Below are positions 1 to 64,000 of a DNA stretch of 64,000 nt, in pieces. The notes beneath the pieces are model-generated. The model was not told where the DNA came from. It did no database searches and saw nothing but the letters and a program-made list of their open reading frames with translations. The translations under genes and the position numbers were made by a program. Position 1 is the stretch's first letter. Each line of letters begins with the position of its first letter. The stretch comes from Algoriphagus pacificus (lineage in GTDB: Bacteria > Bacteroidota > Bacteroidia > Cytophagales > Cyclobacteriaceae): assembly GCF_017254845.1 (NCBI RefSeq), contig NZ_JAFKCU010000002.1:372001-436000 (forward strand), in the 5' to 3' direction.

Positions 1-539
1 CGGACTACTTCAGCATCTTGGATAGATCCATCCGTATTGACTACAAACCTTACTATCACAGTTCCTGAAATACCCATCCTTCTTGCTTGTGAAGGATACT
101 TTAGATTCTTGTTAAGGTATTCGTACCATTTATCCATTTCACCTTTAAATGAAGCCTGTACCTCTACAAATTCTTTTATTTCATCAGGATCTTCTACTAT
201 TGGCGGTCCCATTGGAGCAATTTCAGTTGGGATAGGTTCTTGTTCAATACCGAAATCAACGATTGCTTCTAGCTTATCGATGATAATATCATCTTCTATG
301 ATTTCGATTTCGGGTTGTTGAATAACAGGAGGTGGGGTAGGATGATCTTGATTGGTGACGGGTATATCCAAAATATCCCAGGTACTGTCTTCTTTATCAA
401 AAGTCTTTATTTGAAAATCATCATAAGCCTTCCATTCGAAGGCCACCAAAACTGCAGCAACACTGAGCATTAATCCCAGGTTAAAAATCATTCCAGACAA
501 TTTACCAACGTCTGAACTCGGGTTTTTTTTGTTTTCCAT
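1..539 (-). CDS. TonB family protein, C-terminus cut by window edge
   Basis: Energy transducer TonB-like protein that would carry inner-membrane proton-motive force to outer-membrane TonB-dependent transporters. Reading leftwards from the ATG at 539, about 179 residues are present: a short basic cytoplasmic N-terminus (MENKKNP), one transmembrane segment ending in VAFEWK, a Pro-rich stretch (PTPPPV), an acidic linker, and the start of the TonB C-terminal domain (YLNKNLKYPSQARRMGI, then GTVIVRFVVNTDGSIQD). The last part of that domain lies outside the window. It is a close paralogue of the next gene (684-1358), with the same architecture and near-identical blocks, so the two look like a tandem duplication. 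Confident on family; which receptor it serves cannot be told. Confidence 0.92.
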   Translation of the reverse strand, partial: MENKKNPSSDVGKLSGMIFNLGLMLSVAAVLVAFEWKAYDDFQIKTFDKEDSTWDILDIPVTNQDHPTPPPVIQQPEIEIIEDDIIIDKLEAIVDFGIEQEPIPTEIAPMGPPIVEDPDEIKEFVEVQASFKGEMDKWYEYLNKNLKYPSQARRMGISGTVIVRFVVNTDGSIQDAEVV

Positions 540-650
540 GGTTTTGTTTGTTTAGGTAAAAATCAATTCCTAAGAATTTAACTACTTCAAAACCAAAAGA
601 CTAACCCAGTAACATTTATTAACTAATTAAAAAGTTGTTAAAAAATTGAC

Positions 651-676
651 AAAAAAAAGACCCGAGCAATCGGGTC
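651..676 (-). terminator. Rho-independent terminator after the second TonB gene
   Basis: A perfect 7-bp stem GACCCGA/TCGGGTC with loop GCAA (659-676) is followed, reading on the minus strand, by a run of eight T (651-658). It begins 7 bases after the stop codon of the 684-1358 gene, so the two tonB copies are probably transcribed separately. Confidence 0.85.
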
Positions 677-683
677 TCATATT

Positions 684-1358
684 TTAGCTAAGTTTAAATC
701 TGATTGGAAGTCTCATTCTTGTACGAACTGGTCTACCTCTTTGCTTACCTGGTTCCCATTTAGGAGCAGCAGATACAACTCTTACAGCTTCTTCGTCACA
801 ACCTCCGCCGATTCCTCTTAAAACGTCAACGTCTTGAATAGATCCATCTGTGTTTACAACGAAAACCACGATAACAGTTCCTTCGATACCCATTCTTCTT
901 GCTTGAGTTGGGTATTTAAGGTTTTTGCTAAGGTATTGATTCCAACCTGACATTCCACCTGGAGGATTTGGTTGAGTTTCTACCACGTCAAAGATCTCAT
1001 CAGCTTTCTCCTCAACTGGAGCTTCAGCGATAACAACTTCTTTGATCACAGTTTCTTCTTTCACATCCACATCAAAGTTTACTTCGATTTTTTCTTCGAT
1101 TTCAACTTCATCTGGGATTTCCTCGATGATTGGCTGTTCAACTGGTGGCGGTGGTGGTGGTGGCTGCTCAGTGATTGGAATATCAATCAGCTCTTCGAAA
1201 TTGTCAGTCACCTGGCCTAGGTCCTTAAGAGCACCGTCGTCAAATGACTTCCATTCAAAGGCAGCAAGAGTAGCGCCTACAGCCACTGCTAAGCCAAGAT
1301 TCAGGAACATGCCTGACTTTCTGGTTAGATCAGCCTTTGGAGTCTTTTTTGCTTCCAT
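684..1358 (-). CDS. TonB family energy transducer
   Basis: Complete TonB-like protein of 224 residues. The ATG at 1358 (MEAKKTPKAD) is preferred to a longer reading from 1406, because it aligns with the start of the paralogue at 539. Order of parts: basic N-terminus, one transmembrane helix (about residues 14-34), a Pro run (PPPPPPP, about 65-71), an acidic Glu/Val-rich periplasmic spacer, and a C-terminal TonB domain with YLSKNLKYPTQARRMGIEG and the closing RMRLPIRFKL strand. In the family this protein spans the periplasm and contacts the TonB box of outer-membrane receptors. A terminator follows directly. It lies downstream of vanZ-like, gcvH and sprA on the same strand, 67 bp after the vanZ-like gene. 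Receptor specificity is unknown. Confidence 0.93.
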   Translation of the reverse strand: MEAKKTPKADLTRKSGMFLNLGLAVAVGATLAAFEWKSFDDGALKDLGQVTDNFEELIDIPITEQPPPPPPPVEQPIIEEIPDEVEIEEKIEVNFDVDVKEETVIKEVVIAEAPVEEKADEIFDVVETQPNPPGGMSGWNQYLSKNLKYPTQARRMGIEGTVIVVFVVNTDGSIQDVDVLRGIGGGCDEEAVRVVSAAPKWEPGKQRGRPVRTRMRLPIRFKLS

Positions 1359-1425
1359 GGTGAATTGGTTTATACAGGTTAATTTTTTTCTAAATAAGAA
1401 TAACAATTCTAAGGATTTAGGACCA

Positions 1426-1797
1426 TTATTCCAAGTTGTTTTTTACTTTGGACAACTTAAAATATGTGAAGAATCCAGCGATTCCACCTATTTCATTGAC
1501 AATCATGTCCATATAATCATACGTACGAAAGGGTACAAATTGTTGCAGTGACTCTAAGACGATTCCTGCTAAGACTCCGAAAACCAAGAAGTTAAGTAAC
1601 AATCTTTTACTTAAAATACCTTTTTGATTTGCTTTTATTCCAACTCCGCACCACAGAAAACTCAAGATGCTAAAGCAGATAAAATGGATTAATTTATCCT
1701 GAAAATCGAACGCATCAACCTCTGGGAATTTATCTCCGGGTGTAAGCATGGCAACAGAAATGACTATTAACCAAGCTAAACTCAGATATAATCTCAA
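1426..1797 (-). CDS. VanZ-like small membrane protein
   Basis: A 123-residue protein with about four transmembrane segments and the VanZ-family signature of a charged TPGDKFP loop after the first helix, KLIHFICF in the second, and an ESLQQF segment before the last helix. VanZ proteins are named for low-level teicoplanin resistance in one operon, but most members, including this Bacteroidota type, have no proven function. The only credible start is TTG at 1797: no ATG precedes it in frame after the gcvH stop, and the next ATG lies inside the first helix. It sits between gcvH and tonB in a tight same-strand run, 11 bp after gcvH. Confidence 0.8.
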   Translation of the reverse strand: MRLYLSLAWLIVISVAMLTPGDKFPEVDAFDFQDKLIHFICFSILSFLWCGVGIKANQKGILSKRLLLNFLVFGVLAGIVLESLQQFVPFRTYDYMDMIVNEIGGIAGFFTYFKLSKVKNNLE

Positions 1798-1808
1798 ATT
1801 GATTGCTT

Positions 1809-2183
1809 TTAAGCTCCTACTAATTCAGCATATTCATCTGCTGACATTAAAGAAGAAGTATCTCCAGAAACTTTAACTTTTACCATCCAGCCTTCACCAT
1901 ATGGATCAGAATTGACCAACTCAGGCTCATCTGCTAGTTTATCGTTTAATTCTGTCACTTCACCGGAAACAGGCATAAAAAGATCAGAAACTGTTTTTAC
2001 TGCTTCCACTGTTCCGAATACTTCCTCTGCTTCCAAAGTATCTCCTACAGTTTCTACTTCCACATATACAATATCGCCCAGTTCTGACTGTGCAAAATCA
2101 GTAATTCCTATAGTAGCAATTTCACCTTCAATTTTAACCCATTCGTGGTCTTTTGTGTACTTTAAATCTTGTGGAATATTCAT
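1809..2183 (-). CDS. gcvH: Glycine cleavage system H protein
   Basis: H protein of the glycine cleavage complex. It carries the lipoyl arm that shuttles the aminomethyl group between the P, T and L proteins in the cytoplasm. At 124 residues it is of normal family length. The lipoylated lysine is K63 in the context [12 protein letters not shown], and the flanking hammerhead fold residues (HEWVKIEG near the start, GWMVKVKV near the end) are present. It starts at an ATG 56 bp downstream of sprA. The P, T and L genes are not in this window. The placement next to sprA, not with the other gcv genes, is a pattern I recall from other Bacteroidota. Confidence 0.97.
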
Positions 2184-2239
2184 AATTGAAATTTTTTGTA
2201 AAGAAATCCAAAATTAAGAGGAATCAGGCTAAATAAAAT

Positions 2240-5200
2240 CTATTGAGATAAATTAAATCGAAGTTGACCTCCAAAAGCTGTCGATGACCTGCGATAAGCT
2301 GTTGTAACCCTAGGATCATTGATAGTTCGGTCAAAATAAAGTGTGATACTAAGGTTCTGATTGATCAAATAGCCTATCGTTGGTCTAATCTGAATATTCA
2401 GATTTCCATTGGTAATAGTGCTTCCTTCTTCAATTTTCCGCTGAACCTGTCTAGTATCTACGACTTTAGTATTCAATCGTAAAGTTAGGTCATTTTTTAA
2501 GACAGATTGCCTTCCCTGGATTTTAAAAGGAACTTTGACTCCAGCTTTTGTATAGCCAATATCAATTCCGAGATCATTGCTTTTTTGCTCTGTCACCTGT
2601 GAATTGGAGAAATTGAGCCCCAGGTTTCTCTCCTTATTGTATTTGACAGAAATATTCAGCCTATCTCTTGTCAATAAGTCGACACCAATCAAAGGAGCAA
2701 ACCTTTCTGTCATGACCACTTGATTTAGAACATAGATCGGGATAAACTGGCCTTCATCATTGGTTACATCTGCTCGAGGAATAGATTGGAGCGTATTATA
2801 AAGCTCTAGCCCTTGCTGATATTGAAGGGAATTGGAGAAATTACTAGCATCATAGGTAGAAGTATACTGATGTTCGATATTGATGCTGCTGAAAATCTCA
2901 CTCAAGCCTTTCAATCTGGACAATCCTCTATATTCCAATCTCCAGTTTGGCAAAGGAGTTTTAGGGAATGGATTAAGTTTCACCTCAGATGCATTTTGGC
3001 CACGGTAAGCAGCAATAAATGAAGGAATCATGACATCCTGACCATTTATTGAGTATTCTCCAGCACTTGGATTTTCTGCATCCAATCGACTTTTTATAAC
3101 AGCTCTATTTTGCTCAAAATCGGTAAATAGTGGTGAATTATTTTCAGAATCATCTTTAGAAAAAGCTGTCCCAATCATTATGGTTGTGATGCTGTACGCA
3201 CCAATTCTATTCGGACTGATAGAAGTGTAATCTCCTGGATTATCCATCGAATTTCTGAAAATTTCTTGATAATCTCCCGTTTCCCGTTTGGTTGCGTTAA
3301 GGGTGATTCTAAAATCTTGGAAAGGCTCGATTAAGCTTCCCAAGCGTAGATTCATCGCTTTGCTTTGTAAGAAAGGTTGCGTAAGCTCAGAGCTTGGTGC
3401 CATAGATCCCATACTAGCGAGTCTATAGCGGATCATAGGATCTTGACTTCCGAATAAAAATGCCAATCCTGGATTTTCAAATGCTCTGTCCATTCCCAAG
3501 AGTCCAGTATTAGGTAAATAACCTGGTAAGAAAGTACCTTCTACCAAGCCATAATTGAAGGTAATTTCCTTAACCATCATCATGGCTTTCATTAACTTAT
3601 TGCTGAAAGGTGTACCTATTGTATCCTCTGCTTGAGTATTGTTTCTTCCAGGTATTGCCGGTCGCTTTGGAGCATTTAAAGCAGCCAGTTTTTTATTTTT
3701 ATTATAAAGCTTTATCAAGTCAAGTTTACCTGTAATCGTCTGATCCCTTGTGTTTTGGATCATGTTGCCCAAAGTGTCTTTTTGGCCAATTGCACCTGTC
3801 TGCCAAGTGTAAGTAGTCCCGTATTTATAATCTGCACGGATCCAATCTGTAATCGGAGATTTATCAAAAGGAATTGTATAATTCAAATTGACCTGATGGT
3901 TGTAATTCGTTTTTCTTCCAAACCTCCAAAAATTAGCTCGTACTGAATCTTGTTTTGCCTGAGAGTCCAAATCTCCCTCTGGCTCATCGATCACTGCCAT
4001 GATTCTGGATGAATAGTCCACCCGTAGGTTTTTAGTAAGATCCCAATTGACAGTATAGAACCTATTCATGAAAAAGCTCTTCTGGAAAAGCGGATCTACT
4101 CCTGAAGTCCCTAATTGGTCATTTCTATACTGAGACCTTAGGAACCTTCTATCCACATCCAGCCTAGCAACCAATGAAGTCGGGGCCAGATTTAAGTTAA
4201 AGTCCTTGATAAGTCTTAGATGCGGGGAATTGAGCCATTCACTGTTTTTAAAGGGCTCAATATTCAAAGGTTTTGGTGTGAAGCTATATGTGATGTTTCC
4301 TCGATAAGTTTTAAAATTATAATCCTGAATCTGGGCATTAGTCTGTTTTACAACTCCATAAGCATAGGAGAATGAAAAATTGCTCAAATCATAGATTCTG
4401 TTTTTAGCATCAGGATTGGTCTTGATTTTTTTGACATTGTTGAAACTGATGTTTTTCCTATTTAATTGATCCAAAGCAATTCTTCTGTAGGCTTCTTTAT
4501 CTGCATTTGTTTCAAATTTGCCCAAGGCCACTTCAAAAGGAACATCAGGATTAAGTGGGTCATACTCTGGTCTCGTAGATGAGTTTTCAACACTGAAATA
4601 CATAGGAATACTTACACCCAAGCCTGCAGGAAGTAGTTTGTGAATATCTACATTGGTAGAAATGTCATATTGCGTGGTTGCTTGACGGGCTCTTTCAGAA
4701 AGTCTGGTTTCTAAACCTCCAAAACCAATGGAGTTATGACGAATTGAAGCAGAAACCACTGCTACATCGGCAATTTTTGCATTCAACAAGGCATTAGCTG
4801 CCCATCCATTTGACTTGGTAAAACCTGTCACGCGCAATTCGTTTGCCCAAATACAGATGTTTTTGCTGGCTCCTCCAGAATCTCCTGGATTTCTTACACC
4901 AATCATCATCCCTTGGATCTGGCTGAGTTCAGGTCTACCTACCACAGTTACTTTATACTGTCTTACCTGCTGGGTAAATGGTAAATTTAGCGGCACCTGA
5001 TTATTATCTCTTTCTACTTTGACACCTACGATCTCCTGAATGGCAATGTCAATTTCATTTTCCAAAGGCCAAATCTGTCTCGGATCTCTGGTTCCTTTTG
5101 GAGTGATGAAAAGTGGTACTTCAATTTCATAATAGTTGTCAGTGTAATCGGTTCCCAATCTTAAGAATGCAGTGATTTCGCCGTCATTGGCATCTTCACT

Positions 5201-8200
5201 GTCTGCATGTAAGAACATTTTGATTCGCTCATATTGAACTAGGTCCTTATTGATATTTCTGAAAACACCTCTTGCATCATGCGCTGGCAAATCTTCTACA
5301 CAGATTCGTAGCGATTGCTCGTTCAGTCTTCTTTCAACAGTGGAAGTGTTGTCTCGGTCTCTGTTAATCCCCGGAGGCAAAACATAAGGGCTTTGCGTAT
5401 CGCTTCCTTGGCTGTTTTGCTCGATACCTACCACATCCACAGTCACATTGGAATTATCAGGCTCAGGGATCTCAAATAAACCTCTTTCGAAAAGCGATTC
5501 CTGGAAAACTCTCCACTGACTTCCAACCATTCTGAAATTGGCCATTCTCAAAACCACTGGTTGTTCAAATTCAGTCAAATAAGTTCTGATCCAACGGATT
5601 GATTTGAATCCGGAAATATCTCCCTGAACTCGATCTGGCTGTCTTACGGGAATTCTGAATAGGTACCAATTTACATTCTCTCCTCCTTCGTTGTGAGTCA
5701 CTTTGTCCACAATATAATTTTGGCCTACTACCAGATTTCCAGGTTTCAAGTCAATCTCGTATTCATAGTAATTCTCCAGCTCGTTGATGGTGTTATCCGT
5801 ATTCAAATCCTCATTATCTGGAGTATTTGAACCAGAAGGGGTATAAGGTAGATTTTGGCTGGCAGTCACAGGAGTATTTCTCTCCATACCATTGAATTTT
5901 TTATAACGTTCCAGAATTTTGACATCATTCTCGTCAAATTGCTCATCGAGATAATATCTAAATAAATCTGCTGAAACATCTTGGGTGATTGCATTTCTGG
6001 CTTGTTGCGAAACGTTTAGCCTACTCAAGAATCGTGAATTGAAGAAAGAAGCTTCATCCTCATTTTTCAAACCATCCAAACCAACATCCTGATTTTCTCT
6101 GGAAGATTCAGAGTTGTCAAATGCTGGCAATAAATACTGCTCTCTGGTTATTCTACCCCATTCATTAGAAGAGGTTTCTGCCGGATCACCATCAGCCGGA
6201 AGGCCATTTTCAAAAGCATGCCTGCCATCTTGCATCACATCTTCAGAGATATCACCAAGGTTCAAATAGAGCTTTCCTCCTGTGGTATTGTTTTGATTGA
6301 AAATCCCATCAAGCACTCGACCATTTTCTCCTTCGATAAATGGATCCAGCATCCAGAATTCTATGTATTCTATATTGGTTCGGTCAAAATCAACCTCAGT
6401 TGTGATAGCTCTTGTCACACCTCCGTAATTCTTTTTGGGGTCTGGGAGCAATCCATCAAAAGTCAGGTTGGTATTGTAGTTATACATTCCCCGCTCACTT
6501 GGGAAGTATGCCATTTCAAATAAAGGCTCAGGAGTAATGATAACTGTTCGGTCTTGCTGAGGAAAAATCTCCTGAGGCACAACTCTTCTTACGTAGTGGT
6601 TTCTTCTGTCTTCTCGGGTGATATTCGAAGGTACTCCAGGACCATTTTCACGGTAGAAAATATTATCAATATTATACCATGCCAGTCGAGCTCGTCTGTA
6701 GGTTGCACCTAATTGGTCCTCTGTCTGATTGCTCAGGTCAAATCTGTCATCGTCCGTCTCTGGTGTTGACGCCAATTTCCAGTTTTGATTGGCTGCGCCT
6801 CCAAGGTTAAATGGTGTAACTGCAGCTTCAAAATCGTCAATATAAGAAGCTTGATCTCCATCTACCTGATTGGAAGTTCCTGGAATCAAATGAGCAAATT
6901 CACCGCTGATATTGACTAATGAGGTTTCTTTTGTATCGGTAAATGGCAATGCATCCGCTAACTTAGTCAGCCATCGAGATTCGTCAGAGAAGTTGGCGTC
7001 TAAGCCCCAGAGACTATTTCTCAATGTTTCATTACCAGTGGCAATACGCGTGACATTCGGTCTTTCATTGAGGTATAAGAATGTACCACCCAAATTGAAT
7101 TTGTCACTGAATAAATAATCCAATCGGGTTCCCAAAAGGCTTCGGGTTTGGAAGGAAACCAAATCAGCTTTTTCAAAACTGATAGAGATTTGCTTCCCAG
7201 ATTGAAGGATAGCATTATTGATAATGATTAAGCGACCAACATTATAGTCAATTGTATAATCAACCCCTTCTGTCAATGGAATATTTCCCGCTTGAACTAT
7301 CACAGAGCCAGGGGAAATATTCAGACCCGGAAGTTGGATTTCAGAGGCCGAACCTGCGGTAAGTCTACCTTTAATGAAATATTTATTCAGTCTAGTGACC
7401 AACTCAGCATCTGCCTGGGTAGTCTCATAGAGCGTATCGTAGACATATTTATCCTTTAGGACAATTTCGCCTGGCAGGAAATACTTCTCTAGGTTTGATC
7501 CAAATGGCTCTAAAACTGGGAAAACCAAAAGCCCTCGGTCGGGGAGAATAGTCAGTCCTTCTACAAAATCAAAGTTACCATCAGGGGCAGGATCATTTTG
7601 AGGATTAAGGTTATCCAATCCTGTCAGTCGGATCAAAGGTTTGTCCTTGACATTTTGTCCCTCTAGTAAAGATGGGTTATCCAAACCAGTTCTATCATCC
7701 CTATAAATTACCTGAAGCTGAAAACCTTCTCTGAGTAGCTGATTGGCATTTAGATTATAGACGTTTTTCATCATCAAATCCCAAGTAGGAACTCGAGGAT
7801 TGATTCGAGCGGGACGTAATAGTTTCAAGAAAATCAACTCATCTTCTTGACGGTTTTGATAATCTTCTGTTAGTTCTCCGACTTTGTAAACTTGTCCGTT
7901 GTAGGTGTATTCAAAAGAAACAGCCAAAACTTCGTCGTTTTGGAGCTTTCGGAAAAGAGAAAGATATCCAAGTTGTGGATTGAAGTAATATTCAGTTGGT
8001 CCAAGTTTTCTAGAACCATTGATTTGCTCAAAGTCAACACCTTTTTTAAGTCCCAAACTGGACTCGATTGCTCTGGCACCTGTGTCAAAAGGCCTAAAGG
8101 ATGGGTTATTGGAAATATTAGAAAACAGGTTGTTAGATCCATTGGCGGCTGGAGCACCCGGAGTACCCATTCCTACAGATGGATTTCCTGGATTCAGTAA

Positions 8201-9373
8201 AACCTGACCTTCACCCAAGTCCATGAAAGCGGCAAAATTTCTGAGAGTTTCAGTATTGGAGGCTCGGTTCATGATATAGACCTCAATCCTCGTTACGTTG
8301 ACACCTGAAAGTACTTGAGGAAGTCCTCTTAGCCATCTTTCGTAATTGTCTCGGAAGAAATGTGCCAAAAAGAAATGTCGGTTTTCATCGTATTTGGAAG
8401 CCTGAATGTCAAATGATCTTCCCTGGCCATTCGCATCGATGATCAGTTGATCTCTTCGTCCCCTTTGAGTGGAGGCCACTGCAGTAACTCCAAGTTTTCC
8501 GAATTGCATTTGGGTTTTTACCCCGAAAAGGTTTTGGGCTCCTTGAATCAATCTGTTTTGAACAGACATACTGACGTTACCAATTTCAATAGATTTTATA
8601 ATGTCTTCTTGAAAGCCGTTGTATTCTACCTTGAGCTGATTTTGAAAGTCAAATGAATTATTGGAGTCAAAGTTTGCTCCGATTTTCATTTTCTCACCAA
8701 GAGAACCATTGACAGCCATTTGGATTTGCTGGTCAAAGTTAAAGCCTCCATTCTGCTGCTGGCGAATAGGTAAAGTCGGATTGTCAATCCTTCGGAAAAT
8801 TGCTCCGAAGTCTAGGTTTACATAGCCAGTTGGAACAATATTAATATCACTGCCACCAAAAATTCGATCGAAAGACGGGCTTACTGTCAAAGGTGGAATA
8901 AGTCCTCGGCCTTCTACTGCACTTTCACCATCTCCACCTCTGGCTCTGCTTCTCCAATAGTCCTGACGGACCTTGTATTCCTGTATTTTAGAAAATTGCT
9001 CAAAATCATACTCCTGTTCATTTCCGATTCGAGTACTATCGAGCTCTTCTACGATATTATATCTGAGAGTAGAATCGACTAAAACCTGTACTTTTTGATT
9101 TGTAGGTGGGGCAGGGATAAATGGTGATTGAGGCTGTAAGAAAGGGTTTCGGTAGGGGAATAGGGGATTCGTCCTCATATTTTGCCAAAGCAAAAATGAC
9201 GGTGCCATTCTCCTTCGATTGAGAGAATCAATTCGCGTCTGAGTGGTATCGGTAGCGGTTTGTTGAGCCTGGGAAGTAGAAAAGGCCAGAATAAACCCAA
9301 TCAGGATTAAGTGTTTGGGCAAACCACCGAAAAACCTCCTCCTGCAAAAAGTCAGTACCTTCCGAAAGTTCAA
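2240..9373 (-). CDS. sprA: Gliding motility / type IX secretion outer-membrane translocon SprA
   Basis: Giant outer-membrane protein of 2377 residues, the usual size for SprA/Sov. In Flavobacterium johnsoniae SprA forms the very large beta-barrel through which the type IX secretion system exports CTD-tagged proteins, and it is required for gliding. The N-terminus has a basic region and hydrophobic segment (residues about 20-36, ending FSTSQAQ) consistent with a Sec signal peptide. It is followed by the conserved region with FLLWQNMRTNPLF and SFDRIFGGSDINIVPTGYV and then thousands of bases coding for amphipathic strands rich in Asn, Arg and aromatics; the C-terminus ends in a beta-strand (FGGQLRFNLSQ). 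No stop or frameshift interrupts it. It starts 12 bp after the ruvA stop, so co-transcription with maeB and ruvA is likely. No other type IX component is in this window. Confidence 0.96.
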   Translation of the reverse strand: MNFRKVLTFCRRRFFGGLPKHLILIGFILAFSTSQAQQTATDTTQTRIDSLNRRRMAPSFLLWQNMRTNPLFPYRNPFLQPQSPFIPAPPTNQKVQVLVDSTLRYNIVEELDSTRIGNEQEYDFEQFSKIQEYKVRQDYWRSRARGGDGESAVEGRGLIPPLTVSPSFDRIFGGSDINIVPTGYVNLDFGAIFRRIDNPTLPIRQQQNGGFNFDQQIQMAVNGSLGEKMKIGANFDSNNSFDFQNQLKVEYNGFQEDIIKSIEIGNVSMSVQNRLIQGAQNLFGVKTQMQFGKLGVTAVASTQRGRRDQLIIDANGQGRSFDIQASKYDENRHFFLAHFFRDNYERWLRGLPQVLSGVNVTRIEVYIMNRASNTETLRNFAAFMDLGEGQVLLNPGNPSVGMGTPGAPAANGSNNLFSNISNNPSFRPFDTGARAIESSLGLKKGVDFEQINGSRKLGPTEYYFNPQLGYLSLFRKLQNDEVLAVSFEYTYNGQVYKVGELTEDYQNRQEDELIFLKLLRPARINPRVPTWDLMMKNVYNLNANQLLREGFQLQVIYRDDRTGLDNPSLLEGQNVKDKPLIRLTGLDNLNPQNDPAPDGNFDFVEGLTILPDRGLLVFPVLEPFGSNLEKYFLPGEIVLKDKYVYDTLYETTQADAELVTRLNKYFIKGRLTAGSASEIQLPGLNISPGSVIVQAGNIPLTEGVDYTIDYNVGRLIIINNAILQSGKQISISFEKADLVSFQTRSLLGTRLDYLFSDKFNLGGTFLYLNERPNVTRIATGNETLRNSLWGLDANFSDESRWLTKLADALPFTDTKETSLVNISGEFAHLIPGTSNQVDGDQASYIDDFEAAVTPFNLGGAANQNWKLASTPETDDDRFDLSNQTEDQLGATYRRARLAWYNIDNIFYRENGPGVPSNITREDRRNHYVRRVVPQEIFPQQDRTVIITPEPLFEMAYFPSERGMYNYNTNLTFDGLLPDPKKNYGGVTRAITTEVDFDRTNIEYIEFWMLDPFIEGENGRVLDGIFNQNNTTGGKLYLNLGDISEDVMQDGRHAFENGLPADGDPAETSSNEWGRITREQYLLPAFDNSESSRENQDVGLDGLKNEDEASFFNSRFLSRLNVSQQARNAITQDVSADLFRYYLDEQFDENDVKILERYKKFNGMERNTPVTASQNLPYTPSGSNTPDNEDLNTDNTINELENYYEYEIDLKPGNLVVGQNYIVDKVTHNEGGENVNWYLFRIPVRQPDRVQGDISGFKSIRWIRTYLTEFEQPVVLRMANFRMVGSQWRVFQESLFERGLFEIPEPDNSNVTVDVVGIEQNSQGSDTQSPYVLPPGINRDRDNTSTVERRLNEQSLRICVEDLPAHDARGVFRNINKDLVQYERIKMFLHADSEDANDGEITAFLRLGTDYTDNYYEIEVPLFITPKGTRDPRQIWPLENEIDIAIQEIVGVKVERDNNQVPLNLPFTQQVRQYKVTVVGRPELSQIQGMMIGVRNPGDSGGASKNICIWANELRVTGFTKSNGWAANALLNAKIADVAVVSASIRHNSIGFGGLETRLSERARQATTQYDISTNVDIHKLLPAGLGVSIPMYFSVENSSTRPEYDPLNPDVPFEVALGKFETNADKEAYRRIALDQLNRKNISFNNVKKIKTNPDAKNRIYDLSNFSFSYAYGVVKQTNAQIQDYNFKTYRGNITYSFTPKPLNIEPFKNSEWLNSPHLRLIKDFNLNLAPTSLVARLDVDRRFLRSQYRNDQLGTSGVDPLFQKSFFMNRFYTVNWDLTKNLRVDYSSRIMAVIDEPEGDLDSQAKQDSVRANFWRFGRKTNYNHQVNLNYTIPFDKSPITDWIRADYKYGTTYTWQTGAIGQKDTLGNMIQNTRDQTITGKLDLIKLYNKNKKLAALNAPKRPAIPGRNNTQAEDTIGTPFSNKLMKAMMMVKEITFNYGLVEGTFLPGYLPNTGLLGMDRAFENPGLAFLFGSQDPMIRYRLASMGSMAPSSELTQPFLQSKAMNLRLGSLIEPFQDFRITLNATKRETGDYQEIFRNSMDNPGDYTSISPNRIGAYSITTIMIGTAFSKDDSENNSPLFTDFEQNRAVIKSRLDAENPSAGEYSINGQDVMIPSFIAAYRGQNASEVKLNPFPKTPLPNWRLEYRGLSRLKGLSEIFSSINIEHQYTSTYDASNFSNSLQYQQGLELYNTLQSIPRADVTNDEGQFIPIYVLNQVVMTERFAPLIGVDLLTRDRLNISVKYNKERNLGLNFSNSQVTEQKSNDLGIDIGYTKAGVKVPFKIQGRQSVLKNDLTLRLNTKVVDTRQVQRKIEEGSTITNGNLNIQIRPTIGYLINQNLSITLYFDRTINDPRVTTAYRRSSTAFGGQLRFNLSQ

Positions 9374-9385
9374 TGCAGCTTCAAA

Positions 9386-9985
9386 TTATGGTGTCTTTAA
9401 AGATGCTTTAATTAATTCTTCTAAAGAAATTTCTCCAGTGGTTTTTTTCAATACTGCCGCGATGTTTTTTTCCGCAGCAGCTTTTGGGAAACCAAGAGTA
9501 ATTAAGGCTTGTAACGCTTCCTCACGTACTTTATTGCTCGATTTCAAAAATCCTAATTGTGAAGGAGCCGAATCTCCATCCGCAGTTTTGCCTACTTTAT
9601 CCTTCAACTCCAAAATTATTCGTTGAGCAGTTTTTGCACCAATTCCTTTAACATGCTGAATGGTAGCAACATCTCCTGAAAGTATGGCATGTTCGATTTC
9701 TTCCGCACTCAAAGAGGACAAAATCATCAGCCCGGTATTTGGACCTACTCCATTAATGGAAATCAACAATAAAAAAAGTCTCTTTTCAGCGGCATCTTTA
9801 AATCCATATAGCGTATGCGCATCTTCCTTAATATGAAGAAAGGTGAGAAGTTTGATTTGTTCCTCATCCTTAATCTTACTGTAAGTCTGTAAGGAGATCT
9901 TGACATGATAGCCGATTCCACCTACATCGATTAGGACGTAGGTGGGATCTTTAAAAATTAATTTTCCGTTGAGATAATCTATCAT
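9386..9985 (-). CDS. ruvA: Holliday junction branch migration protein RuvA
   Basis: RuvA, 199 residues, the normal size. Tetramers bind four-way DNA junctions and load the RuvB motor for branch migration in recombination repair. The N-terminal OB fold begins MIDYLNGKL with VLIDVGGIGYHV. The two helix-hairpin-helix elements are visible as LISINGVGPNTGLMIL and IQHVKGIGAKTAQRIILELKDKV. A C-terminal three-helix domain with TLGFPKAAAEKNI contacts RuvB. Its ATG overlaps the TGA of maeB by 4 bases (ATGA), indicating translational coupling, and sprA follows after 12 bp. ruvB and ruvC are not present here. Confidence 0.98.
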   Translation of the reverse strand: MIDYLNGKLIFKDPTYVLIDVGGIGYHVKISLQTYSKIKDEEQIKLLTFLHIKEDAHTLYGFKDAAEKRLFLLLISINGVGPNTGLMILSSLSAEEIEHAILSGDVATIQHVKGIGAKTAQRIILELKDKVGKTADGDSAPSQLGFLKSSNKVREEALQALITLGFPKAAAEKNIAAVLKKTTGEISLEELIKASLKTP

Positions 9986-12252
9986 AGAGTTTGTGCAGAT
10001 TGAGCATCGACCACAGCGACAGCCACCATATTCACGATTTCACGAATGGAGCTTCCTAATTGAAGAATATGCACTGGCTTATTCATACCTAGCAAAATCG
10101 GTCCGATTGCTTCCGCATTTCCGAGTTCTGCTAAAAGTTTGTATGCGATATTACCAGAACTTAAATCAGGGAAAATCAATGTGTTCGCTTTCTTATTGAT
10201 CAATTTTGAGAAAGGATACATATCTCTTTGAATCTCATCATTGAGAGCCACATTGGCTTGCATTTCCCCTTCGATAATCAAGTCAGGATATTTTTCTTTT
10301 GCCATGGCTGTAGCTTTAGCCATTTTATCCGGGATATCTCCTTTAGCAGAGCCAAAGTTTGAATAAGAAAGAACTGCAATTCTTGGTTCAATATTGAAGA
10401 ATCTGACTGCTTCTGCCGTCAAACCAATAATCTCCACCAATTCTTCTGCAGTTGGATTTAAATTGACAGTGGCATCGGCAAAGAAATAAGGACCTTTGTC
10501 CGTATTCATGATATACATACCCGTTACCCTTTTGGTACCAGGCCTCACTCCAATGGTATGTAGGGATGGTAAAACTGTTTTAGGGTAATCTCTTGTCAAA
10601 CCGGAAATGAAGGCGTCAGCTTGCTCAGTTTCGACCATCATGGCTCCGAAATAATTTCGCTGAGTAACCAGGCGCGCAGCATCACCTTTGGTCATGCCTT
10701 TGCGCTGGCGTTTTTTATACAGAATGTCTGCGAATTGAGAAAGCATCTGGCTTTCCTCTAATGGATCTATGATCGTGACATTTTGTAAATCCAAAGAATT
10801 TTCCTCAATCAAAGTGAGGATTCGCTCTTTGTTACCTAGTAATATCGGAACAGCTATTTTCTCATCCTTGATAATTTGAGCTGCTTTCAGGATTTTTCTA
10901 TTGTCAGCTTCAGCAAATACTACTCGCTTCGGATCTTTCTTAGCTCTCGCAATGACCACAGACATCAATCTTTGGTCAATTCCAATTCTTTCTTGAAGTT
11001 CAAGCTCATAGGAATCCCAATCTGTAATTGGTTTCTTGGCTACTCCTGATTCGATTGCAGCTTTTGCAACTGCTGGGGCGATCGTAGTGATCAACCTTGG
11101 ATCAAGCGGTTTTGGAATCAAATAAAATCTTCCAAATCCTAATTTATCCTCCCCGTAAGCTTTATTGACAATATCTGGAACCGGCTCTTTTGCAAGCTTG
11201 GCGATCGCTTGAGCAGCCGCCAGTTTCATTTCTTCATTGATGGCAGTTGCTCTAACATCCAATGCTCCACGGAATATATAAGGGAACCCTAAGACATTAT
11301 TCACTTGATTAGGATGATCGGATCTTCCTGTTGCCATGATAATATCTTCTCTAGCAGCGACTGCCAAATCATAAGATATCTCCGGGTCAGGGTTGGCTAA
11401 AGCAAATACAATCGGGTTTGGCGCCATTAATCGTAATTGCTCTTGACTGACTACATTTCCTGCAGAAAGTCCTAAAAATACATCTGCACCCAAGAGCGCA
11501 TCGCTTAAACTATGCAAGTTCCTGTCTGTGCTGAACTCCCTTCTGATTTCATCTAGATCGGTTCGATCAGTTCTAAGGATTCCATCTTTGTCACAGAGAA
11601 CGATGTTTTCTCTTTTTATACCAAGGGAAACATAAAATCGAGTACATGAAATAGCTGCAGCACCTGCTCCATTTACTACTAGTTTGATATCAGAAATATC
11701 CTTGCCCACAATTTCAAGCGCATTCAAAAGTGCAGCGCCAGAAATAATTGCAGTGCCATGCTGATCATCATGCATGACAGGAATATTCATTTCTTTCTTG
11801 AGTGTTTGTTCTATCTCAAAGCATTCTGGAGCTTTGATATCTTCCAGATTTATCCCTCCAAAAGTAGGTTCGAGGGATTTGATAGTTTGAATTAATTTTT
11901 TTGGGTCTTTTTCATTGATTTCTATGTCAAAGACATCAATGCCTGCGAATTTTTTAAAGAGTACGCCCTTTCCCTCCATGACCGGTTTGGAAGCTTCTGC
12001 TCCGATATCACCTAAGCCTAATACTGCAGAGCCATTTGAAATGACACCTACGAGATTGCCTTTTGCTGTGTATTTGTATACATTTTCTACATCAGCAGCG
12101 ATTTCTTTGCAGGGTTCAGCTACGCCAGGGGAGTAAGCCAAAGCCAAATCCATCTGGCTGGAAAGAGGTTTCGTCGGGATTACCTCAATTTTTCCGGGTG
12201 TTCCTTGGGTGTGATAATTGAGCGCGTCCTCTTTTCGGATTTTAATTGCCAT
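9982..12252 (-). CDS. maeB: NADP-dependent malic enzyme, MaeB type with phosphotransacetylase-like domain
   Basis: Oxidative decarboxylation of malate to pyruvate with NADP+, supplying NADPH and pyruvate. The 756 residues match the two-part MaeB architecture: an N-terminal malic enzyme domain (about 1-420) with LALAYSPGVAEP, the substrate/metal region with FGGINLEDIKAPECFEIE and MHDDQHGTA, and the nucleotide-binding VVNGAGAAAI; then a C-terminal phosphate acetyltransferase-like domain (about 430-756), thought to act as an allosteric sensor of acetyl-CoA and not as an enzyme. First gene of the maeB-ruvA-sprA run, overlapping ruvA by 4 bases. NADP preference is assigned from family, not read from residues. 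Confidence 0.95.
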   Translation of the reverse strand: MAIKIRKEDALNYHTQGTPGKIEVIPTKPLSSQMDLALAYSPGVAEPCKEIAADVENVYKYTAKGNLVGVISNGSAVLGLGDIGAEASKPVMEGKGVLFKKFAGIDVFDIEINEKDPKKLIQTIKSLEPTFGGINLEDIKAPECFEIEQTLKKEMNIPVMHDDQHGTAIISGAALLNALEIVGKDISDIKLVVNGAGAAAISCTRFYVSLGIKRENIVLCDKDGILRTDRTDLDEIRREFSTDRNLHSLSDALLGADVFLGLSAGNVVSQEQLRLMAPNPIVFALANPDPEISYDLAVAAREDIIMATGRSDHPNQVNNVLGFPYIFRGALDVRATAINEEMKLAAAQAIAKLAKEPVPDIVNKAYGEDKLGFGRFYLIPKPLDPRLITTIAPAVAKAAIESGVAKKPITDWDSYELELQERIGIDQRLMSVVIARAKKDPKRVVFAEADNRKILKAAQIIKDEKIAVPILLGNKERILTLIEENSLDLQNVTIIDPLEESQMLSQFADILYKKRQRKGMTKGDAARLVTQRNYFGAMMVETEQADAFISGLTRDYPKTVLPSLHTIGVRPGTKRVTGMYIMNTDKGPYFFADATVNLNPTAEELVEIIGLTAEAVRFFNIEPRIAVLSYSNFGSAKGDIPDKMAKATAMAKEKYPDLIIEGEMQANVALNDEIQRDMYPFSKLINKKANTLIFPDLSSGNIAYKLLAELGNAEAIGPILLGMNKPVHILQLGSSIREIVNMVAVAVVDAQSAQTL

Positions 12253-12274
12253 AAAAACTCTAAGTTAGTTTGGG

Positions 12275-13372
12275 TCAGGTTCCTTGCTCTTCTGTCCAAC
12301 TAACATCGGTATTTAAAAGGATTGTTTCGATTTCACGCAGTGCATCCCTATGAACTTCATTTGGATAAAACACAAAGCCTTCCATGTAATACAGTTTCCC
12401 TTTCTTTTCATCGACCATGATGTATCCCAAATAGGTACCTCCCATGCTCAAATTGTTAGTTTTCCAGGAGCCCCTGATTTCGGTGGTAAAATTATCATTT
12501 ATCACCATGTTTCGGAAGGCTGGCGGGATTTGTTTTTCCGAAACCATGTAAGAGGTTGGATCATCTGGATCACCAAAAATTTCGTTTTTCGTGATTTCGT
12601 CTCTTAGAGCTACAATGTTTGCAGGGAAAGTTTGCTCTTCGCTCACATAATCTGTTTCATAAAAAAACAGGCTAATATCTGCTCTATTGGCAGTAGGAGT
12701 GGGTTGTCTCAACCATAAAAATCCAGGCTTGCTTTTGGCAATTTGATAGGAAGCAGGCACATTGATTTTTATTCCAAGATCTTTTTCAGCCTCATGTTCT
12801 GCGGCGGTATTTTTTCTTGCTAAAATTATTTTTTCAAGCCTTCCTCTTTCTCTTACTTCAAAAAGATTGATCAATCTTGCTTTATTCTTTTTTAGGTTAG
12901 CGACCAATTCTTCTTCATTGTTACCAAAGAGATATAATACTTCCTGTCCAATCGCATATTCATCTTCCATTCTCAAAGTATAGAGACTTGGATCCGCTTC
13001 TGCTTTTTCTTTAGATTCTTTCGAAAACTGAGAATTGATTACCTGACTTGCTGCTCCTTTGTCATCAAAAGTGGTCACGTAAATGAGGTTTGTTGACATC
13101 TTCAGCATACGAGTCATCGCTCTTGGATCCACTCGATTCACCTTAAATCTCGACTCTGAACGGATCATTCCAGGAAGATCTGCTTCGAAAATATCTTTCA
13201 GCTCCTCGCCAACAGGGCCAGCCCATTTAGCAGAATCTATCACTAAAATAATTTCACCGATGGTACCCCTAGCTTTTGGTTTTGTGCTATCAGGTCGATT
13301 TGGATCTCCCTCACAGGATGTAAGAATAAAGCCAATGGAAAATATTGCCAGTATGTATTGAAGAGCTCTCAT
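12275..13372 (-). CDS. DUF4837 family lipoprotein
   Basis: A 365-residue predicted lipoprotein. The signal peptide MRALQYILAIFSIGFILTSC ends in a lipobox with Cys20, followed by a charged linker. The rest matches the Bacteroidota family DUF4837 as I recall it: an early GEIILVIDSAKWAGPVGEEL segment, a central mixed alpha/beta region, and a C-terminal region (TTEIRGSWKTNN, YYMEGFVFYPN) typical of the family. Function is unknown. It lies 22 bp upstream of maeB on the same strand, with the lysozyme-like transglycosylase gene upstream, so a cell-envelope role is possible but not shown. Confidence 0.8.
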   Translation of the reverse strand: MRALQYILAIFSIGFILTSCEGDPNRPDSTKPKARGTIGEIILVIDSAKWAGPVGEELKDIFEADLPGMIRSESRFKVNRVDPRAMTRMLKMSTNLIYVTTFDDKGAASQVINSQFSKESKEKAEADPSLYTLRMEDEYAIGQEVLYLFGNNEEELVANLKKNKARLINLFEVRERGRLEKIILARKNTAAEHEAEKDLGIKINVPASYQIAKSKPGFLWLRQPTPTANRADISLFFYETDYVSEEQTFPANIVALRDEITKNEIFGDPDDPTSYMVSEKQIPPAFRNMVINDNFTTEIRGSWKTNNLSMGGTYLGYIMVDEKKGKLYYMEGFVFYPNEVHRDALREIETILLNTDVSWTEEQGT

Positions 13373-13490
13373 ATTCAGGAATTTAGTGTGAATGCTATAT
13401 CTGTCAAACCTAAAAATAGCAATTCTGGTTTACTTAAAACTTTAAAAGAAGTTAAAGTGAGGGCGCTGGTATTATTTAATCTTAAAGGAA

Positions 13491-14885
13491 TTACCCAATG
13501 ATCAACTTTTGCCCTGGTTTGATATTGTTGCTATTCAGATTATTTAGCCTTTTGATTTGTTCTACCGTAAGACCTGCGTGCTTTTTGGAGATAATCCAAA
13601 GTGAATCACCGGGCTGAACGGTGTAAAGCAATTGACCGGAAGAATTTGTTTTGGTGACAGCTAAAGTAGAAGTGTTGCCTGAATAAATAGTCAAGTTTTG
13701 TCCCACTCTAATTAAATTAGAATTCAGGTTATTCCAAGATTTCAACTGAGTGACTGTCACCCCATGTCTGGCTGCGATTTTACCCAAAACATCACCTGAT
13801 CTCACTTTGTAATAAATCGCCTCTGGTTTAGTCTCTTCTGCCAGTGTCTCGACAGGTGTAAGGACTAATTTACCATTATCAGTTAGGAAGGTGGTAGGGG
13901 AATTATTCAAAGAGTCACTGATCCAAGCTAGATTTTGCTTGATATAAGCAGCCTTCGCTTTAGGAATCCGAAGTGCCATGCTTCTATTGCTTTCTGGCAC
14001 CATTCCTTTTTTCAGCGATGGATTGATTGTTTCCAAATCTTTGGTACAAAGGTCTGTCAATTCAGCTAGCTTAGTTAGGTTCAAAGCTCTATCAAACCTT
14101 ATTTTTTCAGTTGCTTGGTAATAGGTAGGCTCTTCTAAGTTGAAATTATGCTCCTCAAGATGATTCAGGATATAAAGCATCGCTTGTACTTGAGGCACGT
14201 AGCTTCTTGTTTCCCGAGGTAGGTAATTATAAATACCCCAAAAAGTCTTTTTGCCTCCAGATCTTCGGATGGCTTTTCTCACATTTCCTGGTCCACAATT
14301 GTAAGCAGCCATAGCTACTTCCCAATCACCAAACATTCGATACAGGGATTTTAGATATTTGGCAGCAGCATCTGTTGCCATTTCTGGATCCATTCTGTCA
14401 TCTACATCATTTGTGACGTGCATGCCATACATTCTGCCAGTCGCAGGCATAAATTGCCAGAGACCCATTGCTCCAACCCTTGAACGGATCTGAGGATCTA
14501 AACCTGATTCAATAATTGATAGGTATTTGATTTCTTCTGGCATTTCATGCTTTCGCAAGGTCTCATCGAAAAGATCAAAAAATAGCTCTTTTCGTGCCAA
14601 CACCATTCTGGTATAATCCCTGTTTCGAACAGTGAAATACTGAATAAATGAAAAAATCCGGTCATTCAACTCGAAAGGCATGGCGGTTTCCATTTTGGAA
14701 ATCCTGTCTGCAACTTCCTCATAGGTGAAGTCCGGAATGTATTCGTAATGATAGTTTGGCATTACTTCTTCTTCTGAAAAAAGTGCTGCCGCAATATTCT
14801 GGTCGTCCTGTGAAAAAGCCTTGGACAACGGGATCAAACAAGTAATAATCGCAAGTAAGAAAGTGTTGAACCAGGTTTTATTCAT
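13491..14885 (-). CDS. LysM-containing lytic transglycosylase, MltD-like
   Basis: Periplasmic murein hydrolase that cleaves glycan strands with formation of 1,6-anhydro-muramic acid. The 464 residues comprise a signal peptide (about 1-26), a lytic transglycosylase SLT-like domain with the catalytic Glu at E126 in IIESGLDP followed by GAMGLWQFMPATGRMYGM and AAYNCGPGNV, and two C-terminal LysM modules (about 350-396 and 419-463) that bind peptidoglycan. This matches membrane-bound transglycosylase D of Proteobacteria in order of domains. It lies 14 bp after gatA on the same strand. I see no lipobox, so it may be soluble. Confidence 0.93.
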   Translation of the reverse strand: MNKTWFNTFLLAIITCLIPLSKAFSQDDQNIAAALFSEEEVMPNYHYEYIPDFTYEEVADRISKMETAMPFELNDRIFSFIQYFTVRNRDYTRMVLARKELFFDLFDETLRKHEMPEEIKYLSIIESGLDPQIRSRVGAMGLWQFMPATGRMYGMHVTNDVDDRMDPEMATDAAAKYLKSLYRMFGDWEVAMAAYNCGPGNVRKAIRRSGGKKTFWGIYNYLPRETRSYVPQVQAMLYILNHLEEHNFNLEEPTYYQATEKIRFDRALNLTKLAELTDLCTKDLETINPSLKKGMVPESNRSMALRIPKAKAAYIKQNLAWISDSLNNSPTTFLTDNGKLVLTPVETLAEETKPEAIYYKVRSGDVLGKIAARHGVTVTQLKSWNNLNSNLIRVGQNLTIYSGNTSTLAVTKTNSSGQLLYTVQPGDSLWIISKKHAGLTVEQIKRLNNLNSNNIKPGQKLIIG

Positions 14886-14899
14886 GAGGATTTTAAAAT

Positions 14900-16327
14900 T
14901 TAAGAAGTTAATTCACTAAGATAATTACTAAAAGCAAAAAGCTCTGCCTCTTTAAATGAGTTGCTGATTACTTGTAGGCCAATCGGCATTCCAGAAGCAT
15001 CTTTTCCATTTGGAAGAGAGATAGATGGGACGCCGGAAACTGAAGCTTGCACTGTAAAAAGGTCTTCTAAATACATTGCAACCGGGTCATCACTATGCTC
15101 TCCAAACTTAAACGCTGTAGATGGCGTAGTTGGCATAATAATATAATCAAAATCATTCAAAAGATTTTCAGTATAGTCTTTTATTAATCTTCTGACTTTC
15201 TGAGCCTTAGTAAAATAAGCATCGTAATAGCTTGCACTTAAGACAAAAGTGCCGAGCATGATTCTTCTTTTTACCTCTTCTCCAAATCCTTCACTTCTGG
15301 TAAGCTTATACATGCTTTCCAAATTATGAGCGTTTGGTGTACGGTATCCATATTTTACCCCATCAAATCTGGAAAGGTTGGAACTGGCTTCAGCCGTTGT
15401 CAAAATGTAATAGGTAGGAAGAATATATTCCAATAGAGGAAATTCTACCTCTTGCACCTCGTGTCCTTCAGATTTTAACTTTTCGAGTACTGCAAGGGTG
15501 TTTTCCTTAATTTCTTTTTGTAAAGCAGGTGATTCAATCGACTCCTTTAAGTATGCAACTTTCGCTTTTTTCTCAAAATGCAATAGCTGGCTGTAAGGCA
15601 AAACTGGCTTTCTGGAAGAGGTACTGTCATATTCGTCATGGCCAGCCATGATTTCTAAGAGCAGGGCATTGTCTTTGACAGTTTTGGTGAAAATCCCAAT
15701 TGTATCAAAAGATGACGCATAAGCAATTAATCCCCAGCGGGAAATTCTGGAATAAGTAGGTTTCATCCCAATAATTCCAGTAAATGCTGCAGGTTGTCTA
15801 ACTGATCCACCTGTATCAGTACCAAGTGAAGCTGTGCATAAATTTGCTTGAACGGCGACAGCAGAGCCTCCTGAAGAACCTCCAGGTACTCGGTTTTCGT
15901 CTAGGGCATTTAGAACTTTGCCATGGGCTGAGTTTTCATTAGAACTTCCCATTCCAAACTCATCACAGTTTAGCCTGCCCAAAATGATTGCATCTTCATC
16001 GATCAATCGTTGAATGGCAGTGGTTGTAAATTGTGATTCGAAACCTTTTAGGATTTTTGAAGAGGCATTTGACTCGTGTCCTGCATAACAAAGGACGTCT
16101 TTGATCCCGATGACCATGCCTGCGAGTTTACCAGCTTTTCCCTCAGAAATTTTCTGATCAATTTTATTAGCCTGTTCTAAAGCGGAATGCTCATAAACTT
16201 CGACGAAGGCGTTTAGATGCGCCTTCGTCTTGATGTTTTGAAGATAATGATTGACAATCGCTCGGCAATCAGTCTCTTTCTTCCCGAGCGATTTTTTGAT
16301 TTCGTCGAATGAAATAAATCTTTCCAA
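14900..16327 (-). CDS. gatA: Asp-tRNA(Asn)/Glu-tRNA(Gln) amidotransferase subunit A
   Basis: GatA, the amidase subunit that releases ammonia from glutamine for converting Glu-tRNA(Gln) or Asp-tRNA(Asn) to the amide form. The Ser-cisSer-Lys triad of the amidase signature family is intact: K76 (VIGIKDVL), S151 in PGGSSGGS and S175 in GTDTGGSVRQPA, with the same 75 and 24 residue spacing as known GatA. At 475 residues it is of normal length. The start must be TTG at 16327: the in-frame stop upstream is that of tatA, no ATG lies between, and the next internal ATG would remove the catalytic lysine region. gatB and gatC are not adjacent. Follows tatA by 18 bp. Confidence 0.95.
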   Translation of the reverse strand: MERFISFDEIKKSLGKKETDCRAIVNHYLQNIKTKAHLNAFVEVYEHSALEQANKIDQKISEGKAGKLAGMVIGIKDVLCYAGHESNASSKILKGFESQFTTTAIQRLIDEDAIILGRLNCDEFGMGSSNENSAHGKVLNALDENRVPGGSSGGSAVAVQANLCTASLGTDTGGSVRQPAAFTGIIGMKPTYSRISRWGLIAYASSFDTIGIFTKTVKDNALLLEIMAGHDEYDSTSSRKPVLPYSQLLHFEKKAKVAYLKESIESPALQKEIKENTLAVLEKLKSEGHEVQEVEFPLLEYILPTYYILTTAEASSNLSRFDGVKYGYRTPNAHNLESMYKLTRSEGFGEEVKRRIMLGTFVLSASYYDAYFTKAQKVRRLIKDYTENLLNDFDYIIMPTTPSTAFKFGEHSDDPVAMYLEDLFTVQASVSGVPSISLPNGKDASGMPIGLQVISNSFKEAELFAFSNYLSELTS

Positions 16328-16345
16328 TACTATTGGCTTAAGAGA

Positions 16346-16543
16346 TTACTTTTTCTTGTCTTTCAGCCCCTCTTCGAGATCGTTCTGAATATCTTTAGTA
16401 GCGTCTTTGAATTCTCTGATTCCACGGCCTAAACCGCGTGCTAATTCTGGTATTCTTTTAGCACCAAACAATAGGAGAATGACAAGGATGATCAGTACGA
16501 TCGAGCCACCGCCCATGTTTTGTATAAAACCCAATGTAGTCAT
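16346..16543 (-). CDS. tatA: Twin-arginine translocase subunit TatA/TatE
   Basis: Small single-span pore component of the Tat system for exporting folded proteins. It has 65 residues: a short N-terminus, a transmembrane helix (about 14-28, GSIVLIILVILLLFGA), the family-typical FGAKRIPELARGLGRGIREFK hinge and amphipathic helix, and a charged Lys-rich tail. tatC is not in the window. It is relevant here because three exported enzymes in this window (36182, 38571 and 51988) carry Tat-like RR signals. First gene of a tatA-gatA-transglycosylase run. Confidence 0.95.
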   Translation of the reverse strand: MTTLGFIQNMGGGSIVLIILVILLLFGAKRIPELARGLGRGIREFKDATKDIQNDLEEGLKDKKK

Positions 16544-16652
16544 GATGGTGTATGTTTAAGGGTAAATGTGTTGCAAAGATATAACTGTCATCTGCTTACG
16601 CAAAGTAATTGGAGGAGAGTTATTCTTTTTTATAAATATACGATAATTAAAA

Positions 16653-17900
16653 CTATTTGGACGTAATCCAGGTGGCTGGATCCATAACACTCAAACCTTT
16701 CCAGGTTTGGAAATGAACCTCGGCTTGCCCATCAGGTCCAGTAGCAACTTGTCCAATTACGTCTTTTGCACTTACAGTCTGACCTGATTTTACAGAGATG
16801 GTTTTAAGCTTACTATACATGGTATAATACTCTCCATGTTTGATGATCACAGTACCACCGAAACCAGGCATCGTCGTAATCTTGGTGACAGTCCCGTCAA
16901 AAACAGTCCTCACGTTGGAATTTGGCTGTGTACGAATATCAATCCCATCGCTGTCCATCGTGATTCCTTTAAGGGTAGGATGGGGGTAGGTACCAAAACC
17001 TTGAGAGATGAAACCTGTCTCAACAGGCCAAGGCAATCTTCCTTTGTTTCCTGCAAAAGAACTTGATAATGCAGCAGCTTCTGGCGTCATAGGCATACTG
17101 CTTCCTGCACTTTTCGTCGTGTTACTATTTGATTTTTTAGCGGCAGCTTCTGCCAGACGGATCTCTTCCTCAATCACCTGCTTGATCATTCTATTAAGTT
17201 GATCTTGCTGTTTTTTGGTGGCTGCAATCTGCTTTTGTATATCTTTTTCCTTTTTAGAAAGGTTGTTTACGATTCCTTGCTGTTCTTTTCTTGCTTGATC
17301 TAAAGCTAGTTTTTCCTGTCTTTCTTCCTCGAGCACACGTTCTTTTTCTTTTCGCTTTTCATCGAGGGAAATTTGCTCATCCGCAAGTTGGATACTCACT
17401 TTTTCAATTTGTTCAGCTTGTTGTTTTCTGTTGTCCGTGTACTGTTTCAAGTACTTCAAACGCATGTAAAGCTGATTGAAATTACCTGAACTGAAAACAA
17501 AGGAAACGATAGAAAGACCTCTATTCAATTTGGAGGCATTGTAAATCATTCGTGAATACTCCGCTTTTAAATCAATAAGCTCTTGTTGAAGTTTTTTGAT
17601 TTTTGACTCCGTTTCGCGGATTTCTTGGTCCAATAATTTGATTTCCCTGTCCAGGGTGTTTACTAGCCTGGCTTGGGTCTGAACTTTTCGGGTTACTGCA
17701 TTCAGTTCCCCAATCGAATTCTGTTTGATTTTGGTTGTTTGACGGAGAATTGCGTCAAACTCTTTCAGGCGCTGCTGCACTTCTGCTTTTTCTCTCTCCA
17801 ATTGCTCCCGGGACTTTTTGGTCTGGGCCTGGAGATCGGAAAGAAAGCAAAATGTAAATGCTAAAAAGAGAAAAGAAAGCAACAGACTTTTCTTATTCAT
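16653..17900 (-). CDS. EnvC-like coiled-coil protein with degenerate LytM (M23) domain
   Basis: Periplasmic protein of 415 residues beginning at ATG 17900 (MNKKSLLL; a TTG three codons earlier is less likely). A signal peptide ending LQAQ is followed by a long coiled coil rich in Gln, Glu, Lys and Arg (about 30-250), a low-complexity linker, and a C-terminal LytM/M23 fold. The metal-site motifs are broken: the HxxxD position reads SDGID, the middle YaHL reads YSKL, and HxH reads EVH. This is the pattern of EnvC/NlpD-type activators, which do not cut peptidoglycan themselves but switch on amidases at the septum. The gene lies 5 bp after the DUF4292 lipoprotein gene, in one transcription unit with it and the TPR gene. 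Confidence 0.9.
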   Translation of the reverse strand: MNKKSLLLSFLFLAFTFCFLSDLQAQTKKSREQLEREKAEVQQRLKEFDAILRQTTKIKQNSIGELNAVTRKVQTQARLVNTLDREIKLLDQEIRETESKIKKLQQELIDLKAEYSRMIYNASKLNRGLSIVSFVFSSGNFNQLYMRLKYLKQYTDNRKQQAEQIEKVSIQLADEQISLDEKRKEKERVLEEERQEKLALDQARKEQQGIVNNLSKKEKDIQKQIAATKKQQDQLNRMIKQVIEEEIRLAEAAAKKSNSNTTKSAGSSMPMTPEAAALSSSFAGNKGRLPWPVETGFISQGFGTYPHPTLKGITMDSDGIDIRTQPNSNVRTVFDGTVTKITTMPGFGGTVIIKHGEYYTMYSKLKTISVKSGQTVSAKDVIGQVATGPDGQAEVHFQTWKGLSVMDPATWITSK

Positions 17901-17905
17901 AAGAA

Positions 17906-18646
17906 TCAAAATCTGAATGGGAAATTCAAAGGACCAGATTGTGGCTCAATCGTATTCCATTCCAAATTAATAATCGTGTTTTGGCTTCCTTCTGGAAGTT
18001 GGTATGCTAGTTTATAAAGCACTTCTAAAGGAAAAGGCTGCGTGGCAACTTCCTGAAAATTAGGGAAGCTAGCTAAAAGTGAACCTCTGTCGTCTAATGA
18101 ATTACTAACCAATTCAGACACCTTGCGGGTATTTACGTCCACCTTGCTGAAGTACCTGACTTTATCTCTTACCTGTGTCAATTCAAATGCTTTTCCTACC
18201 CGAACCAAACGATCTTTATAATCAAATGGGGAAGGAGGGTTGGCCCAAAGCAGGTTTTGAAATAATTCCAAAGAAAGCTTAAGCCCATAGATTGTTTCAA
18301 ATTCAGCGAATGTAAGATTTACGTCTTCTTTGCCGATTCGGTCTTTGATCTGGATTTTCTCTTGTGTGATCAGTCCACGTACGGCTTCCATTCCCATTCC
18401 TGGAGAAACTGTAAACCATAAAACACTGTCTTTTTTGGCACGAAGGTTCATGGTGCCTCGGGTAACTTTACCAGATTCCTCCTCAATTACTATTTTAGCT
18501 TTAGCCGATAAATAGTCGTATTCATTGTAAATGGGAGCAAAATCTTCCATTTTTCCATTGCTCTGGTAAGCCACATTCTTTTTTGCGCAGCTAGTCAAAA
18601 ATCCAAAAGCAAACAGAATTAAGAATCCTGCAAAAAGCTTATTCAT
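17906..18646 (-). CDS. DUF4292 family lipoprotein
   Basis: A 246-residue predicted lipoprotein with a signal peptide and lipobox (FGFLTSC, Cys at 20). The body matches DUF4292, a Bacteroidota family that I recall as structurally related to outer-membrane lipoprotein carrier-like folds (LolA/LolB type): an antiparallel sheet with segments such as YLSAKAKIVIEEESGKVTRG and SVLWFTVSPGMGMEAVRGLI. Function is not proven; the fold relation suggests handling of lipid or lipoprotein at the outer membrane. Its ATG lies inside the last codons of the TPR gene (8-base overlap), and the EnvC-like gene follows 5 bp later, so all three are translationally coupled. This conserved trio suggests a joint envelope role. 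Confidence 0.82.
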   Translation of the reverse strand: MNKLFAGFLILFAFGFLTSCAKKNVAYQSNGKMEDFAPIYNEYDYLSAKAKIVIEEESGKVTRGTMNLRAKKDSVLWFTVSPGMGMEAVRGLITQEKIQIKDRIGKEDVNLTFAEFETIYGLKLSLELFQNLLWANPPSPFDYKDRLVRVGKAFELTQVRDKVRYFSKVDVNTRKVSELVSNSLDDRGSLLASFPNFQEVATQPFPLEVLYKLAYQLPEGSQNTIINLEWNTIEPQSGPLNFPFRF

Positions 18647-20366
18647 GGTATTTACCTTCTTTTATTTTTTGAGGAAGTTTATCCGAAGCCTCCGGGCTAT
18701 GCTCAGCTTTTTTCCAATAGCTAATCGCTTCTGACTTTTTCCCTAAATGATATAAAATATCTCCATAATGCTCCAGCATGACTCCACTTGGCTCAGTTTC
18801 ATGTTCCATCGCAAGGTCCATGTATTTCTTAGCTCCTTCGTAATCGCCAGACTGGAATAAAACCCATGCATGTGTATCAAGGAAGGTGCCATTATTGGGA
18901 AATCGTTTAACAACTTTTTCAGACATGCTTTTGGCCTTGTCCAAATCTTTCTTTTCCAAGGATAAAAAGTATGCGTAATTATTCAGCACCTGCTCATCAT
19001 TTGGATTCAATTTGATGGCTTTGTCGAAGTTGTCGAAAGCTTTTTCTTTCTCACCAAGATTGTAATAAGCATTTCCCAAAGCTCCATAAGTGGCTTGGTC
19101 AAGTCCGATATTTTTACCTGCATTTATGTTGATTGCTTTTTCTAAAGAAATCACTGCAAGGGAATCTTTTTTCCTGGCATTTTTGATCACCCCATCATAA
19201 AACCAAAATTCTGCTCTCTCTGGAAATTCATCCACACCCATGATGGTGAATTTCTCCACTTCCTCAAAATCAGCATTTTCTCCAAAGGAATTTGTGATGA
19301 CTTGATCTAATAACTCTGCATTTTTAGGGTCAACTTGGAGTGATTTTTTGAAATTATCAATTGCCTCTTCTACTTTCCTTTCCTTCATTCTCCGCTTTCC
19401 AATGGCAGAAAAGATGGATGCGTCCTGAGGATGATATTCCAGCATTAGTTTTTCCAGCTTGTTCAAAAGCGAATCCCGCTCTGCTGTTTGCATTTCGTTG
19501 ACAATGGATTCAAAAGATTGAGCTTCCACCATCGGATCCAAATCCGGATTAGAAAATGCTGTAAGGATGGATTTTTCAGATTCTTTAATCTGCCCTTTTT
19601 CTTTCAGAAGGGTATAGGCAGCCATGTGTAACTCTGGTTGGTTAGGGAATTTCTCGATTTCACATTCTACCAAATCCAAAGCCTGGTCAATTCGGTTATT
19701 GTTGTAAAGTATTTCTACAAGATTTAAGACATAATCAGGAGTTCCGGATTTAGCTTCAATCAATTTTTCACCTTCTTCGATTGCCTTTTCTAAGTTGTTT
19801 TTTCGAAGGTAGATCCGCTGTTTTTGAGTCGTGATCGGTTCCATAATCCCGAAGTATTCTTCCGCTCGGTCGAGTACGACCAAAGCTTTATCAAATTCTC
19901 CTGCATTCAAATAGATCGATGCCAAATCCAGATTGTATTGTTGGTTTTTCTCCCCATCAGCTGTTAATCTATCCAAGATCTCAGCGGCCTTAAGAGGTTG
20001 CTTCAAGTTGGTGTAGATTTCAGCAACCATCAAGGCATAGTATTTATTTTCTATGTCCAGGTCTGCTGCTTTTTCTGCATATGGAAGTGCTGATTCTGGT
20101 TTATTTCCTCTCAATAAAACTTCAGCAATTTTGTAATGAATTGCGGGTTCTTCAGTAGAAAACTCCAAGGCTTTTTGGAGATAAAAATAGGCTTTGTCCA
20201 ACTCCCCAAGTACCAAATATTTTTCCCCTTCAATGTAATACCGAGTAGCCTTAGCCTCGGTTTCTTGAAGCTTACGTTCTTTTTTGGATAATTTTTCCTG
20301 AGAATAGCCAGTAGAAATGGCTAAAATCAAAAATGTCGATATGAGGAATAATCTTTTAAGGATCAC
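18639..20366 (-). CDS. Secreted tetratricopeptide repeat protein
   Basis: A protein of about 575 residues made almost wholly of TPR units after a signal peptide (LKRLFLISTFLILAISTGYSQ). Repeats are recognisable by AYFYLQKALEFSTEEPAIHYKIAEVLL, AIDNFKKSLQVDPKNAELL, ALGNAYYNLGEKEKAFDNFDKAIKLNPN and similar segments, ten or more in all. TPR arrays are protein-binding scaffolds, and this one would act in the periplasm or be anchored at the membrane. I place the start at GTG 20366, giving a clean signal peptide; a TTG at 20417 would add a 17-residue non-signal extension, and no ATG is available. First gene of the run with the DUF4292 and EnvC-like genes. Confidence 0.87.
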   Translation of the reverse strand: MILKRLFLISTFLILAISTGYSQEKLSKKERKLQETEAKATRYYIEGEKYLVLGELDKAYFYLQKALEFSTEEPAIHYKIAEVLLRGNKPESALPYAEKAADLDIENKYYALMVAEIYTNLKQPLKAAEILDRLTADGEKNQQYNLDLASIYLNAGEFDKALVVLDRAEEYFGIMEPITTQKQRIYLRKNNLEKAIEEGEKLIEAKSGTPDYVLNLVEILYNNNRIDQALDLVECEIEKFPNQPELHMAAYTLLKEKGQIKESEKSILTAFSNPDLDPMVEAQSFESIVNEMQTAERDSLLNKLEKLMLEYHPQDASIFSAIGKRRMKERKVEEAIDNFKKSLQVDPKNAELLDQVITNSFGENADFEEVEKFTIMGVDEFPERAEFWFYDGVIKNARKKDSLAVISLEKAININAGKNIGLDQATYGALGNAYYNLGEKEKAFDNFDKAIKLNPNDEQVLNNYAYFLSLEKKDLDKAKSMSEKVVKRFPNNGTFLDTHAWVLFQSGDYEGAKKYMDLAMEHETEPSGVMLEHYGDILYHLGKKSEAISYWKKAEHSPEASDKLPQKIKEGKYHE

Positions 20367-20532
20367 GGGGATTAATGTATTCGGCTTTAATTCACAAACA
20401 TAATGCCTTTTATGCAAATTGACAGGTATTTTGGAAAGGGATGATGATCAATTGGCTTTCAGTCTATTTGGCATTTTTTGGATAACGCAAAATCAAGAAA
20501 ATTGATCCCTAAAAAGGTTTAAAAATTTATGA

Positions 20533-22035
20533 TTAGACAGATTTCTTTCTGAAATAGGCTTTCAATTGATTCTTTTCCAACAACCAAATGAATCCTAAGT
20601 ATAAAAGAATCAGACTGTTTTTAGTTAGAAAATTCATCAAGAAAGAGCCGAAATCCAGATAAAAACCAAAGTAGCTGATCATGAAGGCCACTCCTAAATA
20701 CAAAAGGGCTTTGCCTGTTTGGTAGGGAATAGGATAGTAGCGTTGTCCATAGACAAAGCAGATAATAGACATAATCAGGTAACAACTCAAAGTGCTCAAA
20801 GCACCTCCAAAATATCCCCAAATAGGCACAAAGATCCAGATGACAAAAATTGAAATAATAGCTCCTATCAAAGTAATCCAAAAGCTATAATTGGTTTTGT
20901 CCGTGATTTTAAACCAGATAGAAAGGTTGAAATAAATCCCCAAGAAAAGATAACCCATCAACAGGGTTGGGACTATAAATAAACCTTCCTCATAGCCGGG
21001 TTTTCTCAAAAATAATGGTCCAATCCAATGTAAATTAACAGAGATGGCAACCATCAAAATCGTGCAAAAAAGGATAAAGGCATGCATTACATTGGCATAT
21101 AGCAGGGGCGAATTTTTATCCGATGATTTTTTAAAGAAAAAGGGCTCAGCAGCATATTTGAATGCCTGAATGACAAGATTCATAAAAATGGCCAGTTTGA
21201 AATTTGCCCCGAATACTCCTGCTGCTTCTCTGGCATTAAGTCCTGCGAAATAATTCTCCGGAAGAAGGTATTCAAAAAATAGTCTTGAAATAAGTTCGTT
21301 GGTGACACCAGCTAAACCCATAAAAAGAAGTGGAATCGAATAACTCCACATCGGCTTAATGATTTCAGAATCTAGTTGGAAACGGAACATTCCCGCCTTC
21401 CACCAAACCCAGGGAACGATAAGGCCATTTGCAAACAGGTTTGACAAAAGAATGTATTCCACTCCCCACTCAGACTTGTATCCTAGAAATCCATCCGGAA
21501 TCACACCTTCTTTTATCAGGTAAGGGAAAGCTACAATCAGGATCAAATTGAACCCGACATTCATCAGAATATTTAGAATCTTGGCACTTGCAAAAGTAAA
21601 TGCCTTGTTTTCCAATCGGAGCTTAGCAAATGGAATTGCAAGAATGGCATCAAAGGTAAGCAGGAGGGCTGCCCATCGAAATAAATAGGCTTGGCCAGGG
21701 TAATCCATCCAATCTGCCAAAAGGGGAGCTCCTAAATACAGGAAGGATCCTAAAATTAAAGAGCTGGTAAGTAAGAGGGATTGGGTGGAATTATAAACCC
21801 GATTTGGATCTAGGTTTTTACCTGTAGCAAAGCGAAAAAATGCAGTCTCCATCCCGTAGGTAAAGACGATGTTCAGAAAACCTATGAGTGCATAAATAGA
21901 AGTGTAAGAACCGACTTCTTCTTTGCTGAGATAGGCAGTGTATACGATAATCAGTAAAAAATTGATTGATCTGCCTAGAATACTACTCAGTCCGTAGACT
22001 GCAGTCTGCCCAGCTAAATTTTTAAGATTACTCAT
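20533..22035 (-). CDS. Polysaccharide biosynthesis flippase (Wzx/MATE-like)
   Basis: An integral membrane protein of 500 residues with about 14 hydrophobic segments and the N-terminal signature of the polysaccharide biosynthesis/oligosaccharide flippase family (LAGQTAVYGLSSILGRSINFLL, then AYLSKEEVGSYTSIYALIGFLNIVFTYGMETAFFRFA). Members move lipid-linked oligosaccharide or teichoic-acid-like repeat units across the inner membrane. No other surface-polysaccharide gene is directly adjacent, though a glycosyltransferase and DegT aminotransferase lie 2.6 kb away on the other strand. The enoyl-CoA hydratase gene ends 15 bp upstream. Substrate unknown. Confidence 0.88.
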   Translation of the reverse strand: MSNLKNLAGQTAVYGLSSILGRSINFLLIIVYTAYLSKEEVGSYTSIYALIGFLNIVFTYGMETAFFRFATGKNLDPNRVYNSTQSLLLTSSLILGSFLYLGAPLLADWMDYPGQAYLFRWAALLLTFDAILAIPFAKLRLENKAFTFASAKILNILMNVGFNLILIVAFPYLIKEGVIPDGFLGYKSEWGVEYILLSNLFANGLIVPWVWWKAGMFRFQLDSEIIKPMWSYSIPLLFMGLAGVTNELISRLFFEYLLPENYFAGLNAREAAGVFGANFKLAIFMNLVIQAFKYAAEPFFFKKSSDKNSPLLYANVMHAFILFCTILMVAISVNLHWIGPLFLRKPGYEEGLFIVPTLLMGYLFLGIYFNLSIWFKITDKTNYSFWITLIGAIISIFVIWIFVPIWGYFGGALSTLSCYLIMSIICFVYGQRYYPIPYQTGKALLYLGVAFMISYFGFYLDFGSFLMNFLTKNSLILLYLGFIWLLEKNQLKAYFRKKSV

Positions 22036-22050
22036 TCAGTCACAAGGAGC

Positions 22051-22836
22051 TTACTCTCCTTTGAAATTCGGTTTTCTCTTTTCCAGAAATGCAGAAGTAC
22101 CTTCTTTGTAATCACCTGATTTGACGCACCTTGCAAAACTATTGGCTTCAGTCTGGAATCCGTTTTCATCTGATAAGTAAACTGCATTGACACAATCGAT
22201 AATCATACCTATGGCCAAAGGAGCTTTACTCATAATTTTTTCTACAATTTCCTCAGCTTTAGCAATTGCATCAGATTTTGTCGGTAATACATGATTGACA
22301 AGACCTAGTGTCTTTGCTTCTGAAGCATCAATCATATCTCCTGTCATCATTAGCTCGTGAGCTTTGCCTCTTCCGATCAATATTGTCAATCTCTGAGTAC
22401 CTCCATATCCCGGGATGATTCCCAGGTTTACTTCTGGTTGACCAAATTTCGCATTGGCAGTTGCAACCCGCATATGGCAAGCCATGGCCAATTCGCAACC
22501 TCCACCGAGAGTATACCCGTTCGTCACAGCGATAACAGGCTTATGAAGGTTTTCGATCATGCTGAAAATTTCCTGACCATTTTCAGCAAATTTCCTCGCA
22601 TTTACCTCATTTAAAGAAGCGATCTCGCTGATATCAGCACCAGCTACAAATGCTCTTTCGCCAGCACCTGTAATAATAACTGCTTTGATGGATTTGCTGT
22701 CAGCAACTTCCTCAAAAATTGCTTTCAACTCCTCCAGAGTGGCAAAATTCAGTGCGTTCATCTTATCTTCCCTATTTACGGTCAAATAGAGAACGCCATC
22801 TTTTACCTCCGTCAGAATATTATTGAATTCAGCCAT
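22051..22836 (-). CDS. Enoyl-CoA hydratase (crotonase family)
   Basis: Hydrates 2-trans-enoyl-CoA to 3-hydroxyacyl-CoA in fatty acid or amino acid breakdown. The 261 residues match the crotonase fold. The CoA-binding oxyanion loop AFVAGADISEI and both catalytic glutamates are present: E115 in GGGCELAMAC and E135 in GQPEVNLGIIPGYGGTQ, spaced 20 residues as in the rat mitochondrial enzyme. With both acids intact, hydratase activity is more likely than an isomerase or hydrolase variant, though chain-length preference cannot be read. Transcribed away from the isocitrate dehydrogenase gene, from a 211-bp divergent intergenic region. Confidence 0.93.
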   Translation of the reverse strand: MAEFNNILTEVKDGVLYLTVNREDKMNALNFATLEELKAIFEEVADSKSIKAVIITGAGERAFVAGADISEIASLNEVNARKFAENGQEIFSMIENLHKPVIAVTNGYTLGGGCELAMACHMRVATANAKFGQPEVNLGIIPGYGGTQRLTILIGRGKAHELMMTGDMIDASEAKTLGLVNHVLPTKSDAIAKAEEIVEKIMSKAPLAIGMIIDCVNAVYLSDENGFQTEANSFARCVKSGDYKEGTSAFLEKRKPNFKGE

Positions 22837-23002
22837 AAAACGTCGATGTGTTTAAAACAAATATACAAGCAGGGTATTCAATGACAAATTTTAAGACTTA
22901 GAAAAAATCCTCTCTGCTGTCAAGCTGCTTTCTTAAATTTATTTATTCCCGTAGATTTTTTTAAATTATTGCATCCCAAAATGCCCTTCCACCATTTTTA
23001 TT

Positions 23003-23010
23003 TACTTTTG
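23003..23010 (+). promoter_or_regulatory. Candidate -7 promoter element before isocitrate dehydrogenase
   Basis: TACTTTTG fits the Bacteroidota primary-sigma consensus TAnnTTTG and lies 37 bp before the ATG at 23048. No TTG element stands at the expected distance upstream (the nearest, at 22969, is too far), so this rests on the -7 match alone. Confidence 0.4.
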
Positions 23011-23047
23011 TGGCGAATTCAGTATAAACTAAATCCACTATTATAAT

Positions 23048-24502
23048 ATGTCTTCTAAAAGAAAAATTACAGTGGCTTATGGTGACGGGATAGGACCTGA
23101 AATCATGAAAGCAACTTTGGCAATTCTTGAAGCCGCAGGTGCGCAGCTTGAGTACGATGTCATAGAAATCGGAGAGCAAGTCTACTTGAAAGGAATCAGC
23201 TCAGGAATGGAACCAAGTGCTTTTGAATCTTTAAAAGAAACAAAAGTCTTTTTAAAGGCTCCGATCACAACGCCACAAGGTGGTGGATTTAAATCACTGA
23301 ATGTTACTACCAGAACTTCCTTTGGCCTCTATGCCAATGTGAGACCCTGCAAAGCATTTTCTCCATTTATCAAGACTCATTTCCCAAAAACTGATTTAGT
23401 CATCATCAGAGAAAATGAAGAGGACTTGTATGCTGGGATCGAGCATAGACAAACTCAGGAAGTATGTCAGTCTTTGAAATTGATTTCTAAGCCTGGTTCT
23501 GAAAAAATTATTCGATATGCCTTTGAATACGCTAAAAAATACGGTCGCAAAAAAGTGACTTGTATGACAAAGGATAATATCATGAAGATCGCTGACGGTC
23601 TTTTCCATAAAACTTTCGACGAAGTCGCTAAAGAATATCCAGACATTCAAACGGATCACAAAATCATCGATATCGGAACTGCATTGATTGCTGACCGACC
23701 AGAGATGTTTGATGTTATCGTGACCCTAAACCTATATGGGGATATTATTTCAGATGTGGCAGCTCAGGTGACTGGTTCTGTTGGGCTAGGCGGATCAGCC
23801 AACGTTGGAGAAGAAGTGGCTATGTTTGAGGCAATTCACGGTTCTGCACCGGATATTACCGGTATGGGAATCGCTAACCCATCAGGTCTATTGAATGGAG
23901 CTATCATGATGTTGGTGCACATTGGCCAGCCTGAAGTGGCAGAAAAAGTAGCCAATGCCTGGATGAAGACACTAGAAGATGGAATCCATACAGGTGATAT
24001 TTATCAGGAAGGACTTTCCTCCAAAAAAGTAGGTACTGAGGAGTTTGCTCAGGCAGTAATCGATCGAATCGGACAGGTACCTGCCAAAATGATTCCTGCT
24101 TCTTTTGACAAAGAAAGCACTGAGCCGATGAATATTTTCGTAACTGAAAGACCAAAACAGAAAAAAGAACTGATTGGAGTTGACGTTTTCTTGGATTGGG
24201 ATGAAAGCGGAAGAGATCCTCAGGTTTTGGGAGAAAAATTAAGACAACTGAATGTTGATGGACTTCAATTGCAGTTGATCACCAATAGAGGGATAAAAGT
24301 GTTCCCTGGAGGAATGAAAGAAACCTATTGCACTGATCACTGGAGATGTAGATTCCAAAATGCGGAAATGTCTCCAATCAAACATTCATTGGTGACAGAA
24401 TTGTTAAATCAAATCGATGCAAGCGGCTTTGACTTTATTAAAACAGAAAATCTTTACTCTTTTGATGGAGTAAGAGGATATTCTCTTTCTCAGGGAGAAT
24501 AA
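23048..24502 (+). CDS. icd: Isocitrate dehydrogenase with C-terminal extension
   Basis: TCA-cycle oxidative decarboxylation of isocitrate to 2-oxoglutarate. The 484 residues comprise an isocitrate/isopropylmalate dehydrogenase domain (about 1-335) with ITVAYGDGIGPEIM, the substrate loop RPCKAFSPF, IRENEEDLYAGIEH, the metal-binding segment LNLYGDIISD and the cofactor loop HGSAPDITGMGIANP. A C-terminal extension of about 140 residues (from about 345, VTERPKQKKELIGVD) is absent from the 416-residue E. coli enzyme but known in the longer type found in Thermus and Rickettsia. NADP use is assigned by family similarity. The gene stands alone, with a strong terminator after it. Confidence 0.94.
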   Translation: MSSKRKITVAYGDGIGPEIMKATLAILEAAGAQLEYDVIEIGEQVYLKGISSGMEPSAFESLKETKVFLKAPITTPQGGGFKSLNVTTRTSFGLYANVRPCKAFSPFIKTHFPKTDLVIIRENEEDLYAGIEHRQTQEVCQSLKLISKPGSEKIIRYAFEYAKKYGRKKVTCMTKDNIMKIADGLFHKTFDEVAKEYPDIQTDHKIIDIGTALIADRPEMFDVIVTLNLYGDIISDVAAQVTGSVGLGGSANVGEEVAMFEAIHGSAPDITGMGIANPSGLLNGAIMMLVHIGQPEVAEKVANAWMKTLEDGIHTGDIYQEGLSSKKVGTEEFAQAVIDRIGQVPAKMIPASFDKESTEPMNIFVTERPKQKKELIGVDVFLDWDESGRDPQVLGEKLRQLNVDGLQLQLITNRGIKVFPGGMKETYCTDHWRCRFQNAEMSPIKHSLVTELLNQIDASGFDFIKTENLYSFDGVRGYSLSQGE

Positions 24503-24524
24503 ATTTAAATCTCTTATAGAATTT

Positions 24525-24556
24525 AGGGAGTTGGGGAAACCAACTCCCTTTTTTTG
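24525..24556 (+). terminator. Rho-independent terminator after isocitrate dehydrogenase
   Basis: A perfect 10-bp stem AGGGAGTTGG (24525-24534) / CCAACTCCCT (24540-24549) with loop GGAAA is followed by a T run. It lies 23 bp after the icd stop codon and separates it from the glycosyltransferase gene. Confidence 0.92.
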
Positions 24557-24616
24557 TGAAATTTCATTTTGTGGACTGAGACTTGATTCATCTTACTTAG
24601 TACCTTGTCAAAGATT

Positions 24617-25906
24617 ATGTCAAAAAGAGTTCTGATTATAACCTATTATTGGCCACCAAGTGGAGGTAGCGGAGTGCAACGCTGGTTGAAATTCGCTAAA
24701 TACCTGCCAGAAGCAGGTTGGGAGCCAGTTATTTTTACGCCTGAAAATCCAGATTTTGACCTGAAAGATGAAAGTTTGGAAGCTGAAATTTCTCCACAAC
24801 TTGAGGTAATGAAGTTCCCGATTTGGGAGCCCTATCAGCTTTTGGATAAGCTTCGGGGAAAAAAGGAAACCCATCCTGGAAGACTTCTGGAACAAAAAGA
24901 AAAAGGCTGGCTAGAAAAAGCAGCTGTTTGGCTTCGAGCCAATTTGATGGTACCTGACCCAAGGATCTTTTGGGTAAAACCTTCCGTCAAATTTTTAACA
25001 GAATTGGTTAAAAGCGGGCAATATGATGCAATCATCACAACAGGTCCACCTCATAGTTTGCATCTAATCGGTCGCGATTTAAAAAGAAAAACAGGTGTCT
25101 TTTGGTTGGCAGACTTTCGTGATCCATGGTCTCAATGGGAGTTTTTGGATAAGCTTCCCATGCAAAAATATGTGAAGAAAAAGCACGCCGAGTTGGAGCA
25201 ATCCATTTTGAAAGAAGCAAACGTGGTTACTACCATCTCACCGACTTTTCAAAAAGACCTGGAGAAACTGGCACAAAGAAAGGTTTCATTGCTTACCAAT
25301 GGTTTTGATTTGGCAGATATACCTACTGATTTCAAGCCTGCTGTAAAAAAATCAAGGAGATTGAATCTGGTGTATTCTGGAATAATCGATTCAATTCGGA
25401 ATCCGATGCCACTTTTATTGGCTATGAAAGAGGAGTTTAAACCACTGGAAGAAGAGGTTAGCTTTACTTTTGTCGGTCGAGTAAGTGATCAGGTACAGGC
25501 ACAAATTGAAGATGATTCATGGCTCAAAGAACATGTGAAAATGGCGGGATATATTTCCCATGAAGAGGTTTTTGAGTTCTATGAAAAGGCGGATGCTTTG
25601 GTGTTGATCCTTACGAATACAAAAAATGCACAGGGCAATATTCCAGGTAAACTCTTTGAATATTTGGCTACCAAAATACCGATTTTAGCTTTGGGTGATC
25701 CTAAAGGAGACACTTCTAAGATCCTTGTCAATATCGGTTCAGAACCAGCGATTTCCCACTCTGACCATGTGGAAATTCAAGTTAGATTAAGAAAGCTATT
25801 TGAAATGGAAGATTTATCGATGCAAGTTTCTTCCATTGACCATTATTCCAGAAAAAATTTAAGTACCCAACTAGCACATTTATTAGATGGAAATCCCATT
25901 TCTTGA
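24617..25906 (+). CDS. Glycosyltransferase family 4-type protein
   Basis: GT-B fold glycosyltransferase, 429 residues from ATG 24617 (MSKRVLIITYYWPP; a TTG 12 bases earlier is possible but not needed). The N-terminal Rossmann domain has the typical YYWPPSGGSGVQRWLKFAKYL motif with the Gly-rich acceptor loop. The C-terminal domain holds VYSGIIDSIRNPMPLL, TFVGRVSD, the nucleotide-sugar segment GYISHEEVFEFYEKADALV and GNIPGKLFEYLATKIPIL with the conserved Glu-containing motif. It probably adds a sugar to a lipid carrier or surface polysaccharide from a nucleotide sugar. It overlaps the following aminotransferase gene by 20 bases, so the two products likely work in one pathway. Donor and acceptor are unknown. 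Confidence 0.9.
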   Translation: MSKRVLIITYYWPPSGGSGVQRWLKFAKYLPEAGWEPVIFTPENPDFDLKDESLEAEISPQLEVMKFPIWEPYQLLDKLRGKKETHPGRLLEQKEKGWLEKAAVWLRANLMVPDPRIFWVKPSVKFLTELVKSGQYDAIITTGPPHSLHLIGRDLKRKTGVFWLADFRDPWSQWEFLDKLPMQKYVKKKHAELEQSILKEANVVTTISPTFQKDLEKLAQRKVSLLTNGFDLADIPTDFKPAVKKSRRLNLVYSGIIDSIRNPMPLLLAMKEEFKPLEEEVSFTFVGRVSDQVQAQIEDDSWLKEHVKMAGYISHEEVFEFYEKADALVLILTNTKNAQGNIPGKLFEYLATKIPILALGDPKGDTSKILVNIGSEPAISHSDHVEIQVRLRKLFEMEDLSMQVSSIDHYSRKNLSTQLAHLLDGNPIS

Positions 25907-26975
25907 TCTATCCAGAATTGATAAGGAGTTAAAGGAAGCTTTGAAATCAAAGTTTGCAGAAATCTTGGATAAGGGCATGTTTTCTGGTGGTCAAGAGGTT
26001 GATTTGTTTGAGAAAGCTGTTTCTGACTATTTAAATTCGCCACATGCAATTGCTTGCGCCAATGGGACAGATGCACTTGAATTAGCCTTAAGGGCTCTAG
26101 GCATTGGTCCTGGAGATGAAGTAGTAGTGCCTGCTTTGACCTGGGTTTCAACAGCCGAAGTTGTCTTAATGGTTGGGGCTAAACTGATTTTTTGGGATAC
26201 AGACGAAAAGGGTCTGCTGGCAGGAGATTGGACCAAAGCTATTTCTAAAAAAACCAAAGCGGTAATTCCAGTTCATCTATATGGTCAAATGGTGGAAATG
26301 GAAACTTTGGTAGATCAAGCTTCCAAGTTGAATCTGCACGTTATTGAAGATGCTGCACAAGCTTTTGGAGCCGAACAATATGGGAAAGCAGCAGGTACTT
26401 GGGGTGATGTTGGATGTTTGAGTTTTTATCCCACGAAAAACCTTGGAGCATTGGGAGAGGCAGGAATGTGTCTAACCTCAAACACAGAAACTAACAAATT
26501 TCTTAGGCTACTTCTAAATCATGGACAGATTAAAAGAGATGAACATGAAGGTGTTGGACGAAATAGTAGAATAGATAGCCTTCAAGCAGGGTTTTTAAAT
26601 GTCATGTTGGGAAAATGGGAAACTCATCAAAAAATCAGAAAGCAAATTGCTGCTTTTTATAAGAGTGAATTAAAGGGTGTTTCGGATCTGAAATTGCCAA
26701 CCGGAACAGAAGAACAATCACACAATTGTCATTTATTCGTCGTCCAAACTTCCCGCAGGGATCAACTGAAAGAGTTTTTGAAAAGGGAAGGAGTTGGAAC
26801 GGCAATTCATTATCCTGCTATACTACCAGATCTAAAACCTTACCTGACAAAAGGTGATTTTTCCAATGCGAGAGCTTTCACTACAAATGGCTTGTCGCTT
26901 CCTTTAAATCCTTATTTAAGTCAAATAGAAATTGAATATATCGTTGATAAAATCAAAGATTTTTTTCGATCCTAA
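25887..26975 (+). CDS. DegT/DnrJ/EryC1/StrS-family PLP aminotransferase
   Basis: Sugar aminotransferase of fold type I, 362 residues. Keto-sugar nucleotides are aminated with glutamate as usual donor. Family landmarks are ACANGTDALELALRALGIGPGDEV near the start, the Asp-Ala-Ala-Gln cofactor motif in HVIEDAAQAFGA, and the PLP-forming lysine K184 in LSFYPTKNLGALGEAGM; the C-terminus has RNSRIDSLQAGFLNVML. It starts inside the preceding glycosyltransferase gene (20-base overlap). A role in making an amino sugar for a surface glycan is inferred from this coupling. No dehydratase or epimerase for its substrate lies next to it. Confidence 0.92.
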   Translation: MEIPFLDLSRIDKELKEALKSKFAEILDKGMFSGGQEVDLFEKAVSDYLNSPHAIACANGTDALELALRALGIGPGDEVVVPALTWVSTAEVVLMVGAKLIFWDTDEKGLLAGDWTKAISKKTKAVIPVHLYGQMVEMETLVDQASKLNLHVIEDAAQAFGAEQYGKAAGTWGDVGCLSFYPTKNLGALGEAGMCLTSNTETNKFLRLLLNHGQIKRDEHEGVGRNSRIDSLQAGFLNVMLGKWETHQKIRKQIAAFYKSELKGVSDLKLPTGTEEQSHNCHLFVVQTSRRDQLKEFLKREGVGTAIHYPAILPDLKPYLTKGDFSNARAFTTNGLSLPLNPYLSQIEIEYIVDKIKDFFRS

Positions 26976-27063
26976 ATCGGTTCGGGATAAGTTTCAAAAG
27001 GATAAAAACCAATCCGAATAAAAAGAAATAAACTCCTTCCAGTCTTTTTGTTTATTTTCAAAA

Positions 27064-28203
27064 ATGACTTGGACCGAGGACCCTATCTATGTAAGCGGAA
27101 TGCTCTGCTTCGCAGTCTTATTTTCAGTTTGGCTGGCAACTTTTAAAACAGGCAGAACCATTGGTTCACCGATTTTGGTAATCTTGGTTTGTGCCTTGAT
27201 TTCAAACATTGGAATCATTCCAACTGCCACCGCAGGACATCCGATTTACAATGCTGTTTTTATGTATTTGGCACCTATGGGTATTTTTATTGCCTTGCTA
27301 GATGTGGATTTGAAGAGTATCAAAAATGCTGGGATCCCGATTTTGGTAATGTTTGGAATAGGCGCTTTAGGTACCATTATCGGAGTTTTGGTTGCATGGT
27401 TTATTGTAAATCCTGCCGTTGAAATCGGTCCCTTGGCAAATGCGATAGCCGGGATGTATACTGGCACCTATATCGGAGGCAGTATAAATTTTAATGCCGT
27501 GGCACTTTCTTACCAGGTAAATGAGAATGCAGATTTATTTGCTGCTACAACTGTAGTGGATAATCTGATTGGTACCCCTTGGATCATCATCACTTTATTG
27601 TTGCCAAAGTACCTTCAAAAATTAATGCCTCGAAAAAAGTTATTGCCTCCGAAGGATCAAATAGGAAAAATCAAAAATGAAGAGTCTATTTCCATCGCAA
27701 CATTAGCGGCGATTTTTGGAATGGCATTTTTAGCTATGTCTTTTTCTAAGATGTTAAGCTCATACGTTCCACAGATCCCTGAAATAATTACGCTGACAAC
27801 CCTTGCATTGATTTTTGCACAAATTCCTTTTATCCAAAAAGTGAAAGGAACCCAAACCATCGGTTTTTTCCTCATTCTTATTTTCCTTGGCACCATTGGG
27901 ACTTTATGTGATTTCAAGACTCTTTCTGGTATTGGAGATTTAGCTGGTACTTTAATATTGTTTGTAAGCATATTAATATTAATCCACGGGATAGTGATCT
28001 ACGGCCTCGGAGGTTTGTTAAAAATCGATTGGGATGTAGTTACTGTAGCTTCCCAAGCAAATGTAGGGGGAAACACAACTGCTTTGGCAGCGGCAGAAAG
28101 CTTGAATCGACCTGATTTATTGATTCCAGGAGTATTAGTAGGAAGCCTTGGAAATGCCTTGGGAACCTATGCTGGATTTTTTATAGCTGGAATCCTAGGG
28201 TGA
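27064..28203 (+). CDS. DUF819 family integral membrane protein
   Basis: A 379-residue membrane protein with about ten to twelve hydrophobic segments. It fits the DUF819 (YjcL-like) family: an early FAVLFSVWLATFKTGRTIGSPIL helix, PAVEIGPLANAIAGMYTGTYIGGSINFNAVA in the first half, and the related repeat VTVASQANVGGNTTALAAAESL near the end, suggesting an internally repeated transporter-like fold. Function is not established; the two conserved Asn/Gly-rich re-entrant loops resemble those of secondary transporters. It stands alone, 88 bp after the aminotransferase. Confidence 0.84.
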   Translation: MTWTEDPIYVSGMLCFAVLFSVWLATFKTGRTIGSPILVILVCALISNIGIIPTATAGHPIYNAVFMYLAPMGIFIALLDVDLKSIKNAGIPILVMFGIGALGTIIGVLVAWFIVNPAVEIGPLANAIAGMYTGTYIGGSINFNAVALSYQVNENADLFAATTVVDNLIGTPWIIITLLLPKYLQKLMPRKKLLPPKDQIGKIKNEESISIATLAAIFGMAFLAMSFSKMLSSYVPQIPEIITLTTLALIFAQIPFIQKVKGTQTIGFFLILIFLGTIGTLCDFKTLSGIGDLAGTLILFVSILILIHGIVIYGLGGLLKIDWDVVTVASQANVGGNTTALAAAESLNRPDLLIPGVLVGSLGNALGTYAGFFIAGILG

Positions 28204-28312
28204 TTTTTATTATTTGGGAAAAATGGTTTTACAATAAATTAAAATCTGTATTTGAAATAAATTTAAAACTTACTACCTTAAAATCGTCAAATTGTAATAT
28301 ATAATTTCGATT

Positions 28313-28918
28313 ATGAGGGATAGTCTTAATCAAAATTTTTTCAAAAGTTCAAATGACTCAAGGAAATCTTCCTCTGATGATCTTGCACTTTGGAGAAGTA
28401 TTAAGAATGGAAATGATCTTGCATTTTCAAGTCTCTATAATCGATATGCTCAGCAACTTTTTAATTATGGAATGCATCTTTGCCACAATCGAGAACTCTG
28501 CAAAGATTCCATTCAGGAATTATTTACTTATCTCTGGAATCGAAAGGAATCACTTTCGGAAATTGACTCGGTAAAATATTATTTGTTGAAATCCTTCAGG
28601 AACCTTCTTATAAAAAGTATAGAAAAGGACAGAAAATTTTTTGTTGATTTGGATGATAAGCATGAGCAGTTTCAGCCAGAAACTTTTGTAGAGGAGGAGA
28701 TTATTCTAAAGGAGATAAATTTTTTGAAAAGAGAAAAAATGAATTTTGCCCTTTCCAATATTCCTAAAAGACAGCGGGAGATAATTGTTCTCAGGTATTT
28801 TAATGAAATGAATTACCAAGAGATTTCTAGTTTGATGGGGATCTCAGTTCCTTCAGCTCACAACTTACTTTCCAAAAGTCTTCAATCCATGCTAGCCATA
28901 ATTGGAAAATCAAAATGA
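28313..28918 (+). CDS. ECF sigma factor of the SusC/SusD locus
   Basis: Extracytoplasmic-function sigma-70 factor of 201 residues. Region 2 is visible as ALWRSIKNGNDLAFSSLYNRY and DSIQELFTYLWNRKE, and region 4 as LSNIPKRQREIIVLRYFNEMNYQEISSLMGIS with a helix-turn-helix. It is followed after 132 bp by a FecR-type anti-sigma factor and then a SusC with an STN domain. This is the standard trans-envelope signalling trio of Bacteroidota: substrate bound by SusC is sensed by FecR, which frees the sigma factor to transcribe the locus. Control of 30102-41236 by this sigma factor is inferred, not shown. Confidence 0.94.
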   Translation: MRDSLNQNFFKSSNDSRKSSSDDLALWRSIKNGNDLAFSSLYNRYAQQLFNYGMHLCHNRELCKDSIQELFTYLWNRKESLSEIDSVKYYLLKSFRNLLIKSIEKDRKFFVDLDDKHEQFQPETFVEEEIILKEINFLKREKMNFALSNIPKRQREIIVLRYFNEMNYQEISSLMGISVPSAHNLLSKSLQSMLAIIGKSK

Positions 28919-29050
28919 TCATTTTCCCGTTTGGGACTTCGTTTAAATGCCTCTAAAGGGCAATTTTTTTTTTGTCTTAAAAAAAAATGAAAAAAGTGAT
29001 GAGAAATGGATGACCTGATACTCTTATAGCTGTATTTAAAGTCCGTTGCA

Positions 29051-30058
29051 TTGAATTATCCTAAATCAAATTATTCTGAATTCTCAGTTGAGGATTTTAT
29101 CATGGATCCATTTTTCAAAGAATGGGTTATCCAATCGTCTCCTGAGGCTGATGAATTTTGGATTCATTGGAAAGAAGAAAATCCCTCCAAAGTAGAAATC
29201 TTAGAGGACGCCAAAAAGGCTGTTTTAGCATTGGAGAAATCCCAATTCACTTTAAAAGAAGAGGAATTCAAGGAAATCTGGAAAGGAATAAACAGCTCAA
29301 AAACTCAAAAGCCTGCAATAGTTGAAAAGACGAAAAGGAGGTTGGCAATCTGGCCTTATGCTTCAGCAGCAGCATTTTTGGTTCTTTTGTTGGCCTTTTT
29401 CTGGATTAGGATGCCAAAAGAAATTGAATACCTGACCGGCTATGGAGAGACTCAAAAAATCATTTTACCTGATAGTTCAATTGTTATCCTAAATGCCAGT
29501 TCCAAACTTACTTTTATTGATAACTGGGAATCAGAGGCAGCTCGTGAAATTTGGATCGAAGGTGAGGCATTTTTTGAAGTCAAGCATATGCAAGATCATC
29601 AACCCTTTAAAGTCTGGAGTTCAAATGGGATTGGAATCGAGGTTTTAGGGACAGAATTTAATGTTTACAACCGCTCGAATGAAACTGAAGTTGTCCTCAA
29701 CTCAGGCGTGGTTTCTCTAAGTTTTCCAGTGAAAGAAAAGGAGGGAAAAATCCTGATGAAGCCTGGAGAAATGGTTCAGTTCAAAGACAGCAAATTTCAG
29801 AAGAAGGAAGTTAATGCATCGCTCTATACATCTTGGAAAGATGATGTTTTAAACCTGGATGAAACAAGCCTGAAGGATATTCTAAATGTTGCAAAAACCA
29901 ATTACGGAGTGGATGTGGAAATAGAAAATGAAGCTGTATTAGAACTTACTGCATCCGGTTCCATGCCGCTTTCAGATGCTGAAAATTTCATGAAACAAGT
30001 TTCCATGATTTTCAATATCGAAATAACCAAAGAAGAAAATAAGTACCTGATTAAATAA
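29051..30058 (+). CDS. FecR-type anti-sigma factor
   Basis: Inner-membrane anti-sigma regulator of 335 residues. The N-terminal cytoplasmic part (YSEFSVEDFIMDPFFKEWV) binds the sigma factor; one transmembrane helix lies at about 98-119 (AIWPYASAAAFLVLLLAFFWIRM). The periplasmic FecR domain (about 125-230) has the GETQKIILPDSSIVILNASS signature, and the C-terminal DUF4974/STN-like domain (about 255-335) has LNLDETSLKDILNVAKTNYGVDV. The start is TTG at 29051: an in-frame TAG lies 24 bases upstream with no ATG after it, and the first ATG at 29102 would cut into the conserved VEDF motif. Partner of the sigma gene at 28313 and the SusC at 30102. Confidence 0.93.
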   Translation: MNYPKSNYSEFSVEDFIMDPFFKEWVIQSSPEADEFWIHWKEENPSKVEILEDAKKAVLALEKSQFTLKEEEFKEIWKGINSSKTQKPAIVEKTKRRLAIWPYASAAAFLVLLLAFFWIRMPKEIEYLTGYGETQKIILPDSSIVILNASSKLTFIDNWESEAAREIWIEGEAFFEVKHMQDHQPFKVWSSNGIGIEVLGTEFNVYNRSNETEVVLNSGVVSLSFPVKEKEGKILMKPGEMVQFKDSKFQKKEVNASLYTSWKDDVLNLDETSLKDILNVAKTNYGVDVEIENEAVLELTASGSMPLSDAENFMKQVSMIFNIEITKEENKYLIK

Positions 30059-30101
30059 CCCAAAATGATTTATTCTCAAAATAACCTAAACCCCAGTAAC
30101 C

Positions 30102-33100
30102 ATGAAAAAGATTCTACAATTCATGTGTTTCAGTTGCTGGATTTCGTGGAATGCGTTTTCGCAAAACACGGAATTATTGGCTTCTGGGCGCATCAGCTCA
30201 GCCTCGGGACATTCCGAAACTGAGTACCAAGACCTTAGAGAAGGTCTCAGTCAGTTAGAAGAAAAATTCAAAGTGTCGATTGCCTACAAAGATGAATTGG
30301 TGCAATCAAAGCGATTTAAGAAACAGAATGCTTCATTTACTTCAGTTGAGCAAGGGCTGAAGGTTTTATTGAAAGAATCTGGATTAGCCTATGAAAAGGC
30401 AAGTGAAAATTTTTACATCATTTCAGAGAAAAAAGCATCAACTCCAATTAACAAAACAAAGCTGAATCAAATCAGGAATGCTGAATCGATTACAGAGGCA
30501 CCAGTAGCTTCCCAAAATTCGGGTTTCAGCAGTACCCAATTAGTCAAAGCAAGACAAGTCCAAATTGGAGGTAGAGTAACCGATGAAAATGGAGCAGGAT
30601 TCCCGGGAGTAAATATTCTTCTCAAAGGTACTTCTGTAGGAACTGTTACCGATGCTCAAGGGAATTATACGATCAATGTAGAAAATGAAAACTCTGTTCT
30701 TGTTTTTTCATTTGTCGGGTACAATAACCAAGAAATTTTGGTTGGAAACCGAACAGTGATTGATGTTCAGTTGGAAGTAGATGAAAGTAACCTAGAAGAG
30801 GTAGTTGTGACAGCTTTGGGTATTGAGAAATCTGCGAAAAGCTTGGGCTATGCCACCTCAACTGTCCATTCGGATGAATTATCCATTAACAGAACTCCTA
30901 ATGTGATGAACGCACTTCAGGGTAAAGTTGCTGGGGTAAGCATTTCCGCTTTAGGTTCTGGACCAGGTGGTACTTCAAAAATCAGAATCAGAGGTCAATC
31001 CTCAATTTCTGGTCAAAACAACCCACTTATCGTCGTAAACGGGGTTCCAATTGATAATACAAACTTCGGTTCGAATCCTGGAAACAACGCATCTGATAGT
31101 AGTATCGGTGTAAGAGGTGGTGGTAATACCTCTGATGGTGGCGACGGTTTGTCAAGTATCAACCCGGATGATGTGGAAACTATGACCATCCTAAAAGGTG
31201 CCGCAGCTGCAGCTTTGTATGGTTCTAGAGCGAAAGACGGGGTAATCATGATTACTACTAAAAGTAAAAATGATTCGAAAGGAATCGGAGTTACTTACAA
31301 TTTGAACTACACCAATGAGGCTCCTCTGGACTTTACTGATTATCAATATGAATATGGACAGGGAGAACAAGGTGTGAGACCTACCACTCCTAACCCAACA
31401 TCTGGACAATGGTCTTTTGGTGAGAAGTTTCAGCCTGGAATGACTCAAGTTCTATTTGATGGAGTTTCTGTTCCTTATGAGCCTGTAAGAGACCGCATCA
31501 AGACTTTCTTTAGAAATGGGCAAAATGTGACTAATTCGGTGACACTTGCCACTTCCAGTGATAAAGGTGGAATGAGCTTGTCATTTTCAGATTTGACAAG
31601 TAAAGGGATTGTACCAAACAACACCTTTAATAGAAAAACAATCAACCTTGGATTTGCCTATAATTTAAGTCCAAAGTTCAGTTTCAGAGGTAATTTCAAC
31701 TATTCCAATGAGGTTAATAAAAACCCGCCAAACATTGGTCAGCAAGACAATACCATTCCTGTGGCTTTATACAATATGGCCAATTCTATGCCTTTAGATG
31801 TCCTCAGAGACAATCGATATGATGCCAATGGAAACGAAGCTGTTTATTCAAGATTTAGAAACAGAACCAATCCTTATTTCACACTTTCTGATCAATTCCA
31901 AAATATCAGGAGAGATAGGATTTTTGGAAACGTAGCAGTGAAATACCAGCTGACTGATTGGCTATTTGTCCAAGGTAGAGTCGGTCAGGATTACTGGAGT
32001 AGAGATCAGGATTATAACAACTTCCCAACAGGCCAAGCATCAAGAGCTCCTGCGCCAGCTGGTTTCGTAAACGGTGTCTACACGCAGGAGCAAAGAAGAT
32101 TCAGAGAAATCAACACTGACTTCTTGATCAATGCAAACAAGAAATTCGGTGACTTGGGTGTGAATGCGAACTTCGGTGGAAACCACATGCAGAGAAGGTC
32201 TGATCTCAATAGTGTTCAAGTAACAGACTTTGTAGTTAGAGGACTTTATACCGTACAAAATGGTCGAGCAAAAGATCCGATTTATGATTTGAATGAGCGG
32301 GCTGTAAACTCATTGTATGGATCGGCGGAATTTTCATATCTGGATAAGTTTTTCTTGACAGGTACAGTTAGAAACGACTGGTTCTCCACGCTTTCAAAAG
32401 CAAATAGAAGCATTTTATATCCATCTGTTTCAGCCAGTTGGGTATTCCACGAAAATCTAAATACAACGGGTTGGTTGAATTTTGGAAAGGTAAGAGCAGC
32501 CTATGCTGAAGTGGGTAGTGACGCCGACGTGGGAGCTTATTCAAATGTGCTTTTCTATGGAATAAACAATAATCTGTTTGGTGGTCAGCCTGTTGGTGGA
32601 CCGAATGGTACTAACCTTCCAAACCCGGATTTGAGACCGATGAGAATTGGCGAGGCTGAAATTGGTTTTGAATTGAGCATGTTCCAAAGCCGAGTAAGTT
32701 TGGACATGGCGCTTTACAGAAAAATCACAACAGATCAGATCGTTAGTGCTCAGATCTCTGATGCTTCTGGCTTTGTCAATACTTCCATTAACAGTGGCAA
32801 AAGTGAAAACAAAGGAGTGGAAATGTTATTGACGCTGGTTCCTGTAGAGACCAAGGATTTTACTTGGGAATCTTCAATGAATGCAGCCTATAATGTCACC
32901 GAAGTTTTGAGCTTGTTGACTGATACACCAGGTGAAAGAATCACTGTAGGAACCCACGTTTTCAACGGTGAATTGAGACAAATCGTAGGAATGGAAATGG
33001 GACAGGTTGCTGGTTTTGGTTATAGAAGAGATGCACAAGGAAGAAAGATTTTTGGAGCAAATGGGATTCCTCTCAGAACTCCTGACCTAATCAATTATGG

Positions 33101-33632
33101 AAGTGCTTTGCCTAATTGGGTGGGTGGTTTTACCAACTCGTTCAATTACAAAGGGGTGATGCTTTCATTCTTGATAGACTTTAAGCTAGGGAACATCATG
33201 CTTTCCGGTACTAACTTCAATGCCGTCCGTCATGGGTTGCACAAAATGACATTGGAAGGAAGAGAAGGTGGGGTAGTAGGAGATGGAGTCAATGAAGCAG
33301 GAGAAATCAATACTGCAGTTGCTCCAGTTCAATCCTATTGGGAAGTGGTGCGTTCCCAAGCTTTAGTCGAGCCGGTAATTTTTGATGGTGGATATTGGAA
33401 GCTGCGGCAAATCACGCTGGGCTATGATTTCACGAAGCACTTACCTGCAAATCAACCTTTCAAGTCTGTCAAGCTCAATTTTGTAGCGAACAATGTACTC
33501 ATGCTTAAGAAATGGGTGGATAATATAGATCCGGAGTCTTTTGGATATTCCTCAGATAACTTGGTGGGAATGGAATCCACTGGATTACCATCTACTAGAG
33601 GAATAGGATTTAATCTAAATGTTAAATTTTAA
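30102..33632 (+). CDS. SusC/RagA TonB-dependent transporter with STN domain
   Basis: Outer-membrane receptor of 1176 residues. Order: signal peptide (1-20, ending AFSQ), STN/secretin-like signalling domain (about 45-108, LSQLEEKFKVSIAYKDELV), carboxypeptidase-regulatory-like domain (about 152-225), TonB box EEVVVTALG (232-240), plug domain (KVAGVSISALGSGPGGTSKIRIRG, then NPLIVVNGVPIDN), and a 22-strand-type barrel to the C-terminus. The STN domain is the part that contacts FecR, so this is a signalling transporter that would induce its own locus. SusD follows 11 bp later. The ligand is unknown; the downstream lyase and aldolase homologues suggest an acid-sugar-containing compound in preference to a neutral glycan, because no glycoside hydrolase sits in the locus. 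Confidence 0.96.
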   Translation: MKKILQFMCFSCWISWNAFSQNTELLASGRISSASGHSETEYQDLREGLSQLEEKFKVSIAYKDELVQSKRFKKQNASFTSVEQGLKVLLKESGLAYEKASENFYIISEKKASTPINKTKLNQIRNAESITEAPVASQNSGFSSTQLVKARQVQIGGRVTDENGAGFPGVNILLKGTSVGTVTDAQGNYTINVENENSVLVFSFVGYNNQEILVGNRTVIDVQLEVDESNLEEVVVTALGIEKSAKSLGYATSTVHSDELSINRTPNVMNALQGKVAGVSISALGSGPGGTSKIRIRGQSSISGQNNPLIVVNGVPIDNTNFGSNPGNNASDSSIGVRGGGNTSDGGDGLSSINPDDVETMTILKGAAAAALYGSRAKDGVIMITTKSKNDSKGIGVTYNLNYTNEAPLDFTDYQYEYGQGEQGVRPTTPNPTSGQWSFGEKFQPGMTQVLFDGVSVPYEPVRDRIKTFFRNGQNVTNSVTLATSSDKGGMSLSFSDLTSKGIVPNNTFNRKTINLGFAYNLSPKFSFRGNFNYSNEVNKNPPNIGQQDNTIPVALYNMANSMPLDVLRDNRYDANGNEAVYSRFRNRTNPYFTLSDQFQNIRRDRIFGNVAVKYQLTDWLFVQGRVGQDYWSRDQDYNNFPTGQASRAPAPAGFVNGVYTQEQRRFREINTDFLINANKKFGDLGVNANFGGNHMQRRSDLNSVQVTDFVVRGLYTVQNGRAKDPIYDLNERAVNSLYGSAEFSYLDKFFLTGTVRNDWFSTLSKANRSILYPSVSASWVFHENLNTTGWLNFGKVRAAYAEVGSDADVGAYSNVLFYGINNNLFGGQPVGGPNGTNLPNPDLRPMRIGEAEIGFELSMFQSRVSLDMALYRKITTDQIVSAQISDASGFVNTSINSGKSENKGVEMLLTLVPVETKDFTWESSMNAAYNVTEVLSLLTDTPGERITVGTHVFNGELRQIVGMEMGQVAGFGYRRDAQGRKIFGANGIPLRTPDLINYGSALPNWVGGFTNSFNYKGVMLSFLIDFKLGNIMLSGTNFNAVRHGLHKMTLEGREGGVVGDGVNEAGEINTAVAPVQSYWEVVRSQALVEPVIFDGGYWKLRQITLGYDFTKHLPANQPFKSVKLNFVANNVLMLKKWVDNIDPESFGYSSDNLVGMESTGLPSTRGIGFNLNVKF

Positions 33633-33643
33633 GCTCTAAAGAC

Positions 33644-35161
33644 ATGAAAAAGATAATTTTAAATATAGCAATTTTCGCAGCGGTCGCATTCGCAACTTCC
33701 TGTGACAGCAATTTCGATGAGCTCAATACCAATAAAGTTTCTGCGACTTCAATTGATCCCGCATTCCAATTAAATCAGGCAATAGTGGGTTGTGCTTATC
33801 CCAATGGTAGTTTGATTTATGACATCGGTATTGTTCAGCAGATTATATCTCCGAACTCCGGGGTTTTGACTGGTGCCAATTACAATCAGGATAACAGAAA
33901 CGCAACTCAGGAACTTTGGCAAGGTTACTACCGAAATGTGATAAAAAACACTCGGGATGTAATTAACAGAATACAAGACCAACCTGAGCGTGCCAACCTG
34001 TTGCATATGACCAGAATCATTCAGGCTTTCGCCTTTATGGTTTTGACTGATGATTATGGTAGCATTCCTTATTTCGAAGGAGGTCAGGGATATTCTCAAC
34101 AGATATATCTTCCAGTCTATGATTCTCAGCAAGCCATTTATGAAGATCTAATAAAAGAGCTTTCTGAGGCTACAGCAGCTTTGAATACAGCAGGAAGAGT
34201 AGAGTCGGCTGATATTTTATATGCCGGAGACATCAATAAATGGAAAAGCTTCGGTTATTCTCTCTTGCTTAGAGCAGGGATGAGACTGAGTGAAGTAGAT
34301 GCTGCTAAAGCTCAGCAGGTTGTTCAGACAGCTTTCCAGGGCGGAGTTATCACTGCCAATAGTCAAAATGCTGTTATTCGACATGACCCGAACTATACAA
34401 ATACGATTGGTAACCTTTTGAATTCCACAGAAGCTTCCAATTTCTATTTGACTGCTCCTTTTGTGAATTACTTGAGAAGTAAAAATGACCCTCGACTTTC
34501 TGCCATTGCGATTACCTATGTAGGTGCTAAATCCGGTCCGGAGCAAACACCTGCCAATGGTACTTATGATGCTTCTGTGCATGTAGGTATGCCGATGGGT
34601 AATGACAATGCTGGAGCTGTAAAAGCTGCATCCGATGAAGGTTTGGCGAGCTTTTATGAATTTGCGCAAGCTGATAGAAGAAGACTGGCGAAAAATACTG
34701 CGCCAAACTTCTTGGTAACAGCTTCTCAGACCAATTTGCTTTTAGCAGAAGCCAGACAAAGAGGTTGGATTACTTCAGGAACCGTTGAATCCTACTACAA
34801 TGCAGGAATTAGAGCTCATATGGACCAATTGGGAACAGTTGATCCAGGATCAGCCATTGCTCCCACTGCAGTGGATGCATACCTTGCTGAAAATCCATTC
34901 GACGCTTCTATGGCTTTGGAGCAAATCAATACTCAATATTGGGTTTCTTCCTTTTTGAATGGTCCTGAGGCATTTGCGAATTTCAGAAGATCTGGTTTTC
35001 CAGTGCTTAATACAAATCCATTCCCCGGAAAAGAAGTGGATTTCATCAACCGTTTGACCTATCCTAATTCCGAAATTTCTGTAAATTCAGAAAATGTTAG
35101 TGCTGCGATCTCTTCACAAGGACCTGACAACCTAGCAACCAAAGTTTGGTGGGACAAATAG
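33644..35161 (+). CDS. SusD/RagB-like outer-membrane lipoprotein
   Basis: Surface lid lipoprotein of 505 residues that works with the preceding SusC. The signal peptide ends in a lipobox with the Cys of FATSCDSNFDELNTNK. The family's TPR-like helical scaffold is visible (AFMVLTDDYGSIPYFEGGQ, AIYEDLIKELSEATAALN, KWKSFGYSLLLRAGMRLSEVD, then LLLAEARQRGWI). The many Asn and aromatic residues in between fit a ligand-binding face. It lies 11 bp after SusC, and a strong hairpin follows, so SusC and SusD would form one abundant transcript with lower read-through into the enzymes. The closest groups are SusD/RagB-like outer-membrane lipoproteins. Confidence 0.94.
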   Translation: MKKIILNIAIFAAVAFATSCDSNFDELNTNKVSATSIDPAFQLNQAIVGCAYPNGSLIYDIGIVQQIISPNSGVLTGANYNQDNRNATQELWQGYYRNVIKNTRDVINRIQDQPERANLLHMTRIIQAFAFMVLTDDYGSIPYFEGGQGYSQQIYLPVYDSQQAIYEDLIKELSEATAALNTAGRVESADILYAGDINKWKSFGYSLLLRAGMRLSEVDAAKAQQVVQTAFQGGVITANSQNAVIRHDPNYTNTIGNLLNSTEASNFYLTAPFVNYLRSKNDPRLSAIAITYVGAKSGPEQTPANGTYDASVHVGMPMGNDNAGAVKAASDEGLASFYEFAQADRRRLAKNTAPNFLVTASQTNLLLAEARQRGWITSGTVESYYNAGIRAHMDQLGTVDPGSAIAPTAVDAYLAENPFDASMALEQINTQYWVSSFLNGPEAFANFRRSGFPVLNTNPFPGKEVDFINRLTYPNSEISVNSENVSAAISSQGPDNLATKVWWDK

Positions 35162-35168
35162 TTTTCTG

Positions 35169-35202
35169 CAGGGCTTGGTAATCACCAGGCCCTGTTTTAT
35201 TT
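35169..35202 (+). terminator. Hairpin with T-tract after susD
   Basis: An 11-bp stem CAGGGCTTGGT (35169-35179) / ACCAGGCCCTG (35184-35194) with one T-G wobble, loop AATC, followed by TTTTATTT. It begins 7 bp after the susD stop codon. It looks like an intrinsic terminator or attenuator separating uptake genes from enzyme genes. Confidence 0.85.
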
Positions 35203-35217
35203 AAATCTAGATTAATC

Positions 35218-36156
35218 ATGCTTAAAAAAATTACAATCACCCTTTTCTTGTCATTATGCATGCTGGCTGGCGTAAATGCCCAGCAGATTTCTAAAGAAGA
35301 AATGCTCTTTTTGACACAAAAGTGGACTGGAGAGAGGTATGAGGATGGCAGGCCAAAAGTTTCTGATGATATCCTCAGAAGAATGAAAGAAGTAACCCAC
35401 GATGAGGCATGGGCGGTGATGAAAAATGAAGGCTATCGCTATCAATATGCTGATGGTTGGGGGCTCACAATCAATCCTGATAGTGTTTTAGTAGGAAGGG
35501 CTTTGACTGCCACGTTTATGCCAGGTAGACCAGATATCCATGATGCCATAGATGAGAGAGGTAAAAAAGAAGGAAAGCGCGGTCAAAATTCTTGGCCAGT
35601 GGACTTGCTTCAACCAGGAGATGTCTATGTAGTAGATCAATTTGGGATTCATAATGGTGGACCGACCATTGGAGATAATGTCGGAAATGCAATCTATGCC
35701 AAATCCGGCAACGGGATTGTTTATGATGGAGCGATTCGTGATATCGTTGGACTAAAAGAAATAGGCTCTTTTACATCCTATGTTTCCAGTTATCATCCCT
35801 CTCACCATAATCAACCAGGCGATTTGAATACCATGTTGATTGGAATCAACAAACCCACTAGAATTCATCAAGTGACTGTTATGGCTGGAGATGTTGTCCT
35901 GGGAAGAGATGGAGGAGTATCCTTTATTCCAGCTCATTTGGCTGAGAAAGTAGTGGTGACTTCAGAGGTAGTCCGCCTGAGAGATATGTTTGGTCATGAG
36001 CGACTAAGAGAAGGAAAATACACTGCAGGGCAAATTGACACCCGCTGGTCAGATGAGATAGAAAAAGACTTTTCCCAATGGCTCAATGATCACATCGACG
36101 AACTACCTATTGCCAGGGAACAAATACAGGAAATTTTAAAGAAAAGAACCTGGTAA
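35218..36156 (+). CDS. Exported RraA-like / HMG aldolase family protein, copy 1
   Basis: A 312-residue protein with a Sec signal peptide (1-21, ending VNAQ). The central part (about 90-250) is the RraA/HMG-CHA aldolase fold. The residues expected for the metal-dependent pyruvate aldolases of this family are present: D153 in IGDNVGNA and R174-D175 in YDGAIRD, separated by 21 residues as in the Pseudomonas putida enzyme (D102, R123, D124). E. coli RraA, the RNase E inhibitor, is about 160 residues and cytoplasmic; this one has extra N- and C-terminal arms (WTGERYEDGRPKVSD and ERLREGKYTAGQID) and is exported, so an RNase role is unlikely. A pyruvate-releasing aldolase or related lyase is the best inference. 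Followed after 25 bp by an exported enolase-superfamily gene. Substrate not known. Confidence 0.88.
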   Translation: MLKKITITLFLSLCMLAGVNAQQISKEEMLFLTQKWTGERYEDGRPKVSDDILRRMKEVTHDEAWAVMKNEGYRYQYADGWGLTINPDSVLVGRALTATFMPGRPDIHDAIDERGKKEGKRGQNSWPVDLLQPGDVYVVDQFGIHNGGPTIGDNVGNAIYAKSGNGIVYDGAIRDIVGLKEIGSFTSYVSSYHPSHHNQPGDLNTMLIGINKPTRIHQVTVMAGDVVLGRDGGVSFIPAHLAEKVVVTSEVVRLRDMFGHERLREGKYTAGQIDTRWSDEIEKDFSQWLNDHIDELPIAREQIQEILKKRTW

Positions 36157-36181
36157 GCTTTAAGTAAACTCAATTTCAATC

Positions 36182-37459
36182 ATGAATAACAAAAAATCAC
36201 GAAGATCCTTTTTACAAAAAGGAGCCGCTCTTGGATTAACCGGCGCTGGTCTATTGACGAATTTTGGCACTGGTCTACAAGCAGCAGTTCAAAAACAAAA
36301 CAATTATTCTAACCCCTCAGACCTAAAAATCACTGATGTGAAATGCGGATTTGTCCGCGGAGCTGTTTACGTAAAAGTGTATACCAACCAAGATGTGTGG
36401 GGATGTGGAGAAGCAGTGGATGCAATCCATGGCTCATATTACTTGGTCAAAAGACTAGGAAATCAGCTTAAGGGTCAAAATCCCCTAAATCCAAATCGAC
36501 TTGCTGAGCAGTTGAGAAAAGGATCATTTTTCGGAGGTGCTCAATCCGGAGTTTTTGTGGCAGTTTTGACAGCCATTGAAACTGCCCTTTGGGATATTAC
36601 TGGTAAGGTTTTTAACGTTCCTGTTTATCAGCTATTAGGCGGAAAATTCCGGGATAAGATCCGGGTTTATTGCGATACAGCTCTTTACACTTCTACCAAT
36701 CCAAAACCTTCAGATTATGCCGCCGCAGCAAGAGATGCTGTGGACCGAGGTTACAATGCTGTAAAATTTGATGTGGATGATGGTAGAGATCCAAACAAAT
36801 ATGACCGTTTCAATTGGACTGCAAGTCCTGCAGAAATAGATCGGATGTACAATGCCATCGCTGCGGTAAGGGAAGAAGTAGGGCCAAACATAGATGTCTG
36901 CGTGGATATGCATGGTCGCTATGATGCAGTCACAGGGATGAAAATGGCAAAAATGTATGAGCCTTTGAATTTGATGTGGTTAGAAGAACCTGTTCCTGCC
37001 GATAATCCGGAAGTGTATAAGAAAATCACACAAGAAACGAGTACACCTATTTGCTCAGGAGAAAATATCTATCTGGCTTACGGATTCACCAAGTTACTTT
37101 CTGATGGTGCTTTAGATATAATCATGCCTGACCTTCAAAAAGCTGGAGGATTAGGTGAAGCGCAACGTATCGCCAATCTGGCAAACCTCTATTATGTGCC
37201 ATTCTCTCCGCATATGGTTGCCTCATTTTTAGGAGCAATGGCTAGTTGTCATGTCTGTGCTTCAGTTCCCAATTTCCAAATCATGGAATGGCAGATCTAC
37301 ATGGACAAGGATGACCTTTGGAAAGATATTGTGACATACGATGGGCCGAGGACTGAAAATAGCTTTATCACACTTTCAGAAAAACCGGGAATCGGAGTTG
37401 AAATCAACGAAGAAGGCATGAAAAAATATGCCGTTCCAGGGATACCTTTCTTTGAATAA
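36182..37459 (+). CDS. Exported enolase-superfamily acid-sugar dehydratase homologue, copy 1
   Basis: Mandelate racemase-subgroup enzyme of 425 residues with a Tat-like signal (KKSRRSFLQKGAALGLTGAGLL), hence probably periplasmic. The catalytic set is complete: K195-x-D197 in NAVKFDVDD, metal ligands D242, E268 and E294, the D317-H344 base dyad, and H244 two residues after D242 (VDMHGR). The spacings 26, 26, 23 and 27 equal those of E. coli D-galactonate dehydratase (D183, E209, E235, D258, H285; acid H185) as I recall them. This predicts dehydration of an acid sugar to a 2-keto-3-deoxy acid. Together with the RraA-like gene just upstream it would make a dehydratase-aldolase pair. The sugar stereochemistry cannot be told from sequence. 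Confidence 0.92.
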   Translation: MNNKKSRRSFLQKGAALGLTGAGLLTNFGTGLQAAVQKQNNYSNPSDLKITDVKCGFVRGAVYVKVYTNQDVWGCGEAVDAIHGSYYLVKRLGNQLKGQNPLNPNRLAEQLRKGSFFGGAQSGVFVAVLTAIETALWDITGKVFNVPVYQLLGGKFRDKIRVYCDTALYTSTNPKPSDYAAAARDAVDRGYNAVKFDVDDGRDPNKYDRFNWTASPAEIDRMYNAIAAVREEVGPNIDVCVDMHGRYDAVTGMKMAKMYEPLNLMWLEEPVPADNPEVYKKITQETSTPICSGENIYLAYGFTKLLSDGALDIIMPDLQKAGGLGEAQRIANLANLYYVPFSPHMVASFLGAMASCHVCASVPNFQIMEWQIYMDKDDLWKDIVTYDGPRTENSFITLSEKPGIGVEINEEGMKKYAVPGIPFFE

Positions 37460-37466
37460 TTAATGC

Positions 37467-37492
37467 ACCCTAACCTTTGGTTAGGGTATTTT
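37467..37492 (+). terminator. Hairpin after first dehydratase gene
   Basis: A perfect 9-bp stem ACCCTAACC (37467-37475) / GGTTAGGGT (37479-37487), loop TTT, then ATTTT. It begins 8 bp after the stop codon and stands between the two aldolase-dehydratase pairs. The T-tract is short, so it may be partial or stabilise the mRNA 3' end. Confidence 0.7.
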
Positions 37493-37514
37493 AAACGATA
37501 AACCCTTCATACCA

Positions 37515-38477
37515 ATGAACCCTAAATTTTTACAAAAATCATCTTTTTGTGCTGTTGCCCTGACAGGATTGCTTTTGTTTTCTTCCGGCAAAATCGCAGC
37601 ACAAAATGTTGGAGCCTCTCCCGAATATATCAAAGCGCTGACCTCTCAATGGACAGGCGAACGATTTCCTGATGGTAGGCCAAAAGTCTCCGATTCCATT
37701 TTGGAACGGTTGAAAAACATCTCCATAGAAGAAGCCTGGGGTGTTTTACGAAATAAAGGCTTTCAGAATCAATACGAAGGAGACTGGCAAATAATGCTTC
37801 CGGACGAGGCGATGACCGGCCGTGTTGTAACAGCTCAATACATGCCTTTAAGACCAGATCTGGAAAAACAAGTTAAAGATCAAGGCGTGGAAAAAGAGGG
37901 GAGATCTCCTAAAGGTGGGACCAATTCATGGCCGATTGATATCCTTACCAATGGTGATGTTTATGTAGCAGATGGCTATGGGAAAATTGCCGATGGAACC
38001 TTGATCGGCGATAATCTCGGGAATGCAATTTTTGCAAAATCCCAGCGAGGAGTAGTTTTCAATGGATCCGTTCGAGATCAGGAAGGCCTTTCAGAAATCG
38101 AGGGATTTAATGCCTGGATGAAAGGACAAGATCCATCCTACATCCAACAGATGATGTTAACCTCTATCAATACTCCAATAAGAATTGGAAGAGCAACCGT
38201 GCTGCCAGGAGATATTGTTTTGGCCAAAAAATACGGAGTGATATTTATTCCAGCCTATTTGGTAGAGGAACTGGTTTTGACTTCTGAAGTCACTGGTTTG
38301 AGAGATGAATTTGGGCATCAAAGGCTCCGTGAGGGAAAATACCTGGCTGGACAGATTGATAGCCAATGGACTGAAGAGATCAAAAAAGACTTTCTGGATT
38401 GGTTGAATAATTATCCTGGGAAGCTTCCTATGACAAAGGAAGAGCTGGATAATTACTTGAAAGAAAGAAATTATTGA
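37515..38477 (+). CDS. Exported RraA-like / HMG aldolase family protein, copy 2
   Basis: A 320-residue paralogue of the gene at 35218, with a signal peptide (1-30, ending IAAQ). The shared architecture includes TGERFPDGRPKVSD, TGRVVTAQYMPLRPD and the C-terminal RLREGKYLAGQIDSQW. The aldolase positions are conserved: D166 in IGDNLGNA and R187-D188 in NGSVRD, again 21 residues apart. Sequence between the two copies diverges in the 110-145 and 190-210 loops, where this copy has an insertion (EGRSPKGGTNSW) and another active-site surround, suggesting a different but related substrate. Starts 55 bp after the first dehydratase gene, following the hairpin. Function is inferred from family only. Confidence 0.87.
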   Translation: MNPKFLQKSSFCAVALTGLLLFSSGKIAAQNVGASPEYIKALTSQWTGERFPDGRPKVSDSILERLKNISIEEAWGVLRNKGFQNQYEGDWQIMLPDEAMTGRVVTAQYMPLRPDLEKQVKDQGVEKEGRSPKGGTNSWPIDILTNGDVYVADGYGKIADGTLIGDNLGNAIFAKSQRGVVFNGSVRDQEGLSEIEGFNAWMKGQDPSYIQQMMLTSINTPIRIGRATVLPGDIVLAKKYGVIFIPAYLVEELVLTSEVTGLRDEFGHQRLREGKYLAGQIDSQWTEEIKKDFLDWLNNYPGKLPMTKEELDNYLKERNY

Positions 38478-38480
38478 GTT

Positions 38481-38515
38481 TACAAAAGGCCACGACTTTT
38501 GTAAATCCTTTTTGT
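38481..38515 (+). terminator. Hairpin after second RraA-like gene
   Basis: A perfect 9-bp stem TTACAAAAG (38481-38489) / CTTTTGTAA (38497-38505), loop of seven bases, then ATCCTTTTT. It begins 3 bp after the stop codon. A second small stem TGTCGG/CCGACA lies at 38514-38535. Confidence 0.72.
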
Positions 38516-38570
38516 CGGTGTGGATTTTCCGACATTCTAAAATTTTTACAAAACAATAACCCAAGAAACT

Positions 38571-40055
38571 ATGAAAAGTACTCTACAAAACCTGATTGAA
38601 AAAAATAAAATCCGCGAACAGCAGTATGCTGCCCAGCGGCAGGCCGAAATTGATAATCCTTTGACCAAGGATAATAGAAGAGATTTTTTGAAGAAAACTG
38701 CCCTAGGCGGCTTGAGTTTGACAGCCTTGATGGGTCTTAGTATTGAAGATACCATGGCAGAAACTACTAAAAACGTACGTCGGGCTTCAGCACCATCAGA
38801 CTTAAAAATCACAGATTTACGCTATGCCCATACAGCTGTGATGGGAGGGACAGCCATTCTTCGAATCGATACGAACCAAGGGATTTATGGACTGGGTGAG
38901 GTTAGAGATGGGGCAGATCCTAAGTACGCTTTGATGCTCAAAAGCCGAATTCTAGGTGAGAATCCCTGTAATGTGGAGAAGATCTTTAAAATCATTAAGC
39001 AGTTTGGCGGACAATCCCGTCAGGCTGGCGGTGTCTGTGGAGTAGAGATGGCATTATGGGATCTTTGCGGTAAAGCATACAACGTTCCCGCTTGGCAATT
39101 ACTTGGAGGTAGGTATCGGGATTCAATTCGATTGTATGCAGATACTCCAGAGGCAAGTTCGCCTGAGGAACAGATGAAATTGATCAAATATAGAACGGAA
39201 GAGCAAGGCTATACCTGGCTAAAAATGGATGTTTCTATTGGGGAGATTATGGATATTCCAGGTTGTATCGTTAATCCGGAGATTTTTAAAATGGGTAAAA
39301 GCCAATGGCAAGGAGGTTATATGTCTTACGCCAATACGGCTCATCCATTCACAGGAGTTCAAATCACTGAAAAAGGATTGGATGAACTAGCCAAAATAGT
39401 GGATCTTGTGAGAGGCATGGTAGGATATGAGATTCCTCTTTCGACAGATCACTATGGACATTTTGACCTGAATAACTGTATTAGATTGGGGCAGGCTCTG
39501 GATAAATATAGACTAGCATGGCTCGAAGATATGGTTCCATGGCAGATGTGGGAGCAGCATAAAACTATTACTAATGCACTCAATACTCCGACTACTACTG
39601 GAGAGGATATTTATCTTCTTCAATATTTCAAAGACTTGATCGACAATCATGCGGTGGATATTGTGCATCCTGATTTGGCTTCTTCTGGAGGGCTTTTGGA
39701 AACAAAGAAAATAGCAGATTATGCGGAAGAAAAAGGAATTTCCATGGCAATGCATCAGGCAGGAACTCCAGTATCTTTCATGGCAAATGTCCATTGTGCT
39801 GCCGCAACTCAGAATTTCTTGGCTTTGGAACACCACTCAGTAGATGTTCCGTGGTGGGAAGATATGGTGACCATGACAGGGGGAGGAAAAATGATCGATA
39901 AAGGATATGCACCAGTCCCTTTGGATGCGCCTGGTCTTGGAATTGAATTAAACGAGGAGGTGGTCAAGGCACACTTACATCCTTCCGATCAATCATATTT
40001 TGCTCCAACAGATATGTGGAATGATAAGCGTTCGCATGACAGAACTTACAGTTAA
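38571..40055 (+). CDS. Exported enolase-superfamily dehydratase homologue, copy 2
   Basis: A 494-residue mandelate racemase-subgroup protein with a late Tat-type signal (NRRDFLKKTALGGLSLTALMG, residues 35-55) after a charged N-terminal extension. Metal and base residues are present with the same spacing as copy 1: D293, E319, E345, D368 and H395, and K218-x-D220. The acid position differs: the residue two after D293 is Y295 (STDHYGH), where copy 1 and galactonate dehydratase have His. There is an insertion of about 26 residues between the KxD strand and D293 (221-268), rich in aromatics. The two enzymes therefore probably act on different substrates or with different stereochemistry. The C-terminal tail is long and charged. 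Confidence 0.9.
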   Translation: MKSTLQNLIEKNKIREQQYAAQRQAEIDNPLTKDNRRDFLKKTALGGLSLTALMGLSIEDTMAETTKNVRRASAPSDLKITDLRYAHTAVMGGTAILRIDTNQGIYGLGEVRDGADPKYALMLKSRILGENPCNVEKIFKIIKQFGGQSRQAGGVCGVEMALWDLCGKAYNVPAWQLLGGRYRDSIRLYADTPEASSPEEQMKLIKYRTEEQGYTWLKMDVSIGEIMDIPGCIVNPEIFKMGKSQWQGGYMSYANTAHPFTGVQITEKGLDELAKIVDLVRGMVGYEIPLSTDHYGHFDLNNCIRLGQALDKYRLAWLEDMVPWQMWEQHKTITNALNTPTTTGEDIYLLQYFKDLIDNHAVDIVHPDLASSGGLLETKKIADYAEEKGISMAMHQAGTPVSFMANVHCAAATQNFLALEHHSVDVPWWEDMVTMTGGGKMIDKGYAPVPLDAPGLGIELNEEVVKAHLHPSDQSYFAPTDMWNDKRSHDRTYS

Positions 40056-40077
40056 ACACCTATTTTACCTATAGTAG

Positions 40078-40118
40078 AACCCGAAAACTTGCTTTAAAGC
40101 TTGTTTTCGGGTTAATTT
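40078..40118 (+). terminator. Hairpin with T-tract after second dehydratase gene
   Basis: A long stem AACCCGAAAAC...GCTTT / AAAGC...GTTTTCGGGTT (40078-40113) with one TT/TT internal loop, followed by AATTT. It begins 22 bp after the stop codon, before the transporter gene. Confidence 0.75.
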
Positions 40119-40147
40119 CAAAAGAATTCACCCAAAATACCATCATT

Positions 40148-41236
40148 TTGAATCCAAAAATCACCAAAGCCTTATCGATTTTCTCAGTTGTCCTATTCCT
40201 CGCAGCGATTGCAATGAGTGTATTCTCAGACATTTCAAACGCAGGATTTTTATGGATTGGTTTCTTCTTTATTTGTGCGATTTCATTTTTGGGAAATCCC
40301 AAATTGAAAGGGTACGCCTATTCCATGATGATATTTGGCTCAGTGGCAATCGCATTGTATTTCCCTCAATATTTTGTCGAATACAAAGGCTATAAATTCA
40401 GTGCGCTGATTGTTCCCTTGATCCAGATCATTATGTTTGGAATGGGTACATCCATGAGTGTGAAGGATTTTTTGGGAGTAGTTAAAATGCCTAAAGGCGT
40501 GTTGATTGGGGTTTTTTGCCAATTTTCTATCATGCCTTTTATTGGATTTACTTTGGCAAAATTGAGCGGGTTTCCTCCTGAAATTGCTGCAGGTATGATT
40601 TTGATTGGATGCTCTCCTAGTGGGATGGCTTCAAATGTGATGAGTTATTTGGCAAAGGCTAACCTTGCCCTTTCTATTACAGTAACTTCTATTACCACTT
40701 TATTGGCACCTTTAGTTACTCCGTTTTTGATGGGCTGGCTTGCAGGAGAATTCGTCGCAATTGATGTGGTCGAGATGATGTTTAGCATCGTGAAAATGGT
40801 CATCATACCAATTGGTGCTGGATTATTATTTAATTATTTCCTTCAAGGGAAATCCAAGTGGTTGGACGATTTGATGCCTATTATCTCTATGGCGGCCATC
40901 GCACTGATCCTCGTAATCATCGTCGCTGCCGGAAGAGATAGCTTGTTGGACATTGGACCTTTACTGATCGTTTTGGTGATATTTCATAATCTAGCAGGTT
41001 ATGCTTTGGGGTATTGGGCAAGTCGATTATTCAAGCTGAGTGAAAAAGATTGCAGAACAATCGCCATAGAAGTAGGTATGCAAAACGGAGGTCTTGCTTC
41101 TGGAATAGCAAAAGAAATGGGGAAAATCGCAACAGTGGGTTTAGCACCAGCGGTTTTCGGTCCATTTATGAATGTTAGCGGATCAATTTTAGCCTCTTAT
41201 TGGCATAAAAAGCCAATTCCTGAGGAAAAAGCTTAG
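40148..41236 (+). CDS. Bile acid:sodium symporter (BASS/SBF) family transporter
   Basis: An inner-membrane carrier of 362 residues with about ten transmembrane helices. Family marks are the crossover helix region MILIGCSPSGMASNVMSYLAKANLALSITVTSITTL (about 145-182) and the later ALEVGMQNGGLA-like segment IAIEVGMQNGGLASGIAKEMG (about 306-326), which carry sodium-site residues in known members. Bacterial BASS proteins import organic acids such as pantoate, pyruvate or bile acids with Na+. The start must be TTG at 40148, since no ATG precedes the first helix. Given the exported dehydratase/aldolase pairs upstream on the same strand, import of their oxo-acid product is a reasonable inference. Its stop overlaps that of the convergent next gene by 4 bases. 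Confidence 0.9.
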   Translation: MNPKITKALSIFSVVLFLAAIAMSVFSDISNAGFLWIGFFFICAISFLGNPKLKGYAYSMMIFGSVAIALYFPQYFVEYKGYKFSALIVPLIQIIMFGMGTSMSVKDFLGVVKMPKGVLIGVFCQFSIMPFIGFTLAKLSGFPPEIAAGMILIGCSPSGMASNVMSYLAKANLALSITVTSITTLLAPLVTPFLMGWLAGEFVAIDVVEMMFSIVKMVIIPIGAGLLFNYFLQGKSKWLDDLMPIISMAAIALILVIIVAAGRDSLLDIGPLLIVLVIFHNLAGYALGYWASRLFKLSEKDCRTIAIEVGMQNGGLASGIAKEMGKIATVGLAPAVFGPFMNVSGSILASYWHKKPIPEEKA

Positions 41237-41652
41237 GGTAATTTATAAGCTTGTCGGGCCAGTAATTTCCACTGGCCTTTTTCTTTGTGCCAAACTAGCA
41301 TAACTCCGATTTCTATGGAATTGGAAACTCCGCCATCTGTAATATCAGCAGCAAGTTTATGCCTCACAATTGCAATATCCTTTTCCATTTGAATCGTTTG
41401 ATCTTTGAAAGTAATGGATGCAAAATCTGAAACTCCACTGACTAATGCCTCTATAAATTGAGATTGGTTTTCAAGTTTGCCGCTGGAATGTCCATAGCTA
41501 AGATTCTCTGAGCTAAGGGCTTTAAGGTTTGCTTCGGTAGGATCAATGAGTGCTAAGCGTAATGCTTCTACTTTTGCTTCGACTTCTCTTTCTGCCTGTG
41601 CAAAAACAAGGGTACAACATAGAAGAAAGCAGAGAGTAAAGAGGGTTTTCAT
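41233..41652 (-). CDS. Secreted SnoaL/DUF4440-like protein
   Basis: A small secreted protein of 139 residues: signal peptide MKTLFTLCFLLCCTLVFAQ followed by an NTF2-like (DUF4440) alpha+beta fold of about 120 residues with LRLALIDPTEANLKALSSENLSYGHSSG near the start and VMLVWHKEKGQWKLLARQAYKLP at the end. The family often binds small molecules, and the conserved YGHSSG site is compatible with that, but no activity is known. It converges on the BASS transporter gene, sharing four bases at the stops. Whether it belongs to the uptake locus or only lies beside it is unclear; such NTF2-like proteins recur near SusC/D loci. Confidence 0.8.
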   Translation of the reverse strand: MKTLFTLCFLLCCTLVFAQAEREVEAKVEALRLALIDPTEANLKALSSENLSYGHSSGKLENQSQFIEALVSGVSDFASITFKDQTIQMEKDIAIVRHKLAADITDGGVSNSIEIGVMLVWHKEKGQWKLLARQAYKLP

Positions 41653-41873
41653 GGGTTTGATTGCTAAAGATTTTTACAATAAGTAAGGCACTAAAATCAA
41701 GTGGATACTTTTTTTAGATTTCGGATTTAAGATACAAAAAATATATCCTCATGCTTTCTGTAGAACCATGATTATTGTGTGGTCAAATTGAATGAGACCT
41801 GGGTAAATCCAATCAGGCATAGGTACATGGAGAAGGAGAAAAAATGCTCTTGTTGGAAATTTAAACGAGACAA

Positions 41874-41896
41874 ACCATCTTTTCTCGAAAGATGGT
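41874..41896. other. Perfect hairpin in the spacer downstream of the CDF transporter
   Basis: A 9-bp stem ACCATCTTT (41874-41882) / AAAGATGGT (41888-41896) with loop TCTCG. It lies 18 bp beyond the stop of the 41915-42781 gene on the minus strand. The following minus-strand bases are only weakly T-rich (TTTG), so it may be a poor terminator. The rest of the 262-bp spacer 41653-41914 shows nothing I can name. Confidence 0.45.
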
Positions 41897-41914
41897 ACAA
41901 GCAAAATCTAATTT

Positions 41915-42781
41915 TTAAAAAGGCTCAATGTGAATAAGGACATGTCCCAATTGTGGAATCTCTTTTCGAAGTCGATCTTTTAATAAATGGGCGATGTCAT
42001 GTCCTTCGGTAACGGTTAAATCACCTTCTACACAAGCATGAAGGTCCACATGGTATTTCATTCCTGCTTTTCGGATAAAACATTTTTCGGTGCCTTTCAC
42101 GCCTTTTACTTTCAAAGCTACTTCTCGGATTTCATCGGTCAACTCGGCATAATTGTTTTCATCCATGATTTCTCCCAAAGCAGGCCGAAAAATCTTATAA
42201 CTGTTGTAAGCAATGAAAACCACTGCTACCAAAGCCGCATAATCATCTGCAACCTCATATCCATCACCGAAATAAATCGCGATTGAAATCCCGATAAAAG
42301 CTGCCACTGAGGTGATCGCATCACTGCGATGATGCCAAGCTTCTGCTTTTAAGGAATCAGAATTCAACTTAATACTTCGTCGCATGACTATCTGGTAGGA
42401 AATTTCTTTCCACAAAATGATGGCTCCCAGAATCCACAAAGTAAAAGTCTCAGGAACTTTGTGGGGAGTCTGAATATGCTGTATGGATTGATAGGTAATC
42501 GTTGTGGCTGAAACTATCAAAAAGGCAACCACCAAAAAGGTCGTGAGAGGTTCTGCCTTTCCATGGCCATAGGGATGATTTTCATCTGGGGGACGACTTG
42601 CATATTTCAGCCCAATCAAAACCAGAATTGAAGCAAAAACATCCAAAACTGACTCGATTCCATCCGCAATCAATGCATAAGAATGACCGAAAATACCTGC
42701 CAAAAATTTGATTGCAGCCAATGCCACATTCCCAAGCATACTGAAAACGACTGTTCTGACAGCTAAATTTTTGCGGGGCAT
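41915..42781 (-). CDS. Cation diffusion facilitator metal exporter
   Basis: A Zn/Fe/Mn-type proton antiporter of 288 residues starting at ATG 42781 (MPRKNLAVRT; an in-frame TTG five codons earlier is less likely). Six transmembrane segments are visible, with the metal-site helix ADGIESVLDVFAS (E43 and D47 of the mature reading) and the partner helix WHHRSDAITS (His and Asp, about 150-157). The cytoplasmic domain has VKGTEKCFIRKAGMKYHVDLH and ends HVLIHIEP, the ferredoxin-like fold that dimerises on binding metal. E. coli FieF uses Asp at the site where this protein has Glu, which may change metal choice. Confidence 0.92.
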   Translation of the reverse strand: MPRKNLAVRTVVFSMLGNVALAAIKFLAGIFGHSYALIADGIESVLDVFASILVLIGLKYASRPPDENHPYGHGKAEPLTTFLVVAFLIVSATTITYQSIQHIQTPHKVPETFTLWILGAIILWKEISYQIVMRRSIKLNSDSLKAEAWHHRSDAITSVAAFIGISIAIYFGDGYEVADDYAALVAVVFIAYNSYKIFRPALGEIMDENNYAELTDEIREVALKVKGVKGTEKCFIRKAGMKYHVDLHACVEGDLTVTEGHDIAHLLKDRLRKEIPQLGHVLIHIEPF

Positions 42782-42904
42782 TTTATTCGAAGTCAATTAA
42801 ATTAAAAATGGATGTGAAAATAATCCCAACCATTTTTAATAGGTTGAACAGAATGGCAAAGGTCTAGGTTTCTGCCAAGCATAAAAACTAATTTTACAAA
42901 AAGA

Positions 42905-44212
42905 TCAAGCCTGCCTTTTTCCAGCCTTACTGATCCAATAGAATCCTGATCCAATCAGGATCAACACAGCAGTCATCCAAATCGAAGTCCAGCTGACCTG
43001 CATCATGAGCCATAGACAAGCCAATATTCCTAAAATGGGAATCAAATAACCTGCTTTATTGATAAATCTTCCTTCACTTTTGAATCTAGGTCTTAGGACT
43101 GGAATCGCTGCACAACTCATGATAAAAAGGAAAAGTCTGGAAAGTACAGTCATAGCTGCCAGGAAAGTAAAGGAGCCAAAAGCAGTCAATAGAAAAGCCG
43201 CAATTCCAAAGAAAATGACTGAATTCGCTGGTGTCAAAAACTTGGAATGAACCTCACCAAACCAATTTGGTAGGGATTTTTCCAAAGCCAAAGCATAGGT
43301 AACCCGAGTTGCAGAAAACATAGAGCCAATTAGGTTTGCTAAAACGGAAGTTGCTACTCCAATCATAAGAAATACAGCTCCTATATTTCCAAAAAGAGCT
43401 GATGATGCATCCAGTAGAGGCGTTTTACTTGATGCCAAATCAGGTACAGCTGCTTGAGAAACTAATTGGATCAACATGTATAAAACAGCCACAATCACCA
43501 GGCCTAGCAGTAATCCAACTGGCATGTCTCGTTCGGGATTTTTTGCTTCACCAGCAGGCACTACAGCCCCTTCAAAACCCACAAATGCATAAATCAAAAG
43601 TAAAGCTGCTGCCCCAAGGTTAGAACCCGAAGGTAATGGGCTTTCAAAGGTTGGTAAAACTTCTGGTCCAAGAATCAAAAATCCGCCAAGTATCAATCCC
43701 AATAAGACGGAAAATTTCACAATCGTAAACACTGTCATTGAGCGGATGGACTCCACAGATCCTAAAATATTGACCAAACTCAAAGCAGAACAAGTCAAGG
43801 CTAGCGTAATCAATCTGCCAGCTCCAGACCCTGCAATGGGTAGGAAATAAGCAATGCTATCAGTCAGTAAAACGGTATTGGCAGCAAAGGAAATCAACCG
43901 GGCAAGGTAATAAAGCCATCCACCTTGAAATCCCACAAAAGAACCAAAAGCCAATGTTCCGTAGCGAATTGGACCTCCTGTTCCTCTGAAATAGCTCCCT
44001 AGCTCAGCAAAGCACAAGATCACGGGAAGAATTAAAAGAGCGCAAAAAGCATAAATCCAAACACTGTATTCTCCTGCCAAAGCTGCTGCTCCAGAAGGCA
44101 ATCCAAAAATTCCCGCTCCGATCAATCCATTAACCACAAGCATCCAAACTCCCCAAAGTCCTAGATTTCTTGGTAATTTCTCTTGGACTTCTTGACTTGA
44201 AATTTGAGGCAT
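42905..44212 (-). CDS. APC superfamily amino acid permease
   Basis: A 435-residue membrane protein with about 12 helices from ATG 44212 (MPQISSQEVQEK; the longer TTG reading adds 14 residues). The first helix carries the unwound substrate motif GLIGAGIFGLPSGAAAL, and the sixth the conserved FEGAVVPAGEAKNPERDMP segment of the amino acid/polyamine/organocation superfamily. It is therefore an amino acid or amine importer or exchanger in the inner membrane. Stands alone on the minus strand between the CDF gene and the sulfatase. Substrate is not determinable. Confidence 0.92.
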   Translation of the reverse strand: MPQISSQEVQEKLPRNLGLWGVWMLVVNGLIGAGIFGLPSGAAALAGEYSVWIYAFCALLILPVILCFAELGSYFRGTGGPIRYGTLAFGSFVGFQGGWLYYLARLISFAANTVLLTDSIAYFLPIAGSGAGRLITLALTCSALSLVNILGSVESIRSMTVFTIVKFSVLLGLILGGFLILGPEVLPTFESPLPSGSNLGAAALLLIYAFVGFEGAVVPAGEAKNPERDMPVGLLLGLVIVAVLYMLIQLVSQAAVPDLASSKTPLLDASSALFGNIGAVFLMIGVATSVLANLIGSMFSATRVTYALALEKSLPNWFGEVHSKFLTPANSVIFFGIAAFLLTAFGSFTFLAAMTVLSRLFLFIMSCAAIPVLRPRFKSEGRFINKAGYLIPILGILACLWLMMQVSWTSIWMTAVLILIGSGFYWISKAGKRQA

Positions 44213-44314
44213 GAAAGGCGGTTTTTTTTGATTCTTGCTAAAAAGATAAGCCAAAAAATTATTTCAGTAAATCAGATTTTCAGCTTTCAAGAATTTATTT
44301 GATGGTTGGTAAGC

Positions 44315-46075
44315 TTATTTCTTGGTAATTTCCACCCAAAAAGGAAAAATCTGTTTTCCTTCGACCTCATAAAAAGGAATGATTTTCGACTCAATTCTTG
44401 GTAATTCTATGTCTTTCATTTCTAGGAATTCTAAAGGGGAGGCGGATTCATCTTTTGATAAATTCACATGAGGTCCAATTTCCAAAACCATCTTTCCTTT
44501 CGCCGCAACCGGCTTCACAAATTTGAATTTAAAATCATAAATACCCGGTTCCAGCTCTACATCCCAATAGCCAAAGATTTCCTCCTGTGCCCAAATGCCT
44601 CGTTGACCGCCAGCGTCATTTCGATTTAGAAAAACCGGATTTTCTTCAGCTGATCCAATTTTGATTTTGGGAGGGTTCAGGATGTTTTGTTCATTGACCA
44701 ATTCCTCGTAGATATGATCCATTTCATCTTTCAATGCTAATCCTAGACTCTCTTGTGTGGAAATTAAATTGGTTTGTTCGTAGGGATCATCTTTAAGATT
44801 ATACAGTTCAAAGTCCCCAATAGAAGCGTTAAAATCAGTTTTTCCAACTAGCTTCCAGCCGGATTTTTGGATTGAGATGTTGTTATATCGCTCAGGGAAT
44901 TTACGTGTCCAATAGGAGAATAAACTCCGGTTTTCAAATTCATTTTTGTTCCCATTTAGGAGTGGAACCAAGCTTTTTCCATCAATTTTTCGATCTGAGG
45001 GGATTTCAAAACCAATCAAATCCCCCAAGGTAGGAAGGATGTCTAAATGTGCCGTCAATGCCTCTATTGTCTGGGGTTGAGAAAATTTCTTTGGAAATTT
45101 TAGAAGTAGGGGAGCCCTTACACCTCCTTGAAAAACATTTCCCTTTAATCCTCTCAAACCTGAAACATAACGCTGCTGCTGGGGTCCATTATCGGTCATG
45201 AAAAGAATGATTGTGTTATCAGCTATCCCTAAATCCTCCAGTTTGTTGAACAGTTTTTTTAGATTGTCATCGATGTTTTCCACCATCGCATAGACTTTCC
45301 TTGCATCCTCCTTTTGGGATTCATTCATAGGATAAAAAGGTTTTCCATCCTCTCCAAACCCTAAACTTGGATCCAAATCCTTGTATTTTTGATAGTATTC
45401 ATCTGGAACTTGAAGAGGAGTATGAGGGGCGTTGAATGCCAAATAGGTAAAAAAAGGGTGGTCTTTGTTTTTTTCTAAGAATTTGATTGCGCCTTCAGCA
45501 AAGATATCAGAACAGTATCCTTCAAAAGCTTCCTGCTGATTATTATGCCAAAGCACAGGGTCAAAATAACTTCGGTCTCCTTGATAATAGGTAGTAAAAT
45601 CACCCACTTGACCCATTCCTCCCGAGAGGTGAATCAATGATTCATCAAAACCTTGATCACTTGGCCGCATCGGATAATTATCCCCCAAATGCCATTTTCC
45701 AAATATCCCAGTTGCATAATTTTTGGCTTTTAACAATTCTGCAATTGTGATCTCACTTGAAGCCATCATAGCTCCTCCGTTATAAGTATCTCGAATTCCT
45801 GTTCTCAAAGAATACCTTCCAGTCATCAAACTTGAGCGGGTTGGAGCACAAACGGGAGAAACATAAAAATTGGTGAACTGGACACTTTCCTTGGCAAGTT
45901 GGTCCAAGGTTGGTGTATTGACATGTGGGTTTCCAGTAAAGCCAAAATCTCCATATCCTTGATCATCAGTAATAATGAGGATTACATTGGGTTGAGTTTG
46001 GGACAAAACCCTAGTCTGTAGAACAAAGGAAATTAAGAATAAGGAAATACTTAAAAATGCTTTGGGAAAGGTCAT
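44315..46075 (-). CDS. Exported formylglycine-dependent sulfatase (S1 family)
   Basis: An arylsulfatase-type enzyme of 586 residues that hydrolyses sulfate esters. A signal peptide (1-26) precedes NVILIITDDQGYGD, the metal-binding start of the S1 fold. The active-site Cys C76 lies in the CxPxR motif (PVCAPTRSSLMTGRY), to be oxidised to formylglycine by a maturase not found here. Further motifs are GKWHLGD and MTDNGPQQ. A C-terminal region (about 470-586) forms a further beta domain. Sulfatases in Bacteroidota often remove sulfate from marine or host glycans; here no carbohydrate-active enzyme is adjacent, so its target is unknown. Confidence 0.94.
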   Translation of the reverse strand: MTFPKAFLSISLFLISFVLQTRVLSQTQPNVILIITDDQGYGDFGFTGNPHVNTPTLDQLAKESVQFTNFYVSPVCAPTRSSLMTGRYSLRTGIRDTYNGGAMMASSEITIAELLKAKNYATGIFGKWHLGDNYPMRPSDQGFDESLIHLSGGMGQVGDFTTYYQGDRSYFDPVLWHNNQQEAFEGYCSDIFAEGAIKFLEKNKDHPFFTYLAFNAPHTPLQVPDEYYQKYKDLDPSLGFGEDGKPFYPMNESQKEDARKVYAMVENIDDNLKKLFNKLEDLGIADNTIILFMTDNGPQQQRYVSGLRGLKGNVFQGGVRAPLLLKFPKKFSQPQTIEALTAHLDILPTLGDLIGFEIPSDRKIDGKSLVPLLNGNKNEFENRSLFSYWTRKFPERYNNISIQKSGWKLVGKTDFNASIGDFELYNLKDDPYEQTNLISTQESLGLALKDEMDHIYEELVNEQNILNPPKIKIGSAEENPVFLNRNDAGGQRGIWAQEEIFGYWDVELEPGIYDFKFKFVKPVAAKGKMVLEIGPHVNLSKDESASPLEFLEMKDIELPRIESKIIPFYEVEGKQIFPFWVEITKK

Positions 46076-46142
46076 TTGGATTTTCTAGCTCATGGAAAGA
46101 GATAGAAGTTCCTTTAAAAAAATGAAAATTCAAATCAGCTTA

Positions 46143-47276
46143 CTAAAAATCCATGTCATCCGTACTTCTGAGCTGCACGTGTTTTTTCATTTTTTTCTGG
46201 ATGATTTTAAAGTGGTGCAAATCCTCTTCAGTGATCAAAGAAATAGCCTCGCCAGTTGCACCTGCTCTCCCAGTTCTCCCGATTCTATGCACATAATCTT
46301 TTGGAGATCTGGGCAATTCATAATTTATCACAAGGGGTAAAAACTGTATGTCTATCCCCCTGCCAGCCAAGTCTGTTGCTACCAAAACTCTTGTTTTGCC
46401 GGACTTGAATTTTGCCAAAGCTTCTGTTCTGGCTCCCTGACTTTTATCTCCATGGAAAGCCACAGCATCAATCCCATTTTTCACCAATTTATTGGCGACG
46501 TTATTTGCAGTACGAATGGAAGAAGTGAAAACCAAAATTTGTTTCCAATCCCCGGATTGTAGGATATGACGTAATAAAGGGCCTTTTTTCTCCGCTTCTA
46601 CACGATAGGCATACTGATCAATCAGATCCACATCCATTTCAGCAGCCTTTACAGTGATTTTTTTTGGATCTTTCAGAAGAGAAGAAATCATCTTTTCCAA
46701 GGTTTCATCCATTGTTGCTGAAAACAAGATGTTTTGACGCTTTTTAGGTATTTCGGAAAGGATCTGGTTGACTTCTTCCCTGAATCCCATATTCAGGACC
46801 TTGTCCATTTCATCAAGCACCAAAATTTCTACTTGGGATAGCTGAAGTGAATTTTTAGATAATAGATCCAAAAGCCTGCCTGGCGTAGCAATAAGGATGT
46901 CAGTTCCATTTAATTTCCGCATCTGTGGATTGATGGAAACTCCTCCAAAAACCGCAACCGTTTTTACCCTTCTATTTAAAAATCTTGAAAAATTATCTGC
47001 AACCTGTGCTACCTGTGAAGCCAATTCCCGCGTAGGAACCAAAATCAACACTGGGATATTTCTTGAGCTATTTTCTTTTTTGCCTTGAAGAATCTGGAGG
47101 ATAGGTAAAATGTAGGAAGCAGTTTTACCTGAACCTGTAGGTGCAATTCCTAAAATATCCTGGGTTCCTAAAATGGCAGGAATCGCTTCGATTTGAATAG
47201 GATAGGGAGTTTGATAATTAGCTTTCTCAGTAGCAGTCACTAACTGCTGATTCAATCCTAAATCAGAAAATTTCAT
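46143..47276 (-). CDS. DEAD-box RNA helicase
   Basis: ATP-dependent RNA helicase of 377 residues, from ATG 47276 (MKFSDLGLN, the canonical Q-motif start; a longer reading to 47336 lacks support). All core motifs are seen: APTGSGKTAS (motif I), PTRELASQ (Ia), LDEMD in place of the usual DEAD box (motif II), SATMD (III), the second RecA domain with VFTSSIRTANNVA, and RGIDIQ...HRIGRTGRAG (V-VI). There is almost no C-terminal extension, so it is a minimal RhlE/DeaD-like protein of ribosome assembly or mRNA decay. The DEMD variant keeps the Asp-Glu-x-Asp needed for ATP hydrolysis. Confidence 0.94.
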   Translation of the reverse strand: MKFSDLGLNQQLVTATEKANYQTPYPIQIEAIPAILGTQDILGIAPTGSGKTASYILPILQILQGKKENSSRNIPVLILVPTRELASQVAQVADNFSRFLNRRVKTVAVFGGVSINPQMRKLNGTDILIATPGRLLDLLSKNSLQLSQVEILVLDEMDKVLNMGFREEVNQILSEIPKKRQNILFSATMDETLEKMISSLLKDPKKITVKAAEMDVDLIDQYAYRVEAEKKGPLLRHILQSGDWKQILVFTSSIRTANNVANKLVKNGIDAVAFHGDKSQGARTEALAKFKSGKTRVLVATDLAGRGIDIQFLPLVINYELPRSPKDYVHRIGRTGRAGATGEAISLITEEDLHHFKIIQKKMKKHVQLRSTDDMDF

Positions 47277-47362
47277 GGGTTCCAAATTTGGACAAAGGTA
47301 AGGATGTTCTTTGATTGAGTTTTGCCTAGAAACCAATCATTCCATTCTTTGCTCTAAAATAG

Positions 47363-48598
47363 TTAGCTCGCAAAAGCCTCCTCTTTGTAAACTTTGCTGA
47401 TCGTACCTCGAATGTTTTGATCAGTTTTCAAGGCAATAAAGCCAGCAAGTGCGCAGGCGGCCATTCCAGCAACCATTGGCAATGAAGTTCCATCGTGAAA
47501 AAAGCTTACCCCAGCAGAAGCCAATCCCCCAAATGCCATTCGCACGCTTCCCAAAATGGCAGAAGCACTCCCCGCATTTCGAGAAAATGGAGCCAAGGAT
47601 AGAGCGGCAGTATTCGGTCCGTTTAATCCATGAGCAGTTAAAAACACAAACATCAGCGCCAGTAAAATGCCCACTCCAAACCATTGAAAATAGATTCCAA
47701 TAACTAAAAGAAGCCCAACCAGAACCTGATAGTGCATCGAGAAATTAATGATTTGCTGGCTAGTAAATCTCCTCAAGAGCAAGTGATTTAGCTGTGTGGA
47801 ACCAATCATCGCAAAGGCCAAAACTGCGAAAATCCATCCATACTGGGTTTCACTAACCCCGTAGATATTCATAAAAACATCTGCTGAACCTGCGATATAA
47901 GCAAAAGGAGCTGCTCCAGCCAACCCACCAACCAACATATACACCAAGAACTGGCGGTTTTGCAAAACCTGAATATAGTTTTTCCACACTTGATTTGGCT
48001 TCAGCGATACTAATTTATCCGGATCTGCGCCATCAGGTAAAACATAAATTACTGCTAACCAAATGATTACTGTTAAAATAGCCAGTATTATAAACACCCA
48101 ATGCCAATGGTAAAATGCAGTTACAAATCCACCGAGTGTTGGAGCAATCATAGGGGAAACGGCAATCACCAAAGTCAATAAAGCGAGAACTTGAGCGGTT
48201 TTTTTTACAGGGAAAATATCTCTCACCATTGCTTGCGCTGCCACCATTCCTGCACAACCACCAATTGCTTGGAGAAATCTCATAAGGATTAGATTTTCCA
48301 CCGAGCCAGAAAGCGCACAACCAATAGAAGCCAAGACATAAATCCCTAACCCAGCATACAAGGGTTTCTTTCTTCCATATTTGTCGAGCAAAGGCCCATA
48401 AAAAAGTTGTCCGATGGCGATGCCCACCAAATACCCCGTTAAGGAAAGTTGGATATTGGCAATAGAGGTATCCAAATCTCTTGCCATTGCAGGAAATCCA
48501 GGCAGATACATGTCTATGGAAAAGGGGCTGATTGTACAAAGTGCGCCTAATACCAAGACAATTTTGAAGTATTCCTTTTTTGAAATTTTCCTATCCAA
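47363..48598 (-). CDS. Bcr/CflA family MFS drug exporter
   Basis: Major facilitator superfamily exporter of 411 residues and 12 transmembrane helices. The family signature after helix 1 is FSIDMYLPGFPAMARDL, with GQLFYGPLLDKYGRKKPLYAG at the loop 2-3 motif A. Such proteins export bicyclomycin, chloramphenicol or other small molecules with H+ antiport. The start is TTG at 48598: an in-frame TAA directly precedes it, and the first ATG is inside helix 1. It stands alone; nothing in the flanks hints at a special substrate. Confidence 0.92.
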   Translation of the reverse strand: MDRKISKKEYFKIVLVLGALCTISPFSIDMYLPGFPAMARDLDTSIANIQLSLTGYLVGIAIGQLFYGPLLDKYGRKKPLYAGLGIYVLASIGCALSGSVENLILMRFLQAIGGCAGMVAAQAMVRDIFPVKKTAQVLALLTLVIAVSPMIAPTLGGFVTAFYHWHWVFIILAILTVIIWLAVIYVLPDGADPDKLVSLKPNQVWKNYIQVLQNRQFLVYMLVGGLAGAAPFAYIAGSADVFMNIYGVSETQYGWIFAVLAFAMIGSTQLNHLLLRRFTSQQIINFSMHYQVLVGLLLVIGIYFQWFGVGILLALMFVFLTAHGLNGPNTAALSLAPFSRNAGSASAILGSVRMAFGGLASAGVSFFHDGTSLPMVAGMAACALAGFIALKTDQNIRGTISKVYKEEAFAS

Positions 48599-48808
48599 TT
48601 AAAAACTGATTTTATCTCACCAAACTATTCTGAGCAAACAGGTTTGATTCTTATTGAGTTCGTAAAATTCGGCCAAATTAATTGACAAAAAAATAAAGAG
48701 GAGAACTTAATTTTGAGAATTAAATAATTGATAATCTGAAAACAATAGATCTTTTTAGGTTTCTATGTTTGCTTTTGAATACTCATCGATTGTTAGAAGA
48801 TAATTTTT

Positions 48809-49255
48809 TTAAGGATTTGTTTCCTCCAACACTTTCGTAATGGTCATGCCTTCACTTCCAGCATAAAAGACAATGATTTCTGCTGGGACATCTCCGGAAT
48901 TGACTCCAAAATGAACCGTATTAACTACCTCGATAATAGGATCGCCAGCTTTCATTTTTAATTTATTTCCAAATTCATCTTCTACGGTAAGTTCTCCTGT
49001 CAAAAGAACTCCTGCATTGATTACTGGATGAAGATGCTTAGGTAAAGTTGAACCCGGGCCTATGGTGATTTTCAAAATAGAAATTTTAGGTTTCCCCTCA
49101 GGATAGGCAGGAATTGGGTTTCCATTCCAAGTTTCTTCCGACGAAATCAATACTTCTGAAGTATTTGAAGTAATCTGGCTGACTGTGATGAAATAAGTGA
49201 AAAGAGAGGCCAAAGCTATTAGCAGTAGAGCAAAAATTGGCTTGATTGTTAGCAT
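48809..49255 (-). CDS. Small exported cupin protein
   Basis: A 148-residue protein with an N-terminal hydrophobic helix (signal or anchor, about 5-27) and a single cupin beta-barrel: LKITIGPGSTLPKHLHPVINAGVLLTGELTVED carries the metal-binding His-x-His motif (HLH), and GDPIIEVVNTVHFGVN gives the second-motif His. The role of such isolated periplasmic cupins is not known; they may sense, bind or isomerise small molecules. It is divergent from the cytochrome-dehydrogenase gene at 49421 with 165 bp between the starts, so the two might share control. Confidence 0.82.
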   Translation of the reverse strand: MLTIKPIFALLLIALASLFTYFITVSQITSNTSEVLISSEETWNGNPIPAYPEGKPKISILKITIGPGSTLPKHLHPVINAGVLLTGELTVEDEFGNKLKMKAGDPIIEVVNTVHFGVNSGDVPAEIIVFYAGSEGMTITKVLEETNP

Positions 49256-49286
49256 ATGTAGATCAAAATTAATTCGTGAAAAGTGT

Positions 49287-49294
49287 CAAAAGTA
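49287..49294 (-). promoter_or_regulatory. Candidate -7 element for the cupin gene
   Basis: On the minus strand this reads TACTTTTG, matching TAnnTTTG, 31 bp before the cupin ATG. A second match, TAATTTTG, lies at 49264-49271 but is too close to the start. I see no TTG at the expected -33 distance. Confidence 0.3.
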
Positions 49295-49420
49295 ATCCGG
49301 ATTTTTTTAACCGTTTGGTAAAATAGTCTTGTGAATCAATCGAATAAGTGTCAAATTAGGAAAACTGTCCTTTTAATAAAATTAATGTAGAAGGATGGAA
49401 TAATAACCCAAAATAAACCT

Positions 49421-51964
49421 ATGTCGATTCACCGCTATGCGGGCATCCTGTTGCTGGTGTCCCTGATGTTTGCTTGTTCCCCTACCGATAGCGAAGATAT
49501 ACGAGGCATTTCAGCTCCAAAATCACCCGATGAAGAGCTTAAAACCTTCCAGCTGGAACCTGGCTTTAAAATCCAATTAGTAGCCTCTGAACCGATGGTA
49601 CAAGAGCCTGTGGCTATTCAGTTTGATGAGGATGGAAGACTTTGGGTAGTTGAGATGAGAGGCTACATGTCAGACATGGAAGCAAGTGAGGAGGAGAAAC
49701 CCATCGGAAGAATTTCTGTTTTGGAGGATACGGACGGGGATGGAGAAATGGATAAATCGACAATTTATCTCGACAGTTTGATCATGCCGAGATCCATCGG
49801 TTTGTTTTCCGGAGGAGCTTTGGTAGCTGAAAATAATGCACTTTGGGTGACTAAAGATCTTGATGGAGACCTAAAATCAGACTCTAAAGTTCTATTGGAT
49901 TCCACTTATTCCAAAAGTGGTGTAGTCGAGCACACCGATAATGGATTTGTGAGGAATTTAGACAACTGGTATTACAGCGCCAAGTCCCGCCTCAGGTATA
50001 GACTTCAGGGAGATGAATGGATACGGGATTCTACTGAGTTTCGTGGACAATGGGGGATTTCCCAAGACGATAAAGGCAGGCTAATCTATAATTACAATTG
50101 GTCTCAGCTTCATGGAGACTTGGTGCCTGCGAATTATATTTTTGAAAATAAAAACTACACCCCATCCGTGGGTATAGATTATGGATTGACAATAGACAGA
50201 AGAGTTTATCCAATCCGATCCAATCTTGCTGTAAATCGAGGTTATATTCCAGGTACTTTAGATGAAGAGGGAAAATTGCTGGAATTTACCTCTGCTTGCT
50301 CACCGGTAGTTTATAGAAGCAACTTATTTCCAGAAGAATTTCATGGGAATATTTTCGTGATGGAAAATGCCGGGAATCTGGTCAAAAGAAATTTGGTCAC
50401 TGAAAAAGGAGTTTATCTGGAGGCAAAAGATCCCAACCCAGGTACTGAATTTTTAGCTTCTACTGATGAAAGATTTCGGCCCGTCCATGGTTCGGTCGGC
50501 CCTGATGGAGCGCTTTACATAGTCGATATGTATCATGGGATTGTCCAGCATGTGGCATACATGACGGAGTATCTCAAAGAACAGACGATTGAGAGGAGAT
50601 TGGATGCTCCTGTTCATATGGGCAGAATCTGGAGAATTGTTCCTGAAAATGCTCAAGTAAAAGCACCTGAAAAACTCTCCCAGAAAACTGATCAAGAATT
50701 GGCGGAATTTCTCTCTCATGCAGATGGTTGGTATAGAGATATGGCTCAAAGGCTTTTGATTGAGAGAAATGCTAGCGCTATTGAGACTGAATTAAAAAAT
50801 CTGGCTAAGAATTCTTCTGAAAACTATGGGGCTATCCATGCTTTGTGGACTTTGGAAGGTTTGGGGCTTGCAGATTCAGAATTTTTAATGGACCTATTGA
50901 ATCATGAAGATGAACTGGTTCAGGCCAATGCTTTAAGGGTTTTGGATAAGCAGGTGGAGACAAATCCCTTACTTCAAGAAAGGTTAGGAGAAAAAATGAT
51001 TGCCATGTCTCAAAATCCAGGTCCGGAATTGGGACTTCAACTGGCTTTGAGTTCCTATGCTCTTAATGACAAAAACAATCAAGTTGTATTGACAAATATC
51101 CTCCAAAATCAAGGCGAAGATCCACTCATAAGAGACGCTGTATTGAGTAGTTTGGAAGATAGAGAGTTTGATTTTTTGAAGACGCTGTGGAATCAGGAAA
51201 ACTGGGGTAAATCCCAATCTGATAAAGAAATGGTGTTGGAAATGCTCACTGCTGCAATTATAAAAAAAGCGGATGAAGGCGAAATTAAAAATCTTATCAG
51301 CTTGATAGACCAAGATGATATGGGCTGGAAGGAACATGCTGTATTGGCCTCTATGGCCATTCAATCCGGAAATTCTCCAGAAGTAGGTTTTGTGGCATAT
51401 TCCTCCGAACCAAATTTATTTAAAAGGGCAAACCTGCCTCTGGAATCCAATCGAATCGCCATGTTAAAAAGGCTTTTTTCTTGGCCGGGTTTTGATCCAA
51501 GCCAAATCACAACTGCGGAAGGCAATTTGGAGGGAAAAGAGCTGAAACAATTTGCTGAAGGAAGGCAAAAATTCCTTGCTAGCTGTGCAAGTTGCCATGG
51601 GGCAAACGGGAAAGGTCTGAATAGGATGGGTCCACCGCTTGCCAATTCTGAATGGGTTTTAGGGGATGAAAATCGATTAACTCTGATTTTACTGCATGGC
51701 TTGGAAGGAGCAATCGAAGTAGATGGTAAAAAATACGATGCTCCTGAAATTCTTCCTGTCATGCCCGCACATTCTACAATGGATGATTCAAGTATTGCTT
51801 CGATTTTGACCTACATTAGAAATGAATGGGGAAATCAAGCGACTGCAGTAACAGGAAGAACTGTCGGAAAAATGAGGGTGACTTCGCAAGGTAGAGTGTA
51901 CCCTTGGTCTCCAGCTGAATTGAATCAGCATGTAGAAAAATTAAATGCCAGTGAATTCAACTAG
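49421..51964 (+). CDS. Lipoprotein PVC-type dehydrogenase with HEAT repeats and cytochrome c
   Basis: An 847-residue exported lipoprotein (lipobox SLMFAC, Cys19). The N-terminal part (about 40-420) is a PVC-type membrane-bound dehydrogenase beta-propeller (FKIQLVASEPMVQEPVAIQFDEDGRLWVVEMRGY, then VLEDTDGDGEMDKSTIYLD, GSVGPDGALYIVDMYHGIVQH). The middle (about 430-690) is alpha-helical, HEAT-like. The C-terminus is a class I cytochrome c with C722-x-x-C725-H726 (CASCHGANGKG) and Met ligand candidates near VMPAHSTM. It would oxidise a sugar or alcohol at the outer face of a membrane and pass electrons to its own heme. No PQQ site can be assigned with certainty. An exported isomerase gene follows after 23 bp. 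Confidence 0.9.
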   Translation: MSIHRYAGILLLVSLMFACSPTDSEDIRGISAPKSPDEELKTFQLEPGFKIQLVASEPMVQEPVAIQFDEDGRLWVVEMRGYMSDMEASEEEKPIGRISVLEDTDGDGEMDKSTIYLDSLIMPRSIGLFSGGALVAENNALWVTKDLDGDLKSDSKVLLDSTYSKSGVVEHTDNGFVRNLDNWYYSAKSRLRYRLQGDEWIRDSTEFRGQWGISQDDKGRLIYNYNWSQLHGDLVPANYIFENKNYTPSVGIDYGLTIDRRVYPIRSNLAVNRGYIPGTLDEEGKLLEFTSACSPVVYRSNLFPEEFHGNIFVMENAGNLVKRNLVTEKGVYLEAKDPNPGTEFLASTDERFRPVHGSVGPDGALYIVDMYHGIVQHVAYMTEYLKEQTIERRLDAPVHMGRIWRIVPENAQVKAPEKLSQKTDQELAEFLSHADGWYRDMAQRLLIERNASAIETELKNLAKNSSENYGAIHALWTLEGLGLADSEFLMDLLNHEDELVQANALRVLDKQVETNPLLQERLGEKMIAMSQNPGPELGLQLALSSYALNDKNNQVVLTNILQNQGEDPLIRDAVLSSLEDREFDFLKTLWNQENWGKSQSDKEMVLEMLTAAIIKKADEGEIKNLISLIDQDDMGWKEHAVLASMAIQSGNSPEVGFVAYSSEPNLFKRANLPLESNRIAMLKRLFSWPGFDPSQITTAEGNLEGKELKQFAEGRQKFLASCASCHGANGKGLNRMGPPLANSEWVLGDENRLTLILLHGLEGAIEVDGKKYDAPEILPVMPAHSTMDDSSIASILTYIRNEWGNQATAVTGRTVGKMRVTSQGRVYPWSPAELNQHVEKLNASEFN

Positions 51965-51987
51965 AACGACAATAGCCCAAAATATCT

Positions 51988-53079
51988 ATGAAAAAAAATC
52001 ATCAAATACTGCAGGAAGGAAGAAGGGATTTTATCCGGAAAGCAGGTTTGGGAGCTCTGGCGATGAATTTTCCATTTCCTGAGATTCCCCAAAGTCTTGC
52101 GGGAATTCCCATGGGGATTGTCGTTCATTCCTATGCCGCTCGCTGGCATTCGAAAACATCCAGCTCGGTTTACCCCGGCTTTGAAAATGCCCTTGACTTG
52201 ATAGCCCACTGTGAAAAAATTGGTGCTGGAGGAGTCCAGGTAGGCGTCAATGGATGGGCAAGTGACTTTGCAAAAAAGGTGAGGGATGTCAGAGAAAAAA
52301 GCGGATTATATCTGGAAGGCAGCATTGGATTGCCTAAATCTTCCACCGATGTTTCCAACTTTGAAAAAGAGGTAATTGCCGCAAAAGAGGCTGGAGCGGA
52401 AGTTTTGAGAACTGTCTGCTTGAACGGAAGAAGGTATGAAAACTTCCACTCGGAAAAAGAATTTCTTGACTTCAAAACAGGAGCTTTGGTTTCTCTGGCT
52501 TTGGCAGAGCCAATTGTAAGCAAGCATAAAATGAAATTGGCTGTAGAAAACCACAAAGATTGGAAAGCAGCTGAATTGGCTGAAATTATCCGAGATCTAG
52601 GAAGTGAGTGGGTTGGGGTAACGGTCGATTTTGGGAATAATATGGCTTTATTGGAAGATCCCATGGAGGTTATTTCCACTTTGGCACCGCTGGCTTTTTC
52701 TACCCACGTGAAAGACATGGGTGTCAAAGAATATGATCAAGGATTTTTACTGTCTGAAGTTCCTTTGGGAGAAGGGATTGTAGACCTCAAAGCTGGGGTG
52801 GAACTATGCAAAAAATATAACCCTACTATCAATTTCAGCTTAGAAATGATCACCAGAGATCCTTTGGAAATCCCTGTTTTGATTGAGGAGTATTGGGGGA
52901 CTTTCCCTGATTCCAATGCCTTAACCTTAGCCAGGATTTTAAAAAAAGTAAAAGAAACCAGCTTTGAAAAAGGTCTCCCAGAAGTTTCTAACTTGACTTC
53001 AGAAGAACGATTGGCTTTCGAAGAAGCTAATGTGATAGCCTGCTTGGATTATAGTGAAAAGAGTTTGGGGCTTGGATAA
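51988..53079 (+). CDS. Tat-exported TIM-barrel sugar isomerase/epimerase
   Basis: A 363-residue xylose isomerase-like TIM barrel (AP endonuclease 2 superfamily) with a Tat-like signal (GRRDFIRKAGLGALAMNF). The four metal ligands of the sugar isomerase/epimerase group are all in place: E187 (VENHKDW), D214 (VTVDFGNN), H240 (STHVKD) and E286 (FSLEMITRD). Related proteins isomerise or epimerise ketoses or 3-keto sugars. Being exported, it would act on the product of the cytochrome-linked dehydrogenase just upstream. An SDR gene follows after 22 bp. Substrate is unknown. Confidence 0.89.
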   Translation: MKKNHQILQEGRRDFIRKAGLGALAMNFPFPEIPQSLAGIPMGIVVHSYAARWHSKTSSSVYPGFENALDLIAHCEKIGAGGVQVGVNGWASDFAKKVRDVREKSGLYLEGSIGLPKSSTDVSNFEKEVIAAKEAGAEVLRTVCLNGRRYENFHSEKEFLDFKTGALVSLALAEPIVSKHKMKLAVENHKDWKAAELAEIIRDLGSEWVGVTVDFGNNMALLEDPMEVISTLAPLAFSTHVKDMGVKEYDQGFLLSEVPLGEGIVDLKAGVELCKKYNPTINFSLEMITRDPLEIPVLIEEYWGTFPDSNALTLARILKKVKETSFEKGLPEVSNLTSEERLAFEEANVIACLDYSEKSLGLG

Positions 53080-53101
53080 GATTTAATAAAAACAAAAAAT
53101 A

Positions 53102-53893
53102 ATGAGCAATACGATGAGTGAATTACCAGGAATTAAACTTTTTGATCTGACAGGAAAATCGGCCATCATCACAGGAGGATCCAAGGGTTTGGGTCAGGCT
53201 ATGGCAGCCGGACTTGCCAGTGCTGGGGCAAATGTGATGTTGGTCAGTAGAAATTTGGACGAAGGCAAAAAAGCCGCCGATGAGATAGCAAGTGCTTATG
53301 GAGTAAAAGCTATATCTTTTGAAGCGGATGTGGTGAATGAAGATCAAACCATTGCCATGGCCAAAGCTGCCAATGATGCATTTGGAGGCATCGATATCTT
53401 GATTAATTCAGCGGGTATTAACATTCGTGGGGCAATAGATGAATTGACTTTGGATGATTTTCAAAAAGTGATGGACATCAATGTGACTGGTACTTGGCTT
53501 TGCTGTCGTGCGGTTACTCCTTATATGAAAGCTGCCAAAAGTGGAAGCATCATCAATTTGTCAAGTACTTTGGGTGTGGTTGGTTTAGCGAATCGAACTC
53601 CATATACTTCCAGCAAAGGTGCCGTAGTTCAAATGACAAGGGCTTTAGGATTAGAATTTGCACCTTTCAATATCAATGTCAATGCGATCTGTCCTGGACC
53701 TTTTCTAACCGAAATGAATCTACCTATTGCAGATACAGAAGAAGGGAAAAAGTTTGTTGTTGGAGCCACCGCTTTAGGAAGGTGGGGGGAACTAAAGGAA
53801 ATACAAGGAGCTGCAATTTTCTTAGCTTCAGATGCCAGTAATTACATGGTTGGATCGCTGGTTACAGTTGATGGAGGATGGACTGCTAGGTAA
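53102..53893 (+). CDS. Short-chain dehydrogenase, gluconate 5-dehydrogenase-like
   Basis: A cytoplasmic classical SDR oxidoreductase of 263 residues. The cofactor motif is TGGSKGLG (24-31), the active site N-S-Y-K set is INVTG (about N127), S154/S155 (INLSSTLG), Y168 and K172 (YTSSKGAV). Closest groups by eye are gluconate 5-dehydrogenase and related 2-keto-3-deoxy or polyol dehydrogenases. No signal is present, unlike its two upstream neighbours, so its substrate should be imported first. Last gene of a three-gene run; its stop overlaps by 8 bases with that of the convergent DHFR-like gene. Confidence 0.92.
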   Translation: MSNTMSELPGIKLFDLTGKSAIITGGSKGLGQAMAAGLASAGANVMLVSRNLDEGKKAADEIASAYGVKAISFEADVVNEDQTIAMAKAANDAFGGIDILINSAGINIRGAIDELTLDDFQKVMDINVTGTWLCCRAVTPYMKAAKSGSIINLSSTLGVVGLANRTPYTSSKGAVVQMTRALGLEFAPFNINVNAICPGPFLTEMNLPIADTEEGKKFVVGATALGRWGELKEIQGAAIFLASDASNYMVGSLVTVDGGWTAR

Positions 53894-54428
53894 CTTCTCG
53901 CTCTCGAACAAAATGATTTTGAGCCACCTTATCGAAAAATAAGGTGGTTTTTACACATTTAAAGACCAGTTTTTTTGGAAGGCTACCGAAAAGAGGAATA
54001 CCTTCTCCCAAAAGAACCGGAATGGTGGTAATGATCATCTCATCGATCAGGTCTTCAGCTAAAAAAGTTTGAATAGTTTTGCCCCCATCGATGTAAAGGT
54101 GATGAAAGCCTTTGCTATGAACTTCAGTCAACACTTCTTGAATTGAACCTTTGACCAAAAACACTTTACCCGATAATCTTTCGGGAATTTCAGTCATAGA
54201 ATTGCTCCAGACAAAAACAGGTTTTTTATAGAACCATTCTCCTTCAAAAGCTTCAACAACCTTATAGGTATTTCTTCCCATCAGAAGTGCGTCGATCTGT
54301 GAAGTGAATCCTTCATAACCGGTATCAATATGATCTATCTCAGGAAAAGTTGAAAGCCAGTCCAATTCATCGTTTTTTCCTGCGATAAAGCCATCTAAGC
54401 TGGTTGCGATAAAAACACTATTTTTCAT
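53886..54428 (-). CDS. RibD C-terminal/dihydrofolate reductase-like protein
   Basis: A cytoplasmic DHFR-fold reductase of 180 residues from ATG 54428 (MKNSVFIATSLDGFIAG; a TTG three codons before is possible). Family marks are FIATSLDGFIAGKNDELDWL, LLMGRNTYKVVEAF and the C-terminal IDGGKTIQTFLAEDLIDEMIITTIPVLLGEGIPLF. Members related to YwjB/RibD use NADPH, but for most, including this branch, the substrate is not known. It is unlikely to be the cell's main folate reductase. Convergent with the SDR gene with an 8-base stop overlap. Confidence 0.88.
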   Translation of the reverse strand: MKNSVFIATSLDGFIAGKNDELDWLSTFPEIDHIDTGYEGFTSQIDALLMGRNTYKVVEAFEGEWFYKKPVFVWSNSMTEIPERLSGKVFLVKGSIQEVLTEVHSKGFHHLYIDGGKTIQTFLAEDLIDEMIITTIPVLLGEGIPLFGSLPKKLVFKCVKTTLFFDKVAQNHFVREREVT

Positions 54429-54494
54429 TTGCCTCAAATTTTCTCTTCAAATATGCCAAAAGGTTGACTAAACTGTAGTAAAACGACGGGGGAG

Positions 54495-55148
54495 TTATCG
54501 GATTTCTTTATCTAAAAATTCATAGATGATCTCGGCCAACTGTTCATATCCTTCTGGAGTATAATGCACATCGTTATCCCCAAGTCCATTGCTTTTATGA
54601 ATCGAAATGGAAGGATTATATAGATCATTGATTAAGACTCCATGTTCCTTCATGACTTTTTTGGCAACTTGATTATATTTTTTAGGATCCTTTTTGAATC
54701 TCCCTGCTTCGTTTTCTGGGACATAGGTAGTGCTGACAAAAATCAATTTTGCATCAGAAAGCTTTTGGATTTTTGTTACTAGAGCATCAAGATTTGCCTG
54801 ATATTCCTCCAAAGAATAAGTAAGAGTCCCGTTTATTTTATCACGATTTCCATATTCTTTGGAGTCTGGATGGCGATAGCATAAATCCCACAATCCCCAG
54901 TTGAATTGAATGATATCCCAATCCTCTTCACCGATCCATTCATCAATTTTGTCAAGGCCAGTTCCTGTATGTTGCGCATTTCCGGGATTATGTACGACGA
55001 TAGCAGACTCACCAAATTTTTCCTGAACAAAAGGTGTATAGCCGATGGAAATAGAATCACCGATAATAAGGATTTTAGGTTTTTCTTCAGTGCTGAGGAT
55101 GACTGATGAAAACAGGAAGACAGCCGCAAAAGTGATCGATTTTATCAT
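54495..55148 (-). CDS. Secreted SGNH/GDSL-type esterase
   Basis: A 217-residue hydrolase with a signal peptide (1-20, ending ILST). Block I is IIGDSISIGYT with the nucleophile S32; the oxyanion Asn-containing block is HNPGNAQHTG; and the C-terminal block V is NDVHYTPEGY with the catalytic Asp and His. SGNH enzymes act as carbohydrate esterases, lipases or acyl transferases; the exported form suggests a deacetylase of glycans. It lies 65 bp after the DUF2207 gene on the same strand and is otherwise unlinked to carbohydrate genes. Confidence 0.9.
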   Translation of the reverse strand: MIKSITFAAVFLFSSVILSTEEKPKILIIGDSISIGYTPFVQEKFGESAIVVHNPGNAQHTGTGLDKIDEWIGEEDWDIIQFNWGLWDLCYRHPDSKEYGNRDKINGTLTYSLEEYQANLDALVTKIQKLSDAKLIFVSTTYVPENEAGRFKKDPKKYNQVAKKVMKEHGVLINDLYNPSISIHKSNGLGDNDVHYTPEGYEQLAEIIYEFLDKEIR

Positions 55149-55213
55149 CTAGTTCAGTCAAATGAAAATGGGTGAAATTAGTAGAATAAGCATGGTTTGG
55201 TGGTATTTGGAGT

Positions 55214-56905
55214 TTACCAGCTTCCTCCGCCTCCACCTCCGAAACCGCCTCCTGAAGAGCCTCCTCCTCCTGAACTTCCAGAGCTAGATGGTGAACTGAC
55301 CATGTTGGATTGAGTAGCACTAATGGAGCTAGAAAAGGATTGAGAAAAATGATTCATAGATGTCATCCTTCCTGATGTGGAGGAATACCAAGTAGGTGGA
55401 GGCAAATGCAATGCATCAAATTTCTTGGTCCACCTTTCAAAAAGACCAAAAGCCAATGCATAGCTCATAGTGGTCTCAAAATAACTGGGATCTTCTTTCA
55501 AAAGCATCCTCAATTTATTTTCCTCAGCCACTCTGATGAAGGATTTGAAGCCTTTCAACTCAGATAAAATCTGACTCCCTTTTTTGTTCTTTTTGATTAA
55601 AAACTGACTCATAATCAATAGAAAAATACAAGAAACCACCGTGCACACAGCTGCTAGAATTCCCCAGAAAAAGAAATTCATTGGAGTTAGGATAATGATA
55701 AGGAAAATTAATCCTGCAATGGTATAATTCCTGATTTTCCTAGATTCATTCACATAATAGATTTGAGCTGCATCTTTTAAAGCACTAGAAGCACTGCCCA
55801 TAGTTGTGTAGAATTTGTCCTTCAGACTACTTACCAAAACTTCATCATTCGATCCATATTTTGAGAATAAACCATTGAAAAGTTTGATCTGGTAGTCTGG
55901 TACATCATCTCCAAGGTTCTGTAATTTGATAAGCTTGGTGTCATCCTTAGCAAACCAACCTTTTTTATCTATTTCCTCAATTTTTATAAAGCCTTGGGAA
56001 GCCCAATAAGGAATCAGAGAAATCAAGTCTTGATTATCGCTGGAATCATCAATCAAATAACCGACCATGGCAGGATCCAATCCTTCTGGTGGATAGTAAC
56101 TGGTGGTTGTGGTTACTTTGTCGTCTTGTCCGTGCTTTTTCCAAATTCTAAAAAACCCAAAAAATAGCCCTGCAAGCAAAATGGTCCAGCCGTAATCTGT
56201 CCAGAATGGCCAAATAGGCTTTATTTCCTTAATACTAGCTGCAGGAAGCTTCAGCAAAACAGTAACACTTTCTCCTTGGTAAGAAATAAAATCATCCACA
56301 CTTTTGCCAGAATAGACTCCATTTGAATAGGTGGTAGTAAAGTCTGTACTGGGTTCAGAATTTCCATATTCACCTGTGTAGATATAGGAATCACCATCCC
56401 CAATAGTGGTATTTTCTGGAAGTCTAATGTTGAATTCAATATTCTTGAACCCTGGCTCCCAGTCCAATGGTTTCAGGTTCCAGTAAAATTGAACTTGGTT
56501 ATTTTCATGGATAAAGGCATTGTAAACACGGTAGCGAATTTCAAAAGTCTGTGGACCTTCAATGGTAAAGCCAGCATCACCTATCTTGATTTGGGCAGAA
56601 CCATTTAGGCGTTGCTCAAACTTGGAGCTTTTTTCAAACTTATAATTCAGAACTTCTATATCAGTGATTTGAATATCTCGCTCTTCACGAGATCCATCCA
56701 TCGTTACAAAGTCATAATTGGTCTGGATTTTCCGATAGATTCCATGCTTGGGAACTTCAAAAAACAGGTCATATTTCTCAACGACATCAAAAAAACCTTC
56801 TTCCGAAAGGGTTATGTCCACTTTATAGGAATTGACTGAATATCCTTGCGCAAAAAGATCGAATTGCAGGGAAAACAGGAATAAGAGAAAAATTACCTTT
56901 TTCAA
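55214..56905 (-). CDS. DUF2207 membrane protein with Gly/Ser-rich tail
   Basis: A 563-residue membrane protein: signal peptide (about 1-20), a periplasmic beta domain of the DUF2207 type (YKVDITLSEEGFFDVVEKYDLFFEVPKHGIYRKI), one transmembrane span (about 230-246), a cytoplasmic middle domain, two further membrane helices (about 395-435), and a C-terminal tail of about 25 residues almost all Gly and Ser ending GGGGGGSW. The start is TTG at 56905; an in-frame TAA lies six bases upstream. The gene follows a lemA homologue, a pairing that is common in bacteria but functionally unexplained. Such tails are usual for DUF2207 proteins and may mediate assembly. Confidence 0.86.
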   Translation of the reverse strand: MKKVIFLLFLFSLQFDLFAQGYSVNSYKVDITLSEEGFFDVVEKYDLFFEVPKHGIYRKIQTNYDFVTMDGSREERDIQITDIEVLNYKFEKSSKFEQRLNGSAQIKIGDAGFTIEGPQTFEIRYRVYNAFIHENNQVQFYWNLKPLDWEPGFKNIEFNIRLPENTTIGDGDSYIYTGEYGNSEPSTDFTTTYSNGVYSGKSVDDFISYQGESVTVLLKLPAASIKEIKPIWPFWTDYGWTILLAGLFFGFFRIWKKHGQDDKVTTTTSYYPPEGLDPAMVGYLIDDSSDNQDLISLIPYWASQGFIKIEEIDKKGWFAKDDTKLIKLQNLGDDVPDYQIKLFNGLFSKYGSNDEVLVSSLKDKFYTTMGSASSALKDAAQIYYVNESRKIRNYTIAGLIFLIIILTPMNFFFWGILAAVCTVVSCIFLLIMSQFLIKKNKKGSQILSELKGFKSFIRVAEENKLRMLLKEDPSYFETTMSYALAFGLFERWTKKFDALHLPPPTWYSSTSGRMTSMNHFSQSFSSSISATQSNMVSSPSSSGSSGGGGSSGGGFGGGGGGSW

Positions 56906-56954
56906 AATTTAATGAAGCTTTGGGTTACTGAAGACTATTTTGGAAAGATGCAGA

Positions 56955-57518
56955 CTATTTAGAGAAATCAATTTTGACATTTTCTCTGCTTTCTGGCTCA
57001 GCCTCGAAATATTCGAAATGCTGGTAATTAAACATTCCCGCAAACAGCACACCTGGAAAGCTTTCTCCATAGGTATTGTTTTCACGGACTGTTCCATTGT
57101 AATATCTTCTGGCTCTTTCGAGGTTTTCTTCAATCTCGTTGAGTTTATCCTGAAGTTGTAAAAAGTTTGTATTGGCTTTTAAATCCGGATAAGCTTCACT
57201 CAAAGCAAAAATGCTTCTCAAGGTTTTCTGGAGCTGATTTTCTGCTTCAATTTGTTTATTGATGTCTCCAGATGGAACTGCCATGGCTGCGTTTCTAGCC
57301 TGAATTACTTTTTCCAAAGTTTCCTGTTCATGAGCTGCATATCCCTTGACCGTCTCAACCAAATTTGGGATTAGATCATATCTTCTTTTTAAAGCCACGT
57401 CAATATTGCTCCAAGCGTCTTTGACCGTATTTTTGTTTTTGACAAAGCTGTTGTAAATGTTGATCATCATAAGTCCGATGAACAAAGCGATAGCGAGGAT
57501 GATAAAAAATGGAACCAT
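56955..57518 (-). CDS. lemA: LemA family protein
   Basis: A 187-residue LemA protein: one N-terminal transmembrane helix (about 2-22, FFIILAIALFIGLMMINIYN) and an outward helical domain with the family signature VKDAWSNIDVALKRRYDLIPNLVETVKGYAAHE, ARRYYNGTVRENNTYGESFPG and the C-terminal FEYFEAEPESRENVKIDFS. The role of LemA is not established; it often sits beside DUF2207/TPM or HtpX genes and may take part in envelope stress. Upstream of the DUF2207 gene by 49 bp on the same strand. Confidence 0.94.
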   Translation of the reverse strand: MVPFFIILAIALFIGLMMINIYNSFVKNKNTVKDAWSNIDVALKRRYDLIPNLVETVKGYAAHEQETLEKVIQARNAAMAVPSGDINKQIEAENQLQKTLRSIFALSEAYPDLKANTNFLQLQDKLNEIEENLERARRYYNGTVRENNTYGESFPGVLFAGMFNYQHFEYFEAEPESRENVKIDFSK

Positions 57519-60201
<2,683 letters not shown>

Positions 60202-60217
60202 GTAACAGAATAAACAG

Positions 60218-60247
60218 AAAAGGTGATCTGATTTCAGCTCACCTTTT
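60218..60247. terminator. Bidirectional terminator between katG and the deacetylase gene
   Basis: Stem AAAAGGTGA (60218-60226) / TCACCTTTT (60239-60247) with an inner CTG/CAG pairing, followed by T residues on the plus strand and by T residues of the minus strand on the other side. It lies in the 53-bp gap between the convergent stops at 60201 and 60255. Confidence 0.85.
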
Positions 60248-60254
60248 TTTATGC

Positions 60255-61043
60255 CTAATTATTCAGCTTTTTAGTAAAGTCCGGTGAGATTTTTTCTTTG
60301 GCCTCAGTAAAATCAATATAATCAGCCAAACCTTCCATAGAGATCACCCGATAGTTATTCTCTTGTAAAAAATTCAAATATTCTTTGAATAGCGCGGGAG
60401 GTGTATTGACCCAAGGGTGTTCAATGTCAGGTACTCCATGAATGGTGAGGATGACTATTTTTCCATCTTTAGCTTGTTTCAAAGCCTCAAAAATTTCCTC
60501 TTTATTATTTTCATCAGTTGCCCAACTAGGAATCAAATAGGGATGGTCAGTTAATGGATCATAGGCTCTGCTTCCTCCTGCACGGGCGCTAGAATAATTC
60601 AAATCTTCTAAATATATCAAAGCCTGTTCATTTAATCCATAACCTGGATAGGCAAAGGTGCTTGGGTTAGGAATTCCAAGAGAATCACATTTTTGCTCGA
60701 TATACCTCAGTTCTTCGATGAATTTGGCTTGATCTAACTTAGAGACATTGGCATGGTGATGTGTATGATTCCCTACTTCAAACCCCATTTTATCTAATTG
60801 CTGGATCTGTCTCCAATTCATGTAGAGTGTGCTATCCTGAGAATTTGGAGGGAATTCGCACACATAAAAGGTGCCTCCAAAACCATATTCCTTTAATAAT
60901 GGAGCGACAACTGAATAATGACTTGCCGGTGCATCATCAAAGGTCAGAACAACCAGTTTATCAGGAATCGGGTGCTTGAGAATCTGGGATTTTCCAGTTT
61001 GGTAAATCGAAAAAGCAAAAATCAAAAGGAGTAGCTTTTTCAT
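60255..61043 (-). CDS. Secreted polysaccharide deacetylase (CE4)
   Basis: A carbohydrate esterase family 4 (NodB homology) protein of 262 residues with a signal peptide (1-19, ending GKSQ). Motif 1 is VVLTFDDAPASH with D36 and the metal-binding D37; motif 2 is NHTHHHANVS, where H93 and H97 form the H-S/T-x-x-H metal site. Later motifs include FAYPGYGLNEQAL and IVILTIHGVPD. It would remove N- or O-acetyl groups from chitin, peptidoglycan or another glycan. The neighbouring GH20 gene, 1.6 kb away on the other strand, fits with amino-sugar glycan turnover. Ends next to katG; starts 21 bp after the GntP gene. Confidence 0.92.
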   Translation of the reverse strand: MKKLLLLIFAFSIYQTGKSQILKHPIPDKLVVLTFDDAPASHYSVVAPLLKEYGFGGTFYVCEFPPNSQDSTLYMNWRQIQQLDKMGFEVGNHTHHHANVSKLDQAKFIEELRYIEQKCDSLGIPNPSTFAYPGYGLNEQALIYLEDLNYSSARAGGSRAYDPLTDHPYLIPSWATDENNKEEIFEALKQAKDGKIVILTIHGVPDIEHPWVNTPPALFKEYLNFLQENNYRVISMEGLADYIDFTEAKEKISPDFTKKLNN

Positions 61044-61064
61044 GAATATGCTGAGAATCTTGGA

Positions 61065-62396
61065 CTAGTTTAACAACAAAGTAATCACGTAAATCATCAG
61101 AATGGCCGTGATTGACATGATAAATGTGCCAAAGCTATGGGATTTATTCCCCTGCTTGATCGAGAGTCCCGAGAGCTGAGTGACAGCCCAAAAGAAGCTG
61201 TCATTCGCATGGGAGATGGCCATGGCACCTGCACCCGTTGCTAATACGGCAAATACACGCATCGTATCTGAATCCAGTCCTAAAGTAGCCAGCAAAGGAG
61301 CAATGATCGAAGCTGTGGTGATCATTGCAACTGTAGAAGATCCTTGGGCTGTCTTTAGAGAAAAAGCAATTAAGAATGGCAAGAAAATCCCCCAGCTTGC
61401 GCCACTTAAGCTGGAACTGACCAAATCGCCTATCCCTGAATTTTGAAGCATTTTCCCAAAAACTCCACCTGCTCCGGTGATCAGGATAACCGGGGCAGCG
61501 ATCAGCATTGCTTCACCAATCCAACCACTGGCGCTTAGAAGTTTTTTGTCATATTTTGAAGGAAGAGAAAATGATAAAAATGCTCCAATCAAAAGCGCTA
61601 TGACAGGACTTCCCAAGAATAAAATGATGTTCGTAAAACTGTTATCTCCAAATGGTTGGGTAGGGTATTTCGCGATGGACGCCAAAACGATCAAGACCAA
61701 AGGAATAATGATGGGCAAGAAAGAATTGAAAGGAGTAGGAGCTTTCTTGGTTTCTTTTTCAGGGTTTGTAGTGGCGAATTTTGGCTCCAAAGGAATCTTG
61801 GAAACGAATTTATTGACAAAAATATAGCTGGGAATCAATGTTACTAAACTGACAATGAGGCCCCAGAAAATAACCATTCCAAGGTCTGCCTCATAAATTC
61901 CGGCAGTTGCAATAGGCCCTGGAGTTGGGGGAACCAACGAATGTGATGCAGTTGCTCCTAAAGCCAAAGCTATTGTAGTAGCAGCATAAGGCACTTTTCC
62001 CTTAAGAGAAAGTGACTTGCTGATCGGATTCATCATGATGAAGGTACTATCTCCAAACACTGGAATCGACAAAATATAACCACTGAAAAGCATGGCCGAA
62101 GTGACGCGTTTTTCACCGATCCAAGAGAGTATTTTCTGTGCAATAACTAAGGCTCCACCCGTTTTTTCCAAGAATGTCCCGATCATCACACCTAGTAAGA
62201 TCAATAAACCTATACTGCCCAGTACTCCTCCAAAACCATCAGAAATTGATTTGAGAATAAGATCCGTAGACATTCCGGAAAGCAATCCATAAAAAATTGC
62301 ACCTACAAAAAGAGCCAAGAATGGATGAATGTCAAATTTGACGATGGCGATCATGATAAAAGCAAGCGCCACCAGGATAATCAGGAGGGTAAGCAT
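61065..62396 (-). CDS. GntP family permease (gluconate:H+ symporter-like)
   Basis: A 443-residue inner-membrane transporter with about 12-14 helices. GntP marks are ALFVGAIFYGLLSGMSTDLILKSISDGFGG near the start, IPVFGDSTFIMMNPISKSLS in the middle, and AMISHANDSFFWAVTQLSGLSIKQG near the end (the SHANDSFFW signature). Members carry gluconate, fructuronate, serine or related hydroxy acids with H+. The gene precedes the polysaccharide deacetylase by 21 bp on the same strand, but that pairing suggests no clear substrate. It could import sugar acids made by the oxidising enzymes elsewhere in the window; this is inference only. Confidence 0.93.
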   Translation of the reverse strand: MLTLLIILVALAFIMIAIVKFDIHPFLALFVGAIFYGLLSGMSTDLILKSISDGFGGVLGSIGLLILLGVMIGTFLEKTGGALVIAQKILSWIGEKRVTSAMLFSGYILSIPVFGDSTFIMMNPISKSLSLKGKVPYAATTIALALGATASHSLVPPTPGPIATAGIYEADLGMVIFWGLIVSLVTLIPSYIFVNKFVSKIPLEPKFATTNPEKETKKAPTPFNSFLPIIIPLVLIVLASIAKYPTQPFGDNSFTNIILFLGSPVIALLIGAFLSFSLPSKYDKKLLSASGWIGEAMLIAAPVILITGAGGVFGKMLQNSGIGDLVSSSLSGASWGIFLPFLIAFSLKTAQGSSTVAMITTASIIAPLLATLGLDSDTMRVFAVLATGAGAMAISHANDSFFWAVTQLSGLSIKQGNKSHSFGTFIMSITAILMIYVITLLLN

Positions 62397-62646
62397 GTGG
62401 GAACTAGGTTTATTTTGGGTTGGTAGGTTTGAATTACCTCTGGTTAAACCTAAAAATTAAATAAAATTGCCCAATAAAAAAGGCTGGGAATGAATTAAGT
62501 TCTTCAAAGCTTGGATTTAGGCAAGATAAAAGCTTGAGCTAGGTCCGAATCCCTGATTTTCTTTAAGTAATCCAGCTAGCGGCAGAATTTTTTTTATTTT
62601 AGGTTCTATCTTTTTAAATGATTTTCATAGCTGTAAAAGTCTCACC

Positions 62647-64000
62647 ATGAAATTTGCCTTCCAATCCATTTTAATTTTCGCACTTCTCATTAGTTACGCA
62701 TGTTCCCCAGCATTAAAGGAAGAGGCAAACTTCCAACTCCTTCCGGTTCCAGCAGAAGTCTCTTGGATGGGATTCTCTAGATTGAATCCTTCGGAGATCA
62801 AAGAAGTTTTGGAAAAAGCGAAACATGAATTTACCTCCGGAAATAAACTGGAAGGCTTTAATGAATCTGATTTGACTTTGGTCTTGGATGAGGGATTTGA
62901 ATTAAAAAATGAGGGATATCAGCTAGGTATCAATGCAGATGGAATAAACATCCTATCCAATTCTGAAGCCGGATTATGGTATGGTTTGATGACTTTGGAG
63001 CAGCTAATCCAAGATGCTGAAGATCAAAATGCCTATTTGCCTCTAGTGGAAATCAAAGATGAGCCAGCTTTGGCTTACCGTGCAGTGCATTTAGATGTGA
63101 AGCATCATCTGGCGAAAAAAGAATATTACTACGAACTCATGGATCGCTTCGCTGCAATGAAGATCAATGCGATTATCATTGAAATTGAGGATAAACTAGC
63201 TTATCAACTTCAGCCAAAAGTTGCCGCACCTGACGCTTATTCTATTGAAGAGTGGAAAGCAATTTCGGATTATGCAATGGCTAGGAATATTCGGATGTCA
63301 CCTTTGGTACAAGGGCTTGGACATGCCTCATTTATTTTAAAACATCCAGAATACGTTTCTGTAAGAGATGATCCGGAAAGTGATTGGGCTTTTAATCCCC
63401 TTGATGAGAAAACCTATGAAGTCCAGTTTGACTTGTACACGGATGCTTTAAAGGCTTTTACACATGCCAATTACCTGCACGTGGGAGGAGATGAGGTTCA
63501 TACCACGGGGAGGAATAGTGGGATGTCCCCATTGGAGCTCCAGCTTACCTGGCTAAACAGAGTAAGTAAATATGCTGAAGAAAAAGGATTAACTCCGATT
63601 TTTTGGGATGATATGCCATTGCAAAATGCTGGACTTTATAGATCTATTTACAATCGAAATTTGAGTGAAGCTCAAATTGATAGCATTTGGTCTGTCAATG
63701 AATCCAAGCTCAATGAGTTTGTGGACATGTTCCCAAAGAACTGTATTTACATGCGCTGGAATTACAGCATGCCTGAGTCTCCCGGAAATAAAAGAGCCAT
63801 TCAGTGGTTTACTCAAAATGGATTTAAAGTGATGGGAGCAACAGCTGGACAGACCCGATGGAATTTGATGCCTTTGGAAAACAGCAATACTGCCAATATT
63901 CGAGATTTTGCCTTAAGCTCAATTGATCTGAATGCAGATGGGTTGTTATTGACACTTTGGGATGATGATTCTCCGCTATTTGAATTGTATCAGCGTGGAA
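62647..64000 (+). CDS. GH20 beta-N-acetylhexosaminidase lipoprotein, C-terminus cut by window edge
   Basis: The first 451 residues of an exported hexosaminidase-like lipoprotein: signal peptide with lipobox (LLISYAC, Cys19), an N-terminal GH20b-like alpha/beta domain (about 30-140), and the start of the GH20 TIM barrel (LAYRAVHLDVKHH) with the catalytic pair D282-E283 in HVGGDEVH. In GH20 enzymes this Glu protonates the glycosidic bond and the Asp positions the substrate N-acetyl group. Substrate-loop residues such as FWDDMP are present. The end of the barrel lies beyond the window. The protein would release terminal GlcNAc or GalNAc from glycans at the cell surface or in the periplasm. Confidence 0.9.
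   Translation, partial: MKFAFQSILIFALLISYACSPALKEEANFQLLPVPAEVSWMGFSRLNPSEIKEVLEKAKHEFTSGNKLEGFNESDLTLVLDEGFELKNEGYQLGINADGINILSNSEAGLWYGLMTLEQLIQDAEDQNAYLPLVEIKDEPALAYRAVHLDVKHHLAKKEYYYELMDRFAAMKINAIIIEIEDKLAYQLQPKVAAPDAYSIEEWKAISDYAMARNIRMSPLVQGLGHASFILKHPEYVSVRDDPESDWAFNPLDEKTYEVQFDLYTDALKAFTHANYLHVGGDEVHTTGRNSGMSPLELQLTWLNRVSKYAEEKGLTPIFWDDMPLQNAGLYRSIYNRNLSEAQIDSIWSVNESKLNEFVDMFPKNCIYMRWNYSMPESPGNKRAIQWFTQNGFKVMGATAGQTRWNLMPLENSNTANIRDFALSSIDLNADGLLLTLWDDDSPLFELYQRG

Follow-up and report, generated by a model that had tools for sequence, protein, structure and literature searches.

An Algoriphagus SusC/D locus with exported enolase-superfamily and RraA-fold proteins suggests a conserved periplasmic start of sugar-acid breakdown

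A run of nine plus-strand genes at positions 28313-41236 of the window (the 64,000-nucleotide stretch of Algoriphagus pacificus DNA that was analysed) probably encodes an inducible system that takes up and converts a small compound of the acid-sugar type, with a probability of roughly 0.58. The locus combines a SusC/SusD pair with exported enzymes that have intact catalytic sites, conserved export signals and a conserved pairing, and together these suggest a conserved periplasmic start of sugar-acid breakdown. The genes encode, in order, an ECF sigma factor, FecR, SusC, SusD, RraA-1, MR1, RraA-2, MR2 and a BASS carrier, and the intergenic gaps from sigma factor to BASS are 11-132 bp. All nine frames are open and the Pfam families agree with the layout originally predicted. 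The features of the locus and its two flanking genes are as follows.

27064..28203, + strand: DUF819 membrane protein upstream of the sigma factor (Pfam DUF819 5.6e-51)
28313..28918, + strand: ECF-type sigma factor (Pfam Sigma70_r2, r4)
29051..30058, + strand: FecR-type anti-sigma factor (Pfam FecR 3.4e-13, FecR_C; TTG start called)
30102..33632, + strand: SusC/RagA TonB-dependent transporter (Pfam TonB barrel/Plug/CarboxypepD; NCBIfam TIGR04056 630.6 bits, cut-off 368)
33644..35161, + strand: SusD-like outer-membrane lipoprotein (Pfam PF12771, SusD-like_2, 5.6e-81)
35218..36156, + strand: RraA-1, RraA-fold protein with a Sec-type leader (Pfam PF03737 1.3e-14; D-X20-R-D motif)
36182..37459, + strand: MR1, enolase-superfamily dehydratase homologue with a Tat-type leader and Asp-x-His (Pfam MR_MLE_N and MR_MLE_C; PF13378 1.9e-61)
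37515..38477, + strand: RraA-2, RraA-fold protein with a Sec-type leader (Pfam PF03737 3.4e-17; D-X20-R-D motif)
38571..40055, + strand: MR2, enolase-superfamily protein with a Tat-type leader, lacking the Asp-x-His histidine (Pfam MR_MLE_N and MR_MLE_C; PF13378 6.5e-45)
40148..41236, + strand: BASS/SBF family carrier, PanS-like (Pfam SBF 6.6e-41; TTG start called)
41233..41652, - strand: DUF4440 (SnoaL-like) protein with a hydrophobic N-terminus, convergent with BASS (Pfam DUF4440)

The sigma factor scores above the cut-off of TIGR02937 (79 bits, cut-off 42.9) and below that of TIGR02985 (90.9 bits, cut-off 126.4). The transporter had been described as an STN-SusC protein; the SusC assignment holds, but the N-terminal STN domain is weak, at 22.4 bits against a Pfam cut-off of 28.4. 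The starts of FecR and BASS are uncertain, as a TTG is called in each while FecR has an internal ATG at codon 18 and BASS has internal ATGs. With respect to the hallmarks of a polysaccharide utilisation locus, the SusC/SusD pair is present and CAZymes are absent, as Pfam identifies no glycoside hydrolase or polysaccharide lyase among the nine genes, in keeping with the original prediction. SusC/D ligands are usually larger than free sugar acids, which speaks against a small acid-sugar substrate. FecR/sigma/STN systems frequently serve iron uptake, which would suit a different ligand, such as a siderophore-like compound or an aromatic acid, with the enolase-superfamily proteins functioning as racemases or cycloisomerases. 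The absence from MR2 of the Asp-x-His of sugar-acid dehydratases could be taken in the same way, yet this reading is considered quite improbable given the relatives and gene neighbours described below.

For MR1 and MR2 alike, the top named models and structures belong to acid-sugar dehydratases and to uncharacterised proteins related to them, which argues against a non-sugar-acid ligand. The best solved relative of MR1 is 2qq6 (1.3e-96), which is also the nearest solved fold to the MR2 model (pLDDT 81). Both proteins share their fold with the mandelate racemase-subgroup acid-sugar dehydratases acting on galactonate, mannonate and gluconate (2qjn, 3tw9), and both retain the Asp/Glu/Glu metal ligands and the His-Asp dyad. 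In contrast to those dehydratases, MR1 and MR2 carry Tat-type leaders and score below the equivalog cut-offs: against the galactonate and mannonate dehydratase equivalogs, MR1 reaches 248.9 bits (cut-off 311) and 182.5 bits (cut-off 550), and MR2 reaches 171 and 147.2 bits. Indeed, no NCBIfam equivalog cut-off is reached by MR1, MR2, RraA-1, RraA-2 or BASS.

The two enolase-superfamily proteins differ at the first metal ligand. The Asp-x-His of the known dehydratases is found in MR1 and in all MR1-type relatives (11 of 11, and five of five in an order-level set). The equivalent position is non-His in 81 of 81 MR2-type proteins, being Phe, Tyr, Leu, Trp or Val, and in 32 of 32 from the order-level set, where Met occurs once. 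Judged by this position, MR2 is a subgroup without the usual Asp-x-His histidine, and since that histidine is characteristic of galactonate and mannonate dehydratases, the reaction of MR2 cannot be assumed. MR1 and MR2 share 32-37% identity in an alignment of two pieces, while RraA-1 and RraA-2 are 50% identical; one simple recent duplication of an RraA-MR pair was rejected on this comparison.

Both enzyme classes, and sugar-acid catabolism itself, are usually described as cytoplasmic. Leaders were recognised from motif and hydropathy. MR1 has SRRSFL at residue 6 and MR2 has NRRDFL at residue 35, behind a long n-region; in both proteins the twin-arginine motif is followed by a hydrophobic stretch, and TatC is encoded in the genome. 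RraA-1 and RraA-2 have hydrophobic N-termini. To place these signals in context, relatives were drawn as the best 80 of at least 589 that were confirmed after matching two peptide patterns, which is not a random sample, and the phylum of each locus was assigned by hand. Among these 80, twin-arginine leaders are found in all 50 Bacteroidota MR2 proteins and hydrophobic leaders in all 33 readable Bacteroidota RraA proteins; the RraA leader was unreadable in 6 of 39 Bacteroidota loci and 2 of 5 Acidobacteriota loci. Leaders are missing from a 13-member sister clade that contains all nine Bacillota entries. The Blautia and Paenibacillus pair is leaderless. The count was made without choosing a start codon and leaves out two MR2 proteins, that of L144 and that of L140, whose start lies nine residues ahead of the domain. 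The MR2 of L136 (Bacillota) was counted as leaderless because its RR precedes the likely start, and L134 and L137 have the same letters before Met. The export signals originally predicted for all four enzymes are thus present and conserved and, as far as leaders can show, export is a family trait of these enzymes.

The locus is also conserved beyond A. pacificus. Its gene order, the retention of which had been proposed as a check, recurs in two further Algoriphagus species and, in altered arrangement, in other Bacteroidota; A. aestuarii and A. winogradskyi both have the locus. Of the 50 Bacteroidota loci among the best 80 of 589 relatives, 39 have an RraA gene no more than 6 kb from MR2 and in 11 none was found so near; some Acidobacteriota, Verrucomicrobiota, Planctomycetota and Bacillota loci have one as well. 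A further set of 31 loci gave 17 with RraA within 6 kb and 14 where it was not found, several of these being short contigs. The 5.28 Mb genome has no PF03737 matches other than RraA-1 and RraA-2, so it is not by chance that these sit beside the two dehydratases; MR_MLE_C has three further matches elsewhere in the genome. Among the matches listed from the open-licence full-text literature, no exported RraA/dehydratase pair with SusC/D was recognised. The DUF819 gene was rejected as a member of the locus because it is not conserved, having a single weak match (L113, 23%) across the 111 relative loci compared. Relatives of the DUF4440 protein occur in clusters of other genomes (for example L050, L067, L071 and L073), and it is possibly an accessory gene. 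A phage or mobile origin finds no support, as RraA-1 and MR2 have no PHROGs matches and plasmid relatives of RraA-1 are all less than 60% identical.

Where neighbours could be identified among those chosen for scanning, many are sugar-acid or carbohydrate genes, including FGGY gluconokinase-like genes and a D-galactonate-type MFS transporter near MR2, as well as UxuA, and no iron or aromatic pathway was recognised among them, which is a second argument against a non-sugar-acid ligand. Three relatives (L071, L073 and L135) have KdgK and Eda within their clusters, a sign that in them a 2-keto-3-deoxy acid of six carbons enters the cytoplasm; L085, which has a kinase match of 25% and nothing more, was left out. 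An MR-family gene is immediately upstream of RraA in two plasmid-borne Rhizobium operons for sugar uptake; like the window locus these operons place adjacent MR and RraA genes with sugar uptake, but uptake is by an ABC transporter rather than SusC/D, the MR and RraA proteins are 24-28% identical to those of the window, and the Rhizobium MR reads Asp-Tyr-His. On two Rhodobacterales plasmids, RraA adjoins arabonate dehydratase or ketoglutarate-semialdehyde dehydrogenase. A Priestia RraA relative has no adjacent dehydratase. Together with the family scores and intact metal sites, these neighbours support the acid-sugar chemistry that was originally predicted, and on sequence grounds the reading of the locus as an exported acid-sugar system is well supported.

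Zobellia carrageenan catabolism includes enolase-superfamily cycloisomerases (5olc; PMC5698469), a point in favour of the non-sugar-acid reading. As described there, the Zobellia regulon (DauA-DauD) shares a SusD-type gene with the window locus, and its enolase-superfamily step leads to 2-keto-3-deoxygalactonate, followed by a kinase and an aldolase. In Zobellia, glycoside hydrolases release the sugar in the periplasm for uptake and a dehydrogenase oxidises it first; in the window, by contrast, the enolase-superfamily proteins are exported and the locus has neither a glycoside hydrolase nor a dehydrogenase.

The RraA-1 AlphaFold model (pLDDT 86) matches 3k4i, 5x15 and 3noj and has additional C-terminal helices. 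A role as the RNase E regulator RraA finds no support, as RraA-2 scores 35.5 bits against an equivalog cut-off of 136, RraA-1 has no match at 1e-3, and both proteins have leaders. The window RraAs share the fold and the D-X20-R-D motif of the HMG/CHA aldolase 3noj, in which, according to PMC5065237, Arg-123 is essential and Asp-124 is metal-binding. They might then be true periplasmic aldolases that cleave a 2-keto-3-deoxy acid to pyruvate and an aldehyde, with BASS importing pyruvate; the best-scoring named model for BASS is a ketopantoate/pantoate carrier (PanS, 237.7 bits, cut-off 400). Such a role is unlikely, however. HMG/CHA aldolase is an aromatic-pathway enzyme, and unlike it the window RraAs have leaders, the extra helices and equivalog scores of 33.8-51.3 bits, far below the cut-offs of 179 and 304.5. 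The Arg-Asp pair is present in all 66 RraA relatives, but the full D-X20-R-D motif is found in 51, and the 15 without it include all five Bacillota proteins. Furthermore, the three relative clusters would have no use for KdgK and Eda if the six-carbon acid had already been split. The aldol cleavage originally predicted for RraA in the periplasm remains a prediction: the Arg-Asp pair is kept, but the RraA-family enzyme FlDet is a dehydratase/decarboxylase.

FlDet, from Flavobacterium sp. UMI-01 with sequence record LC519890, makes alpha-ketoglutarate semialdehyde from 2-keto-3-deoxyglucarate and is encoded next to a semialdehyde dehydrogenase gene, according to PMC8563752. Activity of this type would have the window RraAs dehydrate a 2-keto-3-deoxy acid, with or without decarboxylation, to alpha-ketoglutarate semialdehyde or a dideoxy-2-oxo acid, the substrate of the locus being an aldarate or similar. 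FlDet resembles the window RraAs in family, in its Bacteroidota host and, as regards the predicted substrate, in acting on a 2-keto-3-deoxy sugar acid, and RraAS2 (5x15), the top sequence match of both RraA-1 and RraA-2, is reported in that paper to be 26% identical to FlDet. Moreover, the neighbour of RraA in Marinovum is annotated as a ketoglutarate semialdehyde dehydrogenase, and on a Paracoccaceae plasmid RraA lies within an arabonate-dehydratase/DapA/ALDH run. On the other side, FlDet is a protein of 237 residues without a cleaved leader, since the purified protein starts at the initial Met, and of narrow specificity, 2-keto-3-deoxyglucarate being the only alpha-keto acid accepted among those tried; the window locus genes also include no semialdehyde dehydrogenase. 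A degenerate DNA pattern for nine N-terminal FlDet residues matched none of 395 genomes, and no FlDet-like locus was present among L158, L159 and L167, three loci out of 22 RraA matches in nine genomes. A FlDet-type reaction is an unlikely account.

Alternatively, a 2-keto-3-deoxyhexonate of six carbons could be all that the exported enzymes yield. RraA would then isomerise a substituted precursor or act on it as an eliminase, and BASS would import a KDG-type acid for KdgK and Eda. In L071 KdgK and Eda lie directly 3' of BASS on the same strand, the gluconokinase-like and galactonate-type MFS genes of other relatives fit such a route, and in the A. pacificus genome KdgK-like, Eda and galactarate-dehydratase-like genes sit together. 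This proposal is possible but somewhat doubtful, as just 2 of the 50 Bacteroidota loci among the best 80 of 589 relatives have KdgK and Eda together, and we know of no RraA with isomerase or eliminase activity and no BASS carrier of KDG.

The inducible acid-sugar system favoured here would function as follows. By analogy with their families, the sigma factor, FecR and SusC would sense the ligand, and SusC and SusD would carry it over the outer membrane. MR1 and MR2, exported through Tat pre-folded and metal-loaded, would convert aldonates or aldarates to 2-keto-3-deoxy acids in the periplasm, MR1 by a mechanism of the galactonate/mannonate-dehydratase type and MR2 by a related one with a changed acid catalyst. 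Next, the Sec-exported RraAs would take the 2-keto-3-deoxy acid through a metal-stabilised enolate to beta-elimination or retro-aldol cleavage. The products of the exported enzymes are most likely 2-oxo-3-deoxy acids or fragments thereof, which BASS would import, and cytoplasmic KdgK and Eda may process any six-carbon 2-keto-3-deoxy acid that enters. In this scheme the gene content, export signals, catalytic sites and pairing come directly from the computational comparisons, whereas the reactions, the substrate class and the BASS cargo are inferred.

A broader proposal is offered tentatively. Many Bacteroidota, Acidobacteriota and Opitutaceae may run a complete non-phosphorylative sugar-acid pathway, with dehydration followed by RraA-fold enolate chemistry, beyond the cytoplasm, and the pathway may start with an MR2 subgroup whose catalytic arrangement would be new. 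In a related clade with Bacillota among its members, the same pair would work inside the cell. If the enzymes act as predicted, widespread environmental bacteria begin sugar-acid catabolism in the periplasm. This would change the reading of SusC/D loci without glycoside hydrolases and would provide a function for two groups, the MR2 subgroup and the RraA proteins that are exported. How the active site of MR2 works without the usual His is a question that enzymology can test directly, and the split between exported and cytoplasmic sister clades is a natural experiment on why a pathway moves outside the cell.

The original prediction placed nine genes in one plus-strand run, and all nine are present at the predicted positions, with the families named for them supported by Pfam and NCBIfam. 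MR1 and MR2 are homologues of enolase-superfamily (mandelate racemase subgroup) dehydratases, and RraA-1 and RraA-2 are RraA-fold proteins. Features of the window are as follows.

28313–41236, plus strand: genes for an ECF sigma factor, FecR, SusC, SusD, RraA-1, MR1, RraA-2, MR2 and a BASS (SBF-family) carrier
41233–41652: small DUF4440 protein, recurrent in the clusters of relatives L050, L067, L071, L073 and L091
49421–53893, plus strand: separate run encoding a DUF7133/cytochrome c protein, a xylose-isomerase-like TIM barrel and a short-chain dehydrogenase (SDR)
61065–62396: GntP-family (gluconate-type) permease, 20 kb away from the locus

The intergenic gaps across the nine genes are short (11–132 bp). 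The STN domain of SusC is recognisable by Pfam, though weak, and, as predicted, none of the nine genes encodes a carbohydrate-active enzyme such as a glycoside hydrolase or polysaccharide lyase. The window comes from an Algoriphagus genome. The search for the same gene order elsewhere was successful: the order from sigma factor to BASS is identical in A. aestuarii and A. winogradskyi, in which MR2 is 97% and 94% identical to that of the window, respectively. Locus L036, from the window's family, matches from SusC to BASS with one additional MR1-type gene, and has sigma/FecR-like genes upstream of this run. Among 194 sampled genomes of the order, 29 (own genome counted) encode an MR2 relative at E ≤ 1e-60, including 1 of 10 other family members listed. 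An MR2 relative is found in A. aestuarii and A. winogradskyi and in none of the five other genus members listed in this sample, which makes the distribution of the locus in the genus patchy.

The predicted export signals on all four enzymes, an RR motif on the dehydratases and a hydrophobic leader on the RraA proteins, hold up and are conserved in relatives, judging from N-terminal sequences. In the 31 order-level loci and the window, a twin-arginine motif followed by a hydrophobic stretch is found in 35/35 MR proteins with an N-terminus (2 incomplete proteins set aside) and a hydrophobic leader in 28/28 RraA proteins (1 incomplete left out). TatC is encoded in the window's genome. The motif of MR2 lies 34 residues in (38571–38680), behind a charged, helix-predicted n-region, and such long charged n-regions are common to many Bacteroidota relatives.

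Among the best 80 of at least 589 relatives across phyla, MR2 carries a leader in 50/50 Bacteroidota and 11/11 Acidobacteriota, as does RraA wherever its start is readable (33/33 from 39 loci with RraA and 3/3 from 5, respectively). Both proteins have leaders in the single Balneolota and Planctomycetota loci and in Opitutaceae L124 and L141; in the single phylum-unassigned bacterium MR2 has one and the RraA start is unreadable. In Bacillota from this set, leaders were counted on 0/9 MR2 and 0/5 RraA proteins, the sole flagged MR2 (L136) being scored leaderless as its RR motif lies upstream of the likely start. The Bacillota RraA proteins start at about the position where a mature exported form would begin. 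In a quick tree, MR2 proteins of Bacillota, Chloroflexota and three Verrucomicrobiota/Lentisphaerota form one fully supported group of 13 rows, none with a credible leader.

Pairing was defined as an RraA gene ≤ 6 kb from MR2. It is seen in 17/31 order-level loci and, within the best 80 of at least 589 relatives, in Bacteroidota (39/50), Acidobacteriota (5/11), Bacillota (5/9), Verrucomicrobiota/Lentisphaerota (2/5), and Planctomycetota, Balneolota and the phylum-unassigned bacterium (1/1 each), and is absent from the single Chloroflexota and Armatimonadota loci. The 50 Bacteroidota loci of that set also have SusC ≤ 12 kb (22), BASS ≤ 8 kb (24) or an MR1-type protein (≥ 50% identity, ≤ 9 kb; 11) near MR2. 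Seven of 333 matching records of plasmid RraA relatives were examined, two actinobacterial ones being without annotation. Outside the window's family, two Rhizobium plasmid operons have an MR-family gene immediately before RraA together with sugar ABC transporters; a Priestia plasmid RraA relative is not beside such a dehydratase gene. In Adhaeribacter aquaticus (L080, 8314–21509), one SusC/SusD pair precedes six tandem MR2-type genes and three RraA genes; this local expansion hints at several substrates or stereoisomers. In Tannerellaceae L084 (8830–11488), a UxuA-type mannonate dehydratase lies between SusD and MR2, the place of RraA in several relatives. The L139 genome (Flavobacterium sp. 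SUN052 record) is 8.1 Mb, and proteins on two of its RraA contigs look by eye unlike those of a flavobacterium; it may be mixed.

Both MR1 and MR2 of the window retain the metal ligands, K-x-D motif and His-Asp dyad. The Asp-x-His motif is present in 11/11 MR1-type proteins (5/5 in the order-level set), and its histidine is replaced in 81/81 MR2-type proteins (Phe 43, Tyr 27, Leu 6, Trp 4, Val 1) and absent from all 32 in the order-level set, which marks MR2 as a subgroup of its own. The predicted MR2 fold (pLDDT 81) is nearest to 2qq6, itself uncharacterised, with further MR-family proteins next, mannonate and gluconate dehydratases among them. The RraA-1 model (pLDDT 86) matches 3k4i, 5x15 and 3noj, with C-terminal helices past residue 264.

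RraA may cleave as an aldolase, catalyze an elimination or act in some other way. Work on HMG/CHA aldolase describes Arg-123 as essential and Asp-124 as a metal binder, with most homologues carrying one of two motifs (PMC5065237). This Arg-Asp is retained in 66/66 RraA proteins, and 51/66 have the complete D-X20-R-D motif; the remaining 15 are without the first Asp, and the Bacillota proteins among them have one additional residue in the motif region. Paralogues in L037, L049, L050, L056, L057, L083, L106 and L107 may have lost or changed their activity because Ser or Ala replaces the first Asp. HMM tests place genes for 2-keto-3-deoxygluconate kinase (KdgK) and KDPG aldolase (Eda) downstream in Muricauda L071 and Blautia L135, and similarity (66–67%) does so in Prolixibacteraceae L073; the two genes argue against complete periplasmic cleavage in these relatives, which are few. 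By analogy, the elimination would be like that of FlDet, the RraA-family 2-keto-3-deoxyglucarate dehydratase/decarboxylase of Flavobacterium, which is described as accepting this substrate alone among the alpha-keto acids tried (PMC8563752).

Further neighbours include FGGY kinases in L073, L078 and L087 (gluconokinase-like where NCBIfam applied) and, by similarity, L076 and L122; a D-galactonate-type MFS transporter in L108 and, by similarity, L076; and UxuA in L084 and L144 and, by similarity, L128, L130, L142 and L146. MR2 adjoins GH43 in L131 and has GH10 and an SDR close by in L140; two SDRs lie downstream in L138 and a lactonase-family gene upstream in L136. Other scanned neighbours are unrelated (e.g. 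regulators, histidine kinases, a Na/H exchanger, an ABC exporter). KdgK-like, Eda and galactarate-dehydratase-like genes are immediate neighbours in the window's own genome.

Enolase-superfamily steps are already known in Bacteroidota sugar catabolism, the Zobellia anhydrogalactonate cycloisomerase being an example (PMC5698469). SAR202 enolase-superfamily expansions are discussed in a paper whose main text contains neither 'periplasm' nor 'signal peptide' (PMC6946804), and a Maribacter arabinogalactan study mentions sugar-acid enzymes and terms them cytoplasmic (PMC11036162). No description of an exported RraA/dehydratase pair with SusC/D was recognised among the papers listed in searches of open-licence full texts, and no characterised member was found for the MR2 or exported RraA groups. 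The gene neighbourhoods of the relatives point to sugar-acid metabolism as the setting of the RraA-dehydratase pair. Together with the KdgK-like, Eda and galactarate-dehydratase-like genes of the window's genome, these sugar-acid neighbours favour an exported acid-sugar pathway, the product of which would be a 2-oxo acid taken in by the BASS carrier.
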